This document shows positions 1 through 64,000 of a DNA stretch of 64,000 bases, piece by piece. The position numbers were made by a program, and so were the translations under genes. The notes under the pieces are model-generated. The model ran no database searches. It was not told the origin of the DNA and saw only the letters and a program-made list of their open reading frames with translations. This DNA comes from Polytrichum commune. Taxonomy: Eukaryota; Streptophyta; Polytrichopsida; Polytrichales; Polytrichaceae. The stretch covers positions 13,518,001-13,582,000 of the forward strand of contig OX485809.1 of NCBI GenBank assembly GCA_950295325.1. Reading direction: 5' to 3'. The stretch's first letter is position 1. Each line of letters opens with the position of its first letter.

Positions 1-1130
1 ACCCCTACCTATTCATCATATTCCCACAACCACTACTCAAGTGGTTAGAAAATGACAACGTAGGATACCACTTCACCACGACCCCAATTGTGTGTACCAC
101 CACCGCCTACGTAGACAACCTAGCGATGAGCAAAGACACTATCAACACAATCCAACCACAAATCTATAAACTCCAAAAATTTGCAGAATGGTCCCATCTG
201 GATTGACCTCTCCAAGTGTGCCATAATAGGATGTCCAAACTAATCCAAGCTCAAACCAAACACCTTTAAAACATAAATCCAAACACAAACATCATGTACC
301 TAAAACATGAAGTTCCCCACCCTCACCCAAAACAAACCATACACATACTTGGGCATCCACCTCATCCCATCGCTCAAATGGAAAATACAAAAAGAAGTCA
401 TCACCAACAAAGCCAAAAAAAACAAAGTAAACTCCTATCCATCTCATTGGCCAACCTCAAAGAATAAATTAAAATCCTTAAAATGAAATTGGGAACCGCA
501 TACACCTACTATACGACCCCCTTCTCCAAACTAGATATTAAAAAACTCAACAAAACACTTAACAAATTAACCGATTTTTTTTTGCAATATACCCAAAAGC
601 ACCATAGACAACCTCACCCACCACTCCCATGAAGACGTTGGCATCAACACAACCTCTTTCCTCTTATACTACATAGTATGCATAGGCCGATAACTAATAC
701 AAGCTGTCAATGACCCATGACAAGGCCTCACCAAATACATCACCACTAAATATGGAGGCTTGCTACATCTCTCCGAACTGAAATGTCAAGCTTGCTCCAA
801 TTTTCCCATAGTAGGACATTATTCTTACTAAAAAAAGAATGAGAAATCATTATAGATCGCACATTCCCTATCAAAGAAGCCCCCTTAAAACAATAATGGT
901 CATCTAACCCACTATGCGCAACCCTCCCACTAGAAGCCAAGAACAAGGCCAAAATATATCTCAATAAATTGTGTATATAGAACATCACATTCTTATCCCA
1001 AATCCAAAGTATGAACACCTCGATCATCCTTGCCCCCGATGAATTTTGCCATAAATATAAACATGCACCCAAACTCATCAAATAAGCCCTTCAACAAGCC
1101 CACACATCCCCCCCCCCCCCCCCCCAACCC
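1..1130 (+). pseudogene. LINE reverse transcriptase fragment (3' half of RT and downstream region), decayed
   Basis: The first 200 bases read, with interruptions, as the end of a non-LTR retrotransposon RT palm. A YVDN motif at about 108-119 stands where the catalytic YxDD belongs, followed by an F.EW spacing and a DLSKC-like stretch typical after that motif. Around 350-420 another frame gives LGIHL.PSLKW, the usual YLGIxLxPxxxW of LINE RTs. Stops and frame changes are frequent, so it is dead. The second Asp of YxDD is already Asn. The element runs off the left edge. RNase H-like and C-terminal pieces of what may be the same family lie at 2880-3830 and 8220-8784. Confidence 0.6.
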
Positions 1131-2879
1131 AACAATTAGACTCACAACCTCACCACGCCATGACAAACAATGCCATACAACTCTACCACACTCTAGGGAC
1201 ACAAATAAGCAACATGATAGGCACCAAAACCATCATTAGAAAACATACGTGGGGTGCACAAGCTACCAAAAGACACTACCTATGTCAATGGAACCCCCCC
1301 CCCCCAAGGCATCACCACACAACGGAGAAGTGAAACAAAATCCTTAACCCAACAACATACTACTAGGCCACAATGTACTACAACTCAACCAATCCCACAC
1401 AATAACCCATAAACAACACACACTCAAGACATACAAAAGTCTTTGAAGCCACGCACAAAAAGATACTAGATACATAGGATCCCTTGCTACAAATAATTGA
1501 CCTCGCGCTATCTACACAAGAATGCAACCCGGACAAAGACATCAACACAAATTGGCCAACCATATAAATACACAACACGGAATCCCACATACAGTCATGT
1601 CTCTATAAGTGTTACCCCTATAAGCGTTATAATTTCATATATGTTAAGAAAATTTTACTCCCCTACAAAAACACAATTGGTAAGACTAGTGAGTGTTATG
1701 TGTTAAGTGTTATAACATTCTCTACTCCCTTCTTTGTTAATTGCACCTCTATAAGTCTTAATTTTGAGAAAATCAAGGTAATAATATATGAGAGCATACA
1801 TTTTAAACATGTAATCACATTAATCCCATATTCTTTGCGAACAAATCAAATATTCTCTCTAATCTAGAGATCCTTCCTCCTTGTGCACTTTCAAGCAATT
1901 TGGGAGAGGATATGGCAAATATAAAAGGTTTGGGAGTTGGGGTGCTTGTTGGGTGCTAGTTTGCTAGTTGGGGTTTACAATACTTGTATAGCATCTTTCA
2001 GGCGCAACAATCAGGGTCAACAATCAGGCAGGCGCAAGTATTGTATGGGGCTTCTTTTTTTGGTTTCTTTTTTCTTTTTCTTTAAAAAAAAATTGCAAGT
2101 AGATTGTTAGTCAACAAGTTTATGGATCAATCAAGGGTATGGAGCCTGGATTTTATTTTGTTTTTCCCTTTTTATCCCCAAAAATTACAATTTTTGTGAT
2201 TGTAAGAAAATTCATTTGTTGTTCAACCATGCATGACCAACCTTGTAGTATTGTAATATGTGTAGTGTTAGGTGGTAGAAACCAATATTAGAAAATAATG
2301 TTGAGACGGTAAGAGAACTTGACTTCGTAGGTGATGGATGGGGAGTGTGGAGAATTGGACTACGATAGTAAGGTAGATCGTCAAGATGGTAGAAAGAGGA
2401 TTATTGGTAATCACAACTGGAGTAGTTACTTTGGTATTCCCGTAAGTTATGAATAACTAGTCTAGTAGAAAATTTGATGGAGAAGGGGATGGCTACTAGT
2501 TGTAAGAAATGATGTCATTACCAATAATGTGCATACCAAGAAGGGGGAAAATGACATGGCCAGTAGTCGTAGTGTATAAGGGATTTATATTAGTAGTCGA
2601 ATTAGATTGGTAGCAAACCTTTGTAGGAACCCTAGCTGGTAATTCTCTAGTAATAGATATCTGATGATTACAATAATGGTAGATACACTGGTAGTGTATC
2701 TAGTAGAACGAATAAGCCCAACAATCGCAGCACAACTTGTAGGAGGAAGGACCAAGGAGGTAGGGGAACGGTAAGGATACTTAGTTTACTAGGGTAAAAG
2801 GAGTATTCTCTTACATTTGGCAACCATGTTGAGAACCATCCCTCGCATCCATCATCTGCATTCATAGTCAAACAAACCC
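1131..2879. other. Intervening DNA between two LINE pieces, no gene seen
   Basis: Weak LINE-like coding sense can be followed to roughly 1600, with C-runs at about 1110-1125 and 1296-1306. From about 1600 to 2860 the base composition changes and nothing resembles the LINE, so an unidentified insertion may separate the RT part from the RNase H part. I could not find its ends. No convincing ORF or RNA gene. Confidence 0.3.
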
Positions 2880-3830
2880 TCCATCCAACACACAAATCCC
2901 ACAAAACCTACAAATGATCTTCCAAAGAAACCACAACATTAACATAGACACCCACCTCCTACAAGGTTATATTCTCCCCCACATGGAAATTTGCACCTAG
3001 AATAGACCTCCCCCCTTAGACCAATTGCCACTATAGCCCTACCAAGTGAATACCATAACATCCACCCCCTCAAATTCAACCCTCAACAATGCATGTACAC
3101 ATACTCCACCAAAAATCACGAAGGAAATATAGAAGGTAACATCGCCGGCTTATAAAATTACAGTCTCACTAACAACATCCAAATACCATGAGACTACCTT
3201 GATACAAAAATATACTTTGAGCCAAACTGGATGTTATATTAATTGCCATAAAAAACATACATTCACCTGCCTCGACACCTATATATTTACTGACAACCTC
3301 AACATTACATTCCTAATCAACAACCATATCATACACTCATCCTCACTATACCACCACCCAAGCAGACTACCAATGGCTACAATTTTACACCCAAGTACAT
3401 CATACCAAACACAAAATATCCATACACAAAGTCCACGCACACACTGACATTACCATAAAGAAACAAAATAGACACCCTAGCAAATGAAGAGCACACAAAG
3501 ACCCCCCCCCCCCCAAAAAAAAAAAAAAAAACATACACACACACACACATAACCCATATTGACTTGTATTGGCAAGCATTTTGCCCAATTGCCACACACA
3601 ACAATTCCATATGGAATCTACACACAAGGAGCACTGAACACAAGATTGGACGAGAAGCCACCACCGTCCAGAATAAATTATCATATGTAGAAAAATGCCC
3701 CTCCAACAATCGAATAAACCACAAACTCTCCGATCACTTCGGGAAAGGCGTGAGAATTGCCAAACACAATAAAATTGTACACCTTATTGAAAGGGGACAA
3801 TGCAAGAGGACAAACATGTTTTAGGGAACG
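2880..3830 (+). pseudogene. LINE RNase H domain and C-terminal region, decayed
   Basis: In shifting frames the segment reads as a type I RNase H of a plant LINE: MYTxSTKNHEGNIEG near 3091-3135 (usual MYTDGS), an L.AKLD near 3210-3230 (usual ILRAELDA), IFTDNLN near 3280-3300 (usual FTDS), then KVHAHTDIT near 3430-3455. The last part, 3552-3824, is an open stretch with INHKLSDHF that resembles the conserved tail of such elements. An in-frame stop replaces the Arg before AKLD and the first catalytic Asp appears to be lost. A C-run joined to an A-run lies at about 3503-3532. Orientation matches the RT piece at 1-1130. Confidence 0.5.
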
Positions 3831-3949
3831 TAGATCTACTTCGGGCCATGTCTTTACATTACATACTTTAATCAAACAAGAGGTATTTACAAGTCGATGT
3901 CTTTAATCTTGTTTTTGTGATTCCAAAACAAAATCAACATGCTTCAATG

Positions 3950-4440
3950 CCTCCAACGATTAGGGGTACCATCTCATTTATAACATGTTGTAAAGGCCAT
4001 GTACATCGCAATCTACACAAAAGTTTGAATAAACGGTGACACACATGGTGAAGTAATTTTAATGCTTGACATTGGTGTTAAACAAAGGTGTCCCCACTCC
4101 CCTGCACTATTCATCTTGTACATTGATGAATTTGAAACATAATTGGACGAGATCAATGGGGATTCCGTGTTTATTTAACACAATGGTTGTCATTCTTCTT
4201 TACAATGACAATGTTGTTCTACTATGTAGATTAGGATTAGGCCTACAAAGAATTTTAAACAAGCTATATGAGTTTTGCACTTTTCTAGCCTAGAAGTCAA
4301 TATATCTAGGACTAATATCATGATATTTGGCCACAAAAAAGGAAATTAAACCAAGAGTCATTTATTTAAACAAAGACCAAATTGAGATCACCCATGAGTA
4401 CAAACACCTCATGATTGAATTGTACTCACATGGTTGGTTT
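3950..4440 (+). pseudogene. Second LINE reverse transcriptase fragment, different family
   Basis: Frames together read GVKQRCPHSPALFILYIDEFE (RT motif GxxQGxxLSPxLFxLYIDEL), then ILLYNDNVVLLCR, the catalytic palm with YNDN in place of YADD, then LQRILNKLYEFC, LEVNISRTNIMIFG and YKxLMI. This order is the standard finger-palm-thumb order of plant LINE RTs. Both catalytic Asp positions are disturbed (YADD to YNDN) and several stops and shifts occur, so it is not functional. It differs from the RT at 1-1130, so at least two LINE families are present. Confidence 0.6.
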
Positions 4441-5011
4441 GAGCCATCTAGTAAATGGTGAAGAATTGTAGATATGAAAGCCTTGATGGTAAGAAACGGT
4501 AGTCATAGTCACGCGTTTGGGAATTCAAATCCCATCCATTCAAGGCTTTGGTGCTTCGTACTTTCACGTATGGTACCAAAATTAGGGAGGTGACTTGGAA
4601 AGATCTCATTAGAAAGTCTTTGAGAAGGGCATGAAGATGCAATTCATGTCTCACGTCAAAGTGTGTTCTTTGACTACCTATAAAATTTGAAGAACTTCCC
4701 ATACACTTATACACTCTCAAGCTTATTGTGGGCTTTCAACAATGGCTTGCCCACCTACCCTCTTGGTTAGTCAATAAAGCAACCTCACTATCCTAACCCA
4801 AGCGACACGAGGACTTGATACTTGGCACAAATTGGCAACCATGTGGAAGACATCATGGGGTTTATGTCATTCGGAAACCCATGAAAGCCCAACCACATGA
4901 AAAACAACACATGATGATATCAAGGGGGCTTTTCTAGCTAGAGAGTGAAACTCTTTCCATCTCTATGAAAAGAAACTAGATAATCTCCACCTCAAAGATT
5001 TTCTTAAATAC
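4441..5011. other. No feature recognised
   Basis: Ordinary AT-rich sequence. A GGGAATTCAAATCCC near 4530 looks a little like a tRNA B-box, but no tRNA fold or A-box at proper spacing is visible. Confidence 0.3.
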
Positions 5012-5015
5012 AAGT

Positions 5016-5615
5016 GGGTGCAAGCATGATAAAGTGGACCAAAATAGTGCTCCAATATTCTTAATACATTATTTTTTTGGTCAAAGGCCTAAAAGTAGTA
5101 GCAAAGTATTGTTTATATTGGATTTCTTTCATAATGACCTATGTTGTTGTGTTAAATACTCAAATATGGAACATGAAGTTGAGATCTTCAAAACATATCA
5201 TCAAAAGTGATGCTCAAAAGCAAATGATTCAATCTACTTTTGGACGTAGATTTCATGACCTTGAATATTTTGAAGTTAGATTTTTTCTTCATATTCCTTG
5301 AATTCATTATCAACACGAGGGCATCATCACAAAACTTTGTAGAAAACCATCAATTTAATGTAAGTTTATTGTACTTTAAGCAAATTTTAGATAGTTGCCT
5401 ACTTGCACACCATTTGCACGACCTTCTAAAATATGTAGGTTTCTCTTGGAATTTTTTTTGTCATCATAAATTAATTGGCTTTGTAGATCAATATGTTTTT
5501 AAAATGTCTATGATTTGTTTCTTCACAAAATTTAAAGGTAGTGTACAATTTTGAATCACTTTCACTTAACATTGGGTAGGGATCATGAGTTGTCCACTTT
5601 ATTGTGCTTGCACCC
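5016..5615. mobile_element. 600-bp terminal-inverted-repeat element, copy 1 (MITE-like)
   Basis: The two ends are inverted copies: it begins GGGTGCAAGCATGATAAAGT and ends in the complement of GGGTGCAAGCACAATAAAGT, about 24 bp with two mismatches. AAGT stands directly outside both ends (5012-5015, 5616-5619) and may be the target duplication. A diverged second copy lies at 23381-23990, similar along its length (for example GAGATCTTCAAAAC and GTAGATCAATATGTTTTT in both). It has no transposase ORF, so it is presumably a non-autonomous DNA transposon. The superfamily is uncertain. Confidence 0.6.
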
Positions 5616-5619
5616 AAGT

Positions 5620-8219
5620 GCAAATTTTGCTTGAATCAACCATTGACTCCACCACAACCCAAGATCATCGATGCCTAGGATACCTCAAACCATAGACTTG
5701 CCATTGAAATTGGACGATGAATGACTATCCCTAGTTCTAAAGATACTAAACTATGCCACTTTTGCTCCTATCATGCAGTTCAAAATCAGGCACATTTTGT
5801 GTTGAAATGTCCCCTATATAACCCCATTAGAGATAACTTGCCACCAATACTTTTAAAAGTTGTCCCATGGAGCCTCGAGTCTTTCTTTAATTAGACCGCC
5901 AAATTGACATTAGCCCTTATGCTCGGGGAGTTCACTAGACATGTATATATGTATACACGTGCATGACAAGGGTATTTATTCAAGGGGTATTTAATTATCC
6001 ATCCTTAATTTTTTGTACCGTATTATTATATAATTTGCTAGTTTCTTTTTTTTTAAATGACCCTATAATTACTTTTAAATTTGATGAAGCTCTAATTTTA
6101 AGCTAGGTATGTTCATTATAATTATTTGATTTTGCTCCAAAGGGTTTAAGAGCATTCAAAGTACTAAGTCACCAAAATCCAAGGCACATAAAGGTTTTAC
6201 ATTAAGAGTGTTCATAAACTGTTTCAAACAACAAAATCAACCTATGTTCCTCAATCAAGTTACATGCACAATTAAACACAACAGTACTGAGTGTAAAAAA
6301 AAAACAATTAAAACACCAACAACAAAGCAAGCAAAAATAGGGTCCATGCAATAATGTAGAAGGGTATAGAGTTAATACTACAACATAATCAAAGCAACCA
6401 GATGGGCATTAAGCAACCAGACGGGCATCGTTTAGGGTTTAGGTTTATTCCCTACGTCTGTAAGGGCATTAAGCAACCAGATGTTCACGGAGATCAATCA
6501 TGCACCATGGCAGGCACGACATTCTGAGTTGATGGATAACTCTAACAAAATTTTCCAAAAATATCATATTGCCGTGTAGATCAACTTCGAATCCCTCTTA
6601 TAAAAAATTAAAACAAAAAACAAAAAAACAACGTGAGAAAAAAACTCTGCTAGTCGGCCGTGAAGAAAACTTTGGGAACCCTAAACGGATGGCAACTGGC
6701 AGTTTGGACTCAGGACTTGGGAGTGAAATGGGACTTACATGCAAACACGAGTTCCAAAGCTGGACTTGTGTAGTCGTTATGAAGATTCGACCTCCACTCA
6801 AAGTAGAGAGAGAGAATGTCCTACACAGGCCACATGCAAACCCCACCTCTCAGAAAGTCAACATCGTCGAAGAAAAAACTCTCGCCAACACTGAACTGCA
6901 AACCCCACCTCTTAGATCGGTGAAAAAAAACTCTCAAAACCTAATCCTCCAGTAACGCTCTCCCCCAATTTTTCCTAAACCCTAATCCGTCATCCGCCCT
7001 CATCAATCTTTCATCTCATTTTTTCAACTGAATCGACGTACTTTTTCATCCAAAATCTTCCCGCCTCTGAACACAAAGGACACCCTATTTCAAAAAAAAC
7101 TTAGGATCCTTAAATCCTACGATATATTTTTACAAATATTTTAAAAATATGCGTTATTTGTATCAAGCCTATATTATTTATAATACAAATTTTATCATAC
7201 ATACTCACCTATATTACTTCTAAGAAAATTCTAAGTTTTTCCTTTTGTGAATATAAATTACCCTATATTTTCCTGCACGTTGTTTTCTAATATTATCGCA
7301 CTGAACTCCCCGAGCCCTTATGTTATGGAGGTTACCAAGTGTAAGCATGAATTGGTGGAATATAACCATTACACGTGAAGTCCATCAACCACCAACACAT
7401 AAACTACCATTTAGATGATTTATCTATATCGCATCATTCTCCATATCAAAGTTTGAATCCACAATGCTATATTGGTAATTTAGACTTTCTTTGTAGAATA
7501 GTGGCAATTTGTTTATTGGTTTAAATGAATTACAAAGGGGTATGGATTTTAATTTTGCTAAACTTTGAAATAGTTTATTTGGCCTTATATGACTAAAAAT
7601 GACTCTTGATACCATTTGTTTGTAGAATCGGCACCAATCCACCCTCCATTATGTATAATTAAACAACTTTCTCTTTGGATTTAACTAGGAATTGTAAAAC
7701 AAAAATGTGAAATGGACTACCACAGTTCTTAATACATATAATGACATATATGGTCATTGTTTTGACATGATTTCATTTAAAATTCATATTTGAATCCTCC
7801 AATTCTTTTTCTACATATTTTGAGATGTTTAGGATATGTGATGGGAGTCCACACCACTTTTGAGCAACCTATTACAACTTTTAAAATTCAATAAAAACAA
7901 ATCCACATTATGTCATGGTAAGATGTTTAATTATGATTTTTTGCACAAATTTTTGGCATTGTGGTTGAGATGTGTTAGATCATAGAAATTTATCATTATT
8001 GTAGTTTACATAAACGTATGGACATGAAATGCAAGGATCATTAGTAGAAATCAACCATCGCGACAATCCAAATAGACCATCTAATTGTGCATACACCCTA
8101 GCGCACTCCGCCACTCTAGAGAATCAGATGGTTTGAAACCATCTTGATGTACTTTCAGCCTCATTAGCCTTTTTGGCTTCCTAGACTTTAGAATCAATTT
8201 CATTTCAAATTTACTTCAT
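5620..8219. other. AT-rich intergenic DNA, no gene recognised
   Basis: Short direct copies of GGCATTAAGCAACCAGA occur at about 6400-6480. Around 6560-7080 the sequence resembles a plant 5'-UTR/promoter (several AACCCTAAT-type motifs), but the open frame 6569-6955 shows no domain and is probably chance. The rest is AT-rich with no supported coding sense. Confidence 0.3.
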
Positions 8220-8784
8220 TACCCAAACACTACAAGCCAACAAATTCACCCGATTTTTGTACCTTGACCAATGCAAGGACTCACACCAACACACCCCCGG
8301 ACTCCACAATTCCATAATGGATCCTCCAATGTACATGCACTTAGCTGCCATGGCATTGCCTAGCAAAATTGAGACCATATATCTTATGCATATTAGGTGC
8401 CCTCAACAATAGCCAAACCCCAATACTTCCCTCCCCTACACACACACACTCCAATGCATAGAATTTACATATTGTCATGACAAATACCTACAACAAGCCT
8501 TGGAACACAAACACACCAAATACGACCCACTAATAAATACCCTAAGAAAGACCAATTGGAAATTGAACCCCCTCAAAATCATCACAGTCAGGGTCAAAGG
8601 AACCATACATGAACACTCCATAAATAAACTTAACAACATCAACATTCCCAAATCCACCACTAAAAGCCTCATGAGAAACATACACCCAGATGTCATCAAA
8701 TACCTCACCTACCTAATCCTTAACAAACAAAAATTAGATAAACAAGCAAACCCCTATCCCCCCCCCCCCCAAGCATGGTAAACA
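8220..8784 (+). pseudogene. LINE C-terminal tail, decayed
   Basis: Around 8455-8780 a frame reads EFTYCHDKYLQQALEHKHTK followed by KYDPLINTLRKTNWKLNPLK, then IITVRVKGTIHEHSINKL, and later LMRNIHPDVIKYLTYLILNK. I recognise this as the conserved end of plant LINE ORF2 proteins (usual form: KY.PLI..L...GW...PL..ITAGVRGAIHE.SI). Upstream to 8220 broken frames look like the zinc-finger region. It ends after a proline run encoded by a C-tract at 8759-8770. The orientation is the same as the other LINE pieces, but sequence between them is unrelated, so they need not be one insertion. Confidence 0.55.
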
Positions 8785-10389
8785 TGGTATAATCAACCTT
8801 TGAACATAGAATGCTGCCTATACTATATAAACACAAAGCCCACTTCCCAAAAGGAAGGTAAAATTACCCTATATCACATCATGGGTACCCATGATGAATA
8901 TAAGGCTAATAGGTTGACATTCACGCCGGTCAACAATTCGGCCGACATTTTATTTTATTTTCTTATATACATTGTACTACGTTGTAATTTTATCATATTT
9001 ATGGTCAAAACTTTGAGTCAACACATGGACTTGTTTTTCCTTTATGAAAGATAGAGTAGGTTCCACAATAAGCTTCCTGATGCATCTCATGGGAAATATG
9101 TGGAAAATATTGATGGGCCCATGGAGCCATAATAGTTCGAATAGCAATATGACATAACATTACAAGACCTATACGTTTGGGCACCTGTTTTTGTTTTAAG
9201 AAGGGGATGCCTAACAGATGGCCATGAATGAAGGCACCTTGATTGTTGACACTCCAAGGTACCTTGATTTATGGGCGTGCAGTAATTTGTTGCGGCAGTA
9301 CAGGGACGCATGCAATGGATGGACATGAATGGCAACAATTAAGTTGATTTGATGTTGAATCATGTTGGGTGGAGAAGAAAATGTAAGAAATGAAGAATAT
9401 ATCTGAGGTTGAGATAAATATCCCCCTTCCCTTCCCTGAATTACCTTCCCTTCCCTTTCGTTTGAGGCAATGTAGGGGGGGGGTTTGTTGATGTGAAGAA
9501 AGTGAGGGGGGGGGGCATGTGGGGTAGCGTAGCTCATGACTGACTGCTATGAAGATAAACAGACAGCCGCTTCTCCACGTGTTGCATTGAATGAAAAGTT
9601 GGGAACACGGATAATGGTTAACAATGGAGTCGTCTGCAGAGGAGAGGAGAAGGCCAGGGGAGCGTTGTGGAAGGCCGGAGCTGCTGGCGCATATATTCCT
9701 CGTCATGTGTGTCCCTGGTGGGCCCCACCCCATTCCCACTTGCAGCTCATGGGTGAGCCGGCCCTGCCCCCCTCTCCGCACGCACGCAGGTAGGCAGGCA
9801 GGCAGACAGGCGGGCAGGCAGGAGTGGGAGGGAGGGAGGGAGCCGCCGGGACGGCAAGGTTGGCGAGGTGCAGCACAGCACAGCACAGCACAGCTGAGCT
9901 GAGCTCTGCACTGGCCGCGCACCAGCTTCCCCCCACCTTCTTCTACACTCTAACCTCCTTCATACCACACTCGTTTAAGTTATATGCCACCCTCCCTCTT
10001 GCCACACATTTCTGCACTCCCCACCCTCCCTCTTTTATACGACGACCACTACCACCCTCCATAATGCCACATTTCCAATCTCCTTTTTCTCATATTCAAC
10101 ACCTAATTAATGCTAAACTTCTTTTCATCTATGTCGTGTACATTTCAAATACATCCATTTTCACTTCGCAACTATTTCGGAACTTCACTTATCATTGCCA
10201 ACTTCATGATTACGAGGGTTACTACTGTACAATGGACTTGGTTACGGGTACAGTGGCCTCCTTCCTATTCTTTGCTTACATTATGTGCCTAAACATGTTT
10301 ACAACATGGATGACACTAGATTGTATTTTACACCACATCCTAATAAATACATTAGCACGATGGCAGGTGAAGGCTTGGAAGTTATAGAA
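8785..10389. other. Intergenic DNA with a GC-rich patch and short tandem motifs
   Basis: 9530-9960 is clearly more GC-rich than its surroundings and contains a (GGCA)n-like run at about 9788-9833 and CAGCA/CACAG plus GAGCT repeats at about 9871-9906. Several long overlapping frames on both strands cross this patch, as expected where stop codons are scarce. None shows a domain. No promoter, RNA gene or transposon end was recognised. Confidence 0.35.
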
Positions 10390-11343
10390 GGAGCGTGTAA
10401 CACTTGCTCCTGTTGTTAATTCAACTGGGACTAATAAGTTGAAGTTGCTTGTGATTCGTACGTCTAAGCAACCACGATGTTTTGGAAGGTGGCAACCTCA
10501 CGAGTATGTTCAGCGGCACTCAAATAAAATAGCTTGGATGAAGGGGCTTATATTTAAAGCTTCGATTTTGCAACTCGACAATTACTTCAAAGGCTAAAAT
10601 TGAAAGGTGATTGTGATTTTCGATAATGCATCTTCACATGTTGTTAGCTATGCCAAAGTTGGTAAGTCCAGTGGTTTTTCAACCTTGGAATTGAGCAACA
10701 TAATTTTCGTATTCCTTCCTCCCAATGGTACAAACGTAGTTCAACCTTTGGATCAAGGTATAATACCATCTTTCAAAATTCAGTATAAGAATAAACTTTT
10801 GTAATGGGTTTTATCACAATACGATGATGCTACATTGAAGGACTTAAGGAAGGTGGTGCCCAACATCATACATGCTATCATGTGGAGTTATGAAGTATGG
10901 AGTGAGTTGGATGCATAGATAGTCAAGAATTGTTGGAGGATGACGCGTATATTACGTGCAACATGGAATGTTGATTTTACCCTAGTTGATGAAAGGGAGA
11001 AGAATAGAATGCAAGAAGAGTTGGATGAACTTGGTGCTCTGATTTCAAAGTTGCGATTGGGTGATGAAGAGATGTCAATCGAGACTTACATTTAAATGGA
11101 AAGGGAAGAGAGTATTGAGCTAGAATTGAAGATTGATGAATTGGTGGATGTTGCTTTGGGAATCACTTATGCACAAGGCTTTGATCCTAATGTTGATCTA
11201 GATTCAGTAGATGTTGATGAGGTTGCTCCACCTACAGTAAGGTTTAGTGATGCTAAACATCATGCATCATTGTTGTCTAATTTCTTATTACACAACTCTT
11301 TACATTTTGGTGTTAATGAAGCTAGTAGGGAATTTAGATAAGA
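10390..11343 (+). pseudogene. pogo/Tigger-like (DDE_1, CENP-B-type) transposase, decayed
   Basis: The frame around 10590-10804 reads VIFDNASSH (the DNA..H motif with the second catalytic Asp), then LSNIIFVFLPPNGTNVVQPLDQGIIPSFK, whose PLDQGII.xFK ending is diagnostic of pogo/Jerky-type DDE_1 transposases. Upstream at 10430-10500, KLKLLVIRTSKQPRCFGRW matches the preceding LPPLVIGKSKNPRCFK region of the family. The acidic C-terminal tail continues to about 11341 in broken frames. Stops at about 10594, 10802, 10916 and 11093 show it is dead. The DNA-binding N-terminus and the inverted repeats were not found. Such proteins act in the nucleus on their own TIRs. Confidence 0.7.
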
Positions 11344-12573
11344 TGACAATTGCTAACTTGGGTAGGCAACATCATAATTCTTTGAACTCCTATTTCAAGA
11401 GTTCTTGAGAATATTTGTATTTGTTTAGTTATCAGTTAATGTTTCATACAATCTATATTGCTTAAACTCGTTGTGTATATTTCTAAGCTCATATTGCTTA
11501 TGTTTTTGTATCCCCTCGATAGTACGACAATTGCATGCCATTTGTCATAGTAATGACACCTCGCCGATATGACATTTTTGTGTTTCCCAAACGTGTCATA
11601 CTAAAGAAGGAGAACAATAACCTTACCCCAATTAGACAACGCCCGAATCACGTGCTCCCCTTGCACTCTTCCCTCCCTCCTCTGACCACTCACATACTAA
11701 GGGGCCTCTTTACACCAGTGGCATTAGGTCATGGCTCTTCAATGACCATGCTACCCCACCCCACCCCACTTTCTGGATGGCATCGTGGACAAGCTCATGC
11801 ACTAGTAATGTAGCCCACATTCTCATTGCAAATTTTGTCAAGCCTACCGTACCGTCAAGAACAATCCCAAAACAAAATTTTCTACAATCCCAGCCAACAT
11901 TATTCATATTTGCCATGTGGGATTCCGTGTACAATTTTCATTCATTGAACATGTTGTGGGTTGTTTACTCTAGTGCCCAATGACCACCACTTTCTAAATT
12001 CTCTCGATGGTTGAGAAATGAGTGGCAAACCCACTACATTTTGCATGTCAACGGTCAAACCCCCCCCCCCCCAAAAAAACAAAAAAAAACAAAAAAAAAC
12101 AAAATAAAAACAAAATAAAAATAAAAATAATGGCCATGTTAGAAATGGACAAGGAAGTGACATGAAAGGGGTATGGAACCCTACATGTCTAGAAATGGAT
12201 AATGTTTGGTGATCACTGATCACCCAAATTTTGTCTTGAGGGAACCCAAACATATTGTCCAATAGAAAATGAAGGTGACCATGTGACAAATTTTTATTTG
12301 TATTCCTATAATAGTAGTAAAAACGACAATAACAATAATAATCATAATCATGGTTTAAGTCCATTTTTCCTTTAATTACACTAAACCTGGTCCAAGTCTG
12401 CTTTACAATAAGTCCCATGATTCAGGGATTCAAAAAGTGACGTGGATTTATCTTGGTCGTGGTCTTTAAATTGTTGACCATGTCCATTAAAAATCCAAAA
12501 TCGTTTCGTTCTCTCTACCCTTGGCTATGTGTATAAATTAATGGTCACCATACAACCTATTTGGGTTCTCTCA
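11344..12573. other. No gene recognised
   Basis: AT-rich sequence with a C-run joined to an A-rich run at about 12060-12130. Open frames here have no family resemblance. Confidence 0.3.
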
Positions 12574-12876
12574 AGGCCAATTCACACGGGGTCCCAAGTC
12601 CTAAGTCTCAAGTCCCAAGGATGACACGGATGCCTACATGGCAACACTTTTGGGAGGTGAGGCTTGGGACTTGTGTTGAGAGTTGGGTCAAGCAAAAAGC
12701 TAACCCAACTCTCAACACAAAGTCCCACGGATATTTTTGCATGAAATAATGAAGATCTAACTATCAACCATATTTCAATGGTTTTTTGAGGCTCAAAAGT
12801 TGGGACTTTGCTTTCATATCAGGACTTGGTAACATGAGCAAGACTTTAGAACTTCAGACCCCATGTGAACTGGCCC
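12574..12876. mobile_element. 303-bp MITE with internal palindrome
   Basis: Ends are inverted repeats: AGGCCAATTCACACGGGGTC at the left and the complement of GGGCCAGTTCACATGGGGTC at the right. TCA flanks both sides (12571-12573, 12877-12879) as a likely 3-bp target duplication, as in Tourist/PIF-type MITEs. Inside, 12664-12690 and 12698-12726 form a second inverted repeat around GTGTTGAGAGTTGGG, so the single strand could fold into a long hairpin. No coding capacity. Confidence 0.6.
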
Positions 12877-15800
12877 TCAATTGTGCAATTGCCAAAATTG
12901 ATCCATTCAATGATATGTAAATTTACATGTCACTTTCTCATCCATTCTCTAACAGAGTTGATCTGGTTGTGAGTGACCTCGTGTGAGGTGGAGTGGGACC
13001 AATGCATTCGATTCTCAACCAAAGACAAATATAGAAAGTGCTGGTTGCGGCCCTTCATCACTACAGTGGTGTAAACAAACATGCCCTTAATAATCACATC
13101 CAACAGTTAGTAGTACGTGCAAGAAAATGTTGAATTGGCAGTTAATCTCCTTGTTGTGGTGGAGGTGTTTGTGCTCATCCTCTTTCCTACATAAGCTTAA
13201 CCATAGCCCGACTCCGAGTCTTAGTCTACATAGAGTAGAGGTGCCCATAATTGATCACTTAAGAGTTTTTATGCCAAATTTGTTGCAACCTTTTTCCCAT
13301 GTATGAAGACAGAAATTAGGAAGACTGAAAATTCTTTGGGTAAATTTATTCCTTAAAACAAAAATACCATGAATTTTTTTAGTCAAAGATTGGCCCGAAC
13401 ATATTACCAACGTCTAGAGTGTGCCATAATGACTCATTCTAACTGCTCGTTCCTCATATTAGCACTCAAAACTAGGACATGTGTCATGGCACTATTGGTT
13501 TTCGCCCAATTGAAATTTAGTCCCAACCCGGTTGAAATTCCAGCATCCTATAGATTGCCAATGGGGTCTTGATCGGGAATAAGTGCCTCTACTATAACTT
13601 AACACCCACCACTTTTGATCCAATTTGTACGTGTGCTCCAAGCCCCACTCACACAAAGCTTGAGTTAAGAGCTCAAACTTGCAAGTTTGCAGGTCCCTAT
13701 AATTTGTGCAAGTGCAATAAATTATTGTATGTGGGGAGATATTTGAGTGTAATCAATCAACATATTGTAATCTTTCAATCCTTCTTCATTAATTCGAGGT
13801 ATATTCCAAATATTCTTCTTCAGTGATCAGTACACCATATATGATATTTAGTGTCATATGGAATTTTATGTCATTGTGGTAACTTTTTGGATGACACTGC
13901 CTATGAGTAAGTGAACAAATACGGTCATGGATGATGGATGAGTTCATCCATTGGCCAAAACCCTACCTTCTCTTCTCAGCAACGTGTGATGTAATATTGT
14001 CATGGATGATTGAAATTTGGATGAAAAATCACTTGGTAAGTGACAGTAATTGTGACACTGTAAATCTATAATCCCCCCAAAATTTTACAAAGAGTGACAA
14101 TTAATGGTGGCTTAAAATTTGGTGTTGGTGACACTATACCACGGTTGACAATTAGTATTGAGCAAGACAAATTGAATTGGTGACACTAAAGGACATGTGT
14201 AGTGTGGTTTTGCTGAAGTCGTGAACTTCAAGAAGTTATTCCTCCAACTCAATGGGTTCATCGGTAAGTAGCAGTGGGTTGGTTCATTGGGACAATATTG
14301 TCATGTTCACAGTGTGATACTGAGGAGCAATGATATTGAACAAAGGAGGATCCACGACAAACCAAAGTACACACTACTCAACAACCAACAAAAACACCCC
14401 CCCCCCCAAAAAAAAAACACAAACAAAAACAGGAGTTTGAATTCTTCATAACTCTAACTGATCTCTATGAGGAGATACACTAAGTGGTCTTATTACCATG
14501 CCCCACACTAATTATCATAGTAAGAGTTAATGTGGGCCACATTAATCCTCAACCCACACTAATTTTTAATAGAAAATCAGCGTGGGTCATATTTATTGTT
14601 TTTCCTAGAAAGTTAGTGTGGGTGATTTTTATTTATTTATTCTTTTAGTTTTTTTTGTTTATGTAGGGTAATTGTTTTATTTTATGTAAGGTGTTGGTCG
14701 AAAGTCTTAAGGAAGAATGAGGGGAAGACTAAGGTCTTGAATCCACCTTACTACCACCCTGATTAGAGAATTAGAGTAGCCCGACGCTAATTATTTCCAT
14801 GCTAGTAGGACTTTTACATGTAGTTTGGGATTTCAAACAACAATGTATCCACAAAACAAAAAGTTTGTCATAGAGAGATACTACAACAACCCTTTGTATG
14901 AATGAGGCATGAATGAGGGACGCTTTGCCCTTGATCGTAGCTTCAAACTCATGTTTAACATGAAGCGGGTTTCAACTTGTCATAGACATTTCAAATGAAA
15001 TCTATCAAGGCGTAACCTAGTTGTTATAAGCTTGGCTAAAAGCTCAAACTTTAAACTTTAAAGTTTATGTTTAAAGTAGAGTTGAGTCAACAACTGTGCA
15101 TAAGAGATTCCATGCCAATGACGAGGTTCGTTCTTCAAGCTCTCAACCGCTCTAGTGTAAAAGGGACACATATATTAAATATGCATCAAATTCAATGCCA
15201 CACTTAACCGAATATTTAGTGTAGTTGAATTCCTCAACTTCAATATTTAACATGGACCATATGATGTTCTCCTTTTCTCAATTGTGATCAACATAACCAT
15301 CACAGATAATCATATTTTGTGTTACTCTACTTAATATGACCAACCTCTAACCTCTATTGGTGCAAGTAAGTTTACAATTTTGAGAATCGTAGAATAATCG
15401 AGGAATTATGGTAGGCGAATGTATCTTCAATATATTCTTGAATGTATTTTGACCAACTGTTATTACTTACTACATAGGAGAACATACAAATTTTATTGTT
15501 GAAATGCAATGTTGATCAAGATTGATCTCCTACTCAACCAACTTTTGGGGTCTTGAGGACCATGATTAGATCCTCTTATGTATCACATTCATAGTTGCAT
15601 TCATTTGTCAAACATGGACTCATAATTTTGTTATGGTCCCCATCATTCAACTCAAATTGAGGGATTTGTGGACTACAATCGAAAGACATGGCTACCTAAT
15701 TTTGCAAAATTTCTACAAAACTTTGTCAACTTTTAAGTTGACTCTACTCTATTGATCTAATGCATTTCATGCAATGATAGATTGTATCATTGTTTGATGT

Positions 15801-16360
15801 ACTTCTTAGTTGATTGAAGAACCTCTGAATCATAGAGTCTATGTGGTGGATAATTGAAAAATTAAAAGTGATGGACAAAAAATACATCAGTGAATCATGT
15901 CAACAAACTAGGAACATCGATGGATGAGGGGAGGATCCGTAAAAAGTAACGTATTTTATATGTGTGTAATCCCTTGAGTTATTAAAAATAAACAAAGTCT
16001 TTTTTTACCTATGACCTAACTTGCACTTGCAGTACAAAATAGAAAAGAGTCTAGTAGAAAGTATCTATGTGTTATTATGTATGTAATGAGCTTGAGGATA
16101 CTAAGATTACCCCCTTATTTCAGAGTATGTCACCATGTTGGGTGGTGAGCTTATAGTTTTATAAACTATTTCACAAGTTTGTGCTTGCCAAGCCACTTGT
16201 AGTTTTGCATACTTTAGCATGTTTTCATAAAATGTACATTATAATATCTCTACATATAAAAGTATCCAATATTTTATTTGGAATAACGTTTAGAGCACAA
16301 TGAAATTAACATCATGTGAATCATTGCATATCTAATTTATATATTTATTCTCAAAATAAG
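12877..16360. other. No gene recognised; short inverted repeats
   Basis: Mostly AT-rich DNA. At about 14550-14585, ACCCACACTAATTTT and AAAATCAGCGTGGGT form an imperfect hairpin, and GTGTGGG motifs recur between 14500 and 14625, perhaps part of an old MITE. A C-run/A-run pair lies at about 14397-14417. No open frame resembles a known protein. Confidence 0.3.
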
Positions 16361-17000
16361 AAACTTCATTCAACCTTTCCTTATCATATAGTATCCCCCT
16401 CCCAAAGTGGACAATGTTGGTCATTGACTTTTGTTTCCTTTATCAATGAGCTATGTTTTTAGTCCTTAAAATAATATAATTAGTGTTCATGTTGATGTAC
16501 GTAGTTGCCCACTTTGGGGAAAAGTAGGTGTCATAATTGGGGTCATTGAAGTTTTGGATGCTTCTACCTTTTGCTCATATGCAATAAACTTCATTCAACC
16601 TTTCCTTGTCATATAGTATCCCCCTCCCAAAGTGGACAATGTTGGTCATTGACTTCTGTTTCCTTTATCAATGAGCTATGTTTTTAGTCCTTAAAATAAT
16701 ATAATCAGTGTTCATGTTGATGTTCGTAGTTGCCCACTTTGGGGAAAAGTAGGTGTCATAATTGGGGTCAGTGTCCGAAAAGTTTTTGAAGTTACTGAGG
16801 TTAATTGCCTACCTCTTTAAAAGGGCATAGGCTATTTCCCTCATGGCATAGGTTGCATCCTACAATATCAAATTTTTGTAAGTTGAAAACCTTTTACTTT
16901 TTAAGTTACCCGCCAATTGCCTTCAAAACTAATTTTTAGTAGGTTAAAATCCTTCATATCTTTTAATGTTGTAGGCTTTAAATTCAAAATTTGAGTATTG

Positions 17001-17075
17001 AGTGGTATCCTTGGCAGGAATTGAACCTGGCCAAGCCCTTCACCACGTTTGAAGGCCAAGGATTAACCAACTCTT
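17001..17075 (-). other. tRNA-like segment (possible SINE head or tRNA relic)
   Basis: On the minus strand the sequence has GAGTTGGTTAATCCTTGG, like a D-arm/A-box, and about 35 bases later GGCCAGGTTCAATTCCTGCC, like a T-arm with B-box GGTTCAATTCC. The acceptor stem does not pair and the T-stem is imperfect, so it is not a working tRNA. It lies inside the hAT element. A tRNA-derived SINE fragment is one reading; chance is another. Confidence 0.25.
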
Positions 17076-17122
17076 TTTTAAAGAGTTGATTATAATGAAA
17101 GGTTGCTAAAATTCAAATGAGT

Positions 17123-17401
17123 TTAAGGGTGAAAGTCCTCTCCATCTTCTGATTCAACCTCTACTCTTCCTGCAAGATATTTCTCAGGATTAGTAAACAA
17201 GAATCGAAACTTTCTTGAATCCTTCCACAAAGATATAGCTTCCTCCAAAATAAACTCAAAATTTTTGGTTGGTCCTTCAATCGCCACCCGCATCACACTA
17301 TCCAAGTGTGTTGTTGTCATTCGATTTCTTTTCTTGCTTGATGTTATTCTACACAGAGAAAGCTCTCTCACAAGTAGCAGTACTAACACATTGGCAAACA
17401 C
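17123..17401 (-). pseudogene. hAT transposase C-terminal dimerisation region, fragment
   Basis: A 92-codon minus-strand frame contains ITSSKKRNRMTTTHLDSVMR, then VAIEGP and later EEAISLWKDS. hAT C-terminal dimerisation domains show KNRL....LD.L..I..N/EGP......F....A..LW near the end of the protein, and I match it on that pattern. The catalytic core (DDE with inserted helical domain) is absent, so it can only be a relic. Its position between hAT-type ends supports the identification. Confidence 0.6.
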
Positions 17402-17872
17402 ACAACTTTATTCAAGGCATGAGAGGTCACAAGTATTTAAAAACACTCTTTTACCTTGTACTCATTGCCACACACCATCATCCAATGAACACCAACCCCC
17501 ACTCTCAAACTTCCGGCCACAATAATGTGCCAGCTAACTAATCTTGAGCTACCTACCAATGGCCTTAAGCAATGCCACAGTACACACTGGTGTGCCCAGG
17601 CAATACTAATTTCCCAATTTGAAGAAGGATGAATGGCTAAAATCCTCTCTTTTAAAAACTTTGTAGACAAAATTTCCTACATGTTTTTTATCACATAGGT
17701 TGATATCCTATGTTTTAAAATTGTCCATAGGCTCTTTGTCCTACACTTTCAAAATTTTATAGGCTAAGTCACAAATTTTGTAGGCTGCATTTACACTAGC
17801 CTTAGGCTCTTGGCGGACTATGATTGGGGTCATTGAAAGATTTGAATGCTTCTACCTTTTGCTCATATGCAA

Positions 17873-18225
17873 TAATTCCCTCTTTAACATTAACAAGTGA
17901 CCATCCTCAACTATAGAAACCAAATTAAGTATGGCTAACTTCCTAGCCATCATCTACAAATAGGTATGTAGGTGTTATTTGGGGTTATTTTTGTTACAAA
18001 ATAAAATCAAGCCCTTATTAAATGACTGAGTGTGTGGTTAGGTGAGGTCAAAGAACAAATACCATAAAGACACATGTTTGAAATAGATTTGACACAATAG
18101 ATTAGATCTTCAATTTTCTTACACTTCTTAGTGAACACAACTGGGAGAACCTATGTATGCAATGATTCATAAAATAACAAACATGCACTTTTGATAATCA
18201 TCACTTTATCAAGGAAGTTCTATTT
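17873..18225. other. No feature recognised
   Basis: AT-rich DNA between the tandem duplication and the Tc1/mariner remnant. Confidence 0.3.
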
Positions 18226-18665
18226 TTCCATATAAGTTTTGTGTGGGGTTGTATAACTTCCCGTGGCATGGGTTACATGTGTGAGATAGAAGGGAAGATG
18301 TCACAAACCCTGTATCTTAGCATTCTTCAAGATGGGTCATGAAGACAATTGAATGGTATTGTTTCAAACCTTCTCATGTCATATTTCAACATGATGATGA
18401 TGCAAAATTTTGATGTACTTACTTGGCCTCCTCAATCACTTGACCTTAATCCAATGAAGCATGTGTGGGCTCTTGTGAAACGGAAATTAAATGAGCATGC
18501 AACACCAACCAAAGGAATGCTTTAATTGTGGAAGCATATGCAAGCTTCTTTCCATTCCATCACTCTTGAGTAGTGTCAAAAGTTTTGTCATAGCATGCTC
18601 AATTGTACCCAAGTTGTTTTAGAATCTAAGGAGGGTGGACAAATTATTGATCTATAGGTAAATCT
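18226..18665 (+). pseudogene. Tc1/mariner transposase (DDE_3 type) fragment, decayed
   Basis: Across frames the region reads KPSHVIFQHDDDAK (family QHDNDPKH, second catalytic Asp), then LTWPPQSLDLNPMKHVWALVKRKL. The PxxSxDLNPIExxWxxLK block is the signature of Tc1/mariner, with Met in place of the Ile and Lys where the catalytic Glu normally stands. It is followed by HMQASFHSITLE. Stop codons and shifts break it. The N-terminal HTH region and TIRs were not found. Loss of the Glu and the stops mean it is inactive. Confidence 0.7.
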
Positions 18666-19195
18666 AGATTACAAAATTGAGTCAATGTAAATAGTTCTCC
18701 TCAAATCAATGTTCCTTCATGTCTAGTTTTATAACAAACATGATAATTTAGAAATGATGTACTAGATTATGATTATTAAAGTACATAAGTGACAGTTTGT
18801 ATGTTCTTATTTTTATTTGCGTGACATTGTATGTGAAGATTGATGTAGTGAGTCACTGACTTAGTTTTGAGAGTTAGTATATGTTGACTCTAAGTTATCA
18901 TGTACTGTTACATAGAGCTTGAAGTGTTCCTCAAGGTGTCTGAAGAATAAGTCAACATTGCCTGGCCCAGCTTCACATTATAATCAAGTATCCCAATGGT
19001 GTGCATGTCTTTAGCATGTCAAAATCCTGTTATTCAGCACCATCAATATGGCTTCACCCCTAAATGCAATGCTTGGCAAGCAAGTTATTTCAATTCATAG
19101 ATGGAATAACAACATTGGCTTCCTGGTTTCAGAGGACGTTTTGTCATTCTACGGAGTCATTCGTGGATGATACATCCACCACATCCATATGGGTA
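18666..19195. other. No feature recognised
   Basis: AT-rich DNA between the Tc1/mariner relic and the PIF/Harbinger element. Confidence 0.3.
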
Positions 19196-19427
19196 TAAGG
19201 GCATCTCCACCCGTTCGCGGGTCCCGGCAAGACCCCCACCCACTGCGCCCATTCCACGCCATTAAACCCTAAAACCAGCCATGGCTGGCCAGCTGTGACC
19301 CCACCTTCGGTAAGAGAACCCTGGGAGCTCTTTTTTGGTTTTGGTCATGGAAGAATGGAGGGCTACGTTGGCGGGTGCCCATGTAGCGTTCAGGGAAGAT
19401 GAAGAAGACGATGAGTTGGAGATGTAG

Positions 19428-20639
19428 ATGGCTCTTGATCAACTGCAGTCCTTCATTGATTTGGAACCGGCACCGAAGAGACGGGCCGGTGGTTCGATTT
19501 CAGGGAAGTCTCCTAACATTGAGAGGGCCAGGATAGCTATGGATAACCAGATGTATATTGATTATTTCGATGATCCACCTATATGGGGACCTAGTTTTTT
19601 CCGACACCGGTATCGTATGAGGAGAAGTTTTTTTAATACGATTTTGGAGAAGGTGTGTGCCCGCGATAGTTACTTCGTACAAGGGAGGGATGCTTGTGGT
19701 ATGATAGGCTTGAGTTCCCGGCAGAAAATCACGGCCGCCCTTCGCATGCTCTCGCTCGGCGTATGTGCATATGCCATGGATGACTATTGTCGGACTAGTG
19801 AGTCCACTGCAATGGAGTGCATGAAGCGGTTCTGTGTTGCGGTCCGGGCAGAGTTTGGAGACCATCACATGAGACAGCCTACGCGGGCCGACTTTGAGCA
19901 ACAACTATCGATTAATGCACAATGCGGATTCCCTGGTATGTTTGCATCGTTGGATTGTATGCATTACCAGTGGAAAAATTGTCCAGTGGCATGGCAAGGC
20001 GATTTTGGAGATAGGGACGGCAAGAGCTCCATCATTTTAGAAGCCATTGCAGATCAGAGCTTACACATATGGCATATTTTTTTTGGGATCCCCGGCTCGA
20101 ATAATGATGTCAATGTTCTTGATCGGTCGCCATTGATTCACAATATGCTAACTAGTGAGGCATCCAACATGACTTTTGAGGTGAATGGGCATGAATACAA
20201 ACGGTACTATTTATTGGCAGATGGTATTTATCCACAGTGTTTTGTTCAAAGTATTCACATGCCCGGGGATGAGAAGAGGAAGCATTTTGCATCACGACAA
20301 GAAGCTTGCCGCAAGGACGTAGAGCGGTGCTTCGGAGTGTTACAAGCCCGCTTGGCAATCATCCGCAACCCGTGCCGGCAATGGAGTATGGAAACAATTG
20401 TGGACATCATGTTTGCTTGTTGTATTCTCCATAACATGATTTTAGATGATGAGCATGACGTCCCAGGGTTAGAGAACATTCTTGTAGGTGAATTTGGTGG
20501 CAATGTACCATTGCGTAGAGGCTTGTCTTTTCAGGAGTTAGCAACACGTACAATTGAGATTGAGAACAAAGACACACACTACGGTCTGAGAGGTGATCTC
20601 ATTGAACACTTATGGGCATTGAAAGGTATTAGGGCCTGA
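19428..20639 (+). CDS. PIF/Harbinger transposase (DDE_Tnp_4 / plant transposon protein type)
   Basis: 403 codons, nuclear transposase that cuts and joins Harbinger ends at TWA targets together with the Myb-like partner. N-terminal helical region has FRHRYRMRRSFFNTILE, then QKITAALRMLSLGVCAYAMD and an ESTAMECMKRF motif usual for plant members. Catalytic residues are visible: first Asp in FASLDCMHYQW (about residue 180), second in LADGIYP (about 265), Glu in RKDVERCFGVLQAR (about 300); GIPGSNNDVNVLDRSP lies between. It ends normally for the family. An ATG at 19347 in the same frame would add 27 codons but is separated by a TAG just before 19428, so either the start is 19428 or the true N-terminus is broken. 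Confidence 0.9.
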   Translation: MALDQLQSFIDLEPAPKRRAGGSISGKSPNIERARIAMDNQMYIDYFDDPPIWGPSFFRHRYRMRRSFFNTILEKVCARDSYFVQGRDACGMIGLSSRQKITAALRMLSLGVCAYAMDDYCRTSESTAMECMKRFCVAVRAEFGDHHMRQPTRADFEQQLSINAQCGFPGMFASLDCMHYQWKNCPVAWQGDFGDRDGKSSIILEAIADQSLHIWHIFFGIPGSNNDVNVLDRSPLIHNMLTSEASNMTFEVNGHEYKRYYLLADGIYPQCFVQSIHMPGDEKRKHFASRQEACRKDVERCFGVLQARLAIIRNPCRQWSMETIVDIMFACCILHNMILDDEHDVPGLENILVGEFGGNVPLRRGLSFQELATRTIEIENKDTHYGLRGDLIEHLWALKGIRA

Positions 20640-21340
20640 TTTTATTTATAAATGATATTGCCCATGGAGGCTTAATCCTAAATGTACATGTTGTTCACTG
20701 CCTACTGCATTTTCTTGGTATTCAGGGGAGATGTTATAGGAATCGATTGCTCTTGAGAAATTCTTGAGAAATTCTAAAAGAGAGGACGCTTTGCTACTAT
20801 CTCAAGCCTCTCTTCTGTTTCGTTGCAGATGTAACATGGATTCTAATGAGTCTGCACCAGTGTTCGCAAAGATTTTTGGGCATAACCGGTAGAGATCCTA
20901 GTGTTTGCAATTCCAACCAGTTATATGATCAGTAATTAACCTGCAGTCTTGAACTTCAAACGGTTAGTTCTCAAATTCAAGGTCTGATACATTCCGAGAT
21001 TGAGCTTGAGCATATCCTAGGTGTAGAGAGATCCTAGTTTCTGATCCTCTCTCCCTCGGAAGAATTCTACAAGATTTTTAACCAACAAATATGCCGTGCA
21101 ATATATTGAATTCCGCATGATGAAAACACCACAAAAAACTTAAATCATGAGCCAGCTCTAATGTGCATACACATGATGAAAAATGTAAAAGTTTGCTTGT
21201 GGCATTTTTCATATATCAGATTCGAGTCAGATTGCACCTGTCGACTACTTTTATTTATCAATGATATTGCCCATGGAGGCTTAATCCAAAGTGTACATTT
21301 TGTTCACTGCTTACTGCATTTTCTTGGTATCCATCTAGTT
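20640..21340 (+). repeat. Direct repeat of about 90 bp in the transposase 3' region
   Basis: The bases just after the transposase stop (about 20641-20725, beginning TTTATTTATAAATGATATTG) are repeated with few changes at about 21249-21335. About 520 bp of unrelated sequence separates them. It holds no ORF and no clear transposon ends. The pattern suggests either an insertion with a duplicated flank or unequal exchange inside the element. Confidence 0.7.
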
Positions 21341-21484
21341 CAATTGGCTGCGAGTTGCTATTAGACTACCTACGCAACTGTTGATCACCCAAGCTCCTAA
21401 ACTGAGTTGGCTGGTGGGGATCTACGTGCTCCAAATCCAACCAATTCGCACCACGACCACGCCCAACATGCAATCCCATCATAT

Positions 21485-22726
21485 TCAATCCCCAAGCTGT
21501 GCTCTCCACCGATCAACAACCATGGCCCCCTCTCCGAAATCAACTACATCTCGCCTGAATTCTCTCTGAGAAAAATGCAGAGCACCCCCTCCCTGTAAAT
21601 TCACACCCCTACCAACCCGCCCCAAGTGGTCGATGTCCTCGTTTGCATGGTCATCGTGTCCTTCAGGTTGATGGTGCTCATCACCCACTTGGTCTTCGGC
21701 ATCTCCATTACGCTGGGAGTGCAACCCATCCCCTTCGGTGTCTCCATCGCGCTGGGAATGCAGCCCATCCCCTTCGGCGCCAGGTGACCAGGCTTCAGGC
21801 GAGCTCGCAACAGCAACAACATTGGCAGCAGCGGCCTCCGCATCGCGGTCCTCTTCCTCAGCCAGAAGCTTGCGTAGCTTCCTCAACTCCATCTGTCTTT
21901 GGAGGTGCATGTATTTTTTGGCGTCCGAATCAACATCTGGCATCGACATCAACATGAGGAGGTTTTGATCTTCCAGCAGCGCAACCTTCTGCATGTGTGC
22001 CGCAACCATGCTCTTGGTGGCCTTGGCGTGTGCGAACAGAAGACCCTCGCGGATTTTGCCTTGGTGCTGATCCTCCTTCGCGAGGTGGGCGCCTCCCGGG
22101 CGCCCCTTGAAAATTCGCGTTGCCTCTGCAGCCACACTCCCTCCCTCCGCTGATCCGCCCCCTCCCTCCGAACCCACCCCTACACCCCGCTCCATCTCGC
22201 TTAAATCAATGCAGTTGAATTCCTCCTCACTACAAGGCGCTTTCCTCTTCGGCGTCACAACCTTCACCTGTGTCCAGCCCTCTGCCCACTTCGGGTGGTT
22301 TTTCAACAATACCCAACACTGTTCGAATGCGAAATCCGACCCCTTCACATTCTTCTGCTTGTACAAATCATGCGCCCTCCTCAAGGTATCTGCAGCGCTC
22401 GTCCCACTTCGATTCAACCGCATCACCTGTGAGTAAACACCAATGAACTTGGAGACATCGTGTTTGATGATGTCCCACTTGGTCTCCAATGAGCGCTGCG
22501 GGCGGGGTCCCTGTGGCTCATTCTCTTGGTAGTGAGTGGTAATCCGATCCCAAAAAACACCTGCTCTTTGTTGATTACCAACAATGCGATCTTGTGTCAC
22601 ATGCAACACACTTCTACAAAGTTGCTCCTCCTCATCCTTGCATAAATTCTTGCCTTTGACACCAGGTCGCACATGCCCTCCTTCCTCCGCCACCCTGGGC
22701 GCAGGCTTCTTCCTCCCTACCACCAT
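21485..22726 (-). CDS. Harbinger Myb/SANT-like accessory protein
   Basis: 413 codons. The partner protein of PIF/Harbinger transposases binds subterminal DNA and brings the transposase to the nucleus and the ends. Residues about 30-110 form a trihelix/Myb-like domain: KDEEEQLCRSVLHV, IVGNQQRAGVFWDRITTHY, and SLETKWDIIKHDVSKF, typical of the plant NAM-associated/Myb-like family. The middle has GSDFAFEQCWVLLKNHPKW, also characteristic. A low-complexity Gly/Glu/Ala stretch follows, then a helical ENLLMLM...KKYMHLQRQMELRKLRK region at about 270-310. The last ~110 residues include two nearly identical EGDGLHSQR repeats and may be extended relative to relatives. It is transcribed toward the transposase gene. 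Confidence 0.85.
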   Translation of the reverse strand: MVVGRKKPAPRVAEEGGHVRPGVKGKNLCKDEEEQLCRSVLHVTQDRIVGNQQRAGVFWDRITTHYQENEPQGPRPQRSLETKWDIIKHDVSKFIGVYSQVMRLNRSGTSAADTLRRAHDLYKQKNVKGSDFAFEQCWVLLKNHPKWAEGWTQVKVVTPKRKAPCSEEEFNCIDLSEMERGVGVGSEGGGGSAEGGSVAAEATRIFKGRPGGAHLAKEDQHQGKIREGLLFAHAKATKSMVAAHMQKVALLEDQNLLMLMSMPDVDSDAKKYMHLQRQMELRKLRKLLAEEEDRDAEAAAANVVAVASSPEAWSPGAEGDGLHSQRDGDTEGDGLHSQRNGDAEDQVGDEHHQPEGHDDHANEDIDHLGRVGRGVNLQGGGALHFSQREFRRDVVDFGEGAMVVDRWRAQLGD

Positions 22727-22929
22727 TGGTCCAAGCAGATAGGATTCCCGGAATCTCAGGAGTTTGGAGTGAAGAAGTACTCACTGGAAGATCGCGGGCA
22801 AGGGGGTGATTTTGACGTGAACGGACAGAGTTGCCCGTTGCCACGTCGCCGGTGGCTATCTACGTGGCCCAAAATTCTCGGTGTAGACCGTTGGCGCACC
22901 CGTTGGCGCCAACGGTGGAGATGCTCTAA

Positions 22930-23380
22930 GGTTTTAAAATGTTTCCGAGCCTCAAACACATATAAGTTCACTGTGATAATTCATAATCTACAATGATGTA
23001 TTTTAAGGTCCAATTTTGATCAAGGTTATCACAAACTACATGTTTTTTGAATCTACAAAAAGCTACAAAACACAGGTTACATGTGGAAGTTTTACAAAAC
23101 TTTCTGCTGTTGAAAGAAAGTTAACAAAGAGGCAAAACTCACTAATTTTTGCTAAAGACAACAACCATTGTATTATTTTTAACAACTTTATTTACAAAGA
23201 AATGAAGAGATCTTTCCCCACTCATAGTCCGATTCTTTTGCCATCCATTCAAACTATACCTGGGCGTACCCATGGCTTGAATAATATATCATTTCATGAC
23301 ACCCCTGGCCTTCGGGGGTTCTTATACAAAATTATTTGGTAATCAACCAATACACGTAATTCACAATCTGCATGAATGTT
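22930..23380. other. No feature recognised
   Basis: AT-rich spacer between the Harbinger element and the 610-bp inverted-repeat element; short frames without resemblance. Confidence 0.3.
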
Positions 23381-23990
23381 GGGGGCAAGCATGGTCAAGT
23401 ATACATAAAAGTGCTCATGTATACTAAAATTATAAATTTTTTTGGTCAAATGCTTAACAGTAGTAGCAAAGTGTGGTTAGATTTTTTTTTTCATGGCACT
23501 TTCTGTTGTTGTGTTAGGTGCTCAAATTTAGAATATGAAGATGAGATCTTCAAAACCTATCATTAAAAGTATTGCTCAAAAGGTAACGACTAAATTTGGT
23601 TTTGGACATAGATTTCATAACCTTAAATAATTTGAAGTTGGATTTTTTATTTATTCCTTGAATTTATTATAAACTTGAGGGCACCATTATGGAGATTTGT
23701 AGAAAAACATTGATTTAATATATTCCTATCATGTTCCAAACAAATTTTAGATCATTAGGTGTTCAATATATCTACTTGCACACTACTTGCACCATGTTCT
23801 AAAACATGTAGATTTTATTTATTTATTTATTTGTCCATATAAATTGCTTGGCTTTGTAGATCAATATGTTTTTCAAATGTTTATGATTTTTCCCTCCATA
23901 AAATTCAAAGTTAGTATATATATTTTTGAATCACTATCACTTAAACTTATGCGGAGTAATGGGGTTGTATACTTCACCATGCTTGTGCCC
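23381..23990. mobile_element. 610-bp terminal-inverted-repeat element, copy 2 (MITE-like)
   Basis: The copy related to 5016-5615, same orientation. Left end GGGGGCAAGCATGGTCAAGT; right end is the complement of GGGCACAAGCATGGTGAAGT. Internal blocks such as GAGATCTTCAAAAC and GGCTTTGTAGATCAATATG are shared with copy 1. Target duplication is not clear here. No coding capacity. Confidence 0.6.
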
Positions 23991-24171
23991 TCTTTTAATC
24001 AAATCATCCACAATTGCTTCATAATGGCATGTCATCTTGTTTCCATATTGTTGAAGCCATTTGTTGTCGACTGTTTTTGCAAGGTTGCAAGTTGGCATTT
24101 CCGCACGTTCCTTGCCAAGGATTTGAGCACTTGGGTTTGGGTTGTGTGCACTGAGCGCTAGTCCCCCAAAT

Positions 24172-24243
<72 letters not shown>

Positions 24244-26045
24244 GTTTTTGTTTTATTTGGCTTTCCTCCTCAACGTGGCCTAAAATCCTTGGTGGGTGCA
24301 TGGCAAGGATTTGAGGGTCTAGGCTTGGGTTTTTTGGACTGAGGACTAAGTTCCCACATCAAGTTGTAGTAGTACACCGGTTGTGGTATTTAGTGTCACA
24401 TGTGTAGTAGTGTCATTTACCATGTTTTGAGGCATATGCTAGGTTACAATAATTATCAACAACTTCACCATGAGTGTCACCTCATCACACTTGGCATTCA
24501 AGTGTAATTTTTAACATCTTCATAGGAATATGTTCAACAGTGTTATGAGGTGCATGCCTATGTTACATAATGGTTTACAAGTTGACTATTCTATACGAAT
24601 TTGACTACAAATGGTAGGTGCATCCATTCATGCATGCAAAGGTAGCGAGCATCACCTTGTGGCATTCGAGAAATATTTTGCCGTTTTTTATGCAATTATA
24701 GTTCCTTTGTGCAATGTAATCACCACCTTAGCCTCCGCACATGTGGGTCAGGGTGCATCCCTCAAGGGAGTTGATGGACACATTAGGAAGGTTGACAAAT
24801 GCTCTTGCATTAGTAAGTAAATGTGCAATGTGTATAGCATGGCCACAACGACCTTCGTGATTTAGTGAGAGTCAATTAGTGTGTTTCTGATCTAATTATG
24901 TCATTTGGTTTTGCAGCCAAATGGAAGCCGAGATATCATCTCCTTCGATGATAATTCTCCCTCCAAATGCAGGGTGTATTGTATAGGTCATGATGGTCAC
25001 AACAACTTTAATCGCTCATCAAAGGTCTAGATTTTAAATTTGCAATCTATATGTAGATGATGAGGCAAAGGAAGGAAATGAATATGATAATTTGGATGGT
25101 TCTAGTCATAGCACAACATAGAGCATAATACATATTTCATAATTTGGATTTATGTTTTTCAATTTTGATTTCCACCTTTATTTCAATAACCCACAATCAA
25201 TGAGCATGGTTTGTGAGTGCAATTGAGTGTGTTGGTTCATGTTTGCCATGACTTTTATTTCATTTCTATGTGGGCTTAATTGGTCTTGGGAATTTCCAAT
25301 GTGTTGGGTTTAGGGACATTGAGCCGAGTAGTTTTTATTCTACTCTATCATCAACAATATTTCAGCTTGTATTTTCACATACCCTTAATCATTTGGATAG
25401 TATTTATGCCGCAATACCACGGCTATAGGCTACTAGTGTGTGTGTTTCTGTATATATTTCTTTACCCACCGCTCACTGCTCTTATGATGGTATTCCCCTT
25501 TCATATATTTATTTACCTTTTGCAACAACATCATCTATAACAACAAGTCATGACCTGACCTAATATCAACAACTTCCCTAGACTCCATATAAGCTTCTTA
25601 AGGAAGTTCTCATTTTTATTGGAACTCAATAAGACTAGAGATAAAATTGCATAAGCAAGTTACACATACACAAAGGCATATAAACAATGCTTGGAGTGAG
25701 ATGGTTTTCTCCACCCCTTGCCTTGCCCTTTATTGCTCATGGTCACCTCGGTTGCTCCAAACAATATGGGATAGCTCCTCTCCCACTACGGACTAGCCTT
25801 GTAGGCTTATTACAACCTTATTACTTCTAGTATTACATTTCTATGACTACGAGCAACCTAATGATCCACCTTCAACACTCCCACTTTGTGAGTAGTCAAA
25901 GACTTGTAAAGAAAATAAAAAGAAAAAATAATGCCAGTAATTAATGCCGGCGTGAATGTGAGCCCGTTGGCCATATACTGATCTCAAAGACTTGTAATAC
26001 TATTGAGTTTCTTAGTTCTCAATCCTATATAGTGAGTTTCTAACG
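23991..26045. other. Spacer with microsatellite and a possible LTR relic
   Basis: A compound microsatellite (TTG)n then (TG)n runs from 24172 to 24240. The minus strand from about 25880 down to about 25305 begins TGTTGAAGGTGGATCATTAG and contains a CAATAAAG-like signal, which looks like a copia-style LTR downstream of the truncated copia at 26-31 kb. I found no second copy, so this is only a suggestion. Around 24900-25030 a broken frame resembles a zinc-knuckle tail. No intact gene. Confidence 0.3.
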
Positions 26046-26081
26046 TTGCCCATAAGTTTCTTCATATTATTCCTAATTGCT

Positions 26082-26994
26082 TCATTCCAACTCAAATATT
26101 GCCACATTCACGATTTCCTCATCACATTGAAGCAAAATGAGGTTTTTCCACGAATCTCCGAATGGTCGTTGCTCCCTCGTGGGGTATCGCCGCTCCTCAC
26201 CAAAACTCTTGACAATAACGTTGTTGTTTGCCGCTCTTTCACGTGGCTCTTCAATTGCGACTCCATTACCTCCCACTCGCTCGTTGCCATCCACGGATTG
26301 TCCGCCGCCATCAAACAAAGGTGGTTTGGAAGATTCGTCCACCATCATCACCAATGTGGGGCCTCCATTTCTCCCACTTGGACGCATATCCAAATCGTCT
26401 TTAATGCTCCCACTAACTTCTATAAACGCAACATCATTACTTTTATGATTTTCTTTGTTTCCAAACACATCAGCCTATACGCCTTTGTACCTTCACAATA
26501 TCCGATAAACATGCATTTGATTGCTTTGGCATTGAGCTTGCCACTCTTCTCGTCCGAAACCATTGCATGTACAAGGCTTCCGAACATATGCATGTGCGCA
26601 ACGCAAGGCCACCTCCCACACCACATTTCTTCGGGTGTAAGGGAGCGCAAAACTTTCGTTGGACATTGGTGTAGTGTATAAACCACATTTGCTATTGCTT
26701 CCGCCCAAAGCGATTTCTCGAGTTTTTGAGCCTTGAGCATACGCTTTTCCATTACAACAATACTTTAAATCGCACATTCTGCTAGTCCAATGTGTTGAGA
26801 CGTGCTCTCAATGCCGTGTTCCATCAAAAATGTTTTAAAATCTTTCGAAATAGAGTCCCCTCCGCTCATCCACCGAAACGCCTTGATTGCGTGCTCCTAT
26901 TGCATTTCTACAAATGCTTGGAACTCCTTAAACCTCTCAAACCATTCTCCCTTGCATTTCATCGTATAAACCTATGCCTTCCTCGAAAAATCAT
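26082..26994 (-). pseudogene. copia integrase core and C-terminal region, decayed
   Basis: Reading right to left: NDFSRKA directly after the insertion junction, FKTFLMEHGIE, then LEKSLWAEAIANVVYTLHQCPTK, LTPEEMWCGRWP, GYCEGTKAYRLMCLETKKII, and finally a RYPTREQRPFGDSWKN segment matching RYPDRARKPLGEWWKN of the intact copia at about 58580. The catalytic TDNGGEY stretch is scrambled by shifts and stops. Nothing recognisable as RT follows. Confidence 0.7.
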
Positions 26995-29816
26995 TGTGGT
27001 ACTTTTGGGCCACCCCCTTTCGAGGGAGCCTAAAAGTATCACACAAGCCCTTCGGTGAAGGTGGCCTGCATTTGCAGGCGCCCAAGCCGAACCCGGATGA
27101 TAGGTGTATAACGTGAGTAGTTAGATTTTTAAGGGAGATTAAATATGCGTCGTAGTACCTCCGGAGGTTAGGCCTTAGTTTTTTACTAGTGTGGCTTTAA
27201 ACTCCACTAACCAATTTCATATCTAGTTCTAACCTTAACCTACAACCTATTCTACGCGCAGACGCACCAGCCTTGAAACCAATGCAATCCTAATTTGTGA
27301 ATTGGGATGGTTCTGATACACCCAACCGGGTGTGACTCATACCACCCTAACTCAACGAACGGAATAACGACAATTTGATGGACCATTCAATTCTTCCTAT
27401 TTCTTTATTTAGTTCTATTTAGTTTTCTAAGCGGGGGAACTTGGCCTAAGTCCCACCCTTCACACAAATTCCTTCTTAATTACTTACTTTTGTTTGCACG
27501 TCCTAACTTACTACATTAATATATTAGGCATCACCCCTTACCTCGGGTCTTTTGCCAACAAGGGTTTACGATTTATTTTGTATGTTTTGATTGTTAAATG
27601 TGTTTACACTGGATAGACCACGAAATGCAACTCAATGGGACCAGGGTGACGGGCGACCTGTAGGTTCAACCTGTTGCGCAATCTTCATAAATTGGGGCCA
27701 TTACTCCCAATCTATGGGGCCAACAACATAATAGTGGATTCGCGGGTCATTAACCCCACCTTTCCACCAACAACATTCAGAGTGGTCGTGTCGGTGATTA
27801 ATCCGACTTACCACACACGAAACTTGCTAATAAATGAAGCTACTACCACAAAACATACCAAGGGCCCCGAAAACAATGGAATTGGGTACTCCCTTGGCGG
27901 TCAAGTGGTCAAGCCACTTGACCTTACGAGATAGGTGAGTGGGTTTAGAGATGCGTACCTTAGCCGTGCTCCCTCCAATCCTAAATGGAAGGCTTAAGGT
28001 TAGTTAATTTACCTCAATTTTCCTCGGTTGATTTGGGCTTGATGTAGGCCGAGCCGCTACCTCCTTCCTTGCTCCACTTTCCGAGCGTCGACCTTGCCTC
28101 CTTCTTTGTAACTAGTTTGGTAGTAAGCGTACCTTAGTTAACAATTAAAATATAAAGTGTTATTCTGTCCTGTAATTTAATCCTAAGCATAATATTTATA
28201 CTTAGTGCACCAAATTATCTTTCCAATGATCTAAAAATCACTCTAATCGGATAAGAAATGCAAAAGTTATGAGGGTTGGAAGTGTGAGGTCGATTCAACC
28301 GACCCTTCCAACCCACCTATCTACCTTCTAACTTCAAAAATTCATAGCACATTCCTTACTACTTGGATCTAGGCTTTCCTTATACCATTGGAAAGCTATG
28401 AACAAGCTCTAACTAGAAAAATTATGACATCAGCAGGTTAAGCTAATAGAAATTCAGCGGACTCCTTGTAACACAGCAGTCAATCAAGAAGGCTTAAACT
28501 ATGTATCTCGCCTTCAACAATTCATATCTAATTCAAATCTTAGTCAAATCAAACGTTCTATATGACCCTGGAGAGATATTAAAAATATGTGATTAGAAAG
28601 GTAAGCCGAAGTGAACCCAGCAGATCCTCTGTAATGCAGCAGTCAACCAAAAGTTCTCAAACTATGTGTCCCATCTTGCACAATTCATATCTAATTCAAA
28701 TCATGCTCAAATCAAATGTTCTAAGCCATTTTGGAAAGCTACACAAAAGTTCTACTTGGGAAAAATATAATTTCTTGGAATTAAAATTCCTATTGGGCTC
28801 GCAGGTCTGATCCAGCAGCCGCTACCCACAAGACCACCCAGTTTTTCTACTCCATCTTTGAAAATCCATAACTAATTGTCATCTCAACCAAATCACAAAT
28901 GGGAAACGGCTATGGATGGCTATATGAAATCTCTCTAAGAGAAAAATGATAAGTATCTTGTTCTAGCTTTTGAACTAAGCCTTCAGGGCATTGGCAGATG
29001 AGGTCTATAATGCCTCTACTCAAAACTCTACCATCCAACCTACCTCTACAAAAGAAGGAATAATTTTGTTGGTGTGTTAATAAACACACAACCTAACTAG
29101 GAGAGAGAGAGTAGAGGAGGTTCTCAAGCCTTTCTTTTAGACCATTGAGAATACATGCTAAAGGATTTTTTCCTAACTACATTGAAGCAGGGCTTCGCCC
29201 AAAAACTAGAGAAAGAGAGAGAGCTACAAGGTGGAAGGAGGGGTTTTTAAACCCTCTCACAAAAGGGTTGGACCCCTCCTCCACCGGATCCATTTTTCAA
29301 ACCCTTTCCCGAAATTTTGGCTCGGGGGTTTTCCCGGTTGAGGTTGCCACCCTCTCGCCGAGGTGGCTCCGACAAAAAACCTTTAGAAATCTTTCTAATT
29401 TTTCCGCCATCGAGTTGGCAAGGGGGCAAGTGGGCAAGTATCCCCCTTGCTCTCTTTCTTTTTTGTCTTCAAAATTCTTCACGCCGATTTTATCTTCTTA
29501 CGTAAAACACCTCCAATAGTCTTGTGTGCCTCACACTAACTAATAAACTAACACTTGCTTAGCTAGCATCTACTAACATTTGCTTAATAGCTAGCATCTA
29601 CTAATATTTGCTTAGCTAGTTGTTTTTACTAGCTAGCACATTTTTTCTAGTTTGCTATCTTCTAGCACTACTTAGTTTTATTTTGACCTTCCTTCTTCTA
29701 GGCTAAATGCTAAATGAACTAATTTTCCCTAAATTTCCTATCAATTCTAACTTTTAATGCTAACATTCTAACTAAAAGTGATCCCGCAGAGTGGTGGACC
29801 ATTCAAAGGGTTCACA
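26995..29816. mobile_element. 2,822-bp TG...CA insertion, likely solo LTR or non-autonomous LTR element
   Basis: On the plus strand it begins TGTGGTACTTTTGGG and ends AAAGGGTTCACA, with ATCAT on both sides (26990-26994 and 29817-29821), a 5-bp target duplication. Removing it joins the copia integrase codons for VDD to those for DFSRK, so the boundary is well defined. TG...CA with a 5-bp duplication is the mark of LTR retroelements. No gag-pol sense and no internal long direct repeat was seen, so a long solo LTR is the simplest reading. Confidence 0.7.
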
Positions 29817-30497
29817 ATCATCAACAAAAGTAACAAAATACTTTGCCCTTCCTACAGACATGGTCTTCATGGGGCTATAAATGCCCGAATGAACAATCTC
29901 CAATGGTTTTGTCGCTAGCCTTTCCGCATTGTTGCCCCACTTTGTTGCATATTGCTAACCCTCCGTGCATGCTTTGCAAACCAATGTAGTGATGGGAGGA
30001 GAGGTTTTACTTACATTTATGCCCTTCACCAAGCTTTATAGCGCATAAATGCTCCTCACATCCAAATGTCCGAGTTGGCGGTGCCATAGCTCTACCGAAT
30101 TGCCTCCCACATGTGAATGTACAAAGTCGGCCGAATGCGCTTCGTATACCTCTGTGAAGATCATTTGATACAAATTCCCCTCATGTCGAGCTATTGCTAC
30201 CATATCGCCGTTCACACCTCTCACAATGCATTTGTTTACATGAATTTGCACCTTCAACCCTTTTGACAAAAACTTGCTTACCGAGAGCAAGTTGGCTTGC
30301 AATTTCGGCATGTGAAGCACGTCCGTGATGCAAATTGTACTTGTTTTGCCTCTTATTTCAACTCCAACGATAATGGACCCCATTCCAATAGCTTTGGCCA
30401 CGCTATCACTCAAACGTACATTGCATGGAGAAATTACCTCGTAGGTGTCAAATACCGTCCTATGTGAAGTCATGTGCTTTGTGGCTCCTGGATCCAT
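29817..30497 (-). pseudogene. copia protease, GAG-pre-integrase and integrase N-terminus, decayed
   Basis: Minus-strand frame 30497 to 30036 begins MDPGATKHMTSHRTVFDTYE; the active DSGAS has become DPGAT. Further on, ITDVLHMPKLQANLLSVSKF and ELWHRQLGHLDVRSIYAL are the usual copia protease tail and GAG-pre-integrase zinc-binding start (HxxLGH). Below 30036 broken frames continue with a KACTEG/GK.....IHSG-like stretch and YFVTFVDD, where the 2.8-kb insertion begins. Confidence 0.75.
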
Positions 30498-30500
30498 GAT

Positions 30501-31290
30501 CTATTTGCAAGCGCTCCTCGAATGCGCTCTGTGTTGTATTACAAATGCGAATTCATCATCGGCCTTCGGATTGTTGGCACTTTCCCTCTCCTTGTTATTT
30601 GCTATGTAGCAAAATTGTGCAATGTGGCCCGGTTTGCCGTAATAGAAACACGTCTTTACGCCTCGTCGTAAAAGTGGATTATCCGCTTTGCTTTGATGCG
30701 ACACCATGGCCACGTCTTCGCCTTGAGGCTCCTTTTCCTTGCGCTTTGATATTTCGTGCATTAAATGTGCCATCACGTTTTCCATCGTCAACTCTCTCAT
30801 CGGCATCGTCTCCAAAACGGTGATCAAATATTCGTATGAGGCCAACAAATTCTCGAGCAAAGTCATGACGACGTCTTCCTCCTGCACGGGTACCTCCAAG
30901 CACGCGAGTTGATCCGCAAACACTTTCACCTTGTTGACGTGATCCAACCAGTCATTGTTTTCTTCCATCTTGCACGTAAAAAATTTGCGACGCACAAAGA
31001 GGATGTTGGACAAACTCATCGTCTCATAAATGTTGCAAAGGGTCTTCCATGACTCCGCCGGTCCTTTGCAATTCTTTATGTGCGCAAGTTGGTTGTCCGC
31101 CAAATTGAGGCCAATGATGAACATGGCCTTCTTCACACGCATTTGGTACTCCTTCAACACTTTGGGATCCACGTTGGAAGGTGGAGCCTTCTCGGATCTG
31201 TCTACAACGTTCCAAAGGTCCACGGAAGCCAAAACCATCTCCATTTTTAAACTTCCAAATGCTAAATTTCTCTATGTGAAACTTGTCCAT
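30501..31290 (-). pseudogene. copia Gag with zinc knuckle, decayed
   Basis: A 247-codon open stretch (31244-30501) preceded by a frame ending in WKFK. It shows KAMFIIGLNLADNQLAHIKN, CKGPAESWKTLCNIYET, RRKFFTCKMEE and a zinc knuckle CFYYGKPGHIAQFC (usual CxxCxxxGHxxxxC; the second Cys is Tyr). This is the UBN2-type Gag of plant copia elements. Loss of one knuckle Cys and frame breaks at both ends indicate decay. Confidence 0.8.
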
Positions 31291-31814
31291 AATTCTAGCC
31301 GGGAAACTTGGTAGTGTGAGCGTAGAGCGGAGAGCGGAAAATTTAGATTTTCTTGGGTTATTTTAAGAGAAGCGGTGCTTATTTCCGTGGATTTAGAGGT
31401 AGTTTGAATTCAATTTGTTGGAAAGGCACCCCATTCCCGTGGACATAATAACCCAAAATTGTTCGGGAAACCAACGGATCCTATAGGCGTGGAAGATTGT
31501 GTTTGTTATCAAACATCTTATAGTCTAGGTTTCAAATGTTTCATATTAAATTAGGGCTGACGTCACCAATTGAAATCAAACATTAACATATGATGAACAA
31601 CTTAAGTGTACATAAATGATTTCCACAAAGTAATAAATTGCCCCAAGTAGGTAGGGTACTCTTTCCAAGTACGATTAGATTTCAATAATTCCCATACACA
31701 AAATATTTGATGGCCGAGAAAATTTTCATGAAGTTAGGTGCCAAACTCAAGACATACAAAAATGTGTATTCAATTCAAGTAGCTATATACAACCATCCTC
31801 TACTTTATTTCCAT
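31291..31814. other. No gene; probably leader/LTR area of the truncated copia
   Basis: By position this should contain the 5' leader of the minus-strand copia. I could not identify an LTR edge or primer-binding site with confidence. Confidence 0.25.
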
Positions 31815-32324
31815 CTACACCCTATCGGCCGGGCATGTCCAATATGGGTAAAATGATTCAAAGATCATGCCATAGAACTCCTCCGCACACCAGCAGCTCT
31901 CCAATTCATCCCTTAGCTTAGCCAATGAACGCAATGATAAATCCCCCAAGTCCGACATAAGAATCCTCTGCGAAATTTTTGAGTTGACGTGCCGGCTATG
32001 AGAGAACCACATCATGTTCATTTGAAATTGTGTGATGAGGTTATGTTCGCGTGGCAAACACACCCTTAAGTCTACATTGGGACCCATGGCGTATTCATAT
32101 TGAGCCAAACGAATAGCATTGTACTCCACACTTTTATCCACAACATTTTTCCATGATTTGCAACATAGCCTCAAATCGTGGATTAGAGACAAACGACGTT
32201 GGGTGTCCAATACCGTCTCCTGGCCCGTATTCACATTTGCGGCACCCACCAATAAATTGGGAACTAAGACTGACAATTGTACATCTAGGTCCAGATGTAG
32301 TACGAGTGGCTCCATGACGTGCAA
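31815..32324 (-). CDS. F-box-like hypothetical protein (possibly partial)
   Basis: 169 codons. The start LHLDLDVQLSVLV and later RRLSLIHDLRLCCKSWKNVVD resemble an F-box (LPxDVxxxIL ... LRxVCKxWxxxV) with an extra loop of about 25 residues between the halves. F-box proteins recruit substrates to SCF ubiquitin ligases. No LRR, Kelch or other partner domain follows; the rest is helical without recognised motifs. The composition is like a real protein and there is no interruption, but the N-terminus might extend in another exon. It ends against the 94-bp array, which lies upstream of it. Identification is tentative. Confidence 0.4.
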   Translation of the reverse strand: MHVMEPLVLHLDLDVQLSVLVPNLLVGAANVNTGQETVLDTQRRLSLIHDLRLCCKSWKNVVDKSVEYNAIRLAQYEYAMGPNVDLRVCLPREHNLITQFQMNMMWFSHSRHVNSKISQRILMSDLGDLSLRSLAKLRDELESCWCAEEFYGMIFESFYPYWTCPADRV

Positions 32325-32389
32325 TTAGAGCGATCTTCCACAACCTAATGAACAAATGATGAGGTACACAAATGAACTCAAAAATTCAG

Positions 32390-33885
32390 TGAATTTTGGC
32401 CAAGGCCTTAACCTCAACCCAAAGACTCAAGAATGCTTAAAATTTGGCCAAGGCCTTAATATCAAACACAACATACAAGAATCTGAAATTTGGCGAAGGC
32501 CGTAACTTCAACCCAAAGACTCAAGAATGCTTAAAATTTGGACAAGGCCTTAACCTCAAACACAACATACTAGAATATGAAATTTGGCCAAGGCCTTAAC
32601 CTCAACCCAAAGACTCAAGAATGCTTAAAATTTGGACAAGGCCTTAACCTCAAACACAACATACTAGAATCTGAAATTTGGCCAAGGCCTTAACCTCAAC
32701 CCAAAGACTCAAGAATGCTTAAAATTTGGACAAGGCCTTAACCTCAAACACAACATACTAGAATCTGAAATTTGGCCAAGGCCTTAACCTCAACCCAAAG
32801 ACTCAAGAATGCTTAAAATTTGGACAAGGCCTTAACCTCAAACACAACATACTAGAATCTGAAATTTGGCCAAGGCCTTAACCTCAACCCAAAGACTCAA
32901 GAATGCTTAAAATTTGACACAACATACTAGAATCTGAAATTTGGCCAAGGCCTTAACCTCAACCCAAAGACTCAAGAATGCTTAAAATTTGACACAACAT
33001 ACTAGAATCTGAAATTTGGCCAAGGCCTTAACCTCAACCCAAAGACTCAAGAATGCTTAAAATTTGACACAACATACTAGAATCTGAAATTTGGCCAAGG
33101 CCTTAACCTCAACCCAAAAACTCAAGAATGCTTAAAATTTGGACAAGGCCTTAACCTCAAACACAACATACTAGAATATAAAATTTGGCCAAGGCCTTAA
33201 CCTCAACCCAAAGACTCAAGAATGCTTAAAATTTGACACAACATACAAGAATATGAAATTTGGCCAAGGCCTTAACCTCAACCCAAAGACTCAAGAATGT
33301 TTAAAATTTGGCCAAGGCCTTAACATCAAAAACAACATACAAGAATCTAAAATTTGGCCAAGGCCTTAACCTCAACCCAAAGACTCAAGAATGCTTAAAA
33401 ATTGGCCAAGGCCTTAACATCAAACACAACATACAAGAATCTGAAATTTGGCCAAGGCCTTAACCTCAACCCAAAGACTCAAGAATGCTTAAAAATTGGC
33501 CAAGGCCTTAACATCAAACACAACATACAAGAATATGAAATTTGGCCAAGGCCTTAACCTCAACCCAAAGACTCAAGAATGCTTAAAAATTGGCCAAGGC
33601 CTTAACATCAAACACAACATACTAGAATCTGAAATTTGGCCAAGGCCTTAACCTCAACCCAAAGACTCAAGAATGCTTAAAAATTGGCCAAGGCCTTAAC
33701 ATCAAACACAACATACTAGAATCTGAAATTTGGCCAAGGCCTTAACCTCAACCCAAAGACTCAAGAATGCTTAAAATTTGGACAAGGCCTTAACATCAAA
33801 AACAACATACAAGAATATGAAATTTGGCCAAGGCCTTAACCTCAACCCAAAGACTCAAGAATGCTTAAAATTTGGCCAAGAGACA
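32390..33885. repeat. Tandem array of ~94-bp composite units
   Basis: Two related half-units of 46-48 bp alternate: one has AAGGCCTTAACCTCAACCCA...GACTCAAGAATGCTTA, the other AAGGCCTTAACCTCAAACAC...ATACTAGAATCTGA, both starting AAATTTGG. About 16 composite units are present by length. Some units near 32905-33070 lack the second half's start, showing internal deletion and spread of variants. Every half contains AAGGCCTT. It is not coding; frames through it are chance. Confidence 0.9.
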
Positions 33886-34329
33886 CACCTGAAGTCAAGA
33901 ATGGAGCCTTCCTCAAATGTGGCCGAGAGATGCCCAAACAAAACTTGCATTTGCTATATAGCATTTGGGATTGGAAGACGGCCAATGTGAATGGGGTGCA
34001 CGTGGAGACAAACATTATGGGTATGATATTTGATTGGATTCCACCAAATTAATGGGGTGAATCTTAACTTGAGTGGGGGTTGGAATCAATATCATAACTC
34101 CAACTAAACACCAATGTGAAAAGGATCCACGTGGATATGAAAATCAATGGTATATTAGTAGTTCCGATTGCACGAGATTGAAGGGGTGAATCTTAACTTG
34201 AGTGGGGGATGGAATCAATAACATACTGACCATAATGGCACATGCAATATCTGATGCCAACCCAAACCCCCTACCCTTAACCCCTCAACTAGAGAAATAG
34301 CAACCCAACTAGCAAGACACAATCAAGTC
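33886..34329. repeat. Spacer with a 130-bp direct duplication
   Basis: GGGGTGAATCTTAACTTGAG plus TGGGGG occurs at about 34054 and 34184, each followed by a TGGAATCAAT stretch. The upstream parts share GTGCACGTGG/GATCCACGTGG and AATGTGAA motifs. It separates two different tandem arrays. No gene. Confidence 0.5.
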
Positions 34330-35612
34330 CACAACTAACACCATCCACATTAATTCAAAATGTGGTCCTAGACAACTAGTACCTTACCCTCTGGGAGCTG
34401 AGAGCCCACCCAAACATAAAATCAACCATCCACAGTAATACAAAATCTGGTCCCCTTCAACTAAGACCTTACCCTCTTGGAGCCGAGAGACTACCCAAAC
34501 ATAAAATCAAAGCATTTACATTAATCCAAAATCTGGTCCTAGACACCTAAGACCTTACCCTCTTGGAGCCGAGAGCCTAACCAAACATAAATTCAACCAT
34601 CCACATTAATTCAAAATCTGGTCCCCCTATAACTAAGACCTTACCCTCACGGAGCCGACAGCCCAACCAAACATAAAATCAACAATCCACACTAATACAA
34701 AATTTGGTCCTAGACACACAAGACCTTACCCTCTCGGAGCCGAGAGCCTAACCAAACATAAAATCAACCATCCACACTAATACAAAATATGGTCCTAGAC
34801 ACACAAGACCTTACCCTCTCGGAGCCGATAGCCTAACCTAACATAAAATCAACCATCCACATTAATTCAAAACATGGTCCCCCTATAACTAAGGCCTTAC
34901 CATCTCGGAGCCGAGAGCCTAACCAAACATAATATCAACCATCCACACTAATACAAAATCTGGTCCCCTTCAACTAGGACCTTACACTATCAGAGCCGAG
35001 AGCCTAACCAAACATAATATCAACCATCCACACTAATACAAAATTTGGTCCCCTTCAACTAGGACCTTACACTATCAGAGCCGAGAGCCTAACCAAACAT
35101 AAAATCAACCATCCCCATTAATCGAAAATCTGGTCCAAGACAACACATACTAAGCTATCTGGTCCATCTCGGAGCCGAGAGCCTACTTGAAAATCAAATC
35201 AACTATCCACATTAATCCAAAAAGAAGTCCTAGACACCTAAGGCCTTACCCTCTCGGAGCCGAGAGGCTACCCAACCATAAAATCAACCATCGCCATTAA
35301 TCCAAATTTTGGTCCCCCTATAACTAAGACCTTGCCCTCTCGGAGCCGAGAGCCTACCCAAACATAAAATCAACCATCCACAGTAATTCAAAATCTGGTA
35401 CTTGACAACACATACCTTACCCTCTCGGAGCCGAGAGCCTACCCAAATATAAAATCAACCATCCACATTAATTCAAAATCTGGACATCTAAGACCTTACC
35501 CTCTCGGAGCCGAGAGTCTACACGAACACAAAAATCTAACATCCACATAAAATCAATATTTGTTCCTTGACAACAAATCCATTACCTTAGAGCCGAGAGC
35601 CTACATAAACAT
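34330..35612. repeat. Hairpin-unit tandem array, left block
   Basis: Units of about 70-75 bp contain CTCTCGGAGCCGAGAG, an inverted repeat (CTCTCG/CGAGAG around GAGC), followed by CCTACCCAAACATAAAATCA and CATCCACATTAAT. About 18 units by length, each diverged by a few bases. It is the same family as 45637-50830, on the other side of the methyltransferase-like gene. Confidence 0.92.
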
Positions 35613-35778
35613 AGATTTGACAACTCGAAATAGAGAATTGAAATCAAACACCAACATAAGACGAAGAATGAGATATATGGGATTGCAAAAGGTAAATGGA
35701 AATTCATAAAATAAATTTATAAAAACTTTAACAAAACCAATACATATGAGATGGAGGTTAGAGATGCACGAGGCGTAC

Positions 35779-38700
35779 TCAACCACTTGGACTACTATGT
35801 CTATCACTATCCTGGCCCTGCTCGGCCTCTATGTCTAGGAAATCCAATACTAGTTTGTTGAAAGGTCGGATACGACTAGGAGGTGGGGACGGTGCTTCCG
35901 CCAAAAGATGGGCAAGCTCCGCAGCATATTGAAGGAGCTCGAACGTCGTCGAAGGCGTTGTAAACATGTCCGCATTAAGGACGCGGATGGGACTCTCAAT
36001 TTGAACTCTGGACATAGAGGAAAAGAAAGAAAATCATGAGCACATGTTTCTATCTCAAATATTTGAAGATACAAATGAAAACAAGATAGAATCAAAAAAC
36101 GAACTTGCTCACAAAGCAAATCGAAATTGCGCTTCGCCATCTTTCGAGGAGGGGAGCAAAAACAGAGCTTTGTTGAGGGGCGGCGGGTTGAGAGGTCTGT
36201 TCTTGGTCAGACTCACGAATGGGGAGGAGGATGGACTTGAAGATATCAATGTCCGATTCAAGCGCCACAATATGGCGTTGAATGGAGCGGCATACTATGA
36301 TAGAACCTCCTAAACCAACAAAATGCAAAGGGGTTAGGATAAGGAAATGAATAGGGAAACGAATACAAATGAAATCAAAAAATCAAAAAAGAAAGAAATG
36401 AAAAAACAAGAGAAGAAGAACGAACCAACGCCACACTGCCAATCCAATATAATGTCGTCATTGTTCGTGAGGGCGGAGAAAAAGATTGAGAAGAATTCGG
36501 GGCGCTTTTCACGAACACTTCTCCAAGGCACCCCGTCGTCCCTCACGGATTGGTTCTTCACATCGGTGAAGCTGTTGAGCCAACCATCTCGTTTGAGATT
36601 GTAACCCATGTCCTTGAAGTCCGAGGTCCGGACATTCAAAACGGACCGATTACGCACAAGCACCTTGATGAAGAATTTGCGAGTTTGCACAAATTTTTAA
36701 TGATAGAATTAGAAAAACAGAAATGAAAGAAATAAATTACGAATGAAAATGGATGAAAGACAAGAATAAATTCCAATTCAGAAGAACTAGTGGGCGACTG
36801 GAAATCGAGGTCATTCATGCCGAACCAGTCCTCGGCAACATAAAATTCCTCTGTATGAGCCCAGTTATGAATTGATCTCGAAACTTCAGGATTGGCAGCG
36901 TGTGCAAAGACGATGACGCCATTGTCATGAAGGTTGGCATTCGCAAATGCAAACAAAACCTCGAAGTAAGTGGAAGATCGGATGTTCCACTAAGAAACAT
37001 CCAAAGATGAGGCAGAGATGCCTGGGACACGTAGGTTCTTGGGCACATTTGCAAACAAGAGATCAATACCCGTGTGAACCTTAGGCTTGGTGTTTGGACG
37101 AGTACGCCCCGCTCCAACCTGAAAGAAAAAAATGCAAAGAAAATAAAAAACAAAACAAATGTTCAAACACATTGAATGAAAGACTGAAACAATAAAAATG
37201 CACACAAACCTTGGTTAGGAAGTCTTGTATGCGGCGGTAGGCGGGAGGTGGAACCTTGGTTTTTATGAGATCCTCAATGAGCTCCCCCATGTCCACATTT
37301 TCAATTAAAGAAAGGCTAGAGGACTTCTCCGAGGAAGTTGCCGATGTATCAGGTGCAACAACCTTCCGCTTGCGAGGCACCGATGGGATGGTTGCACCGC
37401 TATGAGAAGGAACAACAACCGGATTGGGTAGGGCAGCAGAAGGAGTGGCGGTTGGACTTCCAACCACGGTGGTGACTGGAGCAACATTGCGTTGAACGGA
37501 GGCCTTGGCGTAAGGACGTGTAGAAACTTGAGAAGAGGCATGGGCGAGAACCTTCTTACCTCTGTCTTTACCTTTGACGGGTGGAACATCCTTCTCAACG
37601 GATGGAGGAGCGGGATTATCTTCATCTGGCTCCTCCTCCAAATCAATGACGTCGGGGCCGGAGCTTACAAGGCTGCTGTAAAGGGATTCTTCCTCATCGG
37701 GCACGAATCCACGAGAGCAATCAAAGTACCAACCACCAGCCTGCAAGCGTAAGGATGGAAACTTTGTGACTTGCATGGCCGTATAGACACAAAGATTGGA
37801 GTTGACATCGATCCAATCGAAGAGGAAAGTGGGCAAGGACGAAGGAGGCAAAACATTCTTCACAACGAGCTCGCAGTGAATGTACCTGGAAAATGAAGAA
37901 CATGGAGTAAGAAAATGGCCGTGGAAAGGAAAGGAAACGAAATGAATATGCAAAAAATGAAAACGGAAAAGAATACCGGTAAGCAACGCGTTTGATTGCG
38001 ATGGGGCCCTCCTCGAACTCCAAGAGGTCAAGGCCTTTACTAAATATCAAATCGCCCTTGTCGTCAAAATACACCCGAAAAGCCTTGTCCCACAAAATGA
38101 GCCTCCAATGCTCAACATAATTGGACGGGTGCAAAATCTCCATAGAAATCCAATCAATGTCCACGGACAACTCGTTCTCAAACGATGCAATCTCAGCCTC
38201 AACCCCCTTCTCCAACTATGTTAAGAGAGACCAACAATTAGAATTGGAAAAGAATGAAACAAACAAACGAGAAGAAATAAAAAATGAAGATGTACCCGTG
38301 CCCAGAAAGAAGCTTTGTTAAGCCAGTCGTCAAGGACTTTCTCACGGAGAGGAATAGCAGAGGGGAATTTGTTTTCGATTTTGACCTTGGCGGGAGAATT
38401 CCACCACCGAAGCCACTTGGCTTTGAAGGAGGCATCGACATGGGTGGTTGCCACCTTTTGGAGTTTTTCTATTATCATATCGGGGACGAGGAAGGTGGAA
38501 AAATGGCGGTCAATCTGCAACATATGAGAGTGTAAGCAAAGATGAAACAAGAAGGAATGAAAGAGGAAGTTATAAGCCAAAAAGGAAACAAATGGAAGGC
38601 GCACCTCGTAGAAGAAGTCTTCGCCATTATCCTTGTGGGCGACGGAAATAAACTTCTCGAAATTTTGAGACCGAATATTCTTGATGAGTTTCTCTTGGGC

Positions 38701-39971
38701 TTTGATCATAGTATCCCAAATTTTGGGAGCAGACCTGAGGGACTCGGGTGTATTTTCCTGGTACAACCTTGTTGCAGTGTCGGCTGCGTTCGACAACTCT
38801 CTCTAACACACACAAAGAGGAGTGTAAATGAATGACAATAATCAAGAGGAGAAAGACATAAGCATAAGGAACAGAAGGAAGAATTACCTTATACAAGAAT
38901 TTGACGAAGACGTCCAAGGTAAGAGGATACCAAGTTGGAGTTTTAACCATTTTGGTCTCGCACGTCTTGTAGTCTCCGGGAGAAATGAGGTCCTTGAACT
39001 CCTCAAGTTTCATCTTCCCAAATGTTCGAATGCGGAGTAGCTTGGCGGGAAGGTTGTCCTTGACATGGTCGTGCTCAATGGACCTACAAGGCATAAGTAA
39101 GCGAGAAACAAAAGAGGAAAAATATTGAGAATAAAAAACAAACAAAAAAAACCCAAACAAAAACAAACTTACCAGTTGATGTCATTCATGGCATTAAGGA
39201 AGACGGCAGTACAGTTTCTCGGGTCGACAACAATGCAGTCCACGGAGATGTGCCAATCTTTGTCCATGGAATGGTGCTTGTTAATGTGTCTAAACCAAGC
39301 CGTCAAGCGATGATTTCCCTCCCACACGAAAAACATCTTGCCAACAAAGTGAGAGAGGTCGGAATCCTTTTCGAGCATGGAATCAAACTCATCATTGGCC
39401 TCCTTCCATAATGAACTCCAGGAGGCCCAAATGTCGTCCGAAACATGAAGCACCTCATCAAGATTGTTGTAGGGAGAGACATATATGGCACGGTCGCCGT
39501 CACGGTAACCCATGACGAATTCGTTTTGCAACCGAGCAACATCGACCTCGCTGATGGGCCGAACAAGAGGAAGACATTGCAAGCGGCACAATGGAATAGA
39601 GAAACGTGACTTAGCAAGAGGTTTGATTCGAACCCGATGAATCATAGCGATAGAGTCTTCTTTTTGCGATCTCCGAATCTCGAGCTCAGTCTCATCCGGA
39701 TTTGACTCATCAAGAGGACGCACAAGGTCGGATACATGAGGTGAATCATTCTACAAGGGTGGACACAAAATCATGAGGTTAAGCCCAAAATATATTGAAA
39801 GCCAAAGAACCGGAAGTGCTTGGACACAAAAGGAAAAGTTTACATAGAAAACACCTTTCCCCGTTGGACATCAACTAGTGTATCAACTTCCACCTCGGCA
39901 AGCTCCAATTGAACATTACGGTCATTTGTGGATGGCTCCTCGGAGAGAATGAGATCCATAGCTTGTGACTC
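35779..39971 (-). pseudogene. ParB-like / N6-N4 DNA methyltransferase-like multi-exon gene, one in-frame stop
   Basis: Eleven minus-strand exons fit GT..AG junctions: 39855-39971, 39173-39750, 38888-39083, 38605-38802, 38296-38514, 37977-38215, 37210-37885, 36741-37118, 36426-36663, 36113-36309 and about 35779-36007. The first ten keep phase. About 1,080 residues. Near residue 186 is FFVWEGNHRLTAW, like the GxHR core of ParB/sulfiredoxin domains. Near 766 IDLLFANVPKNL sits where class-beta methyltransferases have DPPY, followed by NGVIVFAH and FYVAEDWFGMNDL. Near 920-950 come WRSVREKRPEFFSIFF and LDWQCGVGGSII...RHIVALESD, like KPxEF and the SAM-binding FxGxG plus acidic residue. TAG at 36990-36992 interrupts exon 8, and the last junction is uncertain. 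The DPPY change suggests catalytic loss or a divergent family. Residues 530-700 are low-complexity with a KRK nuclear-type signal. Confidence 0.6.
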
Positions 39972-40004
39972 CTACACAAATTGAAGCCCAAAACAAAAAA
40001 CGAA

Positions 40005-40031
40005 AGTTAGACATTACCCTCTCGGAGCCAA
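40005..40031. repeat. Half of a hairpin unit, cut by the CACTA element
   Basis: ACATTACCCTCTCGGAGCCAA is the left part of a hairpin unit; it continues at 45637 with CAAGAGTCCATCC once the CACTA element is removed. CAA is present on both sides as the duplicated target. Confidence 0.85.
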
Positions 40032-42768
40032 CACTACTACAAAACACGTCTTTTATTCCAACACCTACTTCACTACATGTCTTTTACTACTATAAACAGT
40101 GATTGGAGGAATTATAGAAATCCACATGGGCTCATTTGATGTCCAAATTAACTTTGCGGAGTCATAGTAGTGAAGTGGGACAACAATTCAGTTGGGAACG
40201 CTCTTGTAAACATGTTTGGGAACGTCCAGTAGAACGTGCATGACTGTGGGTAGTGAAGTGGTCCACATGGAGAGAATGTTAAGTCCAATTGTCATGTGTT
40301 TCAGGGTTTTAGACAGAATACTCATAAAAAATAACCCGTTAGTGTGTATGAGTGTGTGAGTGTGAGGGAGTATGTGAAAGTATGAATGAGAATGTGTTTG
40401 AAAGTGTGAATGACAATGTATGTGTGTGAGTATGAGAGTGTGAGAGTGTGAATGAGAATATGTGACAATGTGTGTGTTAGTGTAAGAATGTGAGTAAGAA
40501 TGTGTATGTGGGTAGGAGTGAAAATGTAGTTGTGAGTGTGAGAATGGAAGTGTTGATGGACGCCGTGGGTCGTTTCTTTGTAATTAGCTAAGAAGACTCA
40601 CGATGAGACATCATGTAAATTTATATTCGCTTGAGAACTACCGTGTCTCATTAATATGCACGGTCTCGAATTAGTAATCTCTCTCTTCTCCTTGTGATAT
40701 GAATATAATTATTGGAGTGAACACATTCTCATTATCATATATTCTCACTCTTAATGTAAGGCATCATTGATAATAAGAACAATTAGATTAGAGAAGGTTT
40801 CAAGAGGTATAACAATATCGTTGATAACAATATAATTTTCAATAGGTTACATAAGTCTTCAAGGAGTTAAGTTCGTAGTTCATAAACGTCAATCACATAC
40901 TTTATAATATTGCTCCATAACTTATAATAATAAGAAAGATATTGTGTTATTGAATCTTCGTTTTTAAGCTCAAGTGTTACTACTTATAGTATTGTAACTT
41001 TGATATGTGTAACATATAGTGGTTATAACCTTATATCCAAAACACCATTGATTGTTTTGTAATGTCACGTTTTTATTTCAAAGTGTTTCTTGATGACGAG
41101 AGTAATTATATCTCTCTTGAGTTTTGCTCAAGAGAGAGAACTTTTCTCTTTGATAGTTAATCGTTCACTTGTAATGACATCCAACAACTCACAAGAATCT
41201 TAAAGGTAAGAAGTTTCAATAACAATTGTTGTGAGTAGTTAATCAATCAATCTTTGTTAGTATCAATAAAATCTTTGTTACTATCTTTATAATTTACTTA
41301 AAGAATTGAATATGAGTAAGTTCAACTATCATCCATAAGTCACATAATATATATATATATATAGGTAGTTTATATTGAGAAATTTCTCTCAATTAATTGT
41401 ATCTCTTTCTTAGTAATATTTAAGAAGTCTTACTCTCAATTTAATTGAAATATGCATGCAAGTCTTATCAATTCAATCTTAATCACTCTATCACTTTATA
41501 TTTGGATAATTCCCTTTTGAGGAGTTCAATGATAACTTCCACTTTTAAGAGACAATCTTGTTTCCTTTATTCACGTTGTATGAATTGACGTTTGCTTCAT
41601 CATAACAACATCTCTCAAAGTTCCATTGATTCTCCGAATATCCTTGAGCGCTTTGTTCTCACCCTCACACACTAATCTTTTGAGTTCTTGCTCAAAAGAG
41701 TCTACTCTTCTTTCGGTTGCTTAATCACTTAAGTTCCAAATACCGCTTAACAACTTGTAAGTCCAATTGAGAGAGAGAGATAGATCACACATATTTGTGA
41801 AAAAGATAGTATATTGCAAAAGTTTTTTGAGAGGAGAGATACAAAAGGAACTCAAGTGTTTTTTACATTCAAATTTAAGATAGCCTCGTCGTATTAAAAA
41901 TGAGGTGTAGTCTCCTAAAAATGTTCCCTTTATATAGTCTTTTCTTTCTAACCCAAAATCTATATTTAAAATGGTTGTTAACTCCACTTTTCTAGATAAC
42001 TACCTATCTCCGACATAGGTAGATGATATCTATTATAAACGGTTATAACCGTTTTACCACTCTAATGTTCGTCTTTCTAAGATTCCACTATATCTTTGTC
42101 GTGGCTACATTCCAAATCATTTTTGAGAATCCATCAAATCTTCATATTGATTGATTTAAATTCCAATGATCATACTAGTAGAATGTACCATATTCCTATA
42201 TACTCCTTAATACTTATATACTCCTCGTAATTGCTTAAATATTTTTCTTTCATAATTGTCCTTGAACAAAATCTCGTATACTCATACTAATGGAATGTAA
42301 TCCTAGTCCTATATACTTTCTAATATCCCTATATACTCCTATATATTCCTCATATAAGACGTTTCATACTTACATAGTGATCTTCTATCTCTAAGTTCTA
42401 AGTTTCCTTCACTAGGCTGCTGGGGACCCATTGCCGTGGGTAAGGGGCCCTATAATCGCGCGACTTCCTTGTATATGCGTGGAAAGGGGGCCTAAAACCG
42501 TGGCCGAGGGCTCTCCGAGTTCCTCTTGTCTTCGGTGCTCATTCTTCGTTTCGGTGGTGATTCCTTTCTCCTCTTGGTGATGTATGCTGTCGTTGGCTTC
42601 TCCATTGTGCCTCTTTTCTCTCTTATAATGTTGTTACTCAACAAGTGTAAGTGTGGATATGAGAGACAAACCAAAAGTGAGGAACTTAGAGTGTGGAACC
42701 CAATATTTGCAATATTAGGGTTTACCATAAATGTGTGAGGAAATAAATGAGAATGTATGTATGACTAT

Positions 42769-43356
42769 GAGAGTGCTAGTGTGGATATAAGAGATAAATC
42801 AAAAGCGAGGAACTTGGAATATGCAACCCCATGTCTTCACCAAATCCAATGACAAAGGTATGTTTATATATTTGTGTGAATGAAAATGTGTATGTGTGTG
42901 TGAATATATGTGTGAGTGTAATATAAGAATGTTAGTGTGGATATGAGAAATAATCCAAAGGTTAGGGTTTAGAATGTGTATCCTAATGTCTTCACCAAAT
43001 GCATTGACAAATGTATGTGTATATTTGTATGAATGAAAATGTGTGTGTGTGTGTATGAATATATATATATATATATATAAGTGTAATGATAAGATTGTTA
43101 GTGTAAATATGAGAAATAATCCAAATGTTAGGGTTTGGAATGTGTAACCTAATGTCTTCACCAAATGCATTGACAAAGGTATGTGTATATTTGTATGAAT
43201 AAAAATGTGTGTGTGTGTGAATATATATGTGAATGTAATGATAAGATTGTTAGTGTGGATATGAGAAATAATCCGAATGTTAGGGTTTGGAATGTATAAC
43301 CTAATGTCTTTACCAAATGCATTGACAAATGTATGTGTACATTTGTATGAATGAAA

Positions 43357-43399
<43 letters not shown>

Positions 43400-43400
43400 A
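42769..43400. repeat. Four tandem units of ~150-168 bp with (GT)n inside the CACTA element
   Basis: Units starting near 42769, 42929, 43097 and 43249 share GTGTGGATATGAGAAATAAT, CTAATGTCTTCACCAAATGC and a GT-rich tail. The last unit runs into a (GT)n tract at 43359-43397; an (AT)n tract is at 43060-43079. They include TTAGGGTTT but not as a telomeric repeat. Confidence 0.8.
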
Positions 43401-44468
43401 AAGAGGGGACCTAAACCAAAGCGTATACGTCTGAGTGAAGACGAAAAATTAACTTTGGAGGCCGGTGCAATGCTACAGAAATGTTACATTCTCACGAAGG
43501 GGGGTTGCATTATTCTGAGTGTTTATGCTAAGTTATATTTTTATGTAAACATAACTCCACATGGTGAAGTATCACTGTAGCCAGTATACAATAATGGCCA
43601 TTGTCGTATTTTTTTACTACCCGTAGTCACTAACGCTTACTACGTATAGTTATTGGCCTGCAACATAGTTGTCCTATATTACTAGAAGCAGTAATGTGAT
43701 AGTCATAAAGCCGTGGAGTGTTTAGACATTAGAGATGGATTTCAAGAGATATACATTTATGTAAGAAGTGGTGCATACTAAGAACCAGCTGTAGGAAATT
43801 CTAAAATTAGGAAATTCTAAAACTTTCGGCTATGTTCGGTAGAACTAACATTAATGTCATTCTCTACATTAGTTTACTATGCATTAATCAATGTAAGGCT
43901 AAAATGGTTGAATAAACATTGCATAGAAATTGAGGTCTAGCCCATCAAAAACATTACTGCACATAATAAACATTACTGGACATAGTAAACACTACTGGAC
44001 ATGTCATAATAAACATTACTTGACATAGTAAAGAAAAACTGACATAGCAAAGTAGATATGACGACAATGTAACTTTAGTACTTTGGATTGAATATTTCTT
44101 TGATCTGCAAATATCAACACCAGCAAATTAGTGTGATTCGTGCTTAAAATTTGGAACAGTAACATATGTACGTGGGAATTGTGCAGACTACGGGGGACTT
44201 GGTTTACCTGCGTGACTATGATTCTCCGGATTCGAAAGCGAAAACCATTGGGAAGGGTGTAGTTCAAAATGTAGCAGGTGGGATGCTGCATGGGAAGGTG
44301 ATTGGCAATGGTTATGTATCATTGGCCGTCACGGAGTCACTTGAAGACGACTATCCTTTGCTCGAACCTCTCACTGGAGACGACCCTCCAGTGACTACTA
44401 TTGGCAAAGCGAAGGGCCATTACATTCTTTGGTCAAGCGAATGTGTAAATTTATGTGCGGCTACGTGA
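43384..44468 (+). pseudogene. CACTA transposase (TNP2-type) C-terminal remnants
   Basis: At 43398-43470 a frame reads KRGPKPKRIRLSEDEKLTLE, like the KRGP start of the C-terminal region in plant CACTA proteins. At 44166-44468 a second frame reads GKVIGNGYVSLAVTESLEDD, then YPLLEPLTGDDPPVTTIGKA and KGHYILWSS, resembling the terminal G..VG....V.V......LP.P.....T...A.G....WP block. The DDE core is absent. These fragments fit the CACTA ends that enclose them. Confidence 0.5.
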
Positions 44469-46390
44469 GTGTGGAGTGGATTTGTAGACCTAGGTTGATT
44501 TGCAGACATTTGGAATTCAGTGTTTACCATTGTTAGAAGCAATTTGTGAAACATTCATGACACTATTGGATGAATATGATTTGGCTTTTGAACTAAATGA
44601 TCATGTTTGCGATGATCCTCGTATGATAAATATCAATATATTGTTAATGCCATAAATTTATGACTATGTTGAGTCAGCCGCATGTTACTAGTTGCAGTAA
44701 ACGCGCACAGTTGCAGCCTAATCATGCCACTTAGCGCAGTCGATATTCACTGCAGTACCAGTACTATACACTAAAGACATGTGAAGACCACATAACTTCA
44801 CAACGTACAACAAAATACCGGAATTTGTTGTCTACATTACGTTACATAGTATTATAGATATCACGACTTCAAGTAAGAAATATATGCCATCTAAATATGT
44901 ATTCACTCTTGTTAGTCACAAACACTTACTACGTACAGTTACACATACACTTGGCAATATCATGTATACTTCACTGCTAGTAATACACAAAAAAGACATT
45001 CGTGAACCACATGACCTAACAACGTAGATCATAAACCACTGGTTGAGGTAAACATCACTCTAGACAGTGATATTTATATGACGACGTGAAGTAAGAAAAT
45101 ATGCAGTTGTTGTATGTATTTACTACCTAAAGTCAAAGAAGCTAACTACGCAACGTTATTGACTACCCACTTGGTTGTCCGCGATTACTGGAATAAGTAA
45201 TGTGTGAAAATTAATTCAATTAATCTTAACCACGTGGTTACATATTTGTTTCAACCACGTTCTTATCGTTCACTAGTAATTTGGAATGTATGTATACGCA
45301 TTTTTCATTGTATTACTTTGTTCAGTGAAGTAAACAAAACCTTACATGACTAGTGCCCGTGATATTGTATCACTTCGTTGAGTTATATGGACGTGTGTCG
45401 TATCTTACTTATATTGCCAAAACATAGTGAAAAAGGACATGACTCTATGAAGTAAGGCACGCGTCGCAAGTCCAACTTCACTGCCATTGGGAACGTATCC
45501 ATTGGGAACGTCCTGTCCGATATTCCTTTACTGCTTGTCCGGAGCGACTGGTCGTTTTCCACGTTAGTAAAGTCCTGGTTTTCTCACTTGTATGAGTTGG
45601 AAAACCCAGTTGTAAAAGACGTGTTTTGTAGTAGTGCAAGAGTCCATCCAAACATAATATCAACCATCCACATGAATGCAAAATCTAGTCCTAGACACAC
45701 AAGACCTTACCCTTTCGGAGCCGAGAGCCTACTTGAAAATAAAATCAACTATCCACATTAATCCAAAATCAAGTCCTAGACACCTAAGGCCTTACCCTCT
45801 CGGAGCCGAGAGCCTACCCAAACATAATATCAACCATCCACACTAATACAAAATCTGGTCCCCTTCAACTAAGACCTTACACTATTAGAGCCGAGAGCCT
45901 ACCCAAACATAAACTCAAAGCATACACATTAGTCCAAAATCTGGTCCTAGACATCTAAGGCCTTACCCTCTCGGAGCCGAGAGCCTACTCAAACATAAAC
46001 TCAAAGCATACACATTAATCCAAAATCAAGTCCTAGACACCTAAGGCCTTACCCTCTCGGAGCCGAGAGCCTACCCAAACATAATATCAACCATCCACAC
46101 TACTACAAAATCTGGTCCCCTTCAACTAAGACCTTACACTATTGGAGCCGAGAGCCTACCCAAACATAAAATCAAAGCATCCACATTAATCCAAAATCTG
46201 GTCCTAGACACACAAGACCTTACCCTCTCGGAGCCGAGAGCCTAACCAAACATAATCTAAACCATCCACATTAAATCAAAATCTGGTCCCAGACAACACA
46301 TACCTTACCCAAACATTATCTCAAAGCATCCACATAACTTGAAAATTTGGTCCAAGACAACACATACCTTACCCTCTCGGAGCCGAGAGC

Positions 46391-49123
46391 CTATTTGAAA
46401 ATAAAATCAACTATCCACAATAATCCAAAATCAAGTCCTAGACACCTAAGGCCTTACCCTCTCGGAGCCGAGAGCCTAACCAAACATAAAATAAAACATC
46501 CACATTAATCCAAAATCTGGTCCCCTTCAACTAAGATCTTACCCTCTCGGAGCCGAGAGCCTACACAAACATAAAGTCAACCACCCACACTAATTCAAAA
46601 TCTGGTCCCCTTCAACTAAGACCTTACCCTCTTGGAGCCGAGAGCCTACCCAAACATAAAATCAAACCATCCACATTAATTCAAAATGTGGTCCCCTTCA
46701 ACTAAGACCTTACCCTCTCGGAGCCGAGAGCCTACACAAACATAAAGTCAACCACCCACACTAATTCAAAATCTGGTCCTTGACAACACATACCTTACCC
46801 TCTCGGAGCCGAGAGCCTACCCAACCATAAAATCAACCATCCCCATTAATCCAAAATCTGGTCCCCTCCAACTAAGACCTTACACTATCGGAGCCGAGAG
46901 CCTACACAAACATAAAGTCAACCACCCACACTAATTCAAAATCAAGTCCCCTTCAACTAAGACCTTACCCTCTCGGAGCCGAGAGCCCAACCAAACATAA
47001 AATCAACCATCCACACTAATACAAAATCTGGTCCTAGACACCTAAGACCTTACCCTCTCGGAGCCGAGAGCCTACCCAACCATAAAATCAACCATCCACA
47101 TTAATCCAAAATCTAGTCCCCTTATAACTAAGAGCTTACCCTCTTGGAGCCGAGAGCCTACCCAACCATAAAATAAACCATCCACATTAATACAAAATCT
47201 GCCCCCCTATAACTAAGAGCTTACCCTCTCGGAGCCGAGAGCCTAGCCAATCATAAAATGAACCATCCACATTAATCCAAAATCTGGTCCCCCTACAACT
47301 AAGAGCTTACCCTCTCGGAGCCGAGAGCCTAGCCAATCATAAAATCAACCATCCACATTAATCCAAAATTTGGTCCCCCTTCAACTAAGACCTTACCCTC
47401 TCGGAGCCGAGAGCCTACCCAAACATTAACTCAAAGCATCCACATTAATCCAAAATCAAGTCCTAGACACCTAAAACCTTACACTCTCGGAGCCCAGAGC
47501 CTTACCAAACATAATCTAAACCATCCACTTTAAATCAAAATCTGGTCCAAGACAACACATACCTTACCCTCTCGGAGCCGAGAGCCTACCCTAACATGAA
47601 CTCAAAGAATACACATTAATTCAAAATCAAGTCCTAGACACCTAAGGCCTTACCCTCTCGGAGCCGAGAGCCTACACAAACATAAAGTCAACCACCCACA
47701 CTAATTCAAAATTTGGTCCTTGACAACACATACCTTAGCCTCTCGGAGCCGAGAGCCTATTTGAAAATAAAATCAACTATCCACAATAATCCAAAATCAA
47801 GTCCTAGACACCTAAGGCCTTACCCTCTCGGAGCCGAGAGCCTAACCAAACATAAAATAAAACATCCACATTAATCCAAAATCTGGTCCCCTTCAACTAA
47901 GATCTTACCCTCTCGGAGCCGAGAGCCTACACAAACATAAAGTCAACCACCCACACTAATTCAAAATCTGGTCCCCTTCAACTAAGACCTTACCCTCTTG
48001 GAGCCGAGAGCCTACCCAAACATAAAATCAAACCATCCACATTAATTCAAAATGTGGTCCCCTTCAACTAAGACCTTACCCTCTCGGAGCCGAGAGCCTA
48101 CACAAACATAAAGTCAACCACCCACACTAATTCAAAATCTGGTCCTTGACAACACATACCTTACCCTCTCGGAGCCGAGAGCCTACCCAACCATAAAATC
48201 AACCATCCCCATTAATCCAAAATCTGGTCCCCTCCAACTAAGACCTTACACTATCGGAGCCGAGAGCCTACACAAACATAAAGTCAACCACCCACACTAA
48301 TTCAAAATCAAGTCCCCTTCAACTAAGACCTTACCCTCTCGGAGCCGAGAGCCCAACCAAACATAAAATCAACCATCCACACTAATACAAAATCTGGTCC
48401 TAGACACCTAAGACCTTACCCTCTCGGAGCCGAGAGCCTACCCAACCATAAAATCAACCATCCACATTAATCCAAAATCTAGTCCCCTTATAACTAAGAG
48501 CTTACCCTCTTGGAGCCGAGAGCCTACCCAACCATAAAATAAACCATCCACATTAATACAAAATCTGCCCCCCTATAACTAAGAGCTTACCCTCTCGGAG
48601 CCGAGAGCCTAGCCAATCATAAAATGAACCATCCACATTAATCCAAAATCTGGTCCCCCTACAACTAAGAGCTTACCCTCTCGGAGCCGAGAGCCTAGCC
48701 AATCATAAAATCAACCATCCACATTAATCCAAAATTTGGTCCCCCTTCAACTAAGACCTTACCCTCTCGGAGCCGAGAGCCTACCCAAACATTAACTCAA
48801 AGCATCCACATTAATCCAAAATCAAGTCCTAGACACCTAAAACCTTACACTCTCGGAGCCCAGAGCCTTACCAAACATAATCTAAACCATCCACTTTAAA
48901 TCAAAATCTGGTCCAAGACAACACATACCTTACCCTCTCGGAGCCGAGAGCCTACCCTAACATGAACTCAAAGAATACACATTAATTCAAAATCAAGTCC
49001 TAGACACCTAAGGCCTTACCCTCTCGGAGCCGAGAGCCTACACAAACATAAAGTCAACCACCCACACTAATTCAAAATTTGGTCCTTGACAACACATACC
49101 TTAGCCTCTCGGAGCCGAGAGCC
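46391..49123. repeat. 1,366-bp segmental duplication inside the hairpin array
   Basis: 46391-47756 and 47757-49122 appear identical over the stretches I compared, including rare variants such as AGCCCAGAGCCTTACC (about 47492 and 48858) and CTGCCCCCCTATAACT. The shift is exactly 1,366 bases. This is a recent unequal exchange, or an assembly duplication. Confidence 0.8.
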
Positions 49124-49667
49124 TACCCAAACATAAAATCAACCATCCCCATTAATCCAAAATCTGGTCCCCCTATAACTAAGACCTTACCCTCTCGGAG
49201 CCGAGAGCCTACCCAACCATAAAATCAACCATCCCCATTAATCCAAAATCTGGTCCCCTCCAACTAAGACCTTACACTATCGGAGCCGAGAGCCTACACA
49301 AACATAAAGTCAACCATCCACATTAATTCCAAATCTGGTCCCCCTATAACTAAGACCTTACCCTCTCGGAGCCGAGAGCCCAACCAAACATAAAATAACC
49401 ATCCACACTAATACAAAATCTAGTCCTAGACACACAAGTCCTTACCCTCTCGGAGCCGAGAGCCTACCCTAACATGAACTCAAAGAATACACATTAATTC
49501 AAAATCAAGTCCTAGACACCTAAGACCTTACCCTCTCGGAGCCGAGAGCCTACACCAACATAAAGTCAACCACCCACAATAATTCAAAATCTGGTCCTTG
49601 ACAACACATACCTTAGCCTCACGGAGCCGAAAGCCTACACTATCAAAATCAAAAGCATCCAAATAAC

Positions 49668-50450
49668 TTGAAAATTTGGTCCCCTTCAACTAAGAACCTA
49701 CCCAAACACAAACTCAAATCATCCACATTAAATCAAAATTTGGTCCTACACAACACATACCTTACGCTCTTGGAGCCGAGATCCTACCCAAACATAATCT
49801 CAAAGCATCCACATAACTTGAAAATCTGGTCCCCTTCAACTAAGAGCCTACCCAAGCATAATCTCAAAGCATCCACATAACTTGAAAATCTGGTCCCCTT
49901 CAACTAACAGCCTACCCAAGCATAATCTCAAAGCATCCAAATAACTTGAAAATCTGGTCCCCTTCAACTAAGAACCTACCCAAACACAAACTCAAATCAT
50001 CCACATTAAATCAAAATTTGGTCCTACACAACACATACCTTACGCTCTTGGAGCCGAGATCCTACCCAAACATAATCTCAAAGCATCCACATAACTTGAA
50101 AATCTGGTCCCATTCAACTAAGAGCCTACCCAAGCATAATCTCAAAGCATCCACATAACTTGAAAATCTGGTCCCCTTCAACTAACAACCTACCCAAGCA
50201 TAATCTCAAAGCATCCAAATAACTTGAAAATCTGGTCCCCTTCAACTAAGAGCCTACCCATACATAAACTCAAATCATCCACATTAAATCAAAATCTGGT
50301 CCTAGACAACACATACCTTACGCTCTTGGAGCCGAGATCCTTCCCAAGCATAATCTCAAAGCATCCACATAACTTGAAAATCTGGTCGCCTTCAACTGAG
50401 AGCCTACCCAAGCATAATCTCAAAGCATCCACATCACATTCAAATCTGGT
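49668..50450. repeat. Three 278-bp higher-order units at the array edge
   Basis: Blocks starting near 49668, 49946 and 50224 repeat with a 278-bp period. Each contains three or four degenerate basic units with CATCCACATAACTTGAAAATC and only one hairpin remnant (CTCTTGGAGCCGAGAT). Open frames repeated at this period are a by-product. Confidence 0.8.
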
Positions 50451-50969
50451 TAACACATACCTTACCCTCTCGGACCCGAGAGCCTACCCAAGCATAAAGT
50501 CAATGCATACACACTAATTCAAAATCTGGTCATAGACACCTTAGACCTTATCCTCTCGGAGCCGGGAGTCTACCCTATCATAATATCAACCATCCACACT
50601 CATTCAAAATATGGTCCTAGGCAACAAAGACATTACCCTCTCGGGGCCGAGAGCCTACCCAAACTTCATATCTACCATCCACACTGATTCAAAATCTCGT
50701 CCCCTTCAACTAAGACCTTAGCCTCTCGGAGCCGAGAGCCTACCCAAACATAAACTCAAAGCATCCACATTAAATCAAAATCTGGTCCTAGACAACACAT
50801 ACCTTACCCTAGATCCAAGATCCTACCCAAACAAAATCTCAAATTATCCACATAACTTGAACCACACACATTCAACTACACAAACATATTTCCATCCATA
50901 CATACAGCTTGAGAATCTTGAATCAATATCCTACTCACACTAAAATGTGGCCGAGAATTTAACCTTGAC

Positions 50970-51411
50970 TCAAGCATTCTGTTGACATTCAAGCATTCCG
51001 TTGTCATGTTTGCTTTTGATTAAATCTTCAAATGCCCATTTTTCATATAACTTGAACAACAATCTTACTATAAGAATGGAATCATCTCTTGTCTCCTCGT
51101 GATACCCGCTTTGATTAGAACTAGTGGGATGCTCGCTCTCTTCCATAGATGGTGCGGGGGATTCACTATCCTCCCGGTCTTCCTCTATCGGCTGCAGATT
51201 CAATTGTCGTTTCGAAGATCCTCTATTGCTCTCTCCACCTGTGCTTTGCACGTCTGATGGGGTGCCTCTTCCCTCTATGTACGATTCTTCCTTCTTCGAT
51301 TATCTCCGTCTCCTCTGTTTCAAATTGCTGAAACTCAATCCTCCCTTTCGCTTCTTCCGCTTCGTTCCTAGATCTATTGTGGAATCTGTATTGTGCTCTG
51401 GTTCCTTCATG
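50970..51411 (-). pseudogene. Candidate 5' exon of the methyltransferase-like gene (or an orphan ORF)
   Basis: From an ATG at 51411 a minus-strand frame reads MKEPEHNTDSTIDLG and then KRKKRKGG, a nuclear-localisation-like basic cluster. A TAA at 51300-51302 interrupts it, then the same frame continues with KRQLNLQPIEEDREDSESPA and on to 50970. A 19-bp tandem duplication near the end (GGAATGCTTGA/AGAATGCTTGA) shifts the frame into a stop just before an AAG|GTTAAA donor-like site. Its strand and place, upstream of the hairpin array and 39971, suggest the first exon of the gene at 35779-39971. That would need an intron of about 11 kb and is unproven. Confidence 0.3.
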
Positions 51412-51510
51412 TGTGTGTCCTAGTTCCCCTCTGCTTCCCTTTTCGTTCTCTCTACTCTCTCAGCATCCCTATCCTTCGCTTCCAAAAGGACCCTTCCCCA
51501 ACCCTCTCTG

Positions 51511-51520
51511 ACCTATATAG
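51511..51520. promoter_or_regulatory. Palindromic TATA box between divergent genes
   Basis: ACCTATATAG contains CTATATAG, its own reverse complement. It lies about 100 bases from the plus-strand ATG at 51617 and about 100 from the minus-strand ATG at 51411, so it could serve either direction. No transcription data support it. Confidence 0.4.
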
Positions 51521-51616
51521 TGCCAGTGTTCAAGGGTTAGGGATTACAGATTTTTTGGTCACTGTTACTTGTTTACCCCGTTTGGTTTATTTTCATATTC
51601 CCCCCTCTCTTTGTCC

Positions 51617-54264
51617 ATGGCTTCCTCGTCCACCGTGCCGTCTGTATCCAAAATGGTTGAGCTCCGTGCCAATGGCCTAGGAATCCCTATTCTTTTTCCC
51701 GTCAATGCCAATGGTGTTGCATCTGTCTCTTCTCTTCACCTTAGTATCAGGTTTTCGTTGCTAGATAGTACAATATGGGTCGAACGCGAAATTTATGATA
51801 CTGCTACTTCTTTGTTGTCATTGACCATGCGTGAGAATCCTAGGGTTGCCGACAACGGATCCTCAACGTGGGAACTTTGCGCTGGTAAATACAGGGTGTA
51901 CGGACTCCCAGGTCTTTGCACGAATGTATCCACGGAATTCCGTACCCCTCCCCATTCCTTGGCTTCCACTTTCAACACTCCTCCCCTGGTCAAAGTTAAG
52001 ATTGAACCCGGTATACACACTGTCATTCATCTTTCTGATTCCTCTGATGGTGATGAGCCCCCTCTGTCCACTCCCATTCCCAAGCCATCTCCATCCTCCC
52101 TCCGTTCCACCTTCGTTACCCCTCATCTTTTGTCTCCTCACCATCTATCCCCTGCCAAACCCCCCATTTCCATTCTCCATTGTCTACGTACTCTTGCTTC
52201 CATGCCCGGTAGGAAGAACATCCTCAAGAAGCTTGATAATGACACCTTGCAAATTGAGGAAGTCAATTTCCTGCCGCCTCTCTTTGATGGGAATTGGATG
52301 TTTGTCCTTCCCCCCGTAGGCGTCTCCTCCACTCATACGAAGGCCAAGTCCATGGACGGCATGGACAAACGCTACGACGGCCATGTCTGGACCAAGACCC
52401 AAACCACCAACATTACCAATGACTTAGGCCTTGTTTTTCGTTCATCCACCTGCGTTGGCCACCTCCAGTGCCAAAACCCTCTTTGCGATTACCTCCAACG
52501 TGCTCACCGCACCTCCCCCCTCAATGATACTGATTTCGACGGCTTCACAAAGGAGCCCTTTTCCGTTGGTGGTCCCCTGCCTTTGGGCTCCACTCTTATG
52601 TGCAGGATCTGTAAGGAGCCCCCTACGTGCGTTGCATCATGCCATGCCAAAATCTTCTACATCCACGGCAATGACACCACTCAGCGTGCCTGCATTCATC
52701 TGGGCAACCATCGCCACCCCGTCAAGGTCGGCAACTGCAGAGATAGCCGCAAGCGCATCGACGCCCTCATCGAGGAGCACGTCGAGCGCACTCCCCAAGC
52801 CACTCATAGCAAAATTGTTCTTGAAGCCAGCAAAGACCTTGTAGGTGAGTTCCTCCTCCGCAACGATACTGATCCTCATCAACTTCTTTCGTTGGAAGAA
52901 CTTCAACCCGTATTTGATCGTTGCAAGGAATTGAATTCCCCCCACCTCCGAAACAAGGTTACCACTTTCAAATACTTACGTAGGTTGAGGGTTATGGATG
53001 GCATCGCCAAGCTTCGAGATGTCAGCACCTGGGCCTATGTCCAGCGTAATCAATTCCCAGGCCAGGGTGACGACAATGACAAGGTTTTCGTTTTCAAAAT
53101 GTCCGAGGTCGGCCCTGGTAGTGGGGTCGACTTGGTTAAGCGCATACAACCTGGCGGGGATCTCGAGCACGCTTGGATCATGTCCGACCATGTCAAACGC
53201 GTCGCCAAGTGGACCACCATGGCATGCCACGTATACGATGGAACCTCCCAGCGCATCATGACCATCGTTTGTTGCGACTTCCAATCCGAAGATAAGGATG
53301 CTCAAGTACTTTTCTGGCATAACCTCAACCATGTCATGGCCCGCCATGGTATTCCCAAACCTCACTTCAAAGGCTTCATGGCCGACAATGCTCAAGCCAA
53401 TTGGAATGCCGTGAGGATTGTTTATGGGTCCGGAGACCCAAAGGTTCCCATCAATGGGCGTGAGAGAACCTGCTACTTCCATTGGACCCAGTCTTTGGAG
53501 AAACACACCAAACTCTATATCAAGCACGACTTGCAGGACCAACACAAGCGTCTCTGCCTCCAGTATCGCGACGCATCCTCTATGCTCGAGGCTGAGATGA
53601 GGTACCTCGCCATCAAGGCCTGGTGGGCTTCCTCTAACTGCACCTCCGAGGAAGGGCTGAAACACCTTCAGCTTTGGCTGGCCTTCTGGCACTTTCGGTA
53701 TCGACAATGGGGTGGCTTTATGGAATTGGTGCGTCTTTAGTGTTATTACTCTTTGTTTTTTGTTTCATGTGTTCTTTCCAGCTTTGCTTATTTCTTGCAC
53801 TACCATTCCATTTTGCAGGAGAAAATCATGACCGCAGAGGAATTCGCACAAATGCCCAATTGCAACCTGGCTGAGTCCATTCACAACAAATGGCTTCAAG
53901 CGTCCGGCAACAATGGTGGCGATCTCTACGTGGCCACTGTCGATGACTATATTCGAGCCTTCCTCCAAGTTGTGGCGTACCATCAGTTTCTAAAGGGTGG
54001 CGTTGGGGGCGATGGCCCTAGCAAAGAAGAATTCAAGCTTCGTTGCGCTTAACGTCGTGCTTAGCGTACTGGTGACCCCGCTGTCCTACAGAAGGTCCTC
54101 CTCGACTTCGAAGGCGGAGATGATTTCTGTACTCGTAGTCCCCACCTCGAGGGTGCCGAGGTCTTCGGCTCGCAGAAACGCAAGCCCGACACCCCCATTG
54201 GTGCTGACGATGAAACCCACCGCCCCGACACCCTCAACTTCTCTCGCCCCCGTGTCGCACAGAG
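51617..54264 (+). pseudogene. Mutator-like (MULE) transposase gene with GCM1/WRKY-type finger, 5' part; cut by copia
   Basis: Start ATG at 51617 gives MASSSTVPSVSK; an upstream in-frame ATG at 51569 is less likely because it precedes a hydrophobic stretch close to the TATA box. Exon 1 runs to 53728, a 90-bp GT..AG intron spans 53729-53818, and exon 2 follows. Around residues 265-300, HVWTKTQTTN...STCVGHLQCQNPLCDYL with later CxxC resembles the WRKY-GCM1 finger class found in MULEs. IVCCDFQSEDKDAQVLFWHN and FMADNAQANWNAV (about residue 589) are the MULE DDE-type core, and RTCYFHWTQSL the C/H after it. Exon 2 has NLAESIHNKWLQ. Premature TAA (54050-54052) and TAG (54062-54064) precede the copia at 54265. 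The 3' part resumes in frame at 60448. Confidence 0.75.
54260..54264 (+). other. Target site duplication CAGAG (left) of the copia
   Basis: CAGAG precedes the left LTR and recurs at 60448-60452 after the right LTR. Confidence 0.95.
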
Positions 54265-54456
54265 TATTGGAAGATAGTGTTAGGTTGCAAAGGTGACATT
54301 GTCCCATATGGGTTGTCTACGCTGGTCCTAACCCATACATATAAATAAAGGCATAAGGGGAGGAGCCCATCACTCTCTCCATTGTATGCAACCATTGTGT
54401 ATTGTGTTCTTGCTTCCTACGCTGATCTCTTTGCTTCTTCCTCTCATTTCCCAATA
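54265..54456 (+). repeat. copia 5' LTR
   Basis: 192 bp, TATTGG...CCAATA. Contains a TATAAATA box at about 54340-54347, expected promoter of the element. Confidence 0.95.
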
Positions 54457-54472
54457 GGTTATGGGCCCACTT
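54457..54472 (+). promoter_or_regulatory. Primer-binding site matching the anticodon arm of initiator tRNA-Met
   Basis: Directly after the 5' LTR, GGTTATGGGCCCAC is complementary to GTGGGCCCATAACC, which is the anticodon-arm sequence of plant initiator tRNA-Met as I know it. Most plant copias instead match the 3' end of this tRNA (TGGTATCAGAGC). Drosophila copia uses an internal half-tRNA primer of the same kind. Confidence 0.75.
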
Positions 54473-54698
54473 TGCTTTAGAGCTTAGAGATCAACTTAGG
54501 AAGAGGTAGGAGAGAGCCGGATCTGATCGGAGGCGATTTGGAGGTGTTTCAAGCTTTTGGTGGAGTTTTGGAGTTTTGGAGCACTTTTGGAGCGCCTTGG
54601 AGCATTCTTGGACACTTGGACCAGCGTGGAGGACACCTTAGGTTGAGGTTCATTGTATCTTGAGTGTTTATGTGAGATCGATTCGCATTTTGAGGTTT

Positions 54699-56115
54699 GA
54701 GGTGTTTTGAGTTCCAAAAGGCTTAGGTGTGGCTTTTTGACGGTTATGTAGTTATAAAGCTTAGTTTTGGAGTGGAAAGGTGCTGACTTGAGAGATCCAT
54801 CCATTCTATGCTAACTCTGAGGTGTTTTGAGTTCCAAAAAGCTTAGTTGTGGCTTTTTGATGGTTATCTAGTTATTTGGCTTAGTTTTGGAGTGGAAAGG
54901 TGCTGACTTGAGAGATCCATCCATTCAAGACTAACTTTGAGGTGTTTTGAGTTCCAAAAGGCTTAGTTTTGGCTTTTTGATGGTTATGTAGTTATTAAGC
55001 TTAGTTTTGGAGTGGAAAGGTGCTGACTTGAGAGATCCATCCATTCTATGCTTACTTTGAGGTGTTTTGAGTTCCAAAAGGCTTAGGTGTGGCTTTTTGA
55101 TGGTTATGTAGTTATTAAGCTTAGTCTTGGAGTGGAAAGGTGCTGACTTGAGAGATCCATCCATTCTATGCTAACTTTGAGGTGTTTTGAGTTCCAAAAA
55201 GCTTAGTTGTGGCTTTTTGATGGTTATGTAGTTATTTGGCTTAGTTTTGGAGTGGAAAGGTGCTGACTTGAGATATCCATCCATTCAAGACTAACTTTGA
55301 GGTGTTTTGAGTTCCAAAAGGCTTAGTTTTGGCTTTTTGATGGTTATCTAGTTATTTGGCTTAGTTTTGGAGTGGAAAGGTGCTGACTTGAGATATCCAT
55401 CCATTCAAGACTAACTTTGAGGTGTTTTGAGTTCCAAAAGGCTTAGTTTTGGCTTTTTGATGGTTATCTAGTTATTTGGTTTAGTTTTGGAGTGGAAAGG
55501 TGCTGACTTGAGAGATCCATCCATTCTATGCTTAATTTGAGGTGTTTTGAGTTCCAAAAGGCTTAGTTTTGGCTTTTTGATGGTTATCTAGTTATTTGGC
55601 TTAGTTTTGGAGTGGAAAGGTGCTGACTTGAGATATCTATCCATTCAAGACTAACTTTGAGGTGTTTTGAGTTCCAAAAGGCTTAGTTTTGGTTTTTTGA
55701 TGGTTATCTAGTTATTTGGCTTAGTTTTGGAGTGGAAAGGTGCTGACTTGAGAGATCCATCCATTCTATGCTTAATTTGAGGTGTTTTGAGTTCCAAAAG
55801 GCTTAGTTTTGGCTTTTTGATGGTTATGTAGTTATTTGGCTTAGTTTTGGAGTGGAAAGGTGCTGACTTGAGAGATCCATCCATTCAAGACTAACTTTGA
55901 GGTGTTTTGAGTTCCAAAAAGCTTAGTTGTGGTTTTTTGATGGTTATCTAGTTATTTGGCTTAGTTTTGGAGTGGAAAGGTGCTGACTTGAGAGATCCAT
56001 CCATTCAAAACTAACTTTGAGGTGTTTTGAGTTCCAAAAGGCTTAGTTTTGGCTTTTGGATGGTTATATAGTTATTTGGCTTAGCTTTGGAGTGGAAAGG
56101 TGCTGACTTGAGTGT
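54699..56115 (+). repeat. Twelve 120-bp tandem repeats in the copia leader
   Basis: Units start GAGGTGTTTTGAGTTCCAAA and each contains GGTTATGTAGTTATTTGGCT and GTGCTGACTTGAGAGATCCA. The period is exactly 120 bp with two main unit types (ending ATTCTATGCTAACT or ATTCAAGACTAACT). It lies between the primer site and Gag, so it is in the transcribed leader. Confidence 0.95.
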
Positions 56116-56196
56116 GTGAGAACCTTGAATTAATTCCAAAGTTTAAAATCAAATTCTAAAATTTTCGAGGGTTTTTTAGCCCTCGTCGTACATTAA

Positions 56197-57952
56197 GTGA
56201 GTGGGAGCTTGCATTTGAGTTGCAAAATGGCTTCTAGTGAGGGCGATGGCCACATCACGCTCGACAAGTTCGGCGGCGACAACTTCAACCTCTACAAGTT
56301 CAAGTTGGAGATGGTGATGTCCACCAAAGACCTTTGGGAGATCGTGGAGGGTTCGGAGTTGCCGCCACCGTCCACGGCGAGCGACGAGGTGAAGAAGGCG
56401 TACGAGCGTCGATGCAAGAAAGCCTTCGCCATCATTGCCACGAGTTTGGTGGACAAGGAGTTGGCGCACATCAAAGGGTGTAAAGGACCGGCGGAAGCGT
56501 GGAAGACGTTGTGCAACATCCACGAAACCAAAAGCTTGTCCAACATCTTGTTCATTAGGCGGAAGTTTTTCACCATCAAGATGGACGAAGGCGCCGACAT
56601 CCTCGACCACATCAACAAGGTAAAATCTCTCGCCGACCAACTCACATGCTTGGAGGTGCCAATGAAGGACGAGGATGTGGTCATGACCTTGCTCGATAGC
56701 CTACCGCCTTCATTCGACCATTTGATCACGGCGTTGGAGACGCGCCCCATGAAGGAGCTCACGTTGGATTTCATCACCGCACGTCTCATGCACGAGGTGT
56801 CCAAGAGGAAGGAGAAGGAGCCTCAAGGAGACGATGCGGCCATGTTGTCCCGCCAACCTCGCACGTTCGACAACAACGAGAGGCGAGGCGACGGCCCGAG
56901 GTGCTACAATTGTGGTAAGTTGGGCCACCTCGCTCGCAATTGTCGATTGAAACGCAAGGTGAATGCCAACGTCGCGAGGTCGAGCGATGATTTTGCATTT
57001 GTTGTGAGAGATGGGGCGTCTAAAACCTCCACCACTAGATGGATAGTTGATTCGGGGGCCTCGAACCACATGACACCGCATAAGCAATTTTTCGACACGT
57101 ACGAATCCATTTCGGGCCGTAAAGTGTTTATGGGTGACAATGGCATCGTAGAGGTCCTAGGCAAAGGCTCCATCCTAGTGGAAACACGTGTGAAGGGTCG
57201 TGCACGGAGCATTAGAATGCACGACGTGCTTCACGTGCCCGACTTGCATTCCAACTTGCTTTCGGTGAGCAAACTCATATCGCGGGGTTTGAAAGTGCAT
57301 TTCAACACGTTGGGATGCGTGGTGAGGGCGAGCAACGGCGAGATGTTGGCCGTGGCGTCGTTGGAGTCCAATTTGTACCAATTGGACACGAAGGTGATGC
57401 ATGAGGCCGAAACGAGTTCTTTGGCGCATTCGGAGGCCGACTCGCATCCTTTGGAGCTTTGGCACAAGAGGTTGGGGCATCTCAACGCCAATAGCGTGAA
57501 ATCGCTCCAAACCATGGTGAGCGGCATGGACGTGCGAGCGGTGCCCAACGACGTGCATTCGTTCGCGTGCGAAGGATGCGTCCAAGGCAAGCAAGCGAGG
57601 CGTCCGTTTCCCACGGAGGGAGGCACCCGCGCCACCAAGATCTTGGAGCTCGTGCATTCCGACGTATGCGGGCCGATGAAAACGCCGTCCATCGGAGGCG
57701 CAAGGTATTTTCTCACCTTCATTGACGATTTTTCGCGCAAGATTTGGGTGTATGTGCTCAAATCCAAGAGCGAGGTGTTGGCAAGGTTTAAAGAATGGAA
57801 AACCTTGGTGGAGAGGCAATCGGAACACGTAGTGAAGGTCCTTAGGACGGATAACGGCGGGGAATACATTTCTAAGGCATTCGATGATTTTTTAAGCAAA
57901 CATGGCATCGCACGCCAAAATTCTTCACCTTACACACCGCAACAAAACGGTG
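56197..57952 (+). CDS. copia Gag-protease-integrase (5' ORF, ends by frame shift)
   Basis: Start is 56197, or more likely 56227 (MASSEGDGHITL). Gag: LDKFGGDNFNLYKFKLEMVM, then LAHIKGCKGPAEAWKTLCNI and zinc knuckle CYNCGKLGHLARNC (near 56900). Protease: WIVDSGASNHMT (near 57040). GAG-pre-integrase: ELWHKRLGHLN and CEGCVQGKQ (near 57460-57600). Integrase core: first Asp in VHSDVCGP, second in TDNGGEYISK; the third, Glu, lies beyond the break. At about 57950 the PQQNG motif is followed by an apparent 2-base loss; the frame then runs without sense to 58488. It acts in cytoplasmic virus-like particles. Confidence 0.92.
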
Positions 57953-60268
57953 GCCGAACGGGCCAATCGCACCATCGTGGAGATGGCGCGGTCCATGATT
58001 CATGCCCAACGCCTCGGCCACGAATTTTGGGCGGAGGCGGTGTGCAATGCGGTGTACGTGCGCAACCGGTGTCCCACGAAGGCCGTGGAAGCGTGGAGCA
58101 GGAGGATGCCGCACGTGTCCCACATGCGCGTGTTCGGTTGCATGGCTTATGCGAAGGTGCCGGATCAAAGGCGAACGAAGTTGGACGCGAAGGGCGTCAA
58201 GTGTTTGTTCCTCGGATATTGCGAAGGCACGAAGGCGTACCGGGTCATTTGCTTCGAGACGAAGAAAATCATCAAGAGTCCGGACGTGGTGTTTTTCGAG
58301 GACAAAACGCATTTGGAGGATTGTCCAAGTGGGAGCGTTGGCGAAACACCGGCGGTCAAGGTGGACATATCCGCCAAATCGGACGTGGACGAGTCGGAGG
58401 CCAACGGCGACGATCCTTTGGAGGAGCTCGACATCGAGGAGGAGGAGGATGCGGAGGCCAACATTCCGGCCACGAAATCCACTCGTAGCGCGGAGGCATC
58501 GAAACTTGACTACGGTAAGAAACCCGCAACTAAAGCACCTCCACCACCGCAACATAGCAATGAAACCATGGGCCATTCTAGGTATCCGGATAGGGCACGC
58601 AAACCGCTCGGGGAATGGTGGAAGAACCACATTCCGCCGCCCCAAGACAAAGAGCATGCAAACATGGCAACCATCGGGGAACCTAGAAATGTGAGAGAGG
58701 CCATTGAATCGAGTGATGCGAGCGAGTGGGAGTTGGCTATGCAAGAGGAGTTCGAATCTCTCATTGCCAACGGCACGTGGGAGTTAACTCCGTTGCCGAA
58801 GGGCCGCAAGGCCGTGAAGTGCAAATGGGTGTTTAAAACGAAAAAAGATGCGAGAGGCGTGGTGGTTCGTTTCAAAGCAAGGTTAGTAGCAAAGGGGTGC
58901 TCGCAAGTGGAAGGCGTAGACTTTAGCGAAACCTTTGCACCGGTGGCCAAATTCAACACCATTCGAGTCATACTCGCATTGGCGGCGGCCATGGGCTTGG
59001 AGATACATCAAATGGACGTGAAGACCGCATTCTTGAACGGCGAATTGGACGTGGTGATCTACATGGAGCAACCGGAGGGGTTCGTGCAAAAAGGCCGAGA
59101 GCATCTCGTATGCAAGTTGAGGAAAACGCTCTACGGATTGAAGCAATCCGGACGAGCATGGTACGAATGCATTCACGTGTTCTTCGTGAACAAAGGCTTT
59201 ACGAGGAGCCATGCGGATCACTCGTTGTATGTTTTGCAAACTTGCAACTACATTGTGATTGTCATCATATATGTGGACGACCTCGTGATTTTGTCGGACG
59301 ACGTGGACATGATCAACGAGTTGAAGGCTAGCCTCGAGCGCGAATTCGAGATGAGCGACCTCGGCGAGTTGCATTTCTTCCTCGGCGTTCATTTCGAGAG
59401 GGATAGGAGGTCGCGCACCATCACCATGCATCAACGAAGCTACATCGAAACCATTTTGGAGCGATTCGGCATGAGTGATTGCAAGCCCATCGCAACCCCG
59501 CTCGACACCAAGACATCGTTGCCGAAGCTTTCGGATGACGAGCACGAAGAGCATTTGCATGAAATGAAGGACGTTCCATACCAAGAGGCGGTGGGGTCGT
59601 TGATGTACGCAATGGTGGCCACAAGACCGGACCTCGCATTTGCGGTAAGCGTGGTAAGCCGCTATATGTCGAAACCCGGTCCGATGCATTGGATGGCGGT
59701 CAAACGGATCATGCGCTACTTGAAGGGCACCTTAGATATGAAGTTGCGCATCGGAGGCAATCATATTAACGTCAAAGGGTATTCGGATGCGGATTGGGCC
59801 GGCGATGTGGAAAACCGTAGGTCCACGTCCGGGTACGTATTCTTTGTCGGAGACGGAGCCGTTTCGTGGAATAGCAAACGGCAACAAACGGTGGCACAAT
59901 CAACAATGGAGGCGGAGTACATGGCCATGAACCGATGCACGAGGGAGGCCATTTGGCTATGGCAATTAATGGAGGATGTAGGTTGTGTACAAGAGGAGGC
60001 CACGACCATCATGTACGACAACCAAGGTTCTATGGCATTAGCTAAGAACCCAACCAACCATGATAGGTCGAAGCATATAGATGTGCAACACCATTTCATT
60101 AGAGAAAAGATTGAAAACAAAATCGTAGAGTTAGAATATTGTCCAACGCAATATATGGTAGCGGACATTCTAACAAAGGCTTTAGCGAGAGATAGGCATG
60201 AGGGGTTAAGTGAAATAATGGGGTTGGAGTACAATGCCACCTCGCAAAGTGGAAGTATTGGAAGATAG
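57953..60268 (+). CDS. copia integrase C-terminal, reverse transcriptase and RNase H (3' ORF)
   Basis: Continues in the next frame with the integrase Glu in VAERANRTIVEMARSMI, then GYCEGTKAYRVICFETKKII. RT (RVT_2): ELTPLPKGRKAVKCKWVFK, RFKARLVAKG, VDFSETFAPV, MDVKTAFLNGELD and the catalytic IIYVDDLVILSDD (near 59270). RNase H: GYSDADWAGD and STSGYVFFVGDGAVSWNSKR (near 59780-59880), EAEYMA and DNQGSMALAKNP. All catalytic residues visible. It ends just before the 3' LTR, the usual copia arrangement. A single compensating event would be needed for one continuous polyprotein, so this copy is probably not autonomous. Confidence 0.92.
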   Translation, partial: AERANRTIVEMARSMIHAQRLGHEFWAEAVCNAVYVRNRCPTKAVEAWSRRMPHVSHMRVFGCMAYAKVPDQRRTKLDAKGVKCLFLGYCEGTKAYRVICFETKKIIKSPDVVFFEDKTHLEDCPSGSVGETPAVKVDISAKSDVDESEANGDDPLEELDIEEEEDAEANIPATKSTRSAEASKLDYGKKPATKAPPPPQHSNETMGHSRYPDRARKPLGEWWKNHIPPPQDKEHANMATIGEPRNVREAIESSDASEWELAMQEEFESLIANGTWELTPLPKGRKAVKCKWVFKTKKDARGVVVRFKARLVAKGCSQVEGVDFSETFAPVAKFNTIRVILALAAAMGLEIHQMDVKTAFLNGELDVVIYMEQPEGFVQKGREHLVCKLRKTLYGLKQSGRAWYECIHVFFVNKGFTRSHADHSLYVLQTCNYIVIVIIYVDDLVILSDDVDMINELKASLEREFEMSDLGELHFFLGVHFERDRRSRTITMHQRSYIETILERFGMSDCKPIATPLDTKTSLPKLSDDEHEEHLHEMKDVPYQEAVGSLMYAMVATRPDLAFAVSVVSRYMSKPGPMHWMAVKRIMRYLKGTLDMKLRIGGNHINVKGYSDADWAGDVENRRSTSGYVFFVGDGAVSWNSKRQQTVAQSTMEAEYMAMNRCTREAIWLWQLMEDVGCVQEEATTIMYDNQGSMALAKNPTNHDRSKHIDVQHHFIREKIENKIVELEYCPTQYMVADILTKALARDRHEGLSEIMGLEYNATSQSGSIGR
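60246..60255 (+). promoter_or_regulatory. copia polypurine tract
   Basis: AAAGTGGAAG immediately precedes the 3' LTR at 60256, in the position where plus-strand DNA synthesis starts. Confidence 0.6.
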
Positions 60269-60447
60269 TGTTAGGTTGCAAAGGTGACATTGTCCCATAT
60301 GGGTTGTCTACGCTGGTCCTAACCCATACATATAAATAAAGGCATAAGGGGAGGAGCCCATCACTCTCCCCATTGTATGCAACCATTGTGTATTGTGTTC
60401 TTGCTTCCTACGCTGATCTCTTTGCTTCTTCCTCTCATTTCCCAATA
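60256..60447 (+). repeat. copia 3' LTR
   Basis: 192 bp, same ends as the 5' LTR, one visible difference. Confidence 0.95.
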
Positions 60448-61464
60448 CAGAGAACCACAATATCTCAAGCTTCACCTTTGCCTACCATCGTCGAGGAGTC
60501 CTCCCCGACAGTGCTCGAGGTTCCCCCACCCCCTCCCATTGGTCTGGATTTTCGCCGTGTCACTGCTGTCCAAGAATCTGAAGTGGACGAGAAGCTTTGG
60601 CATATTGCTCGTGTCCCTTACAATTCCTCAAAGGCATGGTGGGCCATGCATGCTGTCACCAAGAAGAAATGCACTGCCAAAATCGTCTCCAACTCCAAGA
60701 GCACGCCTGCACCGGCTTACCTTAGAGTTTGGAACTATTATAAATTCACAACACCTAAATCTGAGAAGTTCTTTTTCTGCCCCGACGACATTGAGCGTTG
60801 TGTGAAAGGTTCACGTCGCAAGTGGGTCGACAAATTCTCTGCTGACCAAGAACGACCTCTGATTCCTCCCGTGTGGCCTGTCAAGTTTGGTACCAACCTC
60901 ATTCGTACGGAGATCCTGAAGCTTGAAAATGCCGGATTCCAGCTCCCGCAGAAAGAACGCATCACGCCAACTCGCCTCTTCAACACTTCAGCTCCTCCCC
61001 TAGACCTCTCCGGAGTAGATGTTCCTGCCAACCCCGACTTTTATCCTTCATCCAGGCAATCCAAGGCTACGAGACGGTCTGCTACTGCACCGTCAACAAA
61101 ACAAATGCAGATGGTCGCATCTGCACGAGCTATGGACGGGACCATTTTGAAGGTCACTATGATTCCACGCCCTGGATTTGGTTGCGTGCTCACGTTGCAA
61201 TCCAAACCTGCACCTACACAATCTATTTACCAACTGACAGTCAGTTCCCTGCCCGAGTATAATTGCCCGGCCTTCAAGGATATGATATCAAAGTTTGGCC
61301 GGAAACGAAATTCGTTCCTACACTGCAAAAACCTGTACTTCATATTTGTTAAGGTATCTAATGCAGACCCTGAAGTTGATTTGTTCATACATGCCCCTAC
61401 CTTCAGCTTCAATGAAGTCAAACTCATCCTAGAGGGAGGCCTCTTGACACAATCGACTTCCTAG
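60448..61464 (+). pseudogene. Mutator-like transposase gene, 3' part with SWIM-like finger
   Basis: Resumes in the frame left at 54264; with the copia and one CAGAG removed the codons join as CAG AGA ACC. The segment has EVDEKLWHIARV, AWWAMHAVTKKKCTAK, FFFCPDDIERCVKGSRRKWV, and near 61250-61345 YQLTVSSLPEYNCPAFKDM...LHCKNLYFIF. The latter resembles a SWIM finger (CxC...CxH) with the final His as Asn and the first pair CxxF-like, so the finger is altered or divergent. It ends at a TAG, 61462-61464. The SWIM finger is the usual C-terminal domain of MULE/FAR1-type proteins. Confidence 0.7.
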
Positions 61465-61625
61465 AATTCTTCTCAGCCTAGCACTACATTAGGCTATGAT
61501 ATATGTGTCCAATTCTGGACCTCTTGTGCACTCATAATTGATTGATATAATAAATATATAATCTCATGGATTATTTTTATTCACTTCAAAATTTTGTATT
61601 ACAATGTTTCCTATGTCTATCAACT

Positions 61626-62093
61626 CTATTTCCGTTTTGCATAATTCTTGGATGATTCCGAGGGAGGTGGACCCGGTCGAAGCAAGTCAATATAAGAAAC
61701 TGTTTTATCTCTCATTCGATCCTTCAGTGGACGACGATGCGGCGACAAGCCTCTCATCCTTTCGCGAAATGAAAGAGACTTTGAAGATTCGCCTACCACC
61801 TTCACCTCCTGCTCCGTTTCGTTCGGTTTGTCTTCATCCAAATCAGCGTCTTTCTCCGGCACATCTGCCTGCCTCTTTTCATTTTTCTCATATTGTTTCT
61901 GCTCCTCCTACACCCTCCACCTCTATGCTTGTGTAGACTGCGAAAATGGAGTCATCTTTTAGTCATCACTACTTCGATTTCCAGCAGCAAACTCAAATTC
62001 CGGCGATGGATTAAAGGGAATATGAGGATCTCCTAGACTTCTAATTTCCTTCTCCCCTCCTAGTCCAGCAAACATGTCTCTCTCATCTCCCAT
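61626..62093 (-). pseudogene. Unrecognised minus-strand coding relic
   Basis: From an ATG at 62093 a 44-codon frame reads MGDERDMFAGLGGEKEIRSL and ends at 61959. In another frame, from about 61895 to 61626, a charged stretch includes KNEKRQADVPEKDADLDEDK and SYIDLLRPGPPP. Together they could be one damaged ORF. If the retroelement seen at the right edge is real, this would be its Gag region by position, but I recognise no Gag motif. Confidence 0.25.
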
Positions 62094-63977
62094 TGTGTGC
62101 AAGTGTATATACAATCATGTTGGGTATGAGTTCAATTTATAATCTATTCGGCCAAAAACGATAATTGCTGCAGTCCAAGCTATAGAGTTGACTCACATAT
62201 AGGACAAAGAGAAAAGTGATGGAATAAAAACAAAGCAAGTTGATTATTTTGATTGACTCATTTTTCAATTATACCAATCTCAGAAAATTAATTTTCATTG
62301 ATTTTTTCTTGTTCTCATCCTTGGTTTTAATAATTCAACGACCTCACGGTTTCCAAACTTAATGAGACCATTTCAAATTCAGGGCCTCATTTTTTATTTT
62401 AGGATCTATACATCCCACGGAAATAGGTCCAAATTTTTACTATTTTTGGTAGATTATGGAATATTCTGGAATTTTCCTGTCTATTTTTTTAAAAGCCTTA
62501 TTTTAGTCTATCAAGTTTGCTATTTTTATTTCCTCTCCGCTCTACGCTCACATAGGAGTGTCGTCCAACTCTAGCCACTTCACTCTCAAGATATGCCATC
62601 TTCGCTCAAAAAATGCATTTGTGCGCTTAAAGGTTTTAAATAAGATTTTTTCACCTCAAGGACCACTTTGGACACTCAAATCTCTCAAGTAAAGTCTAAC
62701 TCACCTTAAAGGTGTTTTACACTCTCATAATCGTCAAGTAAGATCTTCTCCACTTCAAGAAAAGTCTTAAAACACTCAAATCGCTCAAATGCTTAGCCTT
62801 TTCCTTCAAATATGCTTTTCAATAGTCAAATCAATCAAAACAATCAAATATGCTCCTCTTGAACTTCAAATGACTAGCCCATACCTTAAGTCAGCGTTTG
62901 AACACTCAAATGACCAAGTCAAATCATTTCAAACTTCAAATGAACCCTCTTGCCATCGAACATTGTGGTTCCACTCCAATGCGTTCAAATAAGGTCCATT
63001 TGGGTTCAAAATGCTCTCGGGGTGTCAAATGGGTTATTAAACTCTCAAATAACTCAAGTCAAATCCAATCCACAATAAATAAGGGCTATTGTTCTCGAAT
63101 ATGCCCTCCAACCATCAAATCTCTCAAGTAAGATATTTTTCACCTCAAATGAGTCTACTTCTTCTCCAAAATGCCTAAAGACACTCTAATCACTCAAGTT
63201 TGATCTATCACACATCAAATGAGTCTACTTGCTATCAAATGTGGACTAAGACTTTTAATCACTTAAGGTAGATTTTGTTTCACTCAAATGAATGCATTTT
63301 CTCTCAAGTGTGTTGTTTGTACTCTCCAATCATTCAAGTATATGGGTATTGCACTCAATGCACTCACATAAGCATTTCGAAACTCAAGTGCATTCAAACA
63401 ATATTTCTTACAACTCAAAATACTTTGAATGCTTTCAAACAAGTGTCTCAAAATTCAACCCTTATAAATTATCACCTCTAAACCTCTCAAGTATGCCCTC
63501 AAACACTTGAAACAGTCAAGTCATATCCTTTGAACTATAAACGACTCCAAACCTTGCAAATGAACTTCTCCATACTCAAAATACTCAAGTTTAATATTTT
63601 GGAAATCTAAACACCTCAAAACCACTCAAGTCAGATCCTTTGAACTCTAAACGACTCCAAACCTTGCAAATAAGCTTCTTCACATTCAAATACTCAAGTT
63701 GAATACTTTGGAAGTCTAAACACGTCCAAACCTCTCAAATCAACTCCTCCACACTCAAATCACTTAAGTCTGATCCTTTGGAAGTCTAAACACCTTCAAA
63801 TCCTCATGGCTCACAAGTCAGCATTTTTTGCATCAAACAAACATTCAAGCAAAATCAAAACACAAAGAGACACTTACAACAACCAAATGCGACCTTACGC
63901 ACCTCCAATGCGCCAACTCCTCAAAATTCACTCCACAACCTCAAAGCAATCAAATATCTAGGCATTTCACTTGCATA
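62094..63977 (-). repeat. Degenerate CTCAAAT/CTCAAGT-rich leader-like sequence
   Basis: From about 62590 on, CACTCAAATCnCTCAAGT and AACACTCAAAT motifs recur every 30-60 bases with much variation; about 63560-63800 contains clearer copies (CTCAAGTnnnATCCTTTGGAA). No gene. Its position next to a primer-site-like sequence suggests a retroelement leader, like the repeat-rich leader of the copia at 54265. Confidence 0.4.
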
Positions 63978-64000
63978 GTGGGCCCATAACCTAATGGAAC
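63978..64000 (-). mobile_element. Primer site and LTR edge of another copia, minus strand
   Basis: GTGGGCCCATAACC at 63978-63991 is the exact reverse complement of the primer site of the copia at 54457. On the minus strand the order is ...CCATTA then GGTTATGGGCCCAC, so the LTR would lie to the right, beyond the window. Confidence 0.5.

Follow-up and report, generated by a model that had tools for sequence, protein, structure and literature searches.

The question raised by this locus is what a spliced gene with the look of a bacterial DNA methyltransferase is doing inside a hairpin satellite. The window, i.e., the whole stretch of 64,000 nucleotides that was analysed, was searched for gene structure, mobile-element ends, protein families and repeats. 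In the spliced reading, the window gene comprises 11 exons on the minus strand (39959-35779), which join in phase at GT..AG borders and give 1,086 residues. The first-pass annotation, made from the sequence alone, had chained in-phase minus-strand exons correctly but counted ten of them; all peptides it quoted (GNHRLTAW, IDLLFANVPKNL, REKRPEFFSIFF, LDWQCGVGGSII, and RHIVALESD) are given by the chain. The genome-wide homologue search that it proposed returned 150 scored matches for exon 2, with E-values from 1e-131 to 8.4e-77, and copy number is to be read as these 150 out of roughly 1,287 candidates. At the testable junctions after exons 2-8 in 12 other copies, GT and AG were found within a few bases of expectation in 74 of 76 cases, by a loose test. 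Exons and junctions recur in other copies, and the spliced reading is real. The notion of chance open frames joined by eye draws on the Pfam search, where the window protein alone had no match; against it stand the recurring exons and junctions, the dN/dS values and the profile matches at family level given below, and we regard its chances as next to negligible. The window copy of the gene is probably broken, because exon 8 contains an in-frame TAG.

The hairpin satellite flanking the gene lies inside the ends of a TIR transposon of 31.3 kb, bordered by a 10-bp target duplication with one mismatch (Table 1). This element is collinear with another one, copy C (19.4 kb), which has TIRs and a perfect 10-bp duplication. 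From 44 end pairs with a median spacing of 17.5 kb, 10 were chosen and their flanks were read; nine showed a 10-bp duplication, eight of them perfect and one with a single mismatch. The tenth, on C2 at approximately 11.6 Mb, had no duplication and was scored as a miss, though it may be wrongly paired. The two ends of the transposon differ in their outer bases, and the TIRs were seen from comparison of the 5' ends of copies C, D, and F. A partner gene, called transposase-like by its position and by eye only, was situated upstream on the opposite strand within 40 kb in 91 of the 150 gene copies scored, against a mean of 1.5 and a maximum of 5 in 200 rounds of random placing; the pairing analysis drew on 100 of 106 3' ends, 100 of 266 5' ends, and 150 scored matches each from sets of 1,287 and 1,718 candidates. 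The coding region which interrupts the transposase-like gene we take to be of Copia type, going by its protein sequence. Open frames by the right end share 79-90% amino acid identity with copy C, but these are short frames and both strands score.

Table 1. Features located in the window.
Feature	Position	Strand	Basis or remark
Target-site duplication, left, AATTCTAGCC	31291..31300	.	9/10 positions identical to AACTCTAGCC at 62567-62576
TIR, left (3' end relative to methyltransferase-like gene), GGGAAACTTGGTAGTGTGAGCGTAGAGCGG...	31301..31340	.	resembles 3' end of other copies
Full transposon copy, 31.3 kb with nested insertions, oriented by methyltransferase-like gene	31301..62566	-	TIRs, duplication
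85-bp-unit tandem array, hairpin CTCTCGGAGCCGAGAG, 3' of gene	34340..35603	.	TRF, palindrome positions
Exon 11, stop codon included	35779..36007	-	spliced reading
Exon 10, motif I remainder (GS) and RHIVALESD	36105..36309	-	spliced reading
Exon 9, SAM-binding motif I begins (DWQCGVG)	36426..36663	-	spliced reading
Exon 8, catalytic motif IV site (NVPK here; D[VIM]PE in family), in-frame TAG	36741..37118	-	
Exon 7	37210..37885	-	spliced reading
Exon 6	37977..38215	-	spliced reading
Exon 5	38296..38514	-	spliced reading
Exon 4	38605..38802	-	spliced reading
Exon 3	38888..39083	-	spliced reading
Exon 2, N-terminal region, WEGNHRLTAW (ParB-like on motif alone)	39173..39750	-	spliced reading, genome matches
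Exon 1, start codon	39855..39959	-	spliced reading
85-bp (and related 64/150-bp) tandem arrays with hairpin, between the two divergent genes	45648..50810	.	
Transposase-like gene, main open frame, 739 aa, divergent to methyltransferase-like gene	51521..53740	+	
Transposase-like gene, part 2, in-frame stops in window copy	53741..54274	+	
120-bp tandem array, separating two parts of transposase-like gene	54696..56112	.	
Retrotransposon coding region, presumably Copia type, between two parts of transposase-like gene	56197..60268	+	open frames
Transposase-like gene, part 3; C-x-C...C-x-H, SWIM-like stretch by eye	60442..61464	+	
Open frames by right end, conserved with copy C	61626..62114	-	possible small third gene
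TIR, right (GGACGACACTCCTATGTGAGCGTAGAGCGG inward)	62533..62566	.	
Target-site duplication, right, AACTCTAGCC	62567..62576	.	

The methyltransferase-like gene is an accessory (passenger) gene of a very large, high-copy TIR DNA transposon. Of the two alternatives offered in the first-pass annotation, a gene carried in plant mobile DNA agrees with the TIRs, the 10-bp duplications, the transposase-like gene and the many copies, the host being a streptophyte as judged by its LEAFY genes, while a domesticated gene does not, as the gene belongs to the transposon. Capture or domestication of a methyltransferase gene from the host, with a merely accidental link to the transposon, would fit the introns and the purifying selection, but we find it very improbable in view of 150 scored copies with common ends and 10-bp duplications and a regular position opposite the transposase-like gene; the TIRs and duplication of the window copy itself tell against capture.

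Target duplications are 8-11 bp long in MULEs and 4 bp in Sola elements. The MULE features present here are the TIRs (window copy and copy C) and the 10-bp duplication (nine of 10 pairs, copy C, and the window copy). The transposase-like gene had no Pfam family match, MULE included, with only FERM_M appearing at 0.026, under its cut-off. When PF10551 was run over the genome, the 150 places listed, out of 271 candidates, did not include the gene; hhalign against two MULE frames gave 0.1%, and the predicted fold of one transposase stretch had a pLDDT of 37, too low for use. Since no transposase family model matched, assignment to a superfamily relies solely on the 10-bp duplication, whose length points to a MULE link.

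The prokaryote-like class-beta methyltransferase ancestry proposed in the first-pass annotation became apparent through the relatives of the window gene. Proteins of the sister families exceeded the PF01555 cut-off of 26.7 bits (L047, 34.2; L048, 37.3; L049, 32.6 bits); for L049 the match was in the motif I part only, and its protein was hand-assembled from partial exons. The window gene is homologous to these proteins (blastp 5.8e-60 against L047), and a joint profile of the window and sister families matched DpnA at 2e-9 and CcrM at 2.6e-4, over 2-212. For the methyltransferase, hhalign gave 92%; weaker methyltransferase matches came also from single-family profiles, and window-family members alone reached just 0.085 for N6_N4_Mtase. 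These matches show that the C-terminal part of the predicted protein is an N6_N4-type (class beta, permuted) DNA methyltransferase domain. It has in common with the N6_N4_Mtase family (PF01555; DpnA, CcrM, MboIIA) the order of motif IV followed by motif I, the GxG and the profile match, but differs in the replaced DPPY and in a long N-terminal region with no recognised domain. Ill-fitting weak matches to a tyrosine phosphatase, AraA_N, and a tail protein were listed beside the methyltransferases, and the joint-profile search also listed CARM1-type protein methyltransferases at 0.2-0.4.

Profile searching, as suggested in the same annotation, thus recovered N6_N4_Mtase by way of the sister families and the joint profile, but not ParB, the domain named for the N-terminal half, which found no statistical support in the PDB, Pfam, PHROGs, genome, and hhalign searches. 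In the PDB, A2 had no match, and A3 had a homing endonuclease as the best one (0.36), others being weaker. Pfam gave no ParB, only DUF4708 at 0.037 in one of six members, and PHROGs gave none. Over the genome, PF02195 listed four places, which all belonged to the small contigs C10, C12, and C23. Alignment by hhalign with ten ParB domains from small contigs and phages had a probability of 0.2% on few diverse sequences, with GNHR falling on the expected motif, and scanning viral contigs as well as species genomes for ParB found nothing. The structure prediction that had been proposed was made for exon 2 alone and yielded no usable fold (pLDDT 44). "ParB-like" is used here for a resemblance at motif level, and a ParB domain is unproven.

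The motif alignment covered 17 of 20 gene models (L003, L007, and L020 were left out), with exon 2 of L023 lost through a false exon-1 match. The catalytic motif was readable in 16 window-family copies, L017 being outside this number, and was D[VIM]PE in 15 of them and NVPK in the window copy; the [DNS]PP[YFW] typical of N6_N4_Mtase was found in none of the 16. These counts are not independent, as some of the copies are almost the same in sequence. Among six copies of the L047 family, four had DIPD (L048, L058, L059, and L060), L047 had DIPY and L061 EIPN. An intact DIPY was considered as the state of the L047 family and rejected, given DIPD in four and EIPN in one of the other five. L049 had DLPE, and L084, a relative on a viral contig, DIPY. 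The SAM-binding GxG after the catalytic motif was mostly kept (QCGVGGS, VGTGAS), though altered in a few copies (L016, L019), and motif I was less clear in L049 (TATGGV). For dN/dS, exons 2-6 and 9 were compared in seven copies between classes and in five close pairs. Ratios were 0.08-0.24 in 15 of 21 between-class pairs, the other six being saturated; in the close pairs, where changes were few, they ranged over 0.37-1.42. The ratios show that the predicted protein is kept by selection, whereas its being an active methyltransferase is doubtful, because the DPPY is replaced.

The satellite arrays lie between the transposon ends in both delimited array-bearing copies, the window copy and copy C. 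Their palindromes are repeated in the non-coding DNA of the element and, in one class, in introns; arrays within introns of the accessory gene were seen in three copies examined. In most array-bearing copies the palindrome centre follows the gene subfamily, with arrays fetched for a minority of the 87-92% class; the exceptions were L024, which was mixed, and lone odd sites elsewhere. The centres occur as AG, AA, and AT variants. Genomic palindrome sites numbered 2,550 and 2,181, while the reversed patterns had 2 and 0. Conservation computed from units selected by their palindrome was biased, and was replaced by measurement from 35 anchors, all outside the palindrome, in three arrays. Palindrome versus remainder of the unit scored 0.735 versus 0.668 in the window, 0.762 versus 0.597 in copy C, and 0.679 versus 0.574 in L006, a modest advantage from anchors that overlap and are not independent.

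Whether such a gene had been described was left aside in the first-pass annotation; the ParB plus methyltransferase architecture has been, for algal transposons, as far as the accessible text of PMC12477816 goes. There, Sola1-1_Ec32 from the brown alga Ectocarpus carries a ParB plus DNA methyltransferase accessory gene opposite the transposase, its protein is proposed to bind and modify its own sequence, and green and red algal cases are cited (PMC12477816). Both elements are very large DNA transposons (21.5 kb there) with a gene opposite the transposase (transposase-like here) for a protein of 1,104 aa there and 1,086 aa here, with an N4/N6 methyltransferase domain; the ParB-like part is stated there and is of motif level here. 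The present element differs in its host, which has LEAFY genes, and in the 10-bp duplications, and is set apart from that description by the altered catalytic motif in nearly all readable copies and the subfamily-linked palindrome arrays. We call the window family a variant of the algal ParB plus methyltransferase transposon genes, in which the changed active site would be new. VANC of the Arabidopsis Mutator-like VANDAL elements offers another parallel: it targets tandem repeats located upstream and in introns, and these vary from one related element to another (PMC5735166). Here, likewise, an accessory protein goes together with element-borne tandem arrays of short motifs, also intronic, which diverge between relatives. 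VANC has DUF1985/DUF287 regions, with no methyltransferase domain named in the available part of the source, and binding and methylation loss are shown for it, whereas they are putative here (PMC5735166). The bdelloid rotifer N4CMT, according to the accessible text without eukaryotic homologues, is also a eukaryotic permuted N6_N4 methyltransferase of bacterial type, but a host gene with SPPY, unlike our high-copy transposon gene (PMC8885841). Transposons bearing TET/JBP or SET (PMC12730594) also carry an epigenetic-type gene, and virus-integrated Mariner elements have transposon-borne methyltransferases (PMC3627910); as described in the portions at hand, enzyme domains, transposon groups, and hosts differ.

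Most likely the gene encodes a palindrome-reading (anti-silencing) factor, the mechanism being inferred. The accessory protein would bind the palindromes of its own element as a DNA reader, probably a catalytically altered or dead methyltransferase, and would thereby spare the element from silencing or help it to move, as VANC does for VANDAL elements. We give an even chance to this reading, because of the TIR element, the methyltransferase profile, the D[VIM]PE motif, selection, the subfamily-linked palindromes, and the VANC parallel. Gene and arrays may together serve a selfish element as a system for its own protection. The palindromes could instead serve the transposase. Transposon escape from plant silencing is detailed for few systems, VANC among them, and this family would be a second, unrelated anti-silencing candidate, for which some copies look intact (L015 and L027 among them) and three pairs of protein class and matching palindrome are at hand for specificity tests. 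With it, a class of transposon genes described from algae, and little known so far, is met also in a streptophyte that has LEAFY genes, and permuted amino-methyltransferases of bacterial type gain a large further group of carriers among eukaryotes. That an acidic residue is kept where the catalytic aromatic would stand raises the question whether methyltransferase folds are reusable as DNA readers.

The same residue bears on an active amino-methyltransferase that would place 6mA or 4mC marks on the element encoding it, at the palindromes or close by. N6_N4_Mtase membership, the mostly kept GxG, strong selection, DIPY in one L047-family copy and in the viral-contig relative, and the binding and modification suggested by the Ectocarpus authors in the accessible text (PMC12477816) favour such an enzyme; with the aromatic of DPPY turned acidic in 15 of 16 readable window-family copies, four of six L047-family copies, and L049, we hold it to be unlikely. 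Somewhat unlikely, too, is a transposition co-factor, the arrays being sites for the transposase or the accessory protein in synapsis and excision, with no anti-silencing role. The position of the arrays inside both delimited elements that bear them (window copy, copy C) and the divergent layout of the transposase-like and accessory genes would suit it, but the palindrome centre shifts with the subfamily, and arrays occur also in accessory-gene introns (three copies), as in VANDAL. A bolder form of the palindrome-reader proposal, which we consider quite a long shot, makes the transposon a self-contained chromatin system, in which an altered methyltransferase of bacterial type, perhaps joined to a ParB-like clamp, would coat the element via its palindromes and shield it from silencing. 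The palindromes would be read in the manner of ParB on parS arrays, palindrome centre and protein changing together across subfamilies. If so, a methyltransferase fold would have become a DNA reader, and the ParB plus methyltransferase transposon genes of algae might act likewise.

The window gene was read through 11 minus-strand exons with GT..AG borders and constant phase, giving 1,086 residues in which all peptides quoted in the first-pass annotation were found; the in-phase joining described there stood, while its count of ten exons did not. Exon 8 of the window copy carries one in-frame TAG. The exons recur in other copies. In the 408-Mb genome of 64 contigs, exon 2 had 1,287 rough candidates and exon 9 had 720, both being rough lower bounds; all 150 scored exon 2 candidates matched, at 62 to 100% identity, and 150 exon 9 matches were scored. 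This genome holds four places above the cut-off for the LEAFY SAM domain (PF01698), a marker of streptophytes, whereas 14 control genomes gave none. Junctions after exons 2-8 could be tested at 76 places in 12 other copies, and 74 had GT and AG by a loose criterion, which allowed them a few bases off the predicted place. Some copies were free of stops in the exons found, L015 over all 11 exons and L027 over exons 2-11. The window copy itself is broken, by the exon 8 stop and by the interruption of its transposase-like gene. Of the 150 methyltransferase-like copies that were scored, 44 lie in the last 18 Mb of contig C4 (41-59 Mb, about 4% of the genome), as do 41 of the 150 transposase-like copies, and many copies there have stops; the region is possibly non-recombining or heterochromatic.

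The window protein alone matched nothing in Pfam. The best profile matches of the window family were weak and located at motif I of DNA methyltransferases, namely DpnA (0.01), N6_N4_Mtase (0.085, three of six members) and a PHROG methyltransferase (0.0017, six of six). A phage collection gave 52 records below E 10; among the 20 listed the best reached 0.02 and 14 were annotated as methylases or methyltransferases. A few unrelated names stood beside these weak matches. Searching the genome with PF01555 turned up two further relatives, both multi-copy: the L047/L048 family, where L047, L048 and kin have a last frame of 577 residues, and the L049 type. L047, L048 and L049 (34.2, 37.3 and 32.6 bits) all pass the Pfam cut-off of 26.7, L049 via its motif I part only. 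With the window-family profile, E was 1.5e-82 for the L047 protein and 3.3e-53 for the pieces of L049; of 2,000 shuffled sequences it matched none. A three-family profile, with L048 representing the second family, matched DpnA at 2e-9, CcrM at 2.6e-4 along almost all of the domain, and MboIIA at 0.0046; against four enzymes from phages and contigs, hhalign gave 92%. On the strength of the cut-off passes, the profile matches and the hhalign result, the METHYLTRANSFERASE domain of the window family is a permuted N6/N4-type methyltransferase. The earlier assignment to N6/N4 DNA methyltransferases is thereby upheld through the sister families and the joint profile, though not through the window protein by itself. 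Members of the further families (L047, L048, L058-L061; L049, L057) are of the same kind and multi-copy, and share about 24-35% identity with the window gene; the L047/L048 family has fewer introns.

The N-terminal part had been called ParB-like. The stretches WEGNHRLTAW and WDGNHRFKAW do resemble the ParB motif, and hhalign sets the GNHR stretch on it, with a probability of 0.2% from few diverse sequences. Profile support was lacking: searches of PDB, Pfam and PHROG gave no ParB match, and PF02195 matched the genome at four places, all on small contigs. No relative of the N-terminal part was found in the viral and species contigs scanned, and fold prediction of exon 2 alone gave an unusable model. 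By sequence, 'ParB-like' is a motif resemblance only. Small contigs C10, C12 and C23 (L041-L046) are prokaryote- or phage-like, with ParB domains at Pfam level, and are probably contamination or symbionts; in C12 and C10 such a domain shares its reading frame with an N6_N4 methyltransferase. The C10 methyltransferase frame (L043) has a long insert between conserved parts, ending in a ...VTHNC stretch, which by eye looks like an intein.

In place of DPPY, D-V/I/M-P-E was read in 15 of the 16 readable copies and N-V-P-K in the window copy. Among six copies of the L047 family DIPD was found in four, DIPY in L047 and EIPN in the decayed L061; L049 has DLPE. In two families motif I has mostly retained its GxG. 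A DNA methyltransferase on a viral contig (L084) has ADIPYNL, one residue apart from the ADIPENL of the plant family. Between classes, dN/dS was 0.08-0.24 in 15 of 21 pairs, six being saturated; five close pairs gave 0.37 to 1.42, resting on few changes. Purifying selection has acted on the protein, and its conserved yet altered catalytic motif suggests either a DNA reader or changed chemistry.

The 3' end of the transposon, ...CTCACATACTTGAGTTTCCC, is common to L003, L004 and L005 (mutual identity about 99%), with unrelated DNA beyond, and the 5' end, GGACGACACT..TATGTGAGCG..., to element copies C, D and F; the outer bases differ, but otherwise these ends form inverted repeats. The patterns matched the genome 106 (3') and 266 (5') times, reversed controls 0 times. 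Copy C, 19,379 bp long, is flanked by a perfect 10-bp target duplication; the window copy has both TIRs and the duplication AATTCTAGCC / AACTCTAGCC. From 100 listed 3' ends and 100 listed 5' ends, 44 end pairs were drawn, with spacings of 12.6 to 48 kb (median 17.5 kb) that count nested insertions, and among ten further pairs chosen from these for inspection of flanks nine had a 10-bp duplication, eight of them perfect. A scored gene copy lies upstream of 71 of the 100 listed 3' ends, on the same strand and within 20 kb. Coordinates are collected in the table below.

Coordinates of features in the window and in other sequences
Feature	Sequence	Position	Remarks
Whole transposon	window	31301-62566	both TIRs
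Methyltransferase-like gene	window	39959-35779	minus strand
Transposase-like gene parts	window	51521-53740, 53741-54274, 60442-61464	divergent to methyltransferase-like gene
Copia-type coding region	window	56197-60268	nested in transposon, two overlapping frames
Plant_tran/DDE_Tnp_4 transposase frame	window	19428-20639	PF04827, 1.1e-79
Second long frame nearby	window	21485-22780	
Open frames near right TIR	window	61626-62114	minus strand, conserved with copy C
Copy C-like stretches	window	31318-34001	in order
Same stretches	copy C	18643-18710, 18704-19052, 19056-19320	
94-bp tandem array	window	32390-33880	splits first two copy C-like stretches
152-bp tandem array	window	42770-43372	
GCAG repeat	window	9778-9822	
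Single stretch about 80% like window's 85-bp unit	copy C	18565-18643	
DNA methyltransferase	L084	1407-2234	viral contig
Copies with AA centre	L006, L007, L020, L022, L023, L025, L026, L028		76-82% class

The second gene was labelled transposase-like because its position is regular, a CxC...CxH stretch lies close to its end, and D, D and C..H motifs were seen by eye. In copy C it comprises a 766-residue frame followed by a 555-residue frame; in the window a 120-bp tandem array and the Copia-type element separate its last two parts. For 91 of 150 methyltransferase-like copies it lies upstream on the opposite strand, at most 40 kb away (median 9.1 kb); in 200 rounds of random placing this number averaged 1.5 and never exceeded 5. 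For five of the 150 it lies upstream on the same strand. The gene matched no transposase model of Pfam and was absent among the 150 PF10551 places listed for the genome, and hhalign gave no link to two MULE frames. The 10-bp duplication suggests a Mutator-like element. The conserved open frames near the right TIR may form a small third gene.

In both the window copy and copy C, where its sequence differs, the hairpin 'satellite' is found between the element ends. The palindrome core goes with the gene subfamily, exceptions aside. CTCTCGG-AG-CCGAGAG makes up 39 of 41 exact-arm sites in the window and 14 of 14 in the 97% copy L001; CTCTCGG-AA-CCGAGAG occurs at three or more sites in each of eight copies; GGCCTCGG-AT-CCGAGGCC accounts for 103 of 103 sites in three 66% copies. 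The exceptions are several copies with an odd centre at single sites, L024, whose centres are all AC or AT, and L019, an 87% copy with one AA site; most pieces fetched from the 87-92% class are without array. Introns 4 or 5 of L006, L022 and L023 hold arrays. Array units measure 85 bp, 127/128/179 bp and about 96/107 bp. With units chosen by sequence outside the palindrome, the palindrome was more conserved than the rest with 35 of 35 anchors in three arrays (means 0.735 vs 0.668 in the window, 0.762 vs 0.597 in copy C, 0.679 vs 0.574 in L006), which count as three observations because the anchors overlap. The genome has 2,550 sites of CTCTCGGNNCCGAGAG vs 2 of its reversed pattern, and 2,181 of AGGCCTCGGNNCCGAGGCCT vs 0. 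Among 50 listed sites of each, all on C1 and counted by hand, 48 and 45, respectively, were in or near listed element copies (gene, transposase-like gene or end matches). Since copy C has one stretch like the 85-bp unit, the array in the window may have arisen by expansion of one ancestral unit.

Established are a conserved protein, a methyltransferase domain with an altered active site, and palindromes that are kept while the spacers change. The protein would recognise the palindromes of its own element and may act in anti-silencing or a similar reader role. In function, palindrome arrays with an accessory protein are paralleled most closely by VANC, from the VANDAL elements of Arabidopsis; its targets are tandem repeats upstream and in introns, varying between related elements (PMC5735166). 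Because of this parallel we rank the reader role first, with binding that we infer; a co-factor of transposition and an active marker enzyme are ranked next.

The 21.5-kb Ectocarpus transposon Sola1-1_Ec32 carries, opposite its transposase, a gene whose 1,104-residue product combines a ParB-like domain with an N4/N6 methyltransferase domain; green and red algal cases are cited in the same source (PMC12477816). The window gene matches the Ectocarpus gene in layout and size. No land-plant report of such a gene was found in the titles and abstract starts searched, a set to which most subscription papers do not belong.

Elsewhere in the window, the PF04827 frame and its long neighbour look like a PIF/Harbinger pair, the second frame judged by eye.
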